From positions 1 through 35,141 of IMG/VR virus record IMGVR_UViG_3300045118_000787: a stretch of DNA of 35,141 nt; one strand, given 5' to 3'. The number at the start of each line of letters is the position of its first letter. Position 1 is the stretch's first letter. Position numbers and translations under genes: made by a program. The notes beneath the pieces are model-generated. The model searched no databases and was not told the origin of the DNA. It was given only the letters and a program-made list of their open reading frames with translations. The DNA comes from a virus. Of the stretch, positions 1 to 35,141 are shown one piece after another.

Positions 1-783
1 TTAGAACTGATCATAAACGATAGAGACATTCGCCTCGGAAGTCTTGGCTGATGTATCTCCTAACGTAGTAGCCCTATAAACCTCCACTACGAGAGGATTT
101 CCTAAACCTCCGGTGATGCCTTTATCGCCGGTATTCGTGAACGTTACGGTATTGGGAGACGTTCCATTCGCCGTCGCCGAGATATAACTCGCTTCGAGTA
201 TATCCTGTCTCCAAACCGTAGTGTCCCCGTCCCACACCTTCACAGTTACCGCGCCGGTTCCGGCCACCCTGTGAGTAAAACTCTTTATCCGGCTAAACTT
301 AGAACTATCCGGATTCACTCCGCACAGAAGATACTTGCTGGTGGAAGCGTCGCTATAAACGCTCGCAGCAGTAGTCTCATTCGTGCCGGGGGTAGCTATG
401 TTCTTCGCCAGTAAATATGAAGTTGCGAATGCTCTATAACCATCCGGTCCGCATTCAGCATGGAAATCAGTCACACTACCATTGATATAATCGACAACTT
501 CGCCGATCGTATCATAGGAAGTGCTACCGGTATTTATCGTGGTAGCCGTGGGAGTAGCGACATCCGAATACAACTTTAACACCACGTTGCTTGAAACCCC
601 AACGCCCGGATTTGTGCTTGATCCCGTATACCACACCCTGAACAGAACCGAACCATCCGAAACAACGGAACGACCTTTAGACTGCGCCCATACTTGTCTT
701 GCCAGGCCTTCGTCTACAGCCGCCGCATAGGCCGTCCCAGCTATCAAGCTAAGAACGGCGATTAAAACTAAAAACTTTTTCAT
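1..783 (-). CDS. Secreted-looking putative structural protein downstream of capsid
   Basis: 260 aa with a clean Sec-type signal peptide: MKK, a hydrophobic core, then an AYA-AA cleavage site near residue 22. The rest is Ser/Thr/Gly/Val-rich and looks beta-stranded, as in capsid decoration proteins or fibres. It starts 18 nt after the capsid stop behind a GAGGAGAA ribosome site and its TAA lies exactly at position 1. Its place straight after the major capsid gene suggests a head-associated or decoration protein. A signal peptide is odd for a virion protein assembled in the cytoplasm; an exported host-surface role is the alternative. I do not recognise the family. Confidence 0.8.
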   Translation of the reverse strand: MKKFLVLIAVLSLIAGTAYAAAVDEGLARQVWAQSKGRSVVSDGSVLFRVWYTGSSTNPGVGVSSNVVLKLYSDVATPTATTINTGSTSYDTIGEVVDYINGSVTDFHAECGPDGYRAFATSYLLAKNIATPGTNETTAASVYSDASTSKYLLCGVNPDSSKFSRIKSFTHRVAGTGAVTVKVWDGDTTVWRQDILEASYISATANGTSPNTVTFTNTGDKGITGGLGNPLVVEVYRATTLGDTSAKTSEANVSIVYDQF

Positions 784-801
784 CGCTTGTTCTCCTCTTG
801 T

Positions 802-1637
802 TTAGCTGTTGACGCCCTTGATCAGACCATGTAGCGCTTCAAGCGCCAGATACAATCCGCACTCTGACTCATACTGGTCCACCTGGCCTGATGTGGTGTA
901 TCTGTTCGATATATCCACATAAAGTTTGGTGTCCAGTCCTGAAAGATATCTATATCCGACGCTCGACATATCAACGATTATGCCGTAGGAACCGTAATAG
1001 CTTCCGTCCAGCAAGGGATGTTTGATGATGTTTAGCGTCCCGTGGCTTGAGATATACTGCTTTACCGCTATCCCGTAAGTCTCGGTCGTAGGAAGAGTCT
1101 GGAGCTTATCCCTGCCCCAGCCGTCTATTACCGAGCAAAGCCTCGGAGAAGCGAGAAGCGTCCTCTTTGACGAGGCCATGCTCCCCGGATATTTCATGAC
1201 ATCTTCGAGCCAGGTGTTAAAGTCGCTCTCTGTAAGCGACGCGCCTCCTGACAGAGAACCATCTCCCAACGTCTTTATATTGGAAGATATCCAGCTTAAA
1301 AGCCCTCCGGTCGTCCTCTCTTCCTCTTCCGAGGTAGTGATAGTCGTTGCCGGGGTCTTCAGGCTCTTTTCGCCGAATAGTAAAGCGTTCTCTATCTTGA
1401 TCAGATGAGCTATGCCCTTTGACTTCCTTAAGCGATTCAGTTCCGGCTCGCCATAAAGCTCTGTTGACATTATGGTATCCGGGACTTTTATCGACTCTTT
1501 GAAGCGCTGGGTATAGTTGGTGTTCGAGTCTACCTTCACCATCCTGTATGCGGAGACTCCACTGCCATCCTCATACGCCCCGCCGAGTATTCTGACAGGG
1601 TCGTTGTCGAGTCCGGCCGCGGCTGCAGTCGTGCCAT
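802..1637 (-). CDS. Major capsid protein, exon 2 (C-terminal part)
   Basis: This is the 3' exon of a split major head protein of the SU10/DUF5309 type (HK97 fold). The motif NYTQRFKESIKV, and the preceding DPVRILGGAYEDGSG read in the same frame upstream of the first ATG (1542), are typical of this family. A start at that ATG would therefore be false: the frame is open back to about 1640, where the intron ends. Joined to exon 1 (2340-2706) it gives 1203 nt, or 400 aa plus stop, a normal length for the family. The junction codon is predicted to be T+AT (Tyr), giving VVRGYGTTAAAAG. The protein forms the capsid shell. Confidence 0.85.
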
Positions 1638-2339
1638 CACTTTTGTTACTCTTGCTTTCGCAAGGGCAAGGTCATTTCTGCCTTGCTCTGCATATCACTA
1701 TGCAGGTCAGACTATATCATCGCGCCAAGACAGGGGATGGCGTGCCTTACGTTGAAGTCGTTGAAGATTGATTGGTGGAGTTTTTAAGTCTCTCATTTTT
1801 TGCCAATAATAATGGTCTTTTTCACCATAAACTTGTTTCCCATTTGATTTTAATTGACCATTCGGCAATCTATCCAAATCATCATTGCTTCCATAGAGAC
1901 TTATTCTGTAATTCAGATACTCCAAAAGAACCATTGCTTGGTCTTGTTTATTCACAAGATATGGAAGAACAAGGTTTATCAACTTCCGGGCAGATCTAAA
2001 CCCGGCAACTTTGATATCCATAGCAAACTTCCTATTGCCAGTCTTTAATGAATAATAGTATGTGAGATTATACATTGAATAAATCTCAGATACCTTTTTT
2101 AACATTCTGGCATCAGAATTTGTTACGCCTATATTCACACCTATTCTTGTTTTGTTATTCAGATAGTAAAGGATGAAATATCCCTCACCATCAAGAACCC
2201 CTGCTAACCAAGCAATATCAACCTTGCTGATTGTCTCAACTTGGACATTTTCACTCTTCGGTATTCCAAGTTCTTGAGAGTTTCCAGCATTTAATAAGGT
2301 TTGCATATTAAGGTTTCCCTCAATTGGGCCTATGGTTTA
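1638..2339 (-). mobile_element. Group I intron in the major capsid gene
   Basis: 702-nt intron read on the minus strand. P1: exon GGCU (2343-2340) pairs with GGCC (2330-2327), with the usual U.G at the 5' splice site. P10: exon 2 AUGG (1637-1634) pairs with CCAU (2335-2332). Core: AAUUGAGGGAAA (2325-2314) resembles the P3/P4 element of other group I introns; P5 is UUAAUA/UAUUAA (2311-2306, 2296-2291); an R-like element UUCAACGACUU; P8 CGCC/GGCG (1742-1739, 1726-1723); S-like GAUGAUAUAGUCUGA; P7 GACU/AGUC (1759-1756, 1713-1710). The P9 hairpin CUGCAUA-GUGA-UAUGCAG is 1705-1688, then a GAAA-capped hairpin near 1665-1651. The intron ends in G at 1638. An alternative 3' junction after G1640 (with the 5' site after 2339) also stays in frame. 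Confidence 0.85.
1707..2306 (-). CDS. Intron-encoded LAGLIDADG homing endonuclease
   Basis: 199 aa with one LAGLIDADG motif, WLAGVLDGEGYF (residues 33-44; acidic residue E41), so it should act as a homodimer. Such enzymes cut intron-less alleles at the insertion site and drive intron spread. The ATG lies in the P5 loop of the intron and the TGA falls in the S/P7 strand, so the coding frame runs across nearly the whole ribozyme core. The C-terminal ~30 residues (from about PPINLQRL) are translated core sequence and are probably not endonuclease fold. Only a weak GGG-type ribosome site precedes it. Base composition is more AT-rich than the flanking exons, consistent with transfer. Confidence 0.88.
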   Translation of the reverse strand: MQTLLNAGNSQELGIPKSENVQVETISKVDIAWLAGVLDGEGYFILYYLNNKTRIGVNIGVTNSDARMLKKVSEIYSMYNLTYYYSLKTGNRKFAMDIKVAGFRSARKLINLVLPYLVNKQDQAMVLLEYLNYRISLYGSNDDLDRLPNGQLKSNGKQVYGEKDHYYWQKMRDLKTPPINLQRLQRKARHPLSWRDDIV

Positions 2340-2706
2340 AGCCGCGCACTACAGTCAGGGTGTTAGATGATACACTCGACACCTTTACAACTTCGCCGGT
2401 CCTTTCATTCTTCACTAAATCATTGGCCTTGAAATACGACCCATGATCTACGACCCAGCTTGTCGCAACGGCGGTCACCGCCCCGTTAAGGGCGTCCGAC
2501 CACGGCTGGGGCTGTTCCTGAAGAATTTTGAAGGTGGCGTCTATTACTGAAGCCGAATTAAGGTTCTTTAACAGAACCGTAAACGGCGCGGCATCAGGCA
2601 TATAACGTGCGATGGATTTCGATACGTCATATTTGCGCTGTGCCGTCTGGACATTGTAATAACCGGAATTGGTCGTTACAATGGTTGGTGCTGGTGTATA
2701 AGGCAC
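2340..2706 (-). CDS. Major capsid protein, exon 1 (N-terminal part)
   Basis: 5' exon of the DUF5309/SU10-type major head protein: 122 codons plus one base. It covers the N-arm and first domain up to the strand SNTLTVVRG, after which related capsids continue with Tyr/Phe-Gly and Thr/Ala-rich sequence; here that continuation is in exon 2. Read through into the intron, the frame adds only LNHRPN before a TGA at 2320, which would give a useless 128-aa fragment. It is preceded by AAGGAGAAT as ribosome site, right behind the scaffold gene. Confidence 0.85.
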
Positions 2707-2716
2707 TTAATTCTCC

Positions 2717-3427
2717 TTAAATGAAATGGCTGTTTACGGCCCCGGCCTTTTCTATGTCCTCTAAGGTGGTGTCGGTTTCAGGGGTCTTTTTTCCTTTTTC
2801 GCCGGGCTTTGCCCCTGCGAGCATGGCTTCCCTGTCCTCGTCTTTACCCTTATCGGCGGCCTTCGCTTTGTCAGCCAATCGCTCCTTCACCATGTTATAG
2901 GCTTTCTTCAGGTTAGCCTTTATCTTCCTGGGTGAGACTTCGGGCTTATAGGAGTCAAACTCCGCCTTAATATCTTCGGAATTTTTCTCCATAAAGTCCT
3001 TGTCTATGTCAGGATCGGATTCGACCAAACCTTCGGTGGCATCCATAATCACGGCGGCGATTTTATTATCCGCTTTTTTATCGGCCACGACGTCTATCGT
3101 GTCGAGTATCAGGTCTACTGACTCGGCATCGTATCCTTTGTCGAGGAATTTCTGACGCTGGGCCTCTATTAAAGCGTCCTTTTGTTTTTCTGTCTTTCCC
3201 GCTAAAGCAGTGGACAACTTCTGGAGGTTATCGCGCACTTCCTTGTTCTCCTTCTCAAGCTTCGAGATAAAGGAATCCTTGTCGGAGTTCTGCTTGATTA
3301 CCTTGTCAAGCTTCTCCGACAGTTCTTTATTCTGCGCAGCGACTTCTTCCAGGGTCATCGTCTTCGGCTTTACGTCTTCTTCACCCGTCTTTGCTGGTTC
3401 AGCAACTGGGTCTTTTTCTTCCGGCAT
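2717..3427 (-). CDS. Putative scaffolding protein
   Basis: 236 aa, highly charged (Glu/Lys/Asp-rich), with a predicted coiled coil around residues 25-80 and a helical, Lys-rich C-terminal half. Position (portal, small genes, this, major capsid), length and composition fit a capsid assembly scaffold that templates the shell and leaves before or during packaging. The start follows AAGGAGATATAT. Sequence identity to known scaffolds is not recognisable; the call rests on synteny and composition. Confidence 0.7.
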   Translation of the reverse strand: MPEEKDPVAEPAKTGEEDVKPKTMTLEEVAAQNKELSEKLDKVIKQNSDKDSFISKLEKENKEVRDNLQKLSTALAGKTEKQKDALIEAQRQKFLDKGYDAESVDLILDTIDVVADKKADNKIAAVIMDATEGLVESDPDIDKDFMEKNSEDIKAEFDSYKPEVSPRKIKANLKKAYNMVKERLADKAKAADKGKDEDREAMLAGAKPGEKGKKTPETDTTLEDIEKAGAVNSHFI

Positions 3428-3463
3428 ATATATCTCCTTACCCTCTCTTACGAGGTCGGGCGG

Positions 3464-3583
3464 TTATATTCCAAACGCTTTTAGTATCGCAGTCCCTAAT
3501 ACCCTGATGGCACAGTCACACGCGTTATACGCGTCTCCTGTCAATGTCAGGGCTCTTACAACTATCTCACCCACTATGCCCAT
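3464..3583 (-). CDS. Small hydrophobic protein, 39 aa
   Basis: 39-aa open frame with a very strong GGAGGTAGGAG ribosome site just before its ATG. It contains aliphatic stretches (MGIVGEIVVRALTL and a similar C-terminus) and a CDC pair. It lies between the portal-linked genes and the scaffold. Function unknown; probably an amphipathic or membrane-associated micro-protein. Confidence 0.55.
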   Translation of the reverse strand: MGIVGEIVVRALTLTGDAYNACDCAIRVLGTAILKAFGI

Positions 3584-3624
3584 CTCCTACCTCCTTTCTT
3601 TTTCTTTCCGCATTTATGAATCAT
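3574..3624 (-). CDS. Possible 16-aa basic micro-peptide
   Basis: A 16-codon frame (MIHKCGKKKKGGRRWA) with GGAGGTGTGT before its ATG. Its end overlaps the start of the next gene by 10 nt, and its own codons supply that gene's ribosome site. It may serve only for translational coupling. Confidence 0.35.
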   Translation of the reverse strand: MIHKCGKKKKGGRRWA

Positions 3625-3733
3625 ACACACCTCCTCTCTCAAAAATAAACCTCATCGCACAAATAATGCTCCACCCAATGGCGGCTAATATAAAGAATGG
3701 AAACATAAGTATTATAGCTATATATCTTCTCAC
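3614..3733 (-). CDS. Small single-pass membrane protein, 39 aa
   Basis: GTG start overlapping the previous stop (GTGA at 3733-3730). One strong transmembrane segment spans about residues 4-27, with positive residues at both ends. Many such micro-proteins occur in this phage; the role is unknown. Confidence 0.5.
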   Translation of the reverse strand: MRRYIAIILMFPFFILAAIGWSIICAMRFIFERGGVYDS

Positions 3734-3954
3734 GTAAGGTGTTCCTTCTTGCCGGGTCTTTTAAGGGACATATCCTTGAGATCTTCTATCGGGGGTTTAG
3801 AGTTCCCCTCATTACCGAATATCTCCCCTACCACCCTTTTTTCTTCTTTTTTAGCCTCGCCTTGAGCGATCTTCTTCAGCCTCTCGGAAATCTCCTGTAA
3901 TGCCGCGCCCCTGAAATCAAGGTCAAGATATCCGCCTAAAATTTTAACGCGCAT
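3730..3954 (-). CDS. Hypothetical protein, 74 aa
   Basis: 74 aa, charged, with a short N-terminal beta-like stretch (MRVKILGGYLDLDF), a helix and a Lys/Pro-rich tail. It overlaps the preceding gene by 11 nt and has GGAAAAAT before the ATG. It lies in the head-morphogenesis block between portal and scaffold. No family recognised. Confidence 0.65.
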   Translation of the reverse strand: MRVKILGGYLDLDFRGAALQEISERLKKIAQGEAKKEEKRVVGEIFGNEGNSKPPIEDLKDMSLKRPGKKEHLT

Positions 3955-4345
3955 ATTTTTCCTTTAATGCCTCAGCCTGGATTACTTTTAGCTTCATCGA
4001 GGCTATGAATGTTAGGGTCCTCTTTATGACGGCGATTTCGGACTTTAACTGGACTTCAGTCATGGTTTCGCCTTCGCGGATGAGTTTTTGTATGCCCCCC
4101 TTGATGGTAGTCCGAAGGTGCGGTTCGACTATGTCCTTATAGTAATTTGACTTCAGGAACTCTTCAGACTCTTTGCCGAGCTTTAATATCAAGGCGTTCT
4201 GGTGGGCTATCTCATCCTGGAGTTCCTTCTCAATTTCCCTGCGTTTTAGGAAACTCTGTATCCTATTCCCGAATGACTTCTTCTTTACTTCTACATTCTC
4301 TACCGACAACATCTCATCGACCAAGTCTTGAAGAGTCAGGTTCAT
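3944..4345 (-). CDS. Hypothetical helical protein after portal
   Basis: 133 aa, almost entirely helical and charged, with likely coiled coils at about residues 30-65 and 95-130. The ATG overlaps the portal stop (ATGA at 4345-4342), so the two are translationally coupled. Position suggests a head-assembly accessory protein. No family recognised. Confidence 0.7.
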   Translation of the reverse strand: MNLTLQDLVDEMLSVENVEVKKKSFGNRIQSFLKRREIEKELQDEIAHQNALILKLGKESEEFLKSNYYKDIVEPHLRTTIKGGIQKLIREGETMTEVQLKSEIAVIKRTLTFIASMKLKVIQAEALKEKYAR

Positions 4346-6231
4346 ATCTGTCCTGTCTGCCGGGCTACATCCTCGGCGTTAGTAGCTCCTGGTAGTGGCC
4401 CCGGTATAGCGCCGCCTTTAGGAGGAGGAGCGAGTTTATCTAAAACAGCCTTTAATACCAGGGCCGCCTGTTCTCCGTTCTGTAATAACCCTTCTTGAGA
4501 TGCCTGGACGATTATCTGTAAAGCTTCCTGGGCGGGGTTAGCAATATAATCTTCCGCGTTATCTAACCCTAAAGCCTGGCCTATCTGCCTTACGAGTTCA
4601 GGGTGCTGGCCGTTATCCTGGTTTAAGATATCGAGGAAACGTATTAAGTTCTGCGCCCATGCGAGCTTATTCCCCATCATCGGAGAGGTCTTTACCATAA
4701 CATCAATGTTGCCTATTAACATATCGGGGGTGATGGTCTTACGAATGAGTTCACCTTCTGGGCCTACTATTCTGACCGCCTTCTCTTCAGGGCAGAATTG
4801 GGTGTTACGGTCTATCATCATGAGCAAGAGTTCTTTATGGGAGAAGTCTTTCAAGAGCCTTATGGAGAGGTCGAACCTGAAATTCGCCTGTTCTATCTGG
4901 CTCATTATCTCGGTCGCGGTGTCCTGTTTTGACGAGGGTTGGCCTGAAATAATATCACTTGAGCCTAAAGTCATGTTGATTAGTCTTTCCAGGTTCACCT
5001 GCTCATTCGTGGCTACAAGTGATTTATCGGTCTTTTGGATAGGTCGTATGGCAGTGTCAGGGTTACCTACGCATGGGTGTAGTCCGCGCATATTCCGCCT
5101 TAAGACATTGATGTATTCTTTGTCCACCTGCTCTATATTGGCGAAGTAGCCCGGATATACTATGTCGAGTATAGAGTCGAGCTTGGCGTTCTCTAAGTCC
5201 TGGGCGTAGTATTGTAGCCTTAAAATGGGCTTAATCTGCCCTAAAGCGAACATCTCGTGAGGGACTGGGGTGTCTAAAGCCATCACTATAGGTTTTCTCA
5301 TCTCGTAAAACGGAAACTTGTCCGGGCCGACATTACGCACGATGTCGTTTTCTATGATAGAGATTACAGAGTCATCCTCCCACATGGTAAACATCTCGTA
5401 GTGGGGGTTGTCATAGTCGTCGCTCTCTACAGTAGTCATGCCTCTATATGCCATCCTCTCGGTCCTGTTCCTGTCAAGTTGCCCGGCGCCGCGCTTGGTT
5501 TCGATAAGCTTCATGACAGCTTTCTTATCCCAGCCGTGAAACTCTGCTATCTCCGGGTTCTCCACCATTGATTTTAAGTATGCGGCCGAAGGTTCGCTCC
5601 TTATGATGAAATAATCCATCGCTTCGCGCTTCAGGCCGTTTACTTTGTTCCCTACAGGAGCCGGGTAGCAGTCGAATATGTCGAATGGTATGAGCGCTAT
5701 CGAGTCATAAACCGTCTTTTCTTTAGGCTTAAAGTCATAACCTATGATGTTCGGGTATAAGTTATTGCCCATTTCATCGGTGTATTTGGGGGTCCGGGAC
5801 TTGACCTTCTTCACTTCCTTCTCGTAGAACACCCCTGAAAAAGAGTTCCCGTAAAGCATGGCCTCTTTATACCAAGTCATGAAGAAAAATATCGTGTCGA
5901 TTTCATTGGAGAATTGGAACTTAGCTAAAGTGTCATGCGCCTCGGCCACTTCGTCATCTTCTTCCCCTACGCCTATCATCTTGAACCAGTCCTCACTGCC
6001 CACCATCGCCTGGATTATCCTGGGGAGTTTTGTCTCTATCTTGGAGAATACATACGGCACGAATACATTGGCCCTCTGGCCGGAGAGGATCTCGGCGTAG
6101 TTTTTGGTATAGCAGAGGTATAATGAGTATATCTCATTCCATAGATCCCTCATAGGCCGCAGGTAGTTCTCCGACCTCGTTATGCGGTCGAGTATCAGGT
6201 TCTTGGCGTAGATTGGCTCGTATTTCGGCAT
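4342..6231 (-). CDS. Portal protein
   Basis: 629 aa, in the size range of P22/SU10-type podovirus portals. The N-terminal helical region is followed by alternating beta/helix wing and stem segments and a Gln/Ala/Pro-rich C-terminus that could form the barrel/crown. It lies after the terminase genes and before scaffold and capsid, as expected for the dodecameric DNA entry channel at the head vertex. The start has a GGGAGCCATA ribosome site and overlaps the previous stop (TAATG). Assignment rests on length, synteny and general portal-like sequence character. Confidence 0.82.
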   Translation of the reverse strand: MPKYEPIYAKNLILDRITRSENYLRPMRDLWNEIYSLYLCYTKNYAEILSGQRANVFVPYVFSKIETKLPRIIQAMVGSEDWFKMIGVGEEDDEVAEAHDTLAKFQFSNEIDTIFFFMTWYKEAMLYGNSFSGVFYEKEVKKVKSRTPKYTDEMGNNLYPNIIGYDFKPKEKTVYDSIALIPFDIFDCYPAPVGNKVNGLKREAMDYFIIRSEPSAAYLKSMVENPEIAEFHGWDKKAVMKLIETKRGAGQLDRNRTERMAYRGMTTVESDDYDNPHYEMFTMWEDDSVISIIENDIVRNVGPDKFPFYEMRKPIVMALDTPVPHEMFALGQIKPILRLQYYAQDLENAKLDSILDIVYPGYFANIEQVDKEYINVLRRNMRGLHPCVGNPDTAIRPIQKTDKSLVATNEQVNLERLINMTLGSSDIISGQPSSKQDTATEIMSQIEQANFRFDLSIRLLKDFSHKELLLMMIDRNTQFCPEEKAVRIVGPEGELIRKTITPDMLIGNIDVMVKTSPMMGNKLAWAQNLIRFLDILNQDNGQHPELVRQIGQALGLDNAEDYIANPAQEALQIIVQASQEGLLQNGEQAALVLKAVLDKLAPPPKGGAIPGPLPGATNAEDVARQTGQI

Positions 6232-6584
6232 TATGGCTCCCTTTCAGACACACTCACTACCTTGTCGAAGCTCGTTATGACATCATCTCCCTTGCGGGTC
6301 TTTATGCGTATATCTCGCGTGGAGAGGTATAGGTCCTTTATCCGGCCCTTTATAAGTCTTAAATTATCTATCTCACCCACCATCGCGACGGCCCACTTCT
6401 CAAGGAATTCGCTCTTTAAGTCTAACCTTCCATCCAAAGAAGCGAGCGCCATCTGCCTCAATCTTATGTCTATGGGGTTCTCGGTGTCTTTGGCGATCGT
6501 GGCTACGCGACCGTCTTTACGAGTGAATTCTCTACTGAATATCTGCCTGCCGGCCCTATGGTCGAATCTCTGATCAGAACCCAT
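6231..6584 (-). CDS. Hypothetical protein between terminase and portal
   Basis: 117 aa, charged, mixed helix and strand, with no recognised motif. It overlaps the upstream small basic gene by 11 nt and the portal start by 1 nt, so it belongs to the packaging/portal operon. A GAGGTCGATGA segment before the ATG can act as ribosome site. Confidence 0.7.
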   Translation of the reverse strand: MGSDQRFDHRAGRQIFSREFTRKDGRVATIAKDTENPIDIRLRQMALASLDGRLDLKSEFLEKWAVAMVGEIDNLRLIKGRIKDLYLSTRDIRIKTRKGDDVITSFDKVVSVSEREP

Positions 6585-6774
6585 TCATCGACCTCTTACG
6601 CATAGCTTCATTACAATTCACGATAGGGTGGACACTCATACCTGGCATATGTTTCTCCACCCCCCTTATCCGGCCCTTATTCTTTGAGGCGTAGAACACC
6701 CTCTCGCCCTTCTCCGGGCCATATTCACTCTTCATAGCAGCCATTATCTTCTTTCCCTTTTTAGTAAGCGGCAT
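6574..6774 (-). CDS. Small conserved basic phage protein
   Basis: 66 aa with the pattern KKGKKIMAAMKSEYG, then KGERVFYASKNKGRI. I have seen this pattern in small proteins encoded near terminase and portal genes of other short-tailed phages. Strongly basic; its function is not known to me. A strong ribosome site (GGGGGGGAT) precedes the ATG. Confidence 0.75.
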   Translation of the reverse strand: MPLTKKGKKIMAAMKSEYGPEKGERVFYASKNKGRIRGVEKHMPGMSVHPIVNCNEAMRKRSMNGF

Positions 6775-6786
6775 ATCCCCCCCTCA

Positions 6787-6861
6787 TCATAAGTCTGGTC
6801 GCCTGACCAAAAACCATATTAGCACTATGGGTATTACCACTATCACAATCGCCTGTATCAT
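6787..6861 (-). CDS. Membrane micro-protein, 24 aa
   Basis: A 24-codon frame overlapping the terminase stop (ATGA). It encodes a single transmembrane helix of Ile/Val/Leu followed by Arg-Arg (IWFLVRRPDL end). The overlap arrangement matches real genes in this window. Role unknown. Confidence 0.45.
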   Translation of the reverse strand: MIQAIVIVVIPIVLIWFLVRRPDL

Positions 6862-8138
6862 CGCGGATAGTGTCCTATGAAGGTTTCTTCGACGTTTAAC
6901 TTGGGCATCCCGGCGCCCCCCAGGACCATACACGACTGCATCAAAGCGTCGGCATAGTCCGGGCTTGAGAAGCCTAAGTCCTTCATGTCCTCTTTTGAGA
7001 TTATCTTCTTCTGGCCGTTAGAGCGATACTCGAACCTTATAGCTGAGAGTTGGGTTTTAAGCTTGTCATTATTCAGTATTTGTATCTGACCCCGATCGAA
7101 AAGCTCCTTTAATATCCAATAGCACTCGTCCCTTTTGGAGTAGAATTCGGGCTTTAGGCTCTTTTCTGAGGCGATAAACGCCCTCACGTTGGGCAGTTGC
7201 GCCTCGCGTAACATGTCAGTTACCCCCCCACCGACCCCAATATCGTCAATCACGTGGTAATTTGTCCTGTAATCGCGCCTTAAATCGATTATTCTGCCTA
7301 CGGTATGGGTAGTGTCCTGCCCCTTATAGCCTTGAAGGTAGATCTGCTTCCAGCCCATATTGGCCTTCTGGATGATGGAGATCACGGTTTCATCATCCCC
7401 GAAACGCGCTACATCGCAGGAGAGTATCTTCTGGCCTTCCGGGAAGAAGTTGTTTAGAGTAGCTTTCTCTATCAGGTGGTATTGGATGAGGAGGTCTGCT
7501 GAGTCCACGTCCTCCCATGAGTTCATCACATAGCGCTTGTAGTGGTTAGGGGCCTCCTCTTCCATGCGTTTTAGGTCCTGGATGAAGTCTTTGGGGAGGT
7601 TGTCCTGGTTATCGAAGGTGGTCGCCTCAAATAACTCAAATTCCTCTTTGGGGTTATTCTTCCACATCTTCCAGATCCAGTTATGGCCGTTGGTATTGCC
7701 GATGACTATACCCTGCCTAAAAGGGGCGTTCTCGCGCCGTAAGCGGTCCCGAAGGAAGGTAAAAGTTTCCTCGGTCTCGAACTCTTCAGCCTGCTCTATG
7801 GCAAATATCGAGAGGTTAAGGTTCTTTAAGACCTCCATTTCAGCGCCATGCCGGAACATGATGCAGGACCCATTCTTGAAATGATACTCTTTATTGCCGT
7901 CTACCTTCACTTCAAAGTAGCGCTCAAAATCCTTTAGGGTGGAGTCGCGTAGGTCTGTATATTCTTTCCTGACGATTATGGCGAGAGAGTCGGGGTGGGT
8001 CTGGCAGTAGTCCCATACTTTAAGAAGCATAAAAAGAGTTTTTCCCGTGCCGATGCCTGCTATTAGGGCCGGGAATCTCTTTAGCGAGCTTAAGAAGCTA
8101 AACTGGAATGGCTCTGCCTGTATCTCTAACTTGCTCAG
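6858..8138 (-). CDS. terL: Terminase large subunit with non-ATG start
   Basis: ATP-driven packaging motor and nuclease. The first ATG (8030) would leave a 390-aa protein without a P-loop. The same frame upstream encodes FPALIAGIGTGKTLFM, a classic Walker A, and runs back to a stop just upstream. The only suitable start is CTG at 8138 (426 aa), preceded by AAGGA at 8-nt spacing. From that start: Walker A 28-34, Walker B-like IFAIEQAEE 111-119, RNase H-like nuclease acids in LSCDVARFGDD (D242), VIDDIGVGGG (D298/D299) and SPDYADAL (D394, D397). It overlaps the small terminase gene by 41 nt. ATA at 8147 is a less likely start; a frameshift from the upstream gene is another option. Confidence 0.88.
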   Translation of the reverse strand: MSKLEIQAEPFQFSFLSSLKRFPALIAGIGTGKTLFMLLKVWDYCQTHPDSLAIIVRKEYTDLRDSTLKDFERYFEVKVDGNKEYHFKNGSCIMFRHGAEMEVLKNLNLSIFAIEQAEEFETEETFTFLRDRLRRENAPFRQGIVIGNTNGHNWIWKMWKNNPKEEFELFEATTFDNQDNLPKDFIQDLKRMEEEAPNHYKRYVMNSWEDVDSADLLIQYHLIEKATLNNFFPEGQKILSCDVARFGDDETVISIIQKANMGWKQIYLQGYKGQDTTHTVGRIIDLRRDYRTNYHVIDDIGVGGGVTDMLREAQLPNVRAFIASEKSLKPEFYSKRDECYWILKELFDRGQIQILNNDKLKTQLSAIRFEYRSNGQKKIISKEDMKDLGFSSPDYADALMQSCMVLGGAGMPKLNVEETFIGHYPR

Positions 8139-8382
8139 GTTTCTTATCCTTTTGGTTTACGATGATGATCTTCGAGTCACCAAAGCCTTCACCTTTCATA
8201 AATACCTTCCGGGCGATGTCGCGGCTCACTACTTTCTCGGCTATCATCACTTTGTCCATAATAGTTAGGTCGGGGTCATTTAGAGCTATACCTACCACTT
8301 CCCATGCTTTATCTATGATGGCTAAGTGTTTCTGCTCAACTGAAAGGGGGCGCCGCCCCGATCTACCTTTTTTCCCAGCCAT
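8098..8382 (-). CDS. terS: Terminase small subunit
   Basis: 94 aa. The basic N-terminus MAGKKGRSGRRP followed by helical segments is typical of small terminase subunits that recognise phage DNA and present it to TerL. It sits directly upstream of, and overlaps, terL. The C-terminal region doubles as the ribosome-binding segment for terL. Confidence 0.78.
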   Translation of the reverse strand: MAGKKGRSGRRPLSVEQKHLAIIDKAWEVVGIALNDPDLTIMDKVMIAEKVVSRDIARKVFMKGEGFGDSKIIIVNQKDKKPEQVRDTGRAIPV

Positions 8383-8415
8383 ATCTAAAATCCTAAGTTT
8401 TTGAACACAATGAAG

Positions 8416-8670
8416 TTATAATATTTTGGCGTGCGTTACGTTTAGCTTACCGCGCATAAGAACGCACGGCACAAGACGCGCGTTTGAGGAGGTCATTCTC
8501 TTATGTCCCTCCCGTAATCTTTTTTCAAAATTTAGTTGGAAGACTGCCCCAAATTCTCCCCGGCTTAATAAAAAGTCTGCTGTCGCTTGATCTGGTGTTG
8601 TATACCCACTATTGTAAAGCCACTGTGATCTTGCCAGACAAATGTTTAAAGGCCTTATAATACTAAACAT
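8416..8670 (-). CDS. Hypothetical protein before terminase
   Basis: 84 aa with a strong ribosome site (AAGGGGGAT before ATG). Mixed composition, basic C-terminal half, no recognised motif. First gene of the packaging block; the 26 nt separating it from the upstream Cys-rich gene make a co-transcript likely. Confidence 0.65.
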   Translation of the reverse strand: MFSIIRPLNICLARSQWLYNSGYTTPDQATADFLLSRGEFGAVFQLNFEKRLREGHKRMTSSNARLVPCVLMRGKLNVTHAKIL

Positions 8671-8696
8671 ATCCCCCTTAATATAAAGGACATTTT

Positions 8697-8924
8697 TTAT
8701 GGTATTTCAGGGTTTATTTTTATGTTTTTATGGCCGAGTATGCGTTGAAGAAACGCCCTATTTAAACCGCTCAATTCTCTCGGATCGTGGGGTTTCTCTC
8801 TGCGCCGGATATGACGTAGTGAATATCCACGTTTGGAGTTTTGGCGCTCAAAGTAGTTCTCTAATTCTTGGCAGGGTTTTTGGGTTTCAAGGCAGGTTTT
8901 GTTTTTGCAGGTTATACAAAACAT
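8697..8924 (-). CDS. Cys-rich putative zinc-binding regulator
   Basis: 75 aa starting MFCITCKNKTC, with four Cys (CxxC, C, C) in the first 20 residues and a basic helical rest that could hold a helix-turn-helix (YSLRHIRRRE to FLQRILGH). This layout suggests a small zinc-stabilised DNA-binding protein, perhaps a late-gene regulator since it precedes the packaging genes; that is inference. The ATG at 8924 abuts a 33-nt hairpin that contains AAAGGAGC. A TTG start at 8945 in the same frame would lie inside the hairpin. Confidence 0.65.
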   Translation of the reverse strand: MFCITCKNKTCLETQKPCQELENYFERQNSKRGYSLRHIRRREKPHDPRELSGLNRAFLQRILGHKNIKINPEIP

Positions 8925-8957
8925 AAAGCGGACAGCTCCTTTCAAGCCATCCGCTTT
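8925..8957 (-). promoter_or_regulatory. RNA hairpin sequestering a ribosome-binding site
   Basis: On the minus-strand RNA, AAAGCGGA pairs with UCCGCUUU (8 bp) and UGGCU with AGCUG inside it, leaving the loop UGAAAGG. The Shine-Dalgarno AAGGAG spans loop and stem and the stem ends at the AUG of the Cys-rich gene. It is followed by U-rich sequence (UAUGUUUUGU), so attenuation is also conceivable. Confidence 0.6.
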
Positions 8958-8993
8958 CCCAGCTTTCGCTCCGGTTTCTCCTGGCTCGCTTAA

Positions 8994-9116
8994 TTACTTC
9001 TTCACATACCTGTCGCAGTAATTCTTCCGCGCTACGAAGTGCTTGCGTTCGGCGCAGACTTTAGTATTGCGGTCGTAATACTTGCAGTCCTGGCAAAACT
9101 TCTTTTCATCACGCAT
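8994..9116 (-). CDS. Small zinc-ribbon-like protein, 40 aa
   Basis: 40 aa with FCQDCKYY, then a third and a fourth Cys (KVCAERK, NYCDRY), spaced like a compact zinc knuckle. A GGGGGTGAT ribosome site precedes the ATG. Short Cys-rich proteins like this are common in phage early regions; the function is unknown. Confidence 0.65.
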   Translation of the reverse strand: MRDEKKFCQDCKYYDRNTKVCAERKHFVARKNYCDRYVKK

Positions 9117-9117
9117 A

Positions 9118-9363
9118 TCACCCCCTCAAGTAATCCTCGAGCATCTTCCGGGCCTTATCAAGCATGGTGTCCACGAGTATTCCGAGAATGAATATCGTGA
9201 AGAACACCGCGAGGCCGGAGAGCTGAAGCCATCCCCAATTAGACCATATTCCCACTCCTCTCGCCATCTTATCAAACATTATCGTAATAGCGCAACCACA
9301 GAATCCGGTCCCAATGATAATCTTACCAGACCAATTCAAAAGAAACTCCTCAAGCCAATTCAT
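9118..9363 (-). CDS. Two-TM holin-like membrane protein
   Basis: 81 aa with two hydrophobic segments (about residues 13-32 and 45-66) and a charged C-terminal tail (DKARKMLEDYLRG). Size and topology match class II holins or related phage membrane proteins. It follows two membrane micro-proteins in overlapping genes and has AAAGGAGAAAAT before the ATG. Being a holin is plausible but unproven; other two-TM candidates exist at 33054-33412. Confidence 0.65.
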   Translation of the reverse strand: MNWLEEFLLNWSGKIIIGTGFCGCAITIMFDKMARGVGIWSNWGWLQLSGLAVFFTIFILGILVDTMLDKARKMLEDYLRG

Positions 9364-9494
9364 ATTTTCTCCTTTCTGTAATTTTCATAATAACTTACCA
9401 ACCTTCTGCAGGTCTGGCTTTTCATAGATAACAGAAGCATGGCCAGAAAAATTATTGCGATGGAGACTACAAAAAGATACCATCTTAACTTCAT
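9360..9494 (-). CDS. Single-pass membrane protein, 44 aa
   Basis: 44 aa: a transmembrane helix at about residues 5-24, then a basic, Tyr-rich tail with one Cys. It starts in ATGA overlap with the upstream micro-protein and ends in ATGA overlap with the holin-like gene, so it is translationally coupled to both. Confidence 0.6.
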   Translation of the reverse strand: MKLRWYLFVVSIAIIFLAMLLLSMKSQTCRRLVSYYENYRKEKI

Positions 9495-9562
9495 TTTGTT
9501 AATAGCACTCCCGCGATAAAGCTCAGTAATCCTATAATCATCATTCCCTGGAAATATGTCAT
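9491..9562 (-). CDS. Membrane micro-protein, 23 aa
   Basis: 23 codons, overlapping the previous stop (ATGA) and preceded by GAGGAAGAG. It encodes one hydrophobic helix (MIIGLLSFIAGVLL). It forms a chain of overlapping membrane genes with the next two. Confidence 0.5.
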   Translation of the reverse strand: MTYFQGMMIIGLLSFIAGVLLTK

Positions 9563-10002
9563 CTCTTCCTCACTTCGTATTTAGAGAGGATGGCTTCGGC
9601 AACTTCTCTAAATCTTCCCTGACATATAATTGGGTCATCTGTAATTTTCCCGCATTCTTTATCGTGATACCATTTAATCCAAGTTACTTTACCATTCAAT
9701 AGTTCTACTAACTCCTCCACACCTACTTCGGGCTTCTCTCGCTTTCTCCCAAGACATTTCTCTATACAGTAAGGGCTACCCTGGCTTGTGCAGGTATTAC
9801 AGTATACATATTTTATAACCTTCTCTACCCCTACGGCATAGGGACACTTCTGGGTGTTCAAATACGAGATGATTTCGTTGATTTTATCTTCACACAGGAA
9901 AATATTATCATTCAGGGCTTGGAGAGATTCTCCTACAAAGGTATTACTCTTACCAGTAAAATAACCCTTTACAAAAGCGGGCATATTCATCTTCTCTATC
10001 AT
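9559..10002 (-). CDS. Cys-rich hypothetical protein
   Basis: 147 aa with several Cys (YCNTC, PYCIEKC, and later KECG and IICQG), suggesting metal binding in the middle region. A strong AAAGGAGTTAT site precedes the ATG. The C-terminal helix FREVAEAILSKYE resembles tails of small phage accessory proteins. Function unknown. Confidence 0.7.
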   Translation of the reverse strand: MIEKMNMPAFVKGYFTGKSNTFVGESLQALNDNIFLCEDKINEIISYLNTQKCPYAVGVEKVIKYVYCNTCTSQGSPYCIEKCLGRKREKPEVGVEELVELLNGKVTWIKWYHDKECGKITDDPIICQGRFREVAEAILSKYEVRKR

Positions 10003-10283
10003 ATAACTCCTTTCAGGGTAGTTGTTCTAGTGATGGGATTATCGGCTGTCGGAAGCGCCTGCCAGCCGAGTCGCGTCAATGTTACGGCCGGCTGCGGCAC
10101 AGGCGGGATCTCTGCGGCGAGACGCGTCCTTACGCCTTCGGCATCCGCTATCGCCCTGGCTATGGTGATGCGGACTTTACTCATATTCTCCGCTTCTTGT
10201 ATTCCGTGAAATGTTTTGGTTTTATAAAAGTGATACATTAGTTCGCTATCGGGATTTCCATATCTTATCATATCCCAAAACAT
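9999..10283 (-). CDS. Hypothetical early protein, start uncertain
   Basis: 94 aa from the ATG at 10283 (MFWDMIRYGNPDSEL). The frame is open further upstream to a TTG at 10427, but that extension runs through a cluster of hairpins and translates poorly, so I prefer a later start. GTG or TTG codons about 20 nt upstream, behind AAGAAGG, are alternatives. The Thr/Pro/Ala-rich C-terminus has no recognised motif. It overlaps the next gene by 4 nt. Confidence 0.55.
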   Translation of the reverse strand: MFWDMIRYGNPDSELMYHFYKTKTFHGIQEAENMSKVRITIARAIADAEGVRTRLAAEIPPVPQPAVTLTRLGWQALPTADNPITRTTTLKGVI

Positions 10284-10328
10284 ATCATCGTCCACCCAAC
10301 CCACCAATACCTTCTTTACGGTATAGAG

Positions 10329-10440
10329 GGGTAATGGAGTGGCAGGGATTGCACCTGCAAGTCGCTTCTGTAACGACGGTTCAGAGATAGCAGATTGTCG
10401 ACAATCTCTCTTATCCGAGCGTGGCAACCGAGCCCCGATT
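10329..10440 (-). other. Cluster of stem-loops, partly tRNA-like
   Basis: The minus-strand RNA can form AGAUUGUC/GACAAUCU (a 16-bp perfect palindrome, 10392-10407), GUCG-N9-CGAC, and GCAGG-UGCAAUC-CCUGC, which is like a tRNA T-arm. I could not find a matching acceptor stem or a standard anticodon arm, so this is not called a tRNA. It fills most of the gene-poor stretch 10284-10497. Confidence 0.35.
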
Positions 10441-10497
10441 TTACGGAATACTCTGCGTTAAGATAATCACTCATCACGCCACACCCCATCACCCCTT

Positions 10498-10659
10498 CTA
10501 CACCTGTTCATAAAACCCCATTTTTCTTTTGAGTTTCGCTAACCTATCTTTTTCCCAAATACTCATACTTGCATGCCATTGGCATTGTCGTAATATTTCT
10601 TCGTATTCTGCTTTTAGCCCATTATACTTACGCTTTTTATATTCTTTCCACCACTTCAT
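10498..10659 (-). CDS. Hypothetical small basic protein, 53 aa
   Basis: 53 aa, rich in Lys, Trp and Tyr (begins MKWWKEYKKRKYNG). It overlaps the upstream stop (ATGA at 10659-10656) and has AAGGAGATAATGAA as ribosome site. Likely a small nucleic-acid-binding or accessory protein; no family recognised. Confidence 0.7.
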   Translation of the reverse strand: MKWWKEYKKRKYNGLKAEYEEILRQCQWHASMSIWEKDRLAKLKRKMGFYEQV

Positions 10660-10913
10660 TTCATTATCTCCTTCAGCCGAGTGCGGATTTCGGCTCGGAG
10701 GTTATTTCTTATACAAGCATAGCAATTACCATCTGTATGGGTAGTAATATCTGTCTCATCCTCCCCCACCTGTTCCAATACAAGTTGTGAGATAGAAGTA
10801 AGGGCTTGGTCAACTATTAAATCCCGTTCTCGTGCGACAACAAACTTTCTCCCAAATTGCCCTGCTGCTGTATCACACATAGCACTTAATATCTCCCTCA
10901 CAGTCTTTGCCAT
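10656..10913 (-). CDS. Hypothetical protein, 85 aa
   Basis: 85 aa from the ATG at 10913, chosen over the ATG at 11000 because GGGAGGAATGAG precedes it and the longer form would overlap the neighbour by 86 nt. It holds NCYACIR, one CxxC-like pair, and amphipathic helices. Function unknown. Confidence 0.65.
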   Translation of the reverse strand: MAKTVREILSAMCDTAAGQFGRKFVVARERDLIVDQALTSISQLVLEQVGEDETDITTHTDGNCYACIRNNLRAEIRTRLKEIMK

Positions 10914-10914
10914 C

Positions 10915-11292
10915 TCATTCCTCCCGCTTACAATAATCAGAACATCGCAAGGTTTTTCTATTCCATTGGTCGGATATACATTCAAATAATTCAGACTCAT
11001 TTACTCTATAATACGATATAGAACCTCGTAATAATTCAGCCCGTTTTTTGCATATTAGGGTGCAGGGGTCGGGCTTGTGTGGGCTTTCCATAAAGTTCTG
11101 CACAAAGGCGTGTTCACACGATAGGCATATAGACTTTAAGTTCTTATATTCTTTTTCTTCAAGGGCTTTCTTCTCTGCCTCTTGTTCCCTCTTTACGCGG
11201 GCAACAAAATCTACGTTCTTTTCACCATTTCTTTGTTCTATCCCATCCATAATCCCTATCCGAGCCTCTAATGTTTTTTCCCATATCCCCAT
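10915..11292 (-). CDS. Cys-rich hypothetical protein, 125 aa
   Basis: 125 aa: a charged helical N-terminal half, then CLSCEHAF, PCTLICKK, LFECISD and RCSDYC, giving seven to eight Cys that could bind zinc. AAGGAGGAATAAT precedes the ATG. It belongs to the early region behind the MT-A70 gene. Confidence 0.7.
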   Translation of the reverse strand: MGIWEKTLEARIGIMDGIEQRNGEKNVDFVARVKREQEAEKKALEEKEYKNLKSICLSCEHAFVQNFMESPHKPDPCTLICKKRAELLRGSISYYRVNESELFECISDQWNRKTLRCSDYCKREE

Positions 11293-11307
11293 ATTATTCC
11301 TCCTTCG

Positions 11308-11892
11308 TTAATGAGCGGACTCTACTTCATTACCCCATACATCCCAACCTTCTGTTTTTTGGCGGGCAAAAAGTTCTATGCGAGGTAAGTCACCACATAA
11401 TTCCACAATCTTATTTCTAACTTCATCAGGTTTTCTGCTATGTTCTTTACGAGGTGATAAAACTATTTGTGATATGAATTTACTTTGTCTATTTAATATC
11501 CCTTTTGGTGTTAGTCCAGCAATACATACTTCTGCATTTGACGCAGTCCAATGTCCTATCCCAAAAAATATATCTTTCTTCGTAAAAAACATTTTGTCAC
11601 AAGATTTATTTAATTTTATCCAAGTAAAAGCAAAGGTCTTATAAATAAATCCCCAATTATCCATCACTTGTAATGCCTCTTTTAAGCAGGGGGGGGTAGC
11701 CCATAAAAATAATTTACAATTATCGTCTACTATTTCTTTAATAGGCATATTGCATATGTCTTCAATGCTCATAGTTTGGTAATATCGTTTTGCACAACCT
11801 TGTGCAACCTTCTTATCCTCTGACCATACTTTATAACTCCACGGCGGGTCAGCATATATAATTTGATATTTCTTATTCGGAAAAGGTATCAT
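11308..11892 (-). CDS. MT-A70 family DNA adenine methyltransferase
   Basis: 194 aa with the catalytic motif ADPPW (D15-W18) near the N-terminus, the following YYQTMSIEDI segment, FLWATPP, and the C-terminal RIELFARQKTEGWDVWGNE typical of MT-A70-type N6-adenine methyltransferases (SAM-dependent). In phages these usually mark DNA against host restriction. It is a stand-alone catalytic domain, unlike the second copy at 15819-16778. Its start overlaps a micro-ORF. Confidence 0.88.
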   Translation of the reverse strand: MIPFPNKKYQIIYADPPWSYKVWSEDKKVAQGCAKRYYQTMSIEDICNMPIKEIVDDNCKLFLWATPPCLKEALQVMDNWGFIYKTFAFTWIKLNKSCDKMFFTKKDIFFGIGHWTASNAEVCIAGLTPKGILNRQSKFISQIVLSPRKEHSRKPDEVRNKIVELCGDLPRIELFARQKTEGWDVWGNEVESAH

Positions 11893-11960
11893 TCTCCCTC
11901 CAACGACTGAACTATGGCACGGGCGAGGTCTTTTATAGTCATATCTACCTCCTCACTCAT
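11889..11960 (-). CDS. Micro-peptide between two methyltransferases, 23 aa
   Basis: 23 codons overlapping both neighbours by ATGA. An internal ATG (17-aa form, MTIKDLARAIVQSLEGE) has a better GGAGGTAGAT site. It may be a coupling peptide or a tiny helical protein. Confidence 0.4.
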   Translation of the reverse strand: MSEEVDMTIKDLARAIVQSLEGE

Positions 11961-13228
11961 ATAAGCATCCCTTCGGTATTATTTATTCTTTTTTCGGATA
12001 TTTCTATATATTTCGGATTTAATTCAATGCCGATATAACGCCGCCCTAATTTCTTTGCCACTACTCCTGTCGTGCCTGCTCCAAAGAATGGGTCTAATAT
12101 GGTATCGCCCTTTTTGCTACCAGCCAATATGCACGGCCTAATCAAATCTTCGGGAAAGGTGGCGAAGTGGGCTTCCTTGAAGGGCTTGGTGGTTACTGTC
12201 CAGACAGAGCGTTTGTTGCGATCTGTTTTAGAACCATCAGTATTCCACCCCTTACCAACTCCTTGATAAATCCCATAAGGTTTCCCTGTGGGGTCTTTTA
12301 AATTCTTATACGAACTATTGTATTTTCCAGGATTTCCCTTTCTTTCATCCACAAAATCTTCCTTTATCGCCTCATTATCAAAATAATACTTCTGGCTCTT
12401 GGCTAATAAGAAAATGTATTCGTGTGCCTTTGTGCATCTGTCGGTTACGCTTTCCGGCATACAATTTGGTTTTGACCATATCAAATCTTGCCTCAAGAAC
12501 CAGCCGTCTTGTTGTAAAGCCATCGCTACCATCCAAGGAATCGGTATTAAATCTTTTGGCTTGACATATTGGCTAAATCTGCTATAATTTAAGCATGCAT
12601 TATAAGCGGACGAAACAACATAAGAAGAAGATGAGTCAGATTCTTTCGGGGAAACCAAAACCTTGGTTGAGGGGACGGAAGCGTCCCGAACATTCTGCCT
12701 TGATGAAGAAATGGTGGACTCCTGAACGCAGGGAGGCAAAACGCCAAGAGGCTCTTGGGAAGAATTTGAATGCTCGTTATCACGGTCTTTCTGCAAAGTC
12801 TGCTGCACGCCTTGTTCAACGAATTGGTCATTGTGAGCGATGTCAACATGATGGGACAAAATCTCGCCTCGGTGTTCACCATCAGAATCGCAACAAGCAC
12901 GACCATCGCCTTGAGAACATTGAGATTCTTTGTCATCATTGTCATATGATTGAACATCGGAAAGAGATTGGCTGGGCTGCCTACCACCAGAAGCGTAAGA
13001 CGACCCCAAATTAAGCCACAGAGTTCCGTCATCTTTCAGCACCCGTTTTACTTCTCGGAATACCTCAACGAGTTTCTGGACATACATTTCAGGGGTTTCT
13101 TCGAGACCGATTTGCCCCTCAATCCCATAATCCCGAAGTCCGTAATAGGGCGGGCTCGTAACGCACATCTGCACCGAGCAATCGGGGAGTTTTTTAAGTT
13201 CGGTTAAGCAATCGCCCTGTAGTATCAT
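11957..13228 (-). CDS. Beta-class DNA methyltransferase with an inserted HNH gene
   Basis: 423 aa, against roughly 280-290 aa expected for this family. Catalytic motif TSPPYYGLRDYG (S25-Y28) and the C-terminal SAM motif LDPFFGAGTTG show an N4-cytosine or N6-adenine methyltransferase of the beta (TSPPY first) type. Conserved blocks stop at about residue 82 (LGSSYASGG) and resume at about 225 (YVKPKDLIPIPW). The ~140 residues between are low-complexity, Ser/Asp/Gln/Cys-rich and are the antisense of a plus-strand HNH gene. No stop interrupts the frame, so an enzyme with a long loop could still be made. The start overlaps an upstream ORF stop. Confidence 0.88.
   Translation of the reverse strand: MILQGDCLTELKKLPDCSVQMCVTSPPYYGLRDYGIEGQIGLEETPEMYVQKLVEVFREVKRVLKDDGTLWLNLGSSYASGGRQPSQSLSDVQSYDNDDKESQCSQGDGRACCDSDGEHRGEILSHHVDIAHNDQFVEQGVQQTLQKDRDNEHSNSSQEPLGVLPPCVQESTISSSRQNVRDASVPSTKVLVSPKESDSSSSYVVSSAYNACLNYSRFSQYVKPKDLIPIPWMVAMALQQDGWFLRQDLIWSKPNCMPESVTDRCTKAHEYIFLLAKSQKYYFDNEAIKEDFVDERKGNPGKYNSSYKNLKDPTGKPYGIYQGVGKGWNTDGSKTDRNKRSVWTVTTKPFKEAHFATFPEDLIRPCILAGSKKGDTILDPFFGAGTTGVVAKKLGRRYIGIELNPKYIEISEKRINNTEGMLI
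12561..12588 (+). promoter_or_regulatory. Consensus sigma70-type promoter for the antisense HNH gene
   Basis: TTGACA (12561-12566), 16-nt spacer, TATAAT (12583-12588): perfect hexamers. The expected start (7 nt past the -10) is the A of the HNH ATG at 12595, so the transcript should be leaderless. The promoter lies inside conserved methyltransferase codons. Confidence 0.75.
12595..13014 (+). CDS. HNH homing-type endonuclease, antisense inside methyltransferase
   Basis: 139 aa. The N-terminal region has GKPKPWLRGRKRPEHS, a NUMOD3-like DNA-binding motif of homing enzymes. The C-terminal part is a zinc-stabilised HNH fold: CERC (80-83), VHHQNRNKH (H95/H96), N108, then LCHHCH (113-117) and H121. 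Likely a free-standing nicking or cutting endonuclease that spreads its own gene. It has no ribosome site; a perfect promoter puts the transcript start at the ATG. Opposite strand to all neighbours. Its last codons overlap conserved methyltransferase sequence, so the insertion is about 12600-12990. Confidence 0.88.
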   Translation: MHYKRTKQHKKKMSQILSGKPKPWLRGRKRPEHSALMKKWWTPERREAKRQEALGKNLNARYHGLSAKSAARLVQRIGHCERCQHDGTKSRLGVHHQNRNKHDHRLENIEILCHHCHMIEHRKEIGWAAYHQKRKTTPN

Positions 13229-13350
13229 CTCACATTCCTCAATAACTGCTCCCTCTCAAGGGGGGTGCATCGTAGGTAGTATAAGAGGCTACGCCACATA
13301 TCACGAAGAAGAAGGAAGTATTTCATATAACCATGTTTGTAGCTTGCCAT
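13225..13350 (-). CDS. Possible 41-aa basic protein
   Basis: An open frame that ends in ATGA overlap with the methyltransferase start, the arrangement used by real genes here. However, it has no Shine-Dalgarno and unremarkable codons. Tyr/Leu/Arg-rich. Weak call. Confidence 0.35.
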   Translation of the reverse strand: MASYKHGYMKYFLLLRDMWRSLLYYLRCTPLEREQLLRNVR

Positions 13351-13358
13351 ACAAGGAG

Positions 13359-13376
13359 TTGTATATTATGATACAA
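13359..13376. promoter_or_regulatory. Inverted repeat, possible operator
   Basis: TTGTAT-N6-ATACAA, a perfect 6-bp inverted repeat with an AT-rich centre, lies in the short gap between the RlpA-like gene and the 41-aa ORF. It could be a repressor site or a weak hairpin. Confidence 0.3.
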
Positions 13377-13380
13377 GTTG

Positions 13381-13773
13381 TTACTCCGCGACCATCACTA
13401 TGCTCACCGGTATAATGCCTTGTTTAAGGTCAGCAATTCTATTAAACGCCGCTTTCGCGAGGTCAATTTTCCTACCCAGCCTGTATAACCTTTTGGCCGG
13501 GCCCCGGTCTGTAACCACGCATTTAACGGTTTTCCCATTTTCCAGATTCCGCACCAAGAGTATCGTCCCATAGTCATAATCCCAAGACGCACATGTAAGG
13601 GCATTGTCATTAAGAACCTCCCCATTCGCCATTATTCCCAAAGTCCCCTCTCTCTTACAGCTCTCTACCGAATACCAACTCGCGGTGACTTCCTCCCCAA
13701 ATGCCTGCCCCATACACAAAATCACCCAAACATAGAAGATATACACAAATGTATACTTTATGGTTTTAGGCAT
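13381..13773 (-). CDS. RlpA-like exported peptidoglycan lysin
   Basis: 130 aa: an N-terminal signal peptide or signal anchor (about residues 9-26, ending QAFGEE), then a double-psi beta-barrel as in RlpA. Diagnostic segments are TASWYS, MANGEVLND, ILLVRNLENGK, CVVTDRGP and KIDLAKAAFNRI; the DRGP aspartate and the following ID match catalytic or structural residues of RlpA lytic transglycosylases. No SPOR domain. A phage copy with a signal sequence suggests Sec-dependent export for lysis. GGGGAGGACGAA precedes the ATG. Confidence 0.82.
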   Translation of the reverse strand: MPKTIKYTFVYIFYVWVILCMGQAFGEEVTASWYSVESCKREGTLGIMANGEVLNDNALTCASWDYDYGTILLVRNLENGKTVKCVVTDRGPAKRLYRLGRKIDLAKAAFNRIADLKQGIIPVSIVMVAE

Positions 13774-14057
13774 TTCGTCCTCCCCTGCATACGGTTTTCG
13801 TGGTGGATCATGGCTTGCCAGAACTCGTATCTGTAAGTGAGCGCGAACGCTATCCGGTGTCTGTAATTATGGGGGTATGTATCGAGAAACTCCTTGCGCT
13901 CTATCTTGAATTTCTCCACATCAGGGTCGCGGGTCCGGCCATCCAGGATGTCATGTTGTATTGGGTGAAGCATTATGAGGTTCTCTGGGCAGTTGCAGCC
14001 GTTCTTACCAGCCATGCCCCTATGAAACCAATGGCACTTTTCTATGAGTTTTCTCAT
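13758..14057 (-). CDS. HNH-like protein
   Basis: 99 aa. The segment CHWFHRGMAGKNG, then CPENLIMLHPIQHD, resembles the HNH layout (His, Asn-Leu, His) of small phage nucleases, and a helical tail follows. The first Cys/His set is less regular than in the HNH protein at 12595. Starts in ATGA overlap with the radical SAM gene and overlaps the lysin by 16 nt. It could be a recombination or packaging-type HNH nuclease; moderate confidence. Confidence 0.65.
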   Translation of the reverse strand: MRKLIEKCHWFHRGMAGKNGCNCPENLIMLHPIQHDILDGRTRDPDVEKFKIERKEFLDTYPHNYRHRIAFALTYRYEFWQAMIHHENRMQGRTKCLKP

Positions 14058-14884
14058 ATTTTATATTTCATTATTGTTTTCATTATTGCAGGTCTTGTCC
14101 ATTGTCTTTGCAGTAGGTTCCAGGCTCTTTCTTTGTAAAGATATGTCCCATCCCATCCATCCCTATCAGTTCTATAACGCATTGCAAATGGAAGTGTTCC
14201 AATCTCCCACGCCTTACGTAGTCTTATCTCCGCATTCTCAATCGTATCGCCTTCATACCCCACCAGAACATAACACCGAATTTTATCTCGATTAAAATAT
14301 TTTGATAATTTTTCTACTGCTTTCTGCAAGGGTTTTTCTGCATTTGGATGATCATAAGCAAGCCATATCTGATAAATACGAAGCCCTCGTAACTGTTCCA
14401 CTATTTCATCGGTAATCCTTCCTGCCTCAAGACCCCCTGAAAAATCTATATGTTTTTGTGTTTTGAGCATTGAGAAAACTGCATCTATATGACTTTTAGA
14501 ACAGGCGAGTAAGTTATTATCCTGAACTATATTGCCTTCGGCGATCGGGAGTTCCCTTATCTTGCCTTCACGCTTTGGCACAAAACAAAATCCACAGGAA
14601 TTAGGACAACCCCTCGAAGTTATTACAACGCCTTTTTTAAGAAACATCCCCACCTCAAATGCACCGCCCATATCATTATAGGCAGGCCCACCCCAAAAAA
14701 CTTTTTTAGTATGAGAAGCCCATTCTTTTATTAACTGATTTGCTTTTTCTAAATCCCATGTAAAAGTAACGGATATATATACCCTATCATATTTTGGTGT
14801 GTATAAATCTGGGATATCAAAATATGCGTTCTTATCCGTAGGAGACATATTTGTTTTAGTTGGGAATACCCTTGCTATTTTCAT
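14054..14884 (-). CDS. Radical SAM enzyme
   Basis: 276 aa. CPNSCGFC (Cys93, Cys97, Cys100) is the canonical CxxxCxxC binding the 4Fe-4S cluster that cleaves SAM. It follows an N-terminal region with a GGPAYND motif reminiscent of the Rossmann-like domain of cobalamin-type or MiaB-like radical SAM proteins. A TIM-barrel-like remainder includes HIDFSGGLEAG and YVLVGYEGDT. The substrate is unknown; in a phage, base or nucleotide modification is a reasonable guess. Its ATG directly follows the stop of the replication gene. Confidence 0.82.
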   Translation of the reverse strand: MKIARVFPTKTNMSPTDKNAYFDIPDLYTPKYDRVYISVTFTWDLEKANQLIKEWASHTKKVFWGGPAYNDMGGAFEVGMFLKKGVVITSRGCPNSCGFCFVPKREGKIRELPIAEGNIVQDNNLLACSKSHIDAVFSMLKTQKHIDFSGGLEAGRITDEIVEQLRGLRIYQIWLAYDHPNAEKPLQKAVEKLSKYFNRDKIRCYVLVGYEGDTIENAEIRLRKAWEIGTLPFAMRYRTDRDGWDGTYLYKERAWNLLQRQWTRPAIMKTIMKYKI

Positions 14885-15547
14885 TTACTTAATTACGCTC
14901 CTCAACTTAGCCCGGTCCTCATCCGTAGGTGGTATAAACTCCTCTTTTTTGAGTAATTCTATCTTCCTGTGGGGCTTTTCTATCTTTACGGGCGCGTCTA
15001 TCTTATTAAGCCAATTTATTATGAACCTGCGGGTCTTTTGGCGGCCTTTATGGACAGAGAGCCAGGCGTCCATCTTCCCAAGCTCTATATCAATATTTAT
15101 ATGTTTATATGAAGAATTTGCTTTTAAGGTTTCTATGAATTCTTTATCGGTAGGCGGTGCGTCAGCACCTACTACTACTCTTATCTTATCTTCTCTTATC
15201 TTATCTTCTCTTATGGGTTTAGTAACAGTTTTGTAAGCGCTTACAAAGTGCTTACTTCTATGCTTACGCACATAACGCCGTAAGTCCTTGCGTCGCTTGT
15301 TGATATGTTCAACATCCTCCATTACTTTTACTAAAACTTCTTCCAAAGACGTTCCGTTTTTTGTTAAAATATTTTTCAGTTTTTTTAAGGTCTCGATTCC
15401 GATTCTGTTTTGAATTTGTATGTCAGATGGTATTCTTTCAAGCGCTGCTGTCATTGACATCGCTTTCATCCATGCCCAGCATATCGCAGGATCAACGCTA
15501 TCAAAATCATAGTCTATATGCCTTATTTTGACTTTAATCCAGTCCAT
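14885..15547 (-). CDS. Putative replication initiator / replisome organiser
   Basis: 220 aa. The N-terminal half (MDWIKVKIRHIDYDFDS, then helices) resembles phage replication proteins with winged-helix DNA binding. The middle carries the repeat REDKIREDKIR, well known in phage replisome organisers, and the C-terminus has WLSVHKGRQKTRRFIINWL, a helical motif common at the end of such proteins. The gene contains origin-like repeats at nucleotide level. GGGGATGAG precedes the ATG. Fits a lambda O-like role in loading helicase; no helicase or loader is visible here. Confidence 0.65.
   Translation of the reverse strand: MDWIKVKIRHIDYDFDSVDPAICWAWMKAMSMTAALERIPSDIQIQNRIGIETLKKLKNILTKNGTSLEEVLVKVMEDVEHINKRRKDLRRYVRKHRSKHFVSAYKTVTKPIREDKIREDKIRVVVGADAPPTDKEFIETLKANSSYKHINIDIELGKMDAWLSVHKGRQKTRRFIINWLNKIDAPVKIEKPHRKIELLKKEEFIPPTDEDRAKLRSVIK
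15178..15267. repeat. Origin-like repeat cluster inside the replication gene
   Basis: Two perfect tandem copies of TTATCTTATCTTCTC (15181-15195, 15196-15210) with partial units each side. Then a 12-bp palindrome GTAAGCGCTTAC (15233-15244) and further GCTTAC boxes at 15250-15255 and 15262-15267. The three GCTTAC boxes start 11 and 12 bp apart, about one helical turn. Two of them sit in one codon phase and the third in another, which suggests selection on DNA. Confidence 0.6.
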
Positions 15548-15571
15548 CTCATCCCCCGAATCGCAGAAATA

Positions 15572-15844
15572 TCATCTTTCGGGTATTTTATATTTCTTTA
15601 CCAAAGATAATATTTTTACTTCCCCACCACCGAAACACTCATTTATAAATTCTTGAGTCATCTTATGGCCCTTTCCGTTTGGGTATTTAATATCTTCGCA
15701 TTGGCCTATCATATTTAATATTCTACCCAGATCATACAAGGACGGAAGCCATGTCGTATCATTTGCGAATACTACCTTTACCCAAAATCCATCGTCTTTT
15801 TCTATTATTTCAATAGTTTTAACTTTCTGATATTTCGTTTCCAA
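15572..15844 (-). CDS. Hypothetical protein, 90 aa
   Basis: 90 aa, starting at TTG (15844) behind AGGATGG; no upstream ATG is available in frame. The N-terminal half looks beta-stranded (VKTIEIIEKDDGFWVKVVF) and the rest helical. Overlaps the MT-A70 gene by 26 nt. Function unknown. Confidence 0.6.
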   Translation of the reverse strand: METKYQKVKTIEIIEKDDGFWVKVVFANDTTWLPSLYDLGRILNMIGQCEDIKYPNGKGHKMTQEFINECFGGGEVKILSLVKKYKIPER

Positions 15845-16778
15845 AGTTTTCCCATCCTTTTCTTTTGTTCCGGGCGAATAGTTCTATATATGGCCCGGCA
15901 TACATTTCCTCAATCATTTTATATGCTACTTCCGGTTTTTTGGAATGCGCGGTTACACTCCCCTCAAACCATGAAACGAGTTTTTCTTTTGGGTGTGGGT
16001 TACCTTCTCGCGTAGCTATTAAAAGCAGTTCGTGGCGACTAATGGTAAACCATCCTATGCTTGGGCCTTTACTCTTTATCCATACGAGATTGGACTTATA
16101 TTTAAAACCCCATGCCTTTATTACTTCAAAAGCATCTTCGAGCATAGCATTGGTGGCCCACATAAACAAAACCGTGTCTTTACAACATAAACTTTTGACA
16201 TTCATATCACATATGGTAGATGTGGGCATTGTAGAATAATGCGAGTCCGCGCTTTCAGCAAGGCCGGAATTATCGAATTGCCAGGGTGGATCAGCATATA
16301 TAACCCTGAATGTTCCTTTTGGTAATTCTGGTTTCGGTTGGCGATCTCTCACTATCCTGTCTTTTTCTTTTACCCTCCTTAATACCTCTGTCCGGGTAGG
16401 TAGATCATCCGCATCTTCCGCATCTGCTTTCACCTGCTCGATAATGTCCTTATTCTCGGCGAGTGTCTGGAATATATGGCTTTGCTTATGCGTAATGCCT
16501 TCAGGTAAAGAGCTCCTTCCTGCACCGGAAGTAGCTTGGTGCTTTGCGGTTAAAGGTTTTAACAGTTCCCCCATCCGGGCCTCGGCATCTAAAAGCGCCC
16601 CGGCGAGCATATTAGCCTCTTCCCGCTTTTGCTCACGGACTTCTTTGGCAAGACCGAGCTTATCAATCGCTCGTATATACGCCCTTACAGATGTTAATTT
16701 TTCGCGACCTATAAGGACGAATTTTGCAAGTTCATTGATGTTGGATGGTAGATTTATTGGCTTTTTTGTTATATTCAT
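15819..16778 (-). CDS. MT-A70 adenine methyltransferase with N-terminal extension
   Basis: 319 aa from the ATG at 16778 (ATGA overlap, GAGAAGGTGAA site) rather than the GTG/ATG-like codon 15 nt upstream. The N-terminal ~145 residues form a helical region with THKQSHIFQTLAEN, like the DNA-reading regions found before phage MT-A70 domains. The catalytic part has YADPPW (D163-W166), HYSTMPTSTI, FMWATNAM and PYIELFARNKRKGW. It presumably methylates adenine in phage DNA to evade restriction. Coupled to the annealing protein gene. Confidence 0.87.
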   Translation of the reverse strand: MNITKKPINLPSNINELAKFVLIGREKLTSVRAYIRAIDKLGLAKEVREQKREEANMLAGALLDAEARMGELLKPLTAKHQATSGAGRSSLPEGITHKQSHIFQTLAENKDIIEQVKADAEDADDLPTRTEVLRRVKEKDRIVRDRQPKPELPKGTFRVIYADPPWQFDNSGLAESADSHYSTMPTSTICDMNVKSLCCKDTVLFMWATNAMLEDAFEVIKAWGFKYKSNLVWIKSKGPSIGWFTISRHELLLIATREGNPHPKEKLVSWFEGSVTAHSKKPEVAYKMIEEMYAGPYIELFARNKRKGWENFGNEISES

Positions 16779-17896
16779 TTCACCTTCTCCCACTTGGTCT
16801 TGAAGTAGGCTTTGACATATTCGGAATACTCTTTGAGGCTCTTTAGGAGATTGTCGGTGTTCTTATTCTTCCACACCGTAAGCTCGGCGCGGGTCTTAAA
16901 GACGTCTATCTCCCTAACCGCCCTTTGGGTGAATTCCTTTGAAAAGGCCTCTTTTTCGGCCAGTTCCGCTTCAGGTGTCTTTTTAAGTGCCCGTTTTTCG
17001 CCTACATTTGCTTTCAAATCGACGATCTCCCCGTCATCGGTGATTTCCACCTCCGGCTCAATGCCCTCTTTTAGGGGGCTTTCTGGCGCGTTTTCGCCCC
17101 TTACAATCATCTCTATCTTATGGTCGAATTCTTCTATGATGAATTGCCTGTCCTCATCCATCAACCGGCCGATGTCTTCCTTGTATTTACGCTGGAGATT
17201 GGCTACGGCGAGGGTGTTCTGGCAGGCGGCGATCTCATCCATAATCTTGACCTTTATGTCCTCCACCCATTTATCATAGGTGGCCGGGTCGTTAAGCGCC
17301 TCGGTGGTCTTTATGGCGTCCCCCATAAACTCAAGTTCGGTCTTCGCATCCTTCTTTATCTCGGCCTCCATCTCCTCCTCGGAGTAAAGACCCTTTATAT
17401 TAAAGGCTTTTCGTAGGGCTTGAGATTCAGCCACCTTCTTGATCATCGTTTCGGGCTTGCTCGACCAAAGCGCCTGGGGTTTTCCCTCTTTATTGTAGGC
17501 GCAGTATTCCTTGAATTTCACCTTCACTATGACTGGGTTCGGGAAGCTCTTGTTCCAGACCTTACATATCGCGCCATCGAGAACTCCATTACCGTCATAG
17601 ATTACGTCCGACTCTATCCCCCCGAATTGTCCAGTCCTGTGGGCTATGGCGAGGAATCCGTCCCTTGTGGTCATTATCGATGGGACTTCATCGAAGCCGT
17701 TTTTGTAGGGGTTCCAGACCCGGCGCTTGATAAAGCATATCTCTTTTAGGAACGGGTCAAGTTCGTATTTATTCGCCAGGTATATGAACATGGCGAACTC
17801 GTCATCCCCGGCGCCTTTGGCTACGGTTCGCTTCACTAAATCTATCTGCTCCTTCGTCATCTCCTTGCCGTTGGTCGTCGTCAACTCTTTAGACAT
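16775..17896 (-). CDS. bet: Bet/RecT-type single-strand annealing recombinase
   Basis: 373 aa. Motifs of the Bet family are visible: GAGDDEFAMFIYLANKYELDP near the N-terminus, SIMTTRDGFLAIAHRTGQFGG, a conserved EY (KFKEYCAY), WSSKPETMIKKVAES and QALRKAFNIKGLYSEEE. It anneals complementary single strands in phage recombination and repair. The C-terminal ~150 residues are charged and variable, as usual. AAGGAGG precedes the ATG. No partner exonuclease is obvious nearby; the coiled-coil gene upstream is often beside such recombinases. Confidence 0.88.
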   Translation of the reverse strand: MSKELTTTNGKEMTKEQIDLVKRTVAKGAGDDEFAMFIYLANKYELDPFLKEICFIKRRVWNPYKNGFDEVPSIMTTRDGFLAIAHRTGQFGGIESDVIYDGNGVLDGAICKVWNKSFPNPVIVKVKFKEYCAYNKEGKPQALWSSKPETMIKKVAESQALRKAFNIKGLYSEEEMEAEIKKDAKTELEFMGDAIKTTEALNDPATYDKWVEDIKVKIMDEIAACQNTLAVANLQRKYKEDIGRLMDEDRQFIIEEFDHKIEMIVRGENAPESPLKEGIEPEVEITDDGEIVDLKANVGEKRALKKTPEAELAEKEAFSKEFTQRAVREIDVFKTRAELTVWKNKNTDNLLKSLKEYSEYVKAYFKTKWEKVK

Positions 17897-17911
17897 TTGA
17901 ATCGCCTCCTT

Positions 17912-18535
17912 TTAGGTGCGTATGGCTATCGACTCTTCCTGGTAGACTTCTATGCCTTCGATTTTCAGCGAGCAACTCGACACCCCGTCTATCGTCTTGG
18001 TGAAGGCCTTTACCAGATTGTTGAGCTTCTTCTCATCGATAATCCAGTATTCTTTCGGTATCTTCGTTTCGTCCGTTACCTTCCAGGTCCATCGCTTTAC
18101 GGTGTGGGCAGAGCCTATGGCGCTCTTGACCTGGTGCTTCTCCTCCGTCTCTACCTTCACTGCCGGCAGGCCGTTCTTCTTCGCCATCTCATCGAGGACC
18201 TTCTGCTTCTCTTCATCTGCCTTCTTCTGGCGCTCGCGCTCGGCCTCCATATAGGACATCAACTTATCCTTTATAGAGCGTTCCATCTCTTCGAGAGGAT
18301 CGGTCAAGACCTTAAACTCCTGGTTTATCGACTTCACGTGGTCATTTAACGGCCCCACGAAGAACTTCCGGCGCTCCTCTAACCGCCTCTTGGCTTTAGT
18401 TATGAAGGAGAGTAAATCGGTCGCATACTTCGAGGACGGCTCGTCTTTAACTACAAGGTTCGCCACCTTCGATTGTATCGGCTCGATCTCCTTCGCCACT
18501 ATCGCTACCTGCTGATCAGTCTTTATTTCAGACAT
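17912..18535 (-). CDS. Coiled-coil protein associated with recombinase
   Basis: 207 aa. Residues ~40-120 form a long charged coiled coil, followed by EEKHQVKSAIGSAHTVKRWTWKVTDETKIP and a C-terminal IDEKKLNNLVKAF to SLKIEGIEVYQEES. This arrangement is typical of a phage family encoded just before RecT/Bet/Erf genes, of unclear function. GGAGCGCC precedes the ATG. Confidence 0.72.
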   Translation of the reverse strand: MSEIKTDQQVAIVAKEIEPIQSKVANLVVKDEPSSKYATDLLSFITKAKRRLEERRKFFVGPLNDHVKSINQEFKVLTDPLEEMERSIKDKLMSYMEAERERQKKADEEKQKVLDEMAKKNGLPAVKVETEEKHQVKSAIGSAHTVKRWTWKVTDETKIPKEYWIIDEKKLNNLVKAFTKTIDGVSSCSLKIEGIEVYQEESIAIRT

Positions 18536-18719
18536 TTTTGGCGCTCCTTAATATTTTGTCGGTTTCGATATCTATCCTCATGTTTATATACGCCGACACG
18601 AGGTTGAGTCCCTCTATGATGCCGTCGTTAAAATCACTCTTTAACGGCATCGCCCCAAAAAGCTTCTTCTGGGTCTCGACATACTTGGAAATCTCTATCA
18701 AGACGTCCATCCCAATCAC
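18528..18719 (-). CDS. Small helical protein, 60-63 aa
   Basis: Start either GTG at 18719 (GTGA overlap with the previous stop) or ATG at 18710, which has AGGGGGTG at good spacing. Mostly helical (MDVLIEISKYVETQKKLFG). Function unknown. Confidence 0.6.
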   Translation of the reverse strand: MIGMDVLIEISKYVETQKKLFGAMPLKSDFNDGIIEGLNLVSAYINMRIDIETDKILRSAKNV

Positions 18720-18823
18720 CCCCTTTTTCGCCGCTTATGCGGGCAGTTTTTTACTAACAGACAGTATGAGAAATACTTCTTGAACCCTATGAATTTCTTT
18801 TTCTTATTACAGAAATATCTCAT
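18716..18823 (-). CDS. Small basic Cys-containing protein, 35 aa
   Basis: 35 aa, very Lys/Arg/Phe/Tyr-rich, with three Cys and a KRRKRG tail. Overlaps both neighbours by stop-start overlap. Plausible micro-protein, perhaps nucleic-acid binding. Confidence 0.5.
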   Translation of the reverse strand: MRYFCNKKKKFIGFKKYFSYCLLVKNCPHKRRKRG

Positions 18824-19185
18824 CTCTCGTCCGGGTGTTTCGCTTCCTCATTCTTCTGTGCTATGAAGTCCTGCCAGCAGTCCTGGCAGCATACCTCTCC
18901 GGCGGTAAGACCGCTATTGATGGCCTCCAGAAATTCTTCCGAGGTCAACCTTTCGTGGCAGTTCTCGCAGGTGTCTATGGTCTTTAAGACTCTTAACCCT
19001 TCGAGGTCGGAGGCAGAGTATTCGCTTCCACAATCGAACCTATCGGCCCATTCGTCGGCATAGCCGAACATACAGTTCGATTCTTCCCTGCCCCCTGGCC
19101 ATCGCATACTCATATAGGCCACGAACCGCCATCCGTCGATCTTGCCGAGTTCGTGCTTCTTGGCGATGTATTTATAGGTGTTCAT
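18820..19185 (-). CDS. Zinc-finger-like hypothetical protein
   Basis: 121 aa. CENC and CCQDC, about 30 residues apart near the C-terminus, look like a four-Cys zinc site (CxxC...CxxC). The N-terminal part is aromatic-rich with unknown fold. AGGGAGGTAAAAG precedes the ATG. Early-region accessory protein; function unknown. Confidence 0.7.
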   Translation of the reverse strand: MNTYKYIAKKHELGKIDGWRFVAYMSMRWPGGREESNCMFGYADEWADRFDCGSEYSASDLEGLRVLKTIDTCENCHERLTSEEFLEAINSGLTAGEVCCQDCWQDFIAQKNEEAKHPDER

Positions 19186-19327
19186 CTTTTACCTCCCTGC
19201 TCGATACTATGGAAAGACCGCTTAATTTCTTGGCCCTATCTCTGGCCTCGTTCTCTGTCCACGCCTCTACCCATAAACCGAACTCTGTCCCCCAGTCTGT
19301 TGTGAGGACTATACGATACCATTTCAT
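19172..19327 (-). CDS. Small protein, 51 aa
   Basis: 51 aa: MKWYRIVLTTDWGTEFGLWV, then a helical WTENEARDRAKKL segment, the pattern of a small beta-beta-alpha protein that recurs in phage early genes. ATGA overlap with the upstream gene. Function unknown. Confidence 0.65.
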   Translation of the reverse strand: MKWYRIVLTTDWGTEFGLWVEAWTENEARDRAKKLSGLSIVSSREVKDEHL

Positions 19328-19425
19328 TTATACAGCCCCCACTTTCTGCCATATTCAGCGCATAGGCCGGACAGCGATAAAAGCGTCAGTATGAGAAATA
19401 CACAAGCGACGAAGACCTTATCCAT
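19324..19425 (-). CDS. Small membrane or exported peptide, 33 aa
   Basis: 33 aa with a hydrophobic N-terminal helix (FVACVFLILTLLSLSG) followed by LCAEYGRKW. Good GGAGACTGCCA ribosome site; overlaps the preceding stop region and the following start. Confidence 0.55.
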   Translation of the reverse strand: MDKVFVACVFLILTLLSLSGLCAEYGRKWGLYK

Positions 19426-19732
19426 TGGCAGTCTCCTTGCGAGTTCCCCATCCGGCCTTCCATCTCTCTATCGCTGCCGTGACGATCACCGTTATCTCCT
19501 GGGGACTTATGCTGTCTACCAGGACCTTCGTCAGTTCTTCCTTATTCAGTATGCGGAAGTTCTTTATGCCTTTGGCCTTTGCCTTGAGCATTAAGTCGTT
19601 CCGGCTTGGTCCCTTCTCCTTCACGATCTCCAGGGCCCTTTCCTCTACTGCCTTATTCGCCTTCTGGCTCTTCGAGGGTTTTATGCCATGCTTCGCCAGG
19701 ATCGCGATGGCGTCCCTGCCTGCCGCGCTCAT
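19418..19732 (-). CDS. Hypothetical protein with SAP/Rho-N-like segment
   Basis: 104 aa, basic and helical. SRNDLMLKAKAKGIKNFRIL, then NKEELTKVL, resembles the SAP or Rho-N-terminal helix-extension-helix that binds nucleic acid. Second gene after the early promoter, so possibly a DNA-binding early regulator; inference only. AGGAGGTGTTGT precedes the ATG. Confidence 0.65.
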   Translation of the reverse strand: MSAAGRDAIAILAKHGIKPSKSQKANKAVEERALEIVKEKGPSRNDLMLKAKAKGIKNFRILNKEELTKVLVDSISPQEITVIVTAAIERWKAGWGTRKETANG

Positions 19733-19878
19733 ACAACACCTCCTATAAAATAAGTCGCCGGGATAGACGCGAAGCCTTGCGACAGGCAGACCAGATGGCC
19801 TTTTCGCGCTTTCTCCCGGCGAGGGTTGACATAAAAAATCTGGTCTTTAGGTTCGGTCGCAAGGACTTTTTCGTTCAT
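19729..19878 (-). CDS. First early gene, 49-aa hypothetical protein
   Basis: 49 aa, Arg/Lys-rich in the middle (NPRREKARKGH). GAGGTAGCCAAT precedes the ATG and the stop overlaps the next start (ATGA). It lies about 24 nt downstream of the predicted transcription start of the early promoter. A small first gene like this is often a host-takeover protein, but nothing in the sequence proves that. Confidence 0.65.
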   Translation of the reverse strand: MNEKVLATEPKDQIFYVNPRREKARKGHLVCLSQGFASIPATYFIGGVV

Positions 19879-19908
19879 ATTGGCTACCTCATTTTTTAGT
19901 CACCTGTG

Positions 19909-19936
19909 AGTATACCATATGCCAGTCAAAAAGCAA
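19909..19936 (-). promoter_or_regulatory. Minus-strand early promoter
   Basis: On the minus strand: TTGCTT (19936-19931), 16-nt spacer ending in TGG, TATACT (19914-19909), an extended -10. It lies between the end of the virion-protein operon (19945) and the first early gene. The stretch TATGGTATACT also occurs in the plus-strand promoter at 26368. Confidence 0.6.
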
Positions 19937-19944
19937 GGTTTTTC

Positions 19945-20214
19945 TTAAAATAGTTTATTTGGGGTTTCTCCCAATACCGCTTTTATGTCAGTAATGATTA
20001 CATCCACTTCCTTGATTTCCTGCTCTGTCCGGCGGTGGAGTTTGGATACCACGGCCGTCATATCGTGTAAGCGCCTGATGAGATTGGCAAGAGTGTCTTT
20101 ATAGAGGGCGAGGTTCTGTTCTTTCTGCTTTAGGGTGACAGAAAGTTCTTTTAATCGGTGGCGATCCTGATCGGACATAAGGGAGACAAATGGGGTGTTT
20201 ATGGCTTCAGGCAT
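19945..20214 (-). CDS. Coiled-coil protein, 89 aa
   Basis: 89 aa with a nearly continuous coiled coil (about residues 15-80). Starts in TAATG overlap with the giant virion protein gene. Last gene of the late virion block; perhaps a chaperone or partner of that protein. Confidence 0.65.
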   Translation of the reverse strand: MPEAINTPFVSLMSDQDRHRLKELSVTLKQKEQNLALYKDTLANLIRRLHDMTAVVSKLHRRTEQEIKEVDVIITDIKAVLGETPNKLF

Positions 20215-23200
20215 TAGAATATCAACCTATTTCCACTCTTCTTTAATACGAAAGGTTTAGAGGTTTTCTTTTGGGATGAGTATTTATTCGGGAATATCTG
20301 TCCCCTCATAAGCCTCTCTATCTGTGTTCCGGCGGGGATAAGTGTCAGGACGGCCCTCCTCGCGGCCTTTGCCCTGGTTTCGGGTTTCTTCGCGCCTATC
20401 CCGAATCCCTGGCCTATGTTTTTTACGAACCTTACTATGCCCGGTTCTTCATACCTTCCAGCTGTAAAAAATGGGACTTTGGGAATAATGGCCCCGGCTC
20501 CATATGGTTTCCTCAAACCCATCTTTTCATACAGAGCATTTACGAGTAATGATGTTACGAGAAGCATCCAGAACGCCCCCCACCTTACCTTGCCACCCTC
20601 GACCTTCGTTATGGGCTTTAATAGGTTTTTAGGGAGATTCCCAAGACCCAAATCATATATAAGATAATTCATGGAATTAAAAGACCAATTCTGGAACTGG
20701 CTTAATATCGCCCCAGCCTTCGACCTCATATATGCGTTCATTTCGTATTTCTTATATCCTACCTGGGTCCGGCGCGCGATCGCGTCCGCATACTTCATTG
20801 CTTTAATCTGGTCATATTCCAGTTCTTCTATGCCCTTAAAATACGCCCCCACATATGTCGAACCAACGTTATTCATTTCTATCAGGTTGGTTACAAACCC
20901 TATCGCATCTTCTATCTTGTTAAATGTAGAGGGGTCTAAGTCGGGGTCGATGGTCCTGCCCTTAAGCATGACCGAGTGCTTAAACGCGAAATCCCTCCAC
21001 TCTTTCGTGCCTAAGAATTTCCCCATACCGACACTTAGATACTTGGGACGAAGTTCTCCCATTGAGGTGGTGAAGTTTGAAAGGTTCGTCACCCAGAAGT
21101 TGATATTCCCAAGTAATGCGCTTTTGGCAAAATGGGACCTGAACCAACTCACTGGAGCTGAATCTAAAATTTGCCCATATAGGTTCTGGTCGGCAATCGA
21201 CTTTTTGCCTTTGAGTTCACTTATAAGTCTATCTATCGCCTTATAAGCATTGGGTTGGCGCGCAAGGGCATATTCTATGAATTTTCTCGAATGGCGCAGT
21301 CCTGGTGTGTAATAAATGCCTTTTAATATGGTATTGCGATATATTTCATAGTTTCCTATGGCGTCATACTTGGTCCTGGGGCCGCGGCGCTTTAGGGCGA
21401 ATTGGTTAAAGGGCTGGTATCCTTTTGTGTAATCCCCTTTGCGGATCGCCTCCAATTGCGCGTCACTTACTTTGGATGTATCCTCTAACCTGCCTTCAAA
21501 AAATTCGTTTAGTAAGTTATGCTCCCTGATGTGGGTCATATAGTTTTTGCGATAGGGCATCTGCTTTGCGCCTATGGCTCGCATCACTTCGTTATATTCG
21601 GCTATCAGGGACTCGTATTTCGCGCGGAGATATTTGACGACCCTCTCTTCTTTAGGGGTGAGTGTCTTCCCCTCCTCGAATTTCCTCATCAACTCCGCGC
21701 TCTCTTTGGAGTTCTTCTCGATGCCCTCCTTCGCTTTTATGAGTTCAGTATTTTCTTTTACAAGCCTATCGAACATCGCGGAGTCGGCAGACATCCACAC
21801 TTGTAGGGTGTTATCGCCTAATATATTATCTTCCCACAATCTCCTCCTTGTGACTTTCTCTATGACGCGTGGAATGTCGAGGGACTGGGTTTCGAGGTTG
21901 TTTATGTCGATCCACCGCTGGGAGTCCTTATTGATTATCTCTATGACTTCACGGTCCTTGTCTATATCGCCATAAAGCTTGAATATCCTGGCCGGGGTTT
22001 CGGGTGTTCCTGACAGGGCATTGATATATGCCATCAGTTGGTCATAAGAGGCGTCTTTGTAGAAACGTATCAGACCCAATAGCGGTCCGGCAGATCTCCC
22101 CTTCAAGTTTTTATGGACGAGACCCTTATTCATCGCGGCCACATATAGGGCTTTTCGTTGTTCCGGGTCCCAAGCCTTCCCGAATGATGGGGTGCGTTCC
22201 TGGCCTGTCTTTATGAGTTCTTCTCTGATTTTGAGCCATTCGGCGAAGCGCTTGCTTTCTCCAGTAATTTCTTCTGTGAGGTATTCTTCTCCAGGTTTAA
22301 GTCCGACAAGATTAGCGCCGCCACGAGTAGTGTATTCTTTGGGTAACTTGTAGTTGATGAAGCTGATGATTTCATCTCTTCCTCCTCTGTTGGCCACAGC
22401 ACCTATCGACTCCTCTACATTGTAGGGAAGTTTATTGGCGCGTAGCCATCTATTTAGGTTTATATCCTCATTATTCGTGTATATGATTTTTACGCCACTC
22501 TTGGCAAGTGGTAGTAGGTGTGCCTCTAAATTTTGCTTATGACCTTCCCACGTGGAGTCCTGTGTCCCTACCGCATAAGTCCCCTCTTTAGCGGTGGGGT
22601 TCAAATATTGCGGATCTACCAACACGACTGTTTTGTCTGGGTCCAGCCCCCCGGCATTTACGGCTTTCGTGATCTCATCCATCGCCTGCCATGCATCCAT
22701 CTGGGTAATGGGGATTTTCCCATCGCGAGTCAACTCATTCCCCATATTTTTATCGACATCTGTTATCCTGGACATCGTATCTCTTATGGTGGACTTGTCC
22801 TGGGACGTCCTTATGATGCCCTGCGTCCAGGTATATTTACCGCCTTCTTTCGATATCCCGAATACCGATGTATTCTCAAGGAAGTAGTATATGGCGCTCG
22901 ATTCCGGGGACTTAAATCCATCAGATACCGCCTGCATTAGTAGCTTATTTCCGAATTGCTGTATTACATCCCTGGCGAACTGCGCCCTTTCTTTCAACAT
23001 CCCCCTTTGTAACCATTTGTTTAAGGCAGACCTTAACGCCTCGGAACTATATTTGTTCGGGTCTATCTCAAAGGCATATGCTATCTCCCGTATAAGTTGG
23101 TCCCTTAAAGTTTTTACGGTAGACTTCATCGTCTCGACTTTGGCGGGGTCCTGCATATTCTTGTAATAGTTATACCTCTCATCCGAAAGTTCGTTTAAGT

Positions 23201-25694
23201 GATAGTTCTCCGAAGGTATGTTATTAAATAACCCTATCCTATATCCCTTCGCCCCACCGAATAAATCATAGACGGTGGTTATGTCTTTACGGAGTTCGTT
23301 CTTTAATCCCTCGGAAAGCCTCGACAATACCTCGGATTTATTCCCAAGTAGAGTAAACGGCATCTCGGAAGTTATCTCGCGCTGTAATGATTGGTCGGTG
23401 TCCTGCCTTGTGTTGAGTAGCGATCCTCTCCCGACTAATGTTTCCTGGCGCTTTACCTTCTGGGGTTTTTCTTTCTTGGCTTTAGGTATGAGTTGTTTTT
23501 GGACGCGCAATCGAGCGCGCTTGTCGGCTTGGGCAACAGCCTTCCCTGATTTTATATTTATCTCATCCGCGAAATATTCGCTTATGAGAGAACGTAATTC
23601 GTTGTCGTTTTCTATCGGGAACCCTTCCTGTTGGAGCGTTATCACTAATTCGTCTGGGGTAAATCCTCTCTCGTCCGGGCTTGCGAATAGCCAATTTAAG
23701 TGTTTTAGGTCAGCGTATTCTCCTTGAGATTTGAGACTATATTTTAGCTTCCCCTTTGTGTATGCTTTGAGTGTCTGCTTCCTCTCAAAGTAGGCTTCCG
23801 ACATTTCCTTCTCTGCAATCTTCGCCAGTTCCTTATCTTCTTCTATTATCTGCTGTTTTATTTTCTCTATTTTCTCGGCGATGAATTGCTCTTCTTTTTT
23901 CGTGAAATCTAAATTTATATCATCTCGCTCGATAGATAATTGTTGCAGAGATTTTCCTTCTAAGATGCGCCCGATTATAAAGTCGCGCTCTGATTTATTG
24001 AGCATATCCATCACTTCGTCAGTCAGGTCGGCTTTAGATATAGGAGAGGGTTCTTCCTTCTTTATGGGTTTTCCTCCCCCCATAGGTTGACTAACAAGAC
24101 TTGCTTTTACTTCTGGAGTGAGTGGCTTATTAACTTCCATTACTGGAATTTGTTTTATCCCCATTCTTTTAGCAAGAATTGCCCGATGGTAACCCTCTTG
24201 GCTTCTTAATTTTCCGGTTTCTTTATCATATTCGAGGGAAGGTATATTCCATCGTTCGCCTTTTTTCAATTTATCTTGTAACGCTTTTATTTTATCCTCT
24301 GAAATTCTTTGCTTTTCTACAACATAAGTCTTAAAATCATCATAATTTTTCCAGTCTGACCTTTGATTTGGACGCATTGCTTCCCATTGCCCACGAGTTG
24401 CTCTTTCAAGATATTCATCGGGAGATATAAAAACAACTTTTCCAGTAATCCCTTTCACCTTTTCATAATATTCTCGTCGTGTCATACCATTAGCAACGAT
24501 AGTATTATCAAAATGGGAATCAAAATCTGAAATTCCTGTTTCTCCTTTAAATATATTTTGTCCCCTCACATACTCCTCAAGAGTGGGGATTTTCTCCGCT
24601 TCACTCAACGCCTCATTTACAAGTTGCTTCTTTACAGAGAGATCAAACCCTTCCTGTTCCTTGCCTTTTACGCCTTTTAAGGGTTCTATAAGTTTCGTCA
24701 AGCGATCCCGCTCGGCTTTAAGTTCGTTTATTTTGGCTTCGTCGCCTGTGATAGACTTTCCGTATGCCAAGGCTTCGTTAGTGGTCTTAAAGGATATCGC
24801 GGGCGCTTTCGCCTCTGGCGCAGGCTTTTGCTTTAGTATGTATTCGGCTATCCTCTGGGGAGTAAGGCTCGCTGCTTTCGCGCCGATGGCAAGAGCTGCC
24901 TTATCTATGGTTTCTTTCGGGAATGTCCCTGCAAACCCTTCCATTATGTTTTTGGCTATGTTTATTTCTTCAGGGTTAAATTGTGGGGCAGGAATTCCTC
25001 CAAAGAAATAATTTCCTCTCGGTAAACTTACACTCTCTTTCGCTATATCAGATATTACCTTGCCACCTACCCGTTCTTGTATTTGGCCGAGGATGCCCTC
25101 TTTTTTCAAGGCCGCCTTAAACCCTTCAAAAGATGGGTCTACATCGCCTATGAACCTTCCCGATTCTACCATCCTGGATACGCGTGGCTCTATTTTTATT
25201 CTATAATATGTCTTTAATATCCTGTCGGTCTCCGACATTCCGGCTAATTTCTTTACGCCACCTATCGCACCTGGTATCATAAGCACCGGATCGGCCAATA
25301 AATCAAGACCTGCCGCCACGAATTCCCCGGTAAGAGATGGAGTCTTGTCCAGGTCTATACCTCTTGTCTTTAATAGTTCTCTTCCGGTGATTTTAGGTTG
25401 TTTCTTCTCGAATGTTTCTATGCCGAATTTAATGGCGGGTCTTATACCTTCTTCGGGCGCTTTGGCAAAACGGAATAATGATTGCTGGAGTATGTTGAGC
25501 GCTCGTCCCACCGCTTCATACGATTCTACTTCTTCTGGGGATGGGGGGAGCAATTTTCGGACAATGGGTTGGGCAAGCGGAGTCAGCAAAGTAGACGCCG
25601 CCGTTTCAATTATAGACCTTGCCGGGATAGGTAGTTTCGGCTCTATATCAAAGTCTAACTTATTTTTAGGCTCTTTTAAATCGAAGTTTAGCAT
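20214..25694 (-). CDS. Giant polyvalent internal virion protein
   Basis: 1826 aa, probably injected with the DNA. Residues ~470-525 look ParB-like (LRSQEGYHRAILAKRMGIKQIPV). Residues ~778-1117 match the layout of a D12-class N6-adenine methyltransferase: PFTLLGNKSEVL (SAM entry), TVYDLFGGAKG in place of the usual PFxGxG, YHLNELSDERYNYY, then LVDPQYL (1025-1031) where DPPY is expected, TNNED, and a C-terminal ISFINY. The Gln in DPQY makes activity uncertain. Residues ~1350-1750 match the usual C-terminus of large phage polyvalent proteins, with hydrophobic segments (FWMLLVTSLLVNALY) that may contact membrane. A helical HTH-like stretch lies at ~570-600. Confidence 0.82.
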   Translation of the reverse strand: MLNFDLKEPKNKLDFDIEPKLPIPARSIIETAASTLLTPLAQPIVRKLLPPSPEEVESYEAVGRALNILQQSLFRFAKAPEEGIRPAIKFGIETFEKKQPKITGRELLKTRGIDLDKTPSLTGEFVAAGLDLLADPVLMIPGAIGGVKKLAGMSETDRILKTYYRIKIEPRVSRMVESGRFIGDVDPSFEGFKAALKKEGILGQIQERVGGKVISDIAKESVSLPRGNYFFGGIPAPQFNPEEINIAKNIMEGFAGTFPKETIDKAALAIGAKAASLTPQRIAEYILKQKPAPEAKAPAISFKTTNEALAYGKSITGDEAKINELKAERDRLTKLIEPLKGVKGKEQEGFDLSVKKQLVNEALSEAEKIPTLEEYVRGQNIFKGETGISDFDSHFDNTIVANGMTRREYYEKVKGITGKVVFISPDEYLERATRGQWEAMRPNQRSDWKNYDDFKTYVVEKQRISEDKIKALQDKLKKGERWNIPSLEYDKETGKLRSQEGYHRAILAKRMGIKQIPVMEVNKPLTPEVKASLVSQPMGGGKPIKKEEPSPISKADLTDEVMDMLNKSERDFIIGRILEGKSLQQLSIERDDINLDFTKKEEQFIAEKIEKIKQQIIEEDKELAKIAEKEMSEAYFERKQTLKAYTKGKLKYSLKSQGEYADLKHLNWLFASPDERGFTPDELVITLQQEGFPIENDNELRSLISEYFADEINIKSGKAVAQADKRARLRVQKQLIPKAKKEKPQKVKRQETLVGRGSLLNTRQDTDQSLQREITSEMPFTLLGNKSEVLSRLSEGLKNELRKDITTVYDLFGGAKGYRIGLFNNIPSENYHLNELSDERYNYYKNMQDPAKVETMKSTVKTLRDQLIREIAYAFEIDPNKYSSEALRSALNKWLQRGMLKERAQFARDVIQQFGNKLLMQAVSDGFKSPESSAIYYFLENTSVFGISKEGGKYTWTQGIIRTSQDKSTIRDTMSRITDVDKNMGNELTRDGKIPITQMDAWQAMDEITKAVNAGGLDPDKTVVLVDPQYLNPTAKEGTYAVGTQDSTWEGHKQNLEAHLLPLAKSGVKIIYTNNEDINLNRWLRANKLPYNVEESIGAVANRGGRDEIISFINYKLPKEYTTRGGANLVGLKPGEEYLTEEITGESKRFAEWLKIREELIKTGQERTPSFGKAWDPEQRKALYVAAMNKGLVHKNLKGRSAGPLLGLIRFYKDASYDQLMAYINALSGTPETPARIFKLYGDIDKDREVIEIINKDSQRWIDINNLETQSLDIPRVIEKVTRRRLWEDNILGDNTLQVWMSADSAMFDRLVKENTELIKAKEGIEKNSKESAELMRKFEEGKTLTPKEERVVKYLRAKYESLIAEYNEVMRAIGAKQMPYRKNYMTHIREHNLLNEFFEGRLEDTSKVSDAQLEAIRKGDYTKGYQPFNQFALKRRGPRTKYDAIGNYEIYRNTILKGIYYTPGLRHSRKFIEYALARQPNAYKAIDRLISELKGKKSIADQNLYGQILDSAPVSWFRSHFAKSALLGNINFWVTNLSNFTTSMGELRPKYLSVGMGKFLGTKEWRDFAFKHSVMLKGRTIDPDLDPSTFNKIEDAIGFVTNLIEMNNVGSTYVGAYFKGIEELEYDQIKAMKYADAIARRTQVGYKKYEMNAYMRSKAGAILSQFQNWSFNSMNYLIYDLGLGNLPKNLLKPITKVEGGKVRWGAFWMLLVTSLLVNALYEKMGLRKPYGAGAIIPKVPFFTAGRYEEPGIVRFVKNIGQGFGIGAKKPETRAKAARRAVLTLIPAGTQIERLMRGQIFPNKYSSQKKTSKPFVLKKSGNRLIF

Positions 25695-26335
25695 TATCCC
25701 TTTCCGAAGTATTCCAATATGGCTTTGACATCTATACCTTTTTTCTCGGCCTCGTCAATGCGACTTATGAATTCTTTTATATCGGCCTCTGTCTTTATCT
25801 GTGAAATAACACTTAATGTCTTGGGGTTTAATTCTGCCTGGCGTGGGCTAAAGAATGATCTCACTCTACTTACTGGACTACCTGTCCCCCTAACAAAAGA
25901 TGGACTTTGGAATATTGGAGTAGCCGACATTCTTGCCTTTTCTATCTTGTCTATGTGTAGTGGATAGGTTGCTTTTATATCCTCCCAGTCCATCTCTCCA
26001 CGTAGGGCTTTTGCTAAATCATCATTAAGTCTTTCAGTAATGGATTTTTGTTTTTGTGGGACAAGTATCTTCTTCCCTGCTTTGTCATACCCCACCTTGT
26101 ATCCTTCGGGTATTCCAGTATCCGTCATAGTAGTTGCGGCAGGATTGGCCCGCGATCTGTAATATTCTGCCTGCGCTGCCTTTAGTTCGGACTCCTCCGG
26201 TGACAGCCTCCTGCGTAACATATCCTTGTAAAGTTCCTTCCTCAATTCTATCGCAGATTTATTAGCCTCTGTAAACCCCTGTATGCCTCCCCCGATCACG
26301 GCTTCGAGGATATCGCTAAATTCGTCCCTGGCCAT
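25694..26335 (-). CDS. Putative internal virion/ejection protein
   Basis: 213 aa: a Gly/Ile N-terminus (LEAVIGGGIQGF), a charged helical region, and a C-terminal helical part ending just before the giant gene. Position between the tail-block proteins and the polyvalent protein suggests an ejection partner. AAGGAGAACAT precedes the ATG. No family recognised. Confidence 0.65.
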   Translation of the reverse strand: MARDEFSDILEAVIGGGIQGFTEANKSAIELRKELYKDMLRRRLSPEESELKAAQAEYYRSRANPAATTMTDTGIPEGYKVGYDKAGKKILVPQKQKSITERLNDDLAKALRGEMDWEDIKATYPLHIDKIEKARMSATPIFQSPSFVRGTGSPVSRVRSFFSPRQAELNPKTLSVISQIKTEADIKEFISRIDEAEKKGIDVKAILEYFGKG

Positions 26336-26344
26336 ATGTTCTCC

Positions 26345-26373
26345 TTGTATTTGTGCGGTTTGTATGGTATACT
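26345..26373 (+). promoter_or_regulatory. Extended -10 promoter for the plus-strand moron
   Basis: TTGTAT (26345-26350), 17-nt spacer ending in TGG, TATACT (26368-26373), then TTAAGC and the ATG at 26380. The start should be the A of ATG (7 nt past the -10), giving a leaderless transcript. Nearly identical to the HNH promoter region TATAATTTAAGCATG. Confidence 0.65.
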
Positions 26374-26379
26374 TTAAGC

Positions 26380-26694
26380 ATGAGAATATTACTCGTTTTC
26401 GCTATGATGTTTGTGTGTTCCTATTTTTTCGCTGCCGAAATGGTAGACTGGCGCGCGAAAGACTATGAAACGAATTTTACTAAAGAACTCTGCGATGCCC
26501 CCCAAGAAGAACTGATTAGACTCTACAATGGAACACAATCTGCCATACAAAGTGTAACTACTCAAAAGCCTCCATATGGTTCAGTTGATTATCCAATATG
26601 GCGCGATTTCCTCGATAGGCTTTATAAAAACCTTGCGCTCATAAAAACAGAAATGCAAACCCGCGAATTAAACGGGCATATATCAAGGCGATAA
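26380..26694 (+). CDS. Secreted small protein, plus-strand moron
   Basis: 104 aa from the ATG at 26380 (an upstream ATG at 26353 would add 9 residues and skip the promoter logic). It has a signal peptide MRILLVFAMMFVCSYFFAAEM, then a soluble helical region with conserved-looking WRAKDYE and YPIWRDFLDRLYKN. Only convincing plus-strand gene besides the HNH gene. It sits opposite the tail operon between two virion genes and overlaps the end of the neighbour by 12 nt. Typical of a moron acting in the host envelope, e.g. superinfection exclusion; the role is not shown. Confidence 0.7.
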   Translation: MRILLVFAMMFVCSYFFAAEMVDWRAKDYETNFTKELCDAPQEELIRLYNGTQSAIQSVTTQKPPYGSVDYPIWRDFLDRLYKNLALIKTEMQTRELNGHISRR

Positions 26695-27366
26695 AAGCGC
26701 TGACCCTTTCCGCGAAGCTAATATATCAGACCATGTTTCGGGCGTAAAAAAACTTCTTCCCCCCGTAGCATATGATGGAGTTGCTTTTGGATTTATGATG
26801 TCTTTAAGTCCCTGTAATCCTAACTGTTGTCCCACAAGATTTGCCCCCCATCCTAAAATCTTCGATAATGTAGACGGTTCTTCAGGAGTATACATCCCTG
26901 AAGTAGAACCAAGCACATTCGCGGCCTGCCCTAAGATACTGCCTTGAGTCTGTAATCCCTGATAGTCTGCCGCGAGTTCCGCTTCGGCCTGGGATCGGGC
27001 GAGCCTGTCCACGAGTTCGGTCCGCAGTCTATCGAATATACTTGTGCGCCCCATACCTCCTTCAGCATAAACCCTCTCACCAATACTCTCTATGCCCTTC
27101 GTCCTCTCCTCCCCAAAGCGCTCACCTATCAACCTCTTCTGTTCTGCTACAAGGCCAGGGACTCTTTCAGCAAGCGCCATCTGTCGGTTAGATATGGCTT
27201 GTAGTTGGGAGCGTAGCCCAGCGAGGGGGTCCTCTTTCCCTTTCTTCTTATCAAATAATGAACCTAAACTCGAACCTATCATCCCCCCAATTCCAGCGGT
27301 TATCGGTCCCCCAAAAGAACCGATACCCGTTCCAATTATTCCCCCTATACTTGAACCCCACTCCAT
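26683..27366 (-). CDS. Putative DNA ejection protein
   Basis: 227 aa. Gly/Ile-rich hydrophobic N-terminus (IGGIIGTGIGSFGG, IGGMIGSSLGSLF), then a long helical region (~60-150) and a Gly/Ser-rich tail. This composition is typical of podovirus internal or ejection proteins that cross the envelope during DNA injection. It lies upstream of the other ejection-type genes. Confidence 0.7.
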   Translation of the reverse strand: MEWGSSIGGIIGTGIGSFGGPITAGIGGMIGSSLGSLFDKKKGKEDPLAGLRSQLQAISNRQMALAERVPGLVAEQKRLIGERFGEERTKGIESIGERVYAEGGMGRTSIFDRLRTELVDRLARSQAEAELAADYQGLQTQGSILGQAANVLGSTSGMYTPEEPSTLSKILGWGANLVGQQLGLQGLKDIINPKATPSYATGGRSFFTPETWSDILASRKGSALLSP

Positions 27367-27380
27367 ATTTATCCCCTTTC

Positions 27381-27638
27381 TTATGCTGTAGTTATAGAGC
27401 GAACTGCTCCGTTTAATAGTGAATAAATTTTATTATCCGCGCTGCAATATACCTCGTCCCCCTCCACATCAAATTGGGTAACTGCCGTCGGTGCGGCAGC
27501 TATCACTTCTGTCTGTCTCGACTTCGCCTTTCGCGCTATCTCCTCGACACAGAGCTTTACGGCGGTCAGAAAATCCCTTAAGGCTTGTTCGTCTTTTAGG
27601 TCTATCACTTCAGGTATGGTCTGGGAGAGTTTTAGCAT
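27381..27638 (-). CDS. Hypothetical virion-block protein, 85 aa
   Basis: 85 aa: helical N-terminal half, then a short beta-rich C-terminus (VEGDEVYCSADNKIYSLLNG). TTAGGAGGAAAA precedes the ATG. Between nozzle and ejection genes; perhaps a small tail or fibre-associated protein. No family recognised. Confidence 0.65.
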   Translation of the reverse strand: MLKLSQTIPEVIDLKDEQALRDFLTAVKLCVEEIARKAKSRQTEVIAAAPTAVTQFDVEGDEVYCSADNKIYSLLNGAVRSITTA

Positions 27639-27646
27639 TTTTCCTC

Positions 27647-30600
27647 CTAATGTATGGGTTCGGGACGACTGCGTATCTCGACAGCACGAATAGTGTGCTT
27701 ACTGTCTTTAGCGTCGGAATTCCGATAGCTTAATTTCATCGTATTACCATAAGTCGAGGCCGGGAAATACTTCCTTATCTTTACTGTATTATTCGTGACA
27801 GTATTAGATGACGGTATGGTGATCGTCCCGGTCTTCGCGCCGTTATCTATGTCATAGTCAAAGTAGAACGTCCCGAGACTTGAGTTTTCATCCGTATATA
27901 TATCTGCGGTAAAGTCGAGGAACTGCTTATTGACTTGAGGCGAGCCGAAGTCAAGCCATTTGGTCTTATATGAACTTGCCAAAGTAGATTCCGTCGATCC
28001 GGATGGTACTAAATAACTAAGCGATATCTGGTAAAGCTCTGGTGTGGTATGTATATAATTACTGCTAAATATACCGCGATATTGTATGAAGTCGTTGGGG
28101 CTAGAATCAAGATTTTCACCGCTTGTATCATAATAATTGAATGCCCCGATATCGGCAATATATAGATACCCAGCAACATCCCCAAGATTTCTTAGTTGTA
28201 TATATTTTACACTATTAAGAGATGCGTCCGCTATTCCACCTATATACCAATTAAATTTCTGCCAAACATTCGGGGTTACAGTATTGAATGTTATTACATT
28301 AAGAAGATTTGCGTCTTCGCCTATATATAATTGTACACTATTTCCAGTTGCGGGACTTTTAAACCATCCAGAAATCCAATTATATTCTGATAGGTTTGTA
28401 ATTGGTACGTAAGCGTCAGCATATACCCCTACCGAAGTCGATCCGAATACTTGGAATTGACCACAATTCGTAGATACGACATCTTCATCCTCGTAATATA
28501 ATACATTTCTACTTTGTGCGGATGACGGCTTTTGAACTTTAAGCTTTGACGCGTCAGATGACGTGAATATAGCCGTAGCATCAGTCACCGTATTAAAAGT
28601 TACCGAACTATTGCTTGACCAGTATTGCCACCCATTGTAATATACACTATCGTTAGTAACTCCAGTTCTCGTCTGGAATGATATTTTGGTATATGATGGT
28701 ATCGTACCATACCAACTTATAGTATCAAGGTTCGCTGCCCCGCTTGCGTTGATTTGAATATTTTGTGAATGAAATGTTCCGTCCAATATATATTCACCTA
28801 TTCCACTTATATCCGTTGCTTCAATTCCAGAAAAATATGTAGGATCTGAAGTTCCAGTTATATTAGTATGATTTACTACTATACGACCCTTACCAGCAGC
28901 ACCGCCGGCATTTGTATATCCAGCCCCACCGGTAGCCGTTATTAGAGATGTTCCAAGAGCGCTATTTCTTGCTTTAATATATATCGACCCACCCGAGCCA
29001 GAACCCCCATTTCCTGCCTGTTGTTGTCCATTACTTTTAATGGTTCCAGCTACTGTTACAGTTGGACTGGCTATGTATAATACGCCCCCACCAATACCAC
29101 CAGCCTGTCCAGAACCACCGCCCCCACCAGAACCCGGGCAAAGTCTTATTAAATTTTCATAAGCGTATGCTACTCCCCCATCACCACCTGCCGCTCTATT
29201 GGGTTCTCCTGTTCCAGCAGTACCATTAGTCCCATAACCCGCGCCCCCTCCAGCGGCCTGTATATTTGCCGGTCCACTACCATTATGTCCTCCCCCGCCA
29301 CCCCCGTTGTTTGCACTAGTAGAAGCCGACCCGGTACCAGTATATGATTCTCCTTGATTTGCCTGTGTTCCTGGAGCTACGGCACATTGGGCTCCCCCCC
29401 TATAACCAGTATTAGAAACATCTATCGAACCACCACTATTTACACTTAGAGTACCGTAGCATTTAAAAGCTACTATTCCATAGTTAGTTCCGTCCCAAGC
29501 AGAACAGGTAAGGGTTCCACCATTATTCAGCGTTACATTGTTATAATTTGGAATACGCTGTATCATTATCTTATCTGTAGTTCCATCGTACGTATTTTTT
29601 AATGGCTCAACAAATGATATAGATCTATTAGAACTAACCTCTCGCAATCTTTTTATCTCCCATTTTCCATAATTACCAGATGATGGGGCTTGGAAATTTA
29701 TTATCATTACCTCGTCACCAGAAGAAAGACCCGTGGTATCTGGCATAGATATGGTATACGTTCCAGCAGTGACGGATGAAGTCGATACCGCATAGTTTAC
29801 ACCATCTGCAGCAGTACGTCCCAAGTAACCATTAGTATCGGTATTAATATTCTTTGACGTTGCTATAGTCCAATTTCCATCCTTGCCATTTCCATAATAA
29901 GTATCTAAGATAATGCTCGGATATGTAGTGGTAACAGTATTGAATGTAACACCTTGATCAAATTCTGTTTTCGTGGAATGGACTATACTTTCCGAACCGC
30001 CAACCGACTGTAAAACCCATACTATTCCGTTTCTTGTGGAAGAACCGCCATATATTTCTCCCTTGTCTGTTCCGCCATTTGCCACTTCAAAATAATTTAT
30101 ATTCAGGTTGTCATACGGATACCATTCTTTTAGTGTAGTGTCATATATTAAAATCTTGTCATTATAAGATGATGTCCTGTAGGTATAAGATAACCAGTAT
30201 TTCCCACTTGTATCGTATGTTCCGCATGAGTTCTGTATATTGGTGGTTGAGATATCTTTTATTAAAGGCTCTACCTTATCGCTTAATTTATTGGAGGAGT
30301 TCCCATCGAACGCGAATACCCCTGTCCTTGCTAAGAATATTATCCCTATATCGGAGATTTTTATTGTCCGAGGGGCGATCGCGCCTACTTGGGAATTAGT
30401 CTTTTGCATTGAGAAATCATTGGGGGTAGAACCTAAAATCCTGTAAATGTTCATCTCGGTGAATACGAATAGATATCCTCCCCACGATGCAAGTCCGGTT
30501 ATGGTCTGGGACACATCGGGGAGATCTATATATCCACCCGTAGTAGTCCAATCCTCCGCGTTATTAAGAGTTGAGAAGTATAGTCTATATGGAGAGGTGT

Positions 30601-31150
30601 CGGATCTCGCGGCCCATGCCCTGTTTTTATGGATAGCACCATAATAGCAGTTCGTTGTAGGAACTCCGGCAGGCGTAGTGGTAAGACCCGTCCCAGCCCA
30701 GTTCTGCATAGCTACTGTGGGGTTAAATAGATATAGTTCATTATTAAATGTTATGGCCGACCAGTAAGTTTCAGGGGTAGGATTAAGTCCTGATTGTGTG
30801 ATGTCGGTCCATGTCCCTCCAGATCCGGAGCATATCTTACTTCCGGCGCAGGCCACGAAATACTTACCTGAAGTCTTATAGTATTTAAACAATCCCGTTA
30901 TAAGATTTGAGCCTAAAGCTCCGGAGGATGAGTTATACTGCCCGAAGGTTTCCCTGTCCTTAAATGCTCCGGACTCGTCAAGGGTTATATTGGAGGCATC
31001 GAGTGCCTCGTCATCGGTCAAGAGTTTAGGATTGACACGGGGATTTATGCCTAAAAATTTTACCTTGAAGTAACTTGTTAATTCCCCAGTCGCGAATATA
31101 GACGTGCCTATGATAAGCAATATCGTCAATATGGAGAGTATCTTTTTCAT
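27647..31150 (-). CDS. Tail nozzle-like protein with Gly-rich adhesin domain and signal peptide
   Basis: 1167 aa. Residues 1-20 are a Sec-type signal peptide (MKKILSILTILLIIGTSIFA). Residues ~30-400 contain repeated motifs like a beta-propeller of podovirus nozzle/stabiliser proteins (AITFNNELYLFN, ITGLASWGGYLFVF, GIIFLARTGVFAFDG, LIYDTTLKEWYPYD). Residues ~545-760 are Gly/Ser/Thr-rich with Gly runs, like polyglycine receptor-binding domains. Beta-rich sandwich-like repeats follow to the end. Position after the adaptor supports a tail-end protein that closes the tube and binds the host. TAATG overlap with the upstream gene. Confidence 0.78.
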   Translation of the reverse strand: MKKILSILTILLIIGTSIFATGELTSYFKVKFLGINPRVNPKLLTDDEALDASNITLDESGAFKDRETFGQYNSSSGALGSNLITGLFKYYKTSGKYFVACAGSKICSGSGGTWTDITQSGLNPTPETYWSAITFNNELYLFNPTVAMQNWAGTGLTTTPAGVPTTNCYYGAIHKNRAWAARSDTSPYRLYFSTLNNAEDWTTTGGYIDLPDVSQTITGLASWGGYLFVFTEMNIYRILGSTPNDFSMQKTNSQVGAIAPRTIKISDIGIIFLARTGVFAFDGNSSNKLSDKVEPLIKDISTTNIQNSCGTYDTSGKYWLSYTYRTSSYNDKILIYDTTLKEWYPYDNLNINYFEVANGGTDKGEIYGGSSTRNGIVWVLQSVGGSESIVHSTKTEFDQGVTFNTVTTTYPSIILDTYYGNGKDGNWTIATSKNINTDTNGYLGRTAADGVNYAVSTSSVTAGTYTISMPDTTGLSSGDEVMIINFQAPSSGNYGKWEIKRLREVSSNRSISFVEPLKNTYDGTTDKIMIQRIPNYNNVTLNNGGTLTCSAWDGTNYGIVAFKCYGTLSVNSGGSIDVSNTGYRGGAQCAVAPGTQANQGESYTGTGSASTSANNGGGGGGHNGSGPANIQAAGGGAGYGTNGTAGTGEPNRAAGGDGGVAYAYENLIRLCPGSGGGGGSGQAGGIGGGVLYIASPTVTVAGTIKSNGQQQAGNGGSGSGGSIYIKARNSALGTSLITATGGAGYTNAGGAAGKGRIVVNHTNITGTSDPTYFSGIEATDISGIGEYILDGTFHSQNIQINASGAANLDTISWYGTIPSYTKISFQTRTGVTNDSVYYNGWQYWSSNSSVTFNTVTDATAIFTSSDASKLKVQKPSSAQSRNVLYYEDEDVVSTNCGQFQVFGSTSVGVYADAYVPITNLSEYNWISGWFKSPATGNSVQLYIGEDANLLNVITFNTVTPNVWQKFNWYIGGIADASLNSVKYIQLRNLGDVAGYLYIADIGAFNYYDTSGENLDSSPNDFIQYRGIFSSNYIHTTPELYQISLSYLVPSGSTESTLASSYKTKWLDFGSPQVNKQFLDFTADIYTDENSSLGTFYFDYDIDNGAKTGTITIPSSNTVTNNTVKIRKYFPASTYGNTMKLSYRNSDAKDSKHTIRAVEIRSRPEPIH

Positions 31151-31329
31151 TATGTAGGTGTGATTTCTGTTAAGATTCCGTTTATGGTTATAGTCACCGT
31201 CCCCTGAAAATTGTCCGGGACTTTATATCTAAACTCTTCTACACTCTTCACCTTGACGACTATTACGTCACTTTGGGTCAGGGTATAGGCTTGCGTCCCT
31301 TTTACTACGAGTGATTTTTCGATTATCAT
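31150..31329 (-). CDS. Small beta-rich protein between adaptor and nozzle
   Basis: 59 aa, beta-rich (Val/Ile/Thr), no signal peptide. Overlaps the adaptor stop (ATGA) and the nozzle start (TAATG), so all three are translationally coupled. Perhaps a minor tail component; unrecognised family. Confidence 0.65.
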   Translation of the reverse strand: MIIEKSLVVKGTQAYTLTQSDVIVVKVKSVEEFRYKVPDNFQGTVTITINGILTEITPT

Positions 31330-32033
31330 AATGTGTATCTGTCCTTTCTGCGCTGGGCAACAAGTGAGTCTATCTTTACCGTCGGGTCTTTGTCAAATCC
31401 CGTCTCCCGCAGGTTTATCTTGGGGAAATCGGCGAACCCCAATACAGTCCACTTATCGAAATTTTTATCGTCTTTTTTCAGAAATTGAAATGCCCAAGCA
31501 GTCGCTATCTTTATGACCGTCATCGGGTATTTCTTCAGGATGATGTCCTCATCACTTGCGGAGATAAGGTCGGTCAGGACTGGCTTATAGTCCATATCAA
31601 GCGTCTCACCCGAAGTGTCCGGAACAGGAAATAGCTCCACATACGACAACCCCGCCGAAGTCGAACCGAATATCTGGTAGTGGGAAGGTGTCCCCTCATC
31701 AGTTGTAGAGCCTATGTCATCCAATACATTAAGGGCATCAGTCCGTATGAGCTTTATCTCATCGCTTGAGGTCTTGTATCTTGCCACTATTGGGATGTCA
31801 AAGTCTGTATTGGATATGGTGTATCTCTTCGTCCCGTCCACACTTGAAATAGTGGTCGTATGTTTAAGGAGCGCCTGGATAATGGTGTTTAACCTTATCT
31901 CATCGCGCGCTATATTGACGCACCTATGGAGCAGAGAAAACTCCTCCGTTTTGGATGAGTCCACCGAAAGCGAAGAATAAACATCATAGCCGACAAGCTG
32001 AAGTATTGCCGTTTCTATATTCTGTAGTGTCAT
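31326..32033 (-). CDS. Head-tail adaptor protein
   Basis: 235 aa. Helical N-terminus with HRCVNIARDEIR, a middle beta region, YVELFPVPDTSGETLDMDYKP, then helical KYPMTVIKIATAWAFQFL. This matches the layout of podovirus head-completion/adaptor proteins of the SU10/P22 gp4-like group that dock under the portal. Its neighbour is the nozzle gene, as expected for a short tail. Confidence 0.78.
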   Translation of the reverse strand: MTLQNIETAILQLVGYDVYSSLSVDSSKTEEFSLLHRCVNIARDEIRLNTIIQALLKHTTTISSVDGTKRYTISNTDFDIPIVARYKTSSDEIKLIRTDALNVLDDIGSTTDEGTPSHYQIFGSTSAGLSYVELFPVPDTSGETLDMDYKPVLTDLISASDEDIILKKYPMTVIKIATAWAFQFLKKDDKNFDKWTVLGFADFPKINLRETGFDKDPTVKIDSLVAQRRKDRYTL

Positions 32034-32503
32034 ATAATTCCTTTCATCAATGTATCTATCAAATAATAAATAGCCACAACTATCATACCTACCATACTTC
32101 TTCCAATAGCGACAAAAGGCTCTTTAAACCAATTTTCGTCATCCCATTTTGCGATAAAATAAAATCCTATGCCAGATACGATTCCACCGATTAGGCACCA
32201 AAGACCTATAAAAGGATAAGAGGCAAATCCAACCGCCGATCCATGAATTACAATAGCGGCGCGTTTACCAACTATCAAGGTAAGAGGGTTTCTGTCACCA
32301 TAACCTATTTCTCCCGCTATAAAATAGGTTATAATCGCCCACATGGGAAATAACGTAAATGACGAAAATACCGTCAACATAGTAGCCAAGATAGCGGGTA
32401 GAATACCCATTGCATATTTAAATTCTTTCTTATAAAGTTCACCTATGATATAGAACAATATAGGGAATAGCACTATGAGTATTTTTAAGATTATGGGTAT
32501 CAT
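32030..32503 (-). CDS. Multi-pass membrane protein
   Basis: 157 aa with four to five hydrophobic helices (~3-20, 30-50, 52-68, 95-118, 130-152). No recognised family. It sits between the lysis-like genes and the adaptor; starts in ATGA overlap with the lipoprotein gene. Might be a holin or an exclusion protein; not determinable from sequence. Confidence 0.65.
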   Translation of the reverse strand: MIPIILKILIVLFPILFYIIGELYKKEFKYAMGILPAILATMLTVFSSFTLFPMWAIITYFIAGEIGYGDRNPLTLIVGKRAAIVIHGSAVGFASYPFIGLWCLIGGIVSGIGFYFIAKWDDENWFKEPFVAIGRSMVGMIVVAIYYLIDTLMKGII

Positions 32504-32907
32504 TTTGTCTCTACCATAGTCGTTATCTTGTTAGGCCACCATTTCTTCTTGAATGCAATACCGAATCCGAAAGCTATCGCGGTAAATATAGAGCCAACTA
32601 TGCCGATTATTTTCTTTCTATCAGATGAGGCTTTTATATCCTTCAAGGTCTTATCGTTTAAGTTCTGTTCTATCCTTACGGCATTATCTATACTCATCAA
32701 CTTCATCGGATATGGGAAGGTCAACTTTGTCGGCTTATGGTCCAGTTCAACCGAGATCTCCTGCCCGGCCGGGACCGTGTAGATCTTCTCATCCTGGAGC
32801 AGGACCGTAGCCGGTGTCTTCGCTACAAGCGAGGCACACCCGCTATTCAATAGTAAAATCAGCGCGCTTACGCAGATCAGACATCTGCTTCTTATAGATA
32901 GCGGCAT
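32500..32907 (-). CDS. u-spanin-like lipoprotein
   Basis: 135 aa. Signal sequence with a lipobox (LLNSGC, Cys24) and a C-terminal transmembrane helix (~99-118, IIGIVGSIFTAIAFGFGIAF) followed by a basic tail. Outer-membrane lipid anchor plus inner-membrane helix is the topology of unimolecular spanins, which fuse the two membranes at lysis in Gram-negative hosts; the length (about 130) also fits. It overlaps the upstream gene by 65 nt in another frame, as Rz1-type genes do. A two-gene Rz/Rz1-like reading with the upstream protein is an alternative. Confidence 0.65.
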   Translation of the reverse strand: MPLSIRSRCLICVSALILLLNSGCASLVAKTPATVLLQDEKIYTVPAGQEISVELDHKPTKLTFPYPMKLMSIDNAVRIEQNLNDKTLKDIKASSDRKKIIGIVGSIFTAIAFGFGIAFKKKWWPNKITTMVETK

Positions 32908-33052
32908 TTGTGTCGTCTCCTTTTTTTAATGCTTCAGCATATTTAGCCTCTAAAGACTTTAACTTATCGTATAAAGCCTCTTTTTTAGACGGCCAAAGTG
33001 TATCTGCTATCCTCGCCAAAACTCCTGCCAAAGTCCCCCATCCGGGTATCAT
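32843..33052 (-). CDS. Small amphipathic coiled-coil protein, 69 aa
   Basis: 69 aa: a short hydrophobic N-terminus (GWGTLAGVLARIADTLW), then a charged coiled coil (~25-65). Its last third overlaps the lipoprotein gene. AAGGAGACTTAAG precedes the ATG. Could partner the spanin; the N-terminus is too short for a sure membrane anchor. Confidence 0.6.
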   Translation of the reverse strand: MIPGWGTLAGVLARIADTLWPSKKEALYDKLKSLEAKYAEALKKGDDTNAAIYKKQMSDLRKRADFTIE

Positions 33053-33053
33053 C

Positions 33054-33224
33054 TTAAGTCTCCTTCGGAGGCCAACCTATTAAGACTGACATCGTTCCCG
33101 AAATGGCCAGATTAAGGTATGTGGCTATCTGCCCCCATTCAGGAAAAAGACTCGAAGCATAAGTTAACCCACCAATCAATCCTGAACCTATCATTGCTAA
33201 CACTATCTTCTGCCACTTATTCAT
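33054..33224 (-). CDS. Two-TM small membrane protein, 56 aa
   Basis: 56 aa with two hydrophobic segments (IVLAMIGSGLIGGLTY; LNLAISGTMSVLIG) and no signal site. Strong GGGGGGGC before the ATG; ATGA overlap with the upstream gene. Holin-like. Confidence 0.6.
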   Translation of the reverse strand: MNKWQKIVLAMIGSGLIGGLTYASSLFPEWGQIATYLNLAISGTMSVLIGWPPKET

Positions 33225-33412
33225 TTTGCCCCCCCATCTGGTTTTACTCTATCTTGGCGGGAAAAATATGCATATATGACTATAAGCAATATTTCATGTG
33301 TTTTGTCGATAGGAAGTATTCTCGCAACTGAACAATATGCGAATACCAAAGCCACTATTATCGTAAATATAAATCTTCCGCTTAAAAGTTTGGCCAATAT
33401 CTTATCAACCAT
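33221..33412 (-). CDS. Holin-like membrane protein, 63 aa
   Basis: 63 aa, two transmembrane helices (FIFTIIVALVFAYCSVA; HEILLIVIYAYF), basic N-terminus and charged C-tail (RQDRVKPDGGAK). Topology and size match small holins. GGGGGAAAAT precedes the ATG. It lies upstream of the spanin genes, supporting a lysis cassette. Confidence 0.65.
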   Translation of the reverse strand: MVDKILAKLLSGRFIFTIIVALVFAYCSVARILPIDKTHEILLIVIYAYFSRQDRVKPDGGAK

Positions 33413-33494
33413 ATTTTCCCCCTTTGGGTGGAGTAGAACTTATGAATAATAATCCTACGGTCATAATAATAATAAGCAATATAAATGGTTTCAT
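33405..33494 (-). CDS. Membrane micro-protein, 29 aa
   Basis: 29 aa with one hydrophobic helix (FILLIIIMTVGLLFISS), overlapping the previous stop (ATGA) and the following start. Short, so only moderately certain. Confidence 0.45.
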   Translation of the reverse strand: MKPFILLIIIMTVGLLFISSTPPKGGKYG

Positions 33495-33730
33495 TTCTTT
33501 AACTCTTTCAATATAAGTTTGATGTCCGCTCTCTGCTCGGTCAGGTTATCGTCTATGTTCTCTATCATCGTCTCCACCTTGACGAGACGCTTGTCCATAA
33601 TCTCAGTCTGCTCTTTCAACTTGTCTATATCTTTAACTTTATTCTGGACTACAGCCCATGAGCCTCCGACAGTTAAAAGAATTGTTCCTATTGTAATAAT
33701 AAGTGAGACATTAAATTTCTCCTTACTCAT
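33491..33730 (-). CDS. Membrane-anchored coiled-coil protein, 79 aa
   Basis: 79 aa: transmembrane helix (~9-27) then a coiled coil (~33-78). Resembles small phage proteins of holin/lysis-accessory type or an Rz-like i-spanin. Overlaps the upstream gene by 8 nt. Confidence 0.65.
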   Translation of the reverse strand: MSKEKFNVSLIITIGTILLTVGGSWAVVQNKVKDIDKLKEQTEIMDKRLVKVETMIENIDDNLTEQRADIKLILKELKK

Positions 33731-33917
33731 CTATCGACCTCATAAGCTGGAAGATATGTCTCTGGCAGAGCATATCCTCATAGTTTCGAGATAATATCTT
33801 CTCCTCGGCTTGCAACCAATCTGATACATCATTACCCGGAATCGGTGGACGCTGTTTTATTCTTGTAGCATAGATACAGTAAGCTTCTTCTCTAATAATA
33901 TCCTCAAGGTCTTCCAT
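33723..33917 (-). CDS. DUF2934-like small protein
   Basis: 64 aa. The pattern IREEAYCIYATR, then GNDVSDWLQAEEKIL, matches the DUF2934 motif (IRxRAYxxYExRG...DWxxAE) common in bacteria. Start chosen at 33917 because GGAGGTAGAT precedes that ATG; the ATG at 33977 would overlap the previous gene. Function unknown. Confidence 0.7.
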   Translation of the reverse strand: MEDLEDIIREEAYCIYATRIKQRPPIPGNDVSDWLQAEEKILSRNYEDMLCQRHIFQLMRSIDE

Positions 33918-33919
33918 AT

Positions 33920-34198
33920 CTACCTCCATCCCAAGTGAATAAAGAGCAATGTCGTTACTATCCCGATAGCTCCCCACATAAGGGCCTCCCTCATCCTTAA
34001 GCCCCTATACATTTCTCCCCTTTCTCTGCACGGCAAGCCTTCGAGCTTCGAAAAGATTTTATCTATTTTATCACAGAGGCTCTTGCGCCATGTAATCCTG
34101 TCGGTCTTGTCCTCCTCCTGCAAGGTCTCAAGGCGGGTAAGACGTTCGGATATATCGGGATAATCTCTTCGCCTTTCTTTTCCATCCCAAGAACTCAT
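33920..34198 (-). CDS. Coiled-coil protein with C-terminal TM
   Basis: 92 aa: MSSWDGKERRRDYPDISERL, a coiled coil, then a C-terminal transmembrane helix (ALMWGAIGIVTTLLFIHLGW). Layout like XhlA-type phage membrane proteins. Overlaps the upstream gene by 4 nt. Confidence 0.65.
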   Translation of the reverse strand: MSSWDGKERRRDYPDISERLTRLETLQEEDKTDRITWRKSLCDKIDKIFSKLEGLPCRERGEMYRGLRMREALMWGAIGIVTTLLFIHLGWR

Positions 34199-34521
34199 CT
34201 GTCCTTTACCTCTTCTATTTTCTCCTCCACCCTACGCAGTAATTTGTCGGGTATGAGAGGGGTCTCCTTAAAGCACTTTCGTATGAAGCCCATCCAATCA
34301 TCCTCAAGTTCGACAGAATCTTCAGCCTTTTCGAGAATATCGGAAATCTTGTAAAACTTCCTTCTCTCCTCCTCTGTTAAACCCCTATTCTGCCCCCTCA
34401 CACCATAGGCGACTATGACATTCTTTATCACATCGCCGCAGAGCTGGGACGGAGACCTCACCTTATCATCATCATTCAGATTCAATCCCTCAAGGCTTAT
34501 GTCCAACTTTAAGGTTTTCAT
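34195..34521 (-). CDS. Hypothetical protein after SPASM gene
   Basis: 108 aa, acidic/helical with a beta-like N-terminus (MKTLKLDISLEGLNL) and CGDVIKNVIVAYGVRGQN. The first gene downstream of the SPASM fragment, 9 nt away. It might be its substrate or partner, but no RiPP-type leader or core is evident. Unrecognised. Confidence 0.65.
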   Translation of the reverse strand: MKTLKLDISLEGLNLNDDDKVRSPSQLCGDVIKNVIVAYGVRGQNRGLTEEERRKFYKISDILEKAEDSVELEDDWMGFIRKCFKETPLIPDKLLRRVEEKIEEVKDR

Positions 34522-34529
34522 TTACCCTC

Positions 34530-35141
34530 CTAAACAAGGACTGCTTTCTCTGTAACTTTTTCTTTTGTCCTCGCCACCAGATTTCTTTTCCCCTTTTCTT
34601 TTAAGTATCTTTGTGCTTCTGGTCTAATATTTCCCTTCGCCCACCAGTCCTCTATATGATTTAATTGCGGTTCTATGAGTTCTGTTACTATTTTCGCTTG
34701 GCATTTATGTAACCGACAGGCAAGGGGCGATGGTTTTGAGAGAGAACCCGTAGTTTTCCAATTAGAGTGGTGGCAACCCTGCTCACACCCGTATCTACCA
34801 ACGCAGGTCATACACTCTTCTGATACGAGTTTTTTCTCGCACTCGATATGCCTTTGTTTTACTATTTCACCATATCCCTTTGCCGTGCCTTTAAGCATAT
34901 CGTCTATATGCCCCGCACAAAAAGGGCTGTCTATGGGTTCGGTAACAAACCTGTGGCATAGGTAAAAATACCCGTTCACGCTTATACATTGTAAGGACTT
35001 CCCGCCCGCACAATAGGACATAGGCACTTTATTCGTATATCTGCACGCCAAATCACGGGAGAGGAAATAGGAGTAAAACGGCTTACCCATCAAGCTCCTC
35101 TCAACATAATACTCCCCGACTTTCCACATCTGCCTTTCAAA
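34530..35141 (-). CDS. Radical SAM/SPASM protein, C-terminal fragment
   Basis: Frame open to the window edge (203 codons seen, last codons before the ATG at 35129 also open), so the N-terminal radical SAM domain lies outside. Counting from that ATG: C40 (SYCAGGKSLQCISVNGYFYLC), C58, C71 (FCAGHIDDM), C106/C109 (EECMTC), C115, C119 (GCEQGC) and C138 follow the SPASM auxiliary-cluster pattern. SPASM proteins modify peptides, usually making RiPP crosslinks. Expressing one from a phage is unusual. Confidence 0.75.
   Translation of the reverse strand, partial: FERQMWKVGEYYVERSLMGKPFYSYFLSRDLACRYTNKVPMSYCAGGKSLQCISVNGYFYLCHRFVTEPIDSPFCAGHIDDMLKGTAKGYGEIVKQRHIECEKKLVSEECMTCVGRYGCEQGCHHSNWKTTGSLSKPSPLACRLHKCQAKIVTELIEPQLNHIEDWWAKGNIRPEAQRYLKEKGKRNLVARTKEKVTEKAVLV

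Follow-up and report, generated by a model that had tools for sequence, protein, structure and literature searches.

A tailed-phage major capsid gene interrupted by a candidate mobile group I intron with a LAGLIDADG endonuclease

Capsid-gene introns in phages and the locus analyzed

Phage group I introns include those of td, nrdB, Twort, and SPO1. According to one review, phage group I introns target polymerase, reductase, and terminase genes, and the usual phage enzymes are of the GIY-YIG, HNH, PD-(D/E)xK, and EDxHD types rather than LAGLIDADG (PMC3984707). Introns in capsid genes are nonetheless already known, in LittleE and in crAss-like Delta and Zeta phages. Gene 13 of mycobacteriophage LittleE, the major capsid gene, contains a probable group I intron of 819 bp, and the same article refers to another capsid intron, that of lactococcal phage Tuc2009 (PMC3706429). 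Among crAss-like phages, one Zeta capsid gene consists of five fragments, with domains typical of group I introns in three of the four gaps (PMC7886860). For the T5orf172 endonucleases, a capsid gene is reported in 31% of neighbourhoods (PMC10448857), and in a Bastillevirinae survey the word "capsid" is absent from the main text (PMC11878797).

The locus described here lies in a 35,141-base virus record, which was analyzed over its whole length (hereafter the window). Its minus strand encodes a large terminase, an SU10-type portal, a 236-aa ORF, and an SU10-type major capsid gene that is interrupted by a 702-nt insert (Table 1). Like phage group I introns generally, the insert combines a predicted P1-P10 architecture, a U·G pair, a terminal G, and a homing endonuclease ORF within a conserved gene (PMC3984707). 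With the LittleE intron it shares a LAGLIDADG-like ORF, a U before the intron, and a G at its end; it differs in that the LittleE ORF lies on the opposite strand and the LittleE capsid is HK97-like, from another family, and RT-PCR together with N-terminal sequencing proved that the LittleE intron is removed, where splicing of the present intron is predicted (PMC3706429). The Delta and Zeta introns are likewise group I introns in capsid genes, but of other phages (PMC7886860). The T5orf172 endonucleases belong to a different nuclease family, are mostly free-standing, and have terminase and reductase genes equally often nearby (PMC10448857).

Table 1. Features of the capsid locus, in window coordinates
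Feature	Positions	Strand	Description
Large terminase		minus	PF04466, 3.9e-10
SU10-type portal		minus	PF23899, 7.3e-19
Unassigned ORF, 236 aa		minus	
Exon 1, major capsid gene	2340..2706	minus	Starts with GTG at 2706; 122 full codons and 1 nt
Exon 2, major capsid gene	802..1637	minus	Includes stop codon
Predicted group I intron, 702 nt	1638..2339	minus	Begins after U2340; last base G1638
P1	2327..2343	minus	Exon GGCU followed by intron UAAACCAUAGGCC; GGCU pairs with intron GGCC; U2340 with G2330 (U·G) at splice site
P10, intron strand CCAU	2332..2335	minus	Pairs with exon 2 AUGG 1637-1634; 4 bp
P2 hairpin, GAAA loop	2307..2324	minus	Contains GAGGG 2321-2317; from fold and letters
P3, 5' strand CCUUAU	2294..2299	minus	
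P3, 3' strand GUAAGG	1745..1750	minus	Links both intron halves
P4 (UGCUGG/UCAGCA) around P5	2225..2289	minus	RF00028 positions 60-96 and fold
P7, 5' strand GACU	1756..1759	minus	
P7, 3' strand AGUC	1710..1713	minus	
P9 hairpin	1688..1705	minus	
Two hairpins beyond P9	1651..1686	minus	P9.1 1686-1666; P9.2 1664-1651
Intron ORF, 199 aa	1707..2306	minus	Single-motif LAGLIDADG homing endonuclease (LAGVLDGEG); intact

Further observations were made elsewhere in the window. For the terminase (6858-8030 and just upstream), a Walker A-like motif (AGIGTGKT) is encoded in frame ahead of any ATG/GTG/TTG; translation therefore probably begins further upstream at a different codon, unless there is a frame shift. 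A DNA methylase-like ORF (11957-13228, minus) runs in frame through the stretch opposite an HNH/NUMOD3 endonuclease ORF (12595-13014, plus), an overlap that recalls the ShiLan element, in which an out-of-frame HNH gene is hidden in a phage methylase (PMC11855218). An ORF of 1826 aa (20214-25694, minus) matched no Pfam family up to E 0.1; by eye it has a DPQY-like motif, recalling a methyltransferase.

The insert and its endonuclease

The initial annotation, made from the letters of the window, had proposed that a group I intron separates the halves of an SU10/DUF5309-type major capsid gene, with splice sites at 2340/1637. Profile matches, folds, and a ranking of possible joints bear this out. 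The ORF at 802-1542, within exon 2, matched PF17236 (SU10_MCP) with an E value of 1.3e-29 (104 bits, above the cut-off of 24.1), and exon 2 also matched phrog_1328, major head protein (3.3e-18). Exon 1 alone matched no Pfam family and scored 65 bits with our own capsid profile. When 2706-2340 and 1637-802 are joined, the annotated 400-aa frame is reproduced without a stop, and the resulting protein can be aligned with its relatives over the whole length and matches PDB 9in6, the major capsid protein of VP1 (3.1e-13). Read without joining, every frame of the insert contains stops, that of exon 1 closing at insert nucleotides 18-20. The predicted letters at the spliced joint are ..GCGCGGCT then ATGGCACG.., and the peptide spanning it would read ..VVRGYGTTAAAAGLDNDPVR...

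To place the joint by homology, a capsid profile was built from 83 intact relatives, excluding the window. The joint predicted from structure scored 320.3, second of the 1470 open in-frame joints close to the insert ends; the best (321.2) is one base away. At this position (RGY-GTTAAA, the hyphen marking the joint) the joined protein aligns without a gap to six annotated phage records (20-27% identity). Its nearest uncultured relatives (L008-L010, ∼42% identity) have the same codons uninterrupted, and all 14 listed relatives read through; a matching gap in homologues lacking an intron was looked for in these relatives and was not seen. The G+C content of the intron (0.376) is lower than that of the exons (0.50 and 0.51), which fits an acquired element. 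No intron-less sister allele was found: the closest phage relative, L088 (terminase 99%, portal 100%), stops short of the capsid gene. Scans of viral contigs using the endonuclease alone or the joined capsid protein alone confirmed no relative.

The structural features of group I introns, i.e. the conserved P3-P4-P7-P9 core, the U·G pair in P1, and the terminal G, are present, and the P1 pairing previously read from the letters is confirmed; the candidate P10 read with it has 4 bp. A covariance search with Rfam RF00028 matched the insert at 35.1 bits (E 4.3e-7), placing P7, P8, and P9; this is below the curated cut-off of 50 bits, which is a detection limit rather than a defining trait, and at that cut-off the whole window gave no match. 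A weak second match covered P4-P5 (14.2 bits, E 0.79). P1-P3 were wrongly set within the ORF; the ORF inside the intron explains both this misplacement and the splitting of the model. In minimum-energy folds, the 5' part contains P1, P2, P4, and P5 (z -3.52, 0 of 200 shuffles equally good), and the 3' part contains P7, P9, and two more hairpins (z -3.06, 1 of 200 shuffles equally good). Of the elements that had been called readable at the outset, P7 and P9 are thus found in both fold and Rfam alignment, and P5 is found in the fold with a weak Rfam match, but P8 appears in the Rfam alignment and not in the 3' half folded alone, which favours a different pairing. That first reading of the insert overlooked P2, P3, P4, P9.1, and P9.2, as well as the ORF. 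By sequence, structure, and pairing statistics, the insert is a group I intron, and is predicted to self-splice.

The ORF at 2306-1707 matched phrog_5046 (E 2.6e-14) and I-OnuI-type PDB chains (2.7e-5). Its match to PF00961 (E 0.015, 16.6 bits) was under the cut-off of 23.1; a relative encoded in the split capsid gene L025 passed with LAGLIDADG_3 (7.1e-9). PHROGs labels phrog_5046 as HNH; its members here bear LAGLIDADG motifs, one scoring over the curated cut-off of a LAGLIDADG Pfam family and the rest under. The ORF spans P3 to P8. Its AUG comes immediately after P2 and its UGA immediately after the 3' strand of P7, so gene and ribozyme overlap almost entirely. Ribosomes might bind at the GAGGG in P2 to start on the ORF, and translation could impede folding of the overlapped catalytic core.

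We put the probability that a mobile group I intron occupies the major capsid gene of this tailed phage at roughly 94%, a reading in which splicing and homing are predicted from one metagenomic contig. The transcript would fold, guanosine would attack after U2340 in P1, and exon 1 would then attack after G1638, aided by P10, restoring a capsid mRNA for the 400-aa protein. Efficient splicing is to be expected, since a ribosome on unspliced RNA would halt at UGA 2322-2320, leaving a stub of just 128 aa. The endonuclease, presumably translated from unspliced RNA, would cut capsid alleles that lack the intron, close to the conserved RG(Y/F)-GTT codons, and the intron would be copied in as the cut allele is repaired.

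Because selfish genes do insert into genes, and because the case comes from a single contig, the capsid gene might instead be truly broken by a free endonuclease gene, the phage or the assembled contig being defective. We consider this very unlikely, since a bare gene would not carry P1, P10, P3, P7, and a terminal G marking the joint that homology selects, both exons are otherwise open, and inserts in other capsid genes behave alike (see below). The long open frame in each half, together with an in-frame ATG at 1542 in exon 2, could also suggest that the capsid is made as two polypeptides, separately synthesized and jointly assembled. This is scarcely credible: an exon 2 ORF standing alone would be short of 31 residues, including the conserved GTTAAA stretch, the insert contains a group I core, and relatives encode a single chain. 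LAGLIDADG domains are common in inteins, which brings an intein to mind, but this was rejected because the capsid frame is closed by a stop within the insert; a group II intron was rejected because group I was the only Rfam intron family matched. An intein or another intron class is accordingly given next to no weight, and the mobile group I intron is the reading retained below.

Split capsid genes in other contigs

Relatives of the capsid gene were collected in two scans, each retaining its best-scoring matches, so that split genes may be missed. In the first (best 80 of 346 relatives), 70 distinct genes comprised 63 whole, 3 split (L015, L025, and L031), and 4 cut by a contig end. The second (best 80 of 413), whose query alignment included these three split genes, added L182. 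Over both scans, i.e. the best 80 of 346 and best 80 of 413 relatives, there were 121 distinct genes (111 whole, 4 split, and 6 cut by a contig end), so that 4 of 115 distinct whole-or-split SU10-type genes are split. The initial claim that introns are far rarer in capsid genes than in polymerase, terminase, or reductase genes needs tempering in view of this count and of the published LittleE and crAss-like cases. In 24 bacterial-genome loci with such capsid genes (plus strand, oriented loci), there was one match each and none in two pieces. Further split SU10-type genes, L101 and L114, came from the endonuclease scan described below; the first exon of L114 matched phrog_1328 (5.5e-5).

Twelve introns were placed: those of the window, L015, L025, L031, and L114, two in L182, and five in L101. 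L114 was placed via P1 and P10 of 8 bp each, and scoring covered the other 11. In these, the joint that P1 and the terminal G define had rank 1, 2, or 6 out of 439-1737 open joints, counting ties; several scores were tied. The first L182 intron differs in that a C, paired with G, replaces U ahead of the splice site; a U-only P1 test ranked it no better than 59, and C was permitted beside U in the later ranking. Across the 12 introns, P1 averaged 6.6 bp with the intron's own exon vs 3.2 with those of the others (0 of 5000 permutations), a score that favours own pairs to some extent since the joints were partly chosen using P1. P3 averaged 6.3 in own and 4.1 in cross pairs (0 of 20,000 permutations), with the P3, P4, and P7 anchors picked by eye. 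For P10 the difference was not significant (4.3 vs 3.7; 356 of 5000 permutations). Insertion sites of L015, L025, L031, and L114 are a few codons apart (..FKWF-ED..), and the rest lie elsewhere. Rfam gave no match in L031 and L025 up to E 1, and among L101, L182, L114, and L015 it matched only L114, which indicates that the family model is insensitive to these introns. The two L182 endonucleases matched phrog_4645 and that of L015 matched phrog_11023. The L182 capsid gene (1-3049) lies on a 101-kb contig and has at least two introns.

The most fragmented case is L101 (a 106,486-base contig, G001), where six exons, extending over 3.7 kb, together encode a capsid protein of ∼395 aa. From its sequence, this single gene (708-4414) seems to be interrupted by five introns, apparently all of group I. 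Exon 2 is 33 nt long, and exons 1 and 3 are shorter than 80 nt. Introns 1 and 2 (220 and 171 nt) have no endonuclease ORF, introns 3 and 4 contain phrog_5046 matches, and intron 5 has an ORF that is open in the exon 5 frame and LAGLIDADG-like by eye, with no match to a Pfam or PHROGs family. Two additional LAGLIDADG-type ORFs lie downstream (4442-4906 and 4999-5388). Among the publications consulted, the nearest case is the crAss-like Zeta capsid gene in five fragments (PMC7886860).

Endonuclease relatives and capsid genes

A scan with four endonucleases, all of them capsid-linked, returned 63 loci. Two of these, L124 and L127, are on the same contigs as L031 and L025, which had each supplied an endonuclease to the query. 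The fetched DNA was searched for capsid genes using ten capsid ORFs named by PHROGs, the window capsid protein, and the SU10 profile. A capsid gene was present in 35 of the 63 loci, near-copies and the two query contigs counted: in 28 of the 30 listed first (L099-L128, with L107 and L113 as exceptions) and in 7 of the remaining 33. In L125 and L139 it is over 1 kb away from the endonuclease, and in L132 and L133 it is on the opposite strand. Besides the SU10 type, the capsid families named were PHROGs 1357, 9953, 334, 4523/371, 267/283, and 1005; not all are unrelated, since L121 matches both 1357 and 334.

In L116 (phrog_334 positions 1-275 and 300-378) and L122, profiles match the capsid gene on either side of the interruption; it was seen by eye only in L099, L103, and L121; the upstream pieces of L099 and L121 matched no family. 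In L106, L126, and L128, the endonuclease adjoins an apparently whole capsid gene. The phrog_1357-type gene of L100 (2982-5261) seems to be cut again, by ∼960 nt, downstream of the endonuclease. A relaxed scan for core elements found some combination of them in 18 of the 63 loci, a count that has no null. Among the 16 non-capsid loci whose neighbours were scanned, 9 had no named neighbour and 7 had one: DNA polymerase (L113 and L147), methylase (L129 and L140), terminase (L137), portal (L159), or dehydrogenase (L154).

In a quick tree of 50 endonucleases (6 short-match loci dropped and 9 near-identical rows merged), the capsid label changed 10 times vs 16.3 in shuffles, with 0 of 500 as low; the query was capsid-linked, near-copies promote clustering, and the "other" label takes in loci without a named neighbour. 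At 99% support, one branch separates 27 rows (22 capsid) from 23 rows (7 capsid). Named neighbours are lacking for all 5 non-capsid rows among the 27, and none of them is therefore shown within another known gene. The window endonuclease belongs to a group of eight rows (support 91, not starred) in which all rows are capsid-linked, to SU10-type, phrog_1357, and phrog_334 genes.

These patterns point, tentatively, to a group I intron lineage that carries single-motif LAGLIDADG endonucleases and has specialized on phage capsid genes, of several families and at many codons. L101, with its five introns, would be the extreme, and production of the most abundant virion protein in these phages would depend on serial ribozyme splicing. 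We rate this reading at somewhat less than even odds, lowered because the query was capsid-linked and because capsid neighbourhoods have been published as common for another endonuclease family. Searches of open-licence papers yielded no account of a capsid-specialized LAGLIDADG lineage.

Taken singly, the window intron is of an ordinary kind in a less usual gene, and it is its kin that make it useful; the part worth following is a LAGLIDADG intron lineage that may favour capsid genes. Annotation pipelines may call such genes truncated or missing, which matters since the capsid gene is a common marker. Related endonucleases across capsid families raise the question whether the gene, its genome position, or a shared DNA motif is being tracked. 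Because a capsid gene needs very high expression, introns within it would test how efficient phage splicing has to be.

Follow-up and report, generated by a model that had tools for sequence, protein, structure and literature searches.

What is a region with the motif order of a DNA adenine methyltransferase doing inside a giant phage protein, and can it work with the altered catalytic motif that it carries? The window analysed here is the whole 35,141-nucleotide stretch of IMG/VR virus record IMGVR_UViG_3300045118_000787, a phage contig that also has portal, terminase, major head protein, and virion structural protein genes. Its largest gene, at 20214-25694 on the minus strand (stop codon included), has an ATG start and encodes the 1826-aa protein that an earlier note, made from the letters alone, had placed there as a virion protein with ParB-like and D12 methyltransferase-like regions. 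The open reading frame is called as that note had it.

Layout of the giant protein and its relatives

The protein, all of whose parts lie on the minus strand, begins with a lineage-specific N-terminal part that is not conserved in relatives (residues 1-540; 24075-25694). A putative sigma-70 region 4-like helix-turn-helix (HTH) at residues ~558-620 (23835-24023) precedes a D12/Dam-class methyltransferase-like domain at residues 764-1136 (22287-23405), and a C-terminal region, residues 1137-1826 (20217-22286), is predicted to be helical in a low-confidence model. Searches of Pfam, NCBIfam, PHROGs, and PDB sequences with the 1826-aa protein gave no usable match. Matches to GAUT_1 (E 0.009) and Amidase_6 (E 0.004) were below the cut-off and were set aside as chance.

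Relatives were found by scanning IMG/VR with the domain alone and then with growing alignments, which recovered six records (L003-L008), a truncated seventh (L026), and a genome contig (L009). The IMG/VR scan with the whole protein as query found no relatives, and neither did tblastn against 50,697 phage records. The full-length giant proteins of the relatives are 2180-2790 aa long and have residues ~552-1160 or more in common with the 1826-aa protein, which is 52% identical to that of L003 over 1256 residues.

The N-terminal content varies from one giant to another. In the window it includes a ParB-like box (..GYHRAILAKRMGIKQIPV..) at residues 463-527 (24114-24308). Compared with ParB_N by hhalign, this box scores 27.0, with 100 shuffles reaching 18.1 at most; the probability is 32%, from a single sequence, and only segments containing residues 463-527 score high. 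The ParB-like region of the earlier note is thus less well supported than the D12-like one; Pfam models do not call it and the IMG/VR scan found no relatives of it. L005 instead has RadC (E 2e-19) and L008 an M15 peptidase (E 7e-8). RadC- and peptidoglycan-peptidase-type modules are listed for polyvalent proteins (PMC5512222), and the giants, with several unrelated domains in one large polypeptide that are swapped between relatives, have the polyvalent architecture. The N-terminal halves of L003, L004, L006, L007, L008, and L026 contain a domain that recurs among them, with NEIQSDW-like and WHEIILKRLLRYAAENGYDF..TGEQVAEYYDL-like motifs; it is not called by Pfam and is probably another payload module.

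The HTH is placed by weak, co-located matches to HTH_38, Sigma70_r4, and sigma factors ahead of the D12-like domain in L003, L004, and L008; the corresponding stretch of the 1826-aa protein itself is not called. At the other end, residues 1591-1680 match PLxRFG/tail-700 weakly (E 0.0027, 16 bits against a curated cut-off of 100). The giant resembles the PLxRFG megaproteins in being a large phage protein with this C-terminal match, and PLxRFG was not called in the four relatives scanned. An AlphaFold2 model of the C-terminal region (pLDDT 41, pTM 0.26) was too poor for a fold search.

Fold and motifs of the D12-like domain

The comparison of this region with Dam and D12 enzymes that the earlier note had suggested yields D12-type matches by both profile and structure. 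Utilizing hhalign, a 7-member alignment of the domain was compared with 12 D12 methyltransferases, of which 11 are from phage records and the twelfth is E. coli Dam. The local score is 48.0 over 236 columns, with a global probability of 93.5%; the column shuffles (100) peak at 25.3 and the reversed rotations (100) at 22.1. The AlphaFold2 model of residues 764-1136 (mean pLDDT 73, pTM 0.77) is a predicted structure with a Rossmann-type methyltransferase fold of D12 topology. A Foldseek search of the PDB with this model returned 13 chains at E<=0.001 (3e-6 to 1e-4), all of D12 type, and the next match has an E of 0.06. These matches include 4rtm, 2g1p, 2ore, 2dpm, 1yfj, and 7m6b, and the proteins are E. 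coli Dam, DpnM, T4 Dam, and Mcbe1, the last of which we take to be D12-type from its place among the others. Among the viral models of BFVD, every match at E<=0.001 that has a name is a site-specific adenine methyltransferase. TM-scores of the PDB matches are moderate (0.39-0.46 by query length), as expected because the domain has a shared core and a larger insertion. Pfam PF02086 misses the domain, even with the threshold relaxed to E 10. Taken together, the profile comparison and the model make residues ~764-1136 a predicted, divergent D12/Dam-class methyltransferase fold.

The alpha-class order of motif X, motif I (SAM), recognition region, and motif IV appears in both the hhalign and the MAFFT alignments, bearing out the whole D12 motif order that the earlier note had read at residues ~778-1117. 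On the minus strand, GNK at residues 784-786 (23337-23345) is motif X-like, the counterpart of GNK in T4-type Dam and GGK in E. coli Dam. DLFGGAKGY at residues 810-818 (23241-23267) is the SAM-binding loop, motif I, where T4-type Dam has DLFCGGLSV, and LNELSDER at residues 833-840 (23175-23198) is motif II with its acidic residue (ADIN in Dam). The GNK and the motif II acid are kept in the alignment. A hairpin region, FLEN..FG, follows before LVDPQY at residues 1025-1030 (22605-22622), which occupies the catalytic motif IV position of YCDPPY in Dam. YTNN at residues 1072-1075 (22470-22481) corresponds to ISN in Dam, and GRDEIISFIN at residues 1105-1114 (22353-22382) to the C-terminal D12 strand, GTDEVYIFN in T4-type Dam. 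The target-recognition region differs from that of Dam, and L008 is without part of it.

Across the domain family the SAM loop reads DL(F/W)GGAKGY. The second glycine of FxGxG is absent, as it is in the T4-type phage Dam L016, and this glycine is therefore not obligatory. The idea of a broken SAM loop was dropped after this comparison: DLFGGAKG is located at residues 810-817, but it is less aberrant than the earlier note had it, since L016 has its own such loop at the same columns. Further, GNK, DPxYL, and a G(T/R)DE C-terminal strand are common to the domain family and L016, and the motif spelling is closest to T4-type Dam.

The catalytic position is a different matter. LVDPQY, which the earlier note had also picked out, is indeed in place of DPPY, and DPQY is fixed in 7/7 full-length sequences. 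The exchange of the second proline for glutamine is the only change, with Asp, the first Pro, and Tyr kept. These three residues of the N6-adenine methyltransferase motif are the parts contacting the target adenine, and DPPY is a defining catalytic motif of D12 enzymes. The role of the tyrosine is also given in PMC3036652. None of the papers in the collection searched has both 'DPQY' and 'methyltransferase', and a degenerate DNA pattern for VDPQYLNP matched only already known family members in IMG/VR. Judged by alignment, DPQY is the only really unusual motif. Because the catalytic DPPY is replaced, we class the domain as a divergent D12-fold domain and not as a D12 methyltransferase; most likely it works like one.

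Gene context, spread, and selection

In the relatives, genes run in the order tail nozzle (phrog_376), internal virion proteins phrog_308 and phrog_418, a ~480-550-aa protein, the giant, and tail fibre; the phrog_308 protein was seen in L026, and a similar ORF is present in L009. T7 genes 12-17 have the same order, and we take the relatives' giant to occupy the slot of gp16, which T7 ejects. The resemblance to gp16 lies in this slot, after gp14- and gp15-like genes. Unlike gp16 and other podovirus ejection proteins, to which the searches used detected no similarity, the giants have methyltransferase-like and swappable payload domains.

The window is arranged likewise on the minus strand. Upstream of the giant gene are a 213-aa ORF (25694-26335), by position a putative ejection-protein partner in the gp15-like slot, a 227-aa ORF with weak PHROG matches (26683-27366), putatively a gp14-like internal virion protein, and a 1167-aa virion structural protein (27647-31150; phrog_3287, phrog_511). 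An Rz-like spanin (19945-20214; phrog_214, E 4e-4) lies directly downstream. These neighbours fit by position but match internal virion proteins weakly, except for the 1167-aa virion structural protein. The context is late or virion-related, with internal virion protein neighbours in the relatives and the virion structural protein upstream in the window. From gene order we infer that the giant is ejected with the DNA, a view that has stronger backing in the relatives than in the window.

Elsewhere in the window, also on the minus strand, are three standalone methyltransferases, of the MT-A70, N6_N4, and MT-A70 families (11308-11892, 11957-13228, and 15819-16793), a DPBB lytic transglycolase-like protein (13381-13773), a radical SAM-like protein (14054-14884), and RecT (16775-17896). 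Inside the methyltransferase ORF 11957-13228, and antisense to it, is a plus-strand ORF (12595-13014) that has HNH-like residues and a NUMOD3 motif; the methyltransferase frame continues without a stop across a low-complexity stretch at this place. The major head protein gene looks split (802-2706, minus strand) into an N-part at 2320-2706 and a C-part at 802-1542 (phrog_1328). An ORF at 1707-2306 with a LAGLIDADG-like motif separates the parts, and the exon-2 frame is open upstream (SDGTTAAAAGLDNDPVRILGG). The interruption resembles a homing-endonuclease intron, although Rfam called none. The 390-aa terminase ORF (6858-8030, minus strand) matches profile positions 301-586 of 807 only; the N-terminal ATPase portion is either absent or lies in another place.

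The window terminase is about 27-29% identical to those in the relatives' records, and the portal found no match in them, in a search run without a positive control. Because the giant protein is similar while the portal is unmatched and the terminase only distant, exchange between phage lineages is suggested.

The 2277-aa proteins encoded by L004 and L009 are identical. L009 lies on a contig of 109 kb from a Candidatus Omnitrophota bin, and bacterial genes, which we take to be RNase H, YebC, RuvC, and RuvA by reading of their sequences, adjoin the phage end. This suggests that the L009 phage region is a prophage, in a bin whose assignment can be wrong. No further copy beyond this bin was found in 384 Omnitrophota genomes. 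The phage region (6335-17194) ends near tRNA-Met (16896-16967) and tRNA-Val, a possible integration site. Within prophage reach on the same contig (G001:C3:39221-39526, L060), a 555-aa frame has a strong ParB_N match.

The D12-like domain is the best-conserved part of the protein across all relatives, at 51-65% identity, while the N-terminal half, including residues 1-540 against the six relatives, does not align. Against these six, 30/60 residues are invariant at 781-840 and 31/60 at 1021-1080, which are the segments for SAM binding and catalysis. When the close group L005-L007 is taken by itself, conservation in the C-terminal region equals or exceeds that in the domain. Domain dN/dS between relatives is 0.065-0.095, for pairs with unsaturated dS only. 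Motif-segment invariance and purifying selection, as estimated from these alignments, disfavour a decaying decoy; they do not separate methylation from another conserved use of the pocket.

Candidate roles during DNA entry

We propose, at what we judge an even chance, that the giant is a polyvalent ejection protein of a short-tailed phage with a Dam-like domain that methylates entering phage DNA; ejection and activity are conjectured, and the fold is predicted. Gene order suggests that the protein would be packaged in the virion and enter the host with the DNA. The core common to the relatives would be the putative HTH, a D12/Dam-class fold with T4 Dam-like motifs, and the helical C-terminal region, with the N-terminal half as an exchangeable payload (ParB-like in the window, RadC or M15 peptidase in relatives). 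The D12-like domain would most likely bind SAM and, if DPQY supports catalysis, most likely methylate adenines of the phage DNA on its arrival in the cytoplasm or immediately afterwards. Such methylation would protect the entering DNA from host restriction before the phage's standalone methyltransferases are made. The window phage has two MT-A70 and one N6_N4 enzyme of this kind, and neither family was found in the records of several relatives. The D12-like domain is the constant across window and relatives, and the standalone methyltransferases are not. Our best guess for the simplest account, which agrees with the protection of incoming DNA raised in the earlier note, is a genome protected on entry, before expression.

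A bolder form of this proposal, possible though doubtful, has the methyltransferase tethered to the DNA-ejection machine. Placed by the HTH and an ejectosome anchor, its DPQY active site would modify the genome while it threads in, giving protection before any gene expression. It would amount to an alpha-class version of DarB in which the catalytic motif is a new variant, and at least one such phage is apparently a prophage in the Candidatus Omnitrophota bin.

The fixed glutamine can also be read as loss of catalysis. An inactive D12 fold kept as a DNA-binding or shielding module would grip the entering DNA, perhaps with the HTH, and block host nucleases physically with no methylation. DPQY is fixed in all full-length copies, the SAM loop has a lysine, and physical shielding is discussed for Dar (PMC12707154). 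Invariance is concentrated on the SAM and catalytic motifs, however, Asp, the first Pro, and Tyr are kept, and T4-type Dam likewise lacks the second glycine of GxG, so we hold shielding to be unlikely, if worth serious attention. A glutamine fixed where proline is normally fixed, along with the enlarged helical insertion in the recognition region, suggests altered function rather than decay. An active SAM-dependent enzyme could then have a different substrate, be it RNA, single-stranded DNA, or a component of the host, or a different chemistry, with DPQY marking the change. Yet all close structural matches are DNA-type D12 enzymes, and such a shift seems rather improbable.

Timing could differ as well. 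An active methyltransferase might act late, on newly made phage DNA inside the host cell or while that DNA is packaged, and its presence in virions would be incidental. The late-gene position would suit this, as would the relatives in which no standalone N6_N4 or MT-A70 methyltransferase was seen, but fusion to an ejection-slot protein with payload domains would not be expected, and the window phage already has three standalone enzymes; we regard late action as quite improbable. The altered motif letters might suit a decoy, which the earlier note had raised as an alternative, or a fossil, in either case with no enzymatic or binding function. This reading is scarcely credible: no other part of the protein is as conserved as the domain when all relatives are compared, its invariant residues fall on the SAM and catalytic segments, and its dN/dS below 0.1 indicates purifying selection between relatives.

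Methylation of entering DNA by the D12-like domain, the reading we prefer, can be set beside known systems. The domain resembles E. coli Dam, DpnM, and T4 Dam (PF02086) in predicted fold, motif order, GNK, motif II acid, DPxY, and C-terminal strand. It differs from them in having DPQY for DPPY, the DLFGGAKG loop, a score below the Pfam cut-off, and a larger helical insertion (373 aa against ~260-305 aa for the domain), and in being embedded in a 1.8-2.8-kaa ejection-slot protein. Like P1 DarB and the polyvalent methylase-helicase dyad, the giant would be virion- or injection-linked, joins a DNA methyltransferase-like domain to unrelated partners, and has a presumed antirestriction role. DarB-type and polyvalent methyltransferases are described as mostly of gamma class (NPPY/F), occur with LPD36, and are fused to an SF2 helicase (PMC5512222), whereas the giant's domain is alpha/D12-like in order with DPQY, and no helicase family was called in the 1826-aa protein. 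P1 Dar, the nearest precedent, acts only in cis, through a mechanism that is not yet clear; it may shield the DNA physically instead of methylating it (PMC12707154).

Most of what is known about injected anti-restriction proteins comes from P1 Dar. If the proposal is right, several phages have a compact Dam-like domain fixed in their ejection slot, one domain would suffice for a direct test of methylation on entry, and DPQY would join DPPY, long regarded as the form of this motif, as a naturally fixed active site. Since the domain escapes PF02086, other phage megaproteins may contain similar domains that have gone unnoticed.
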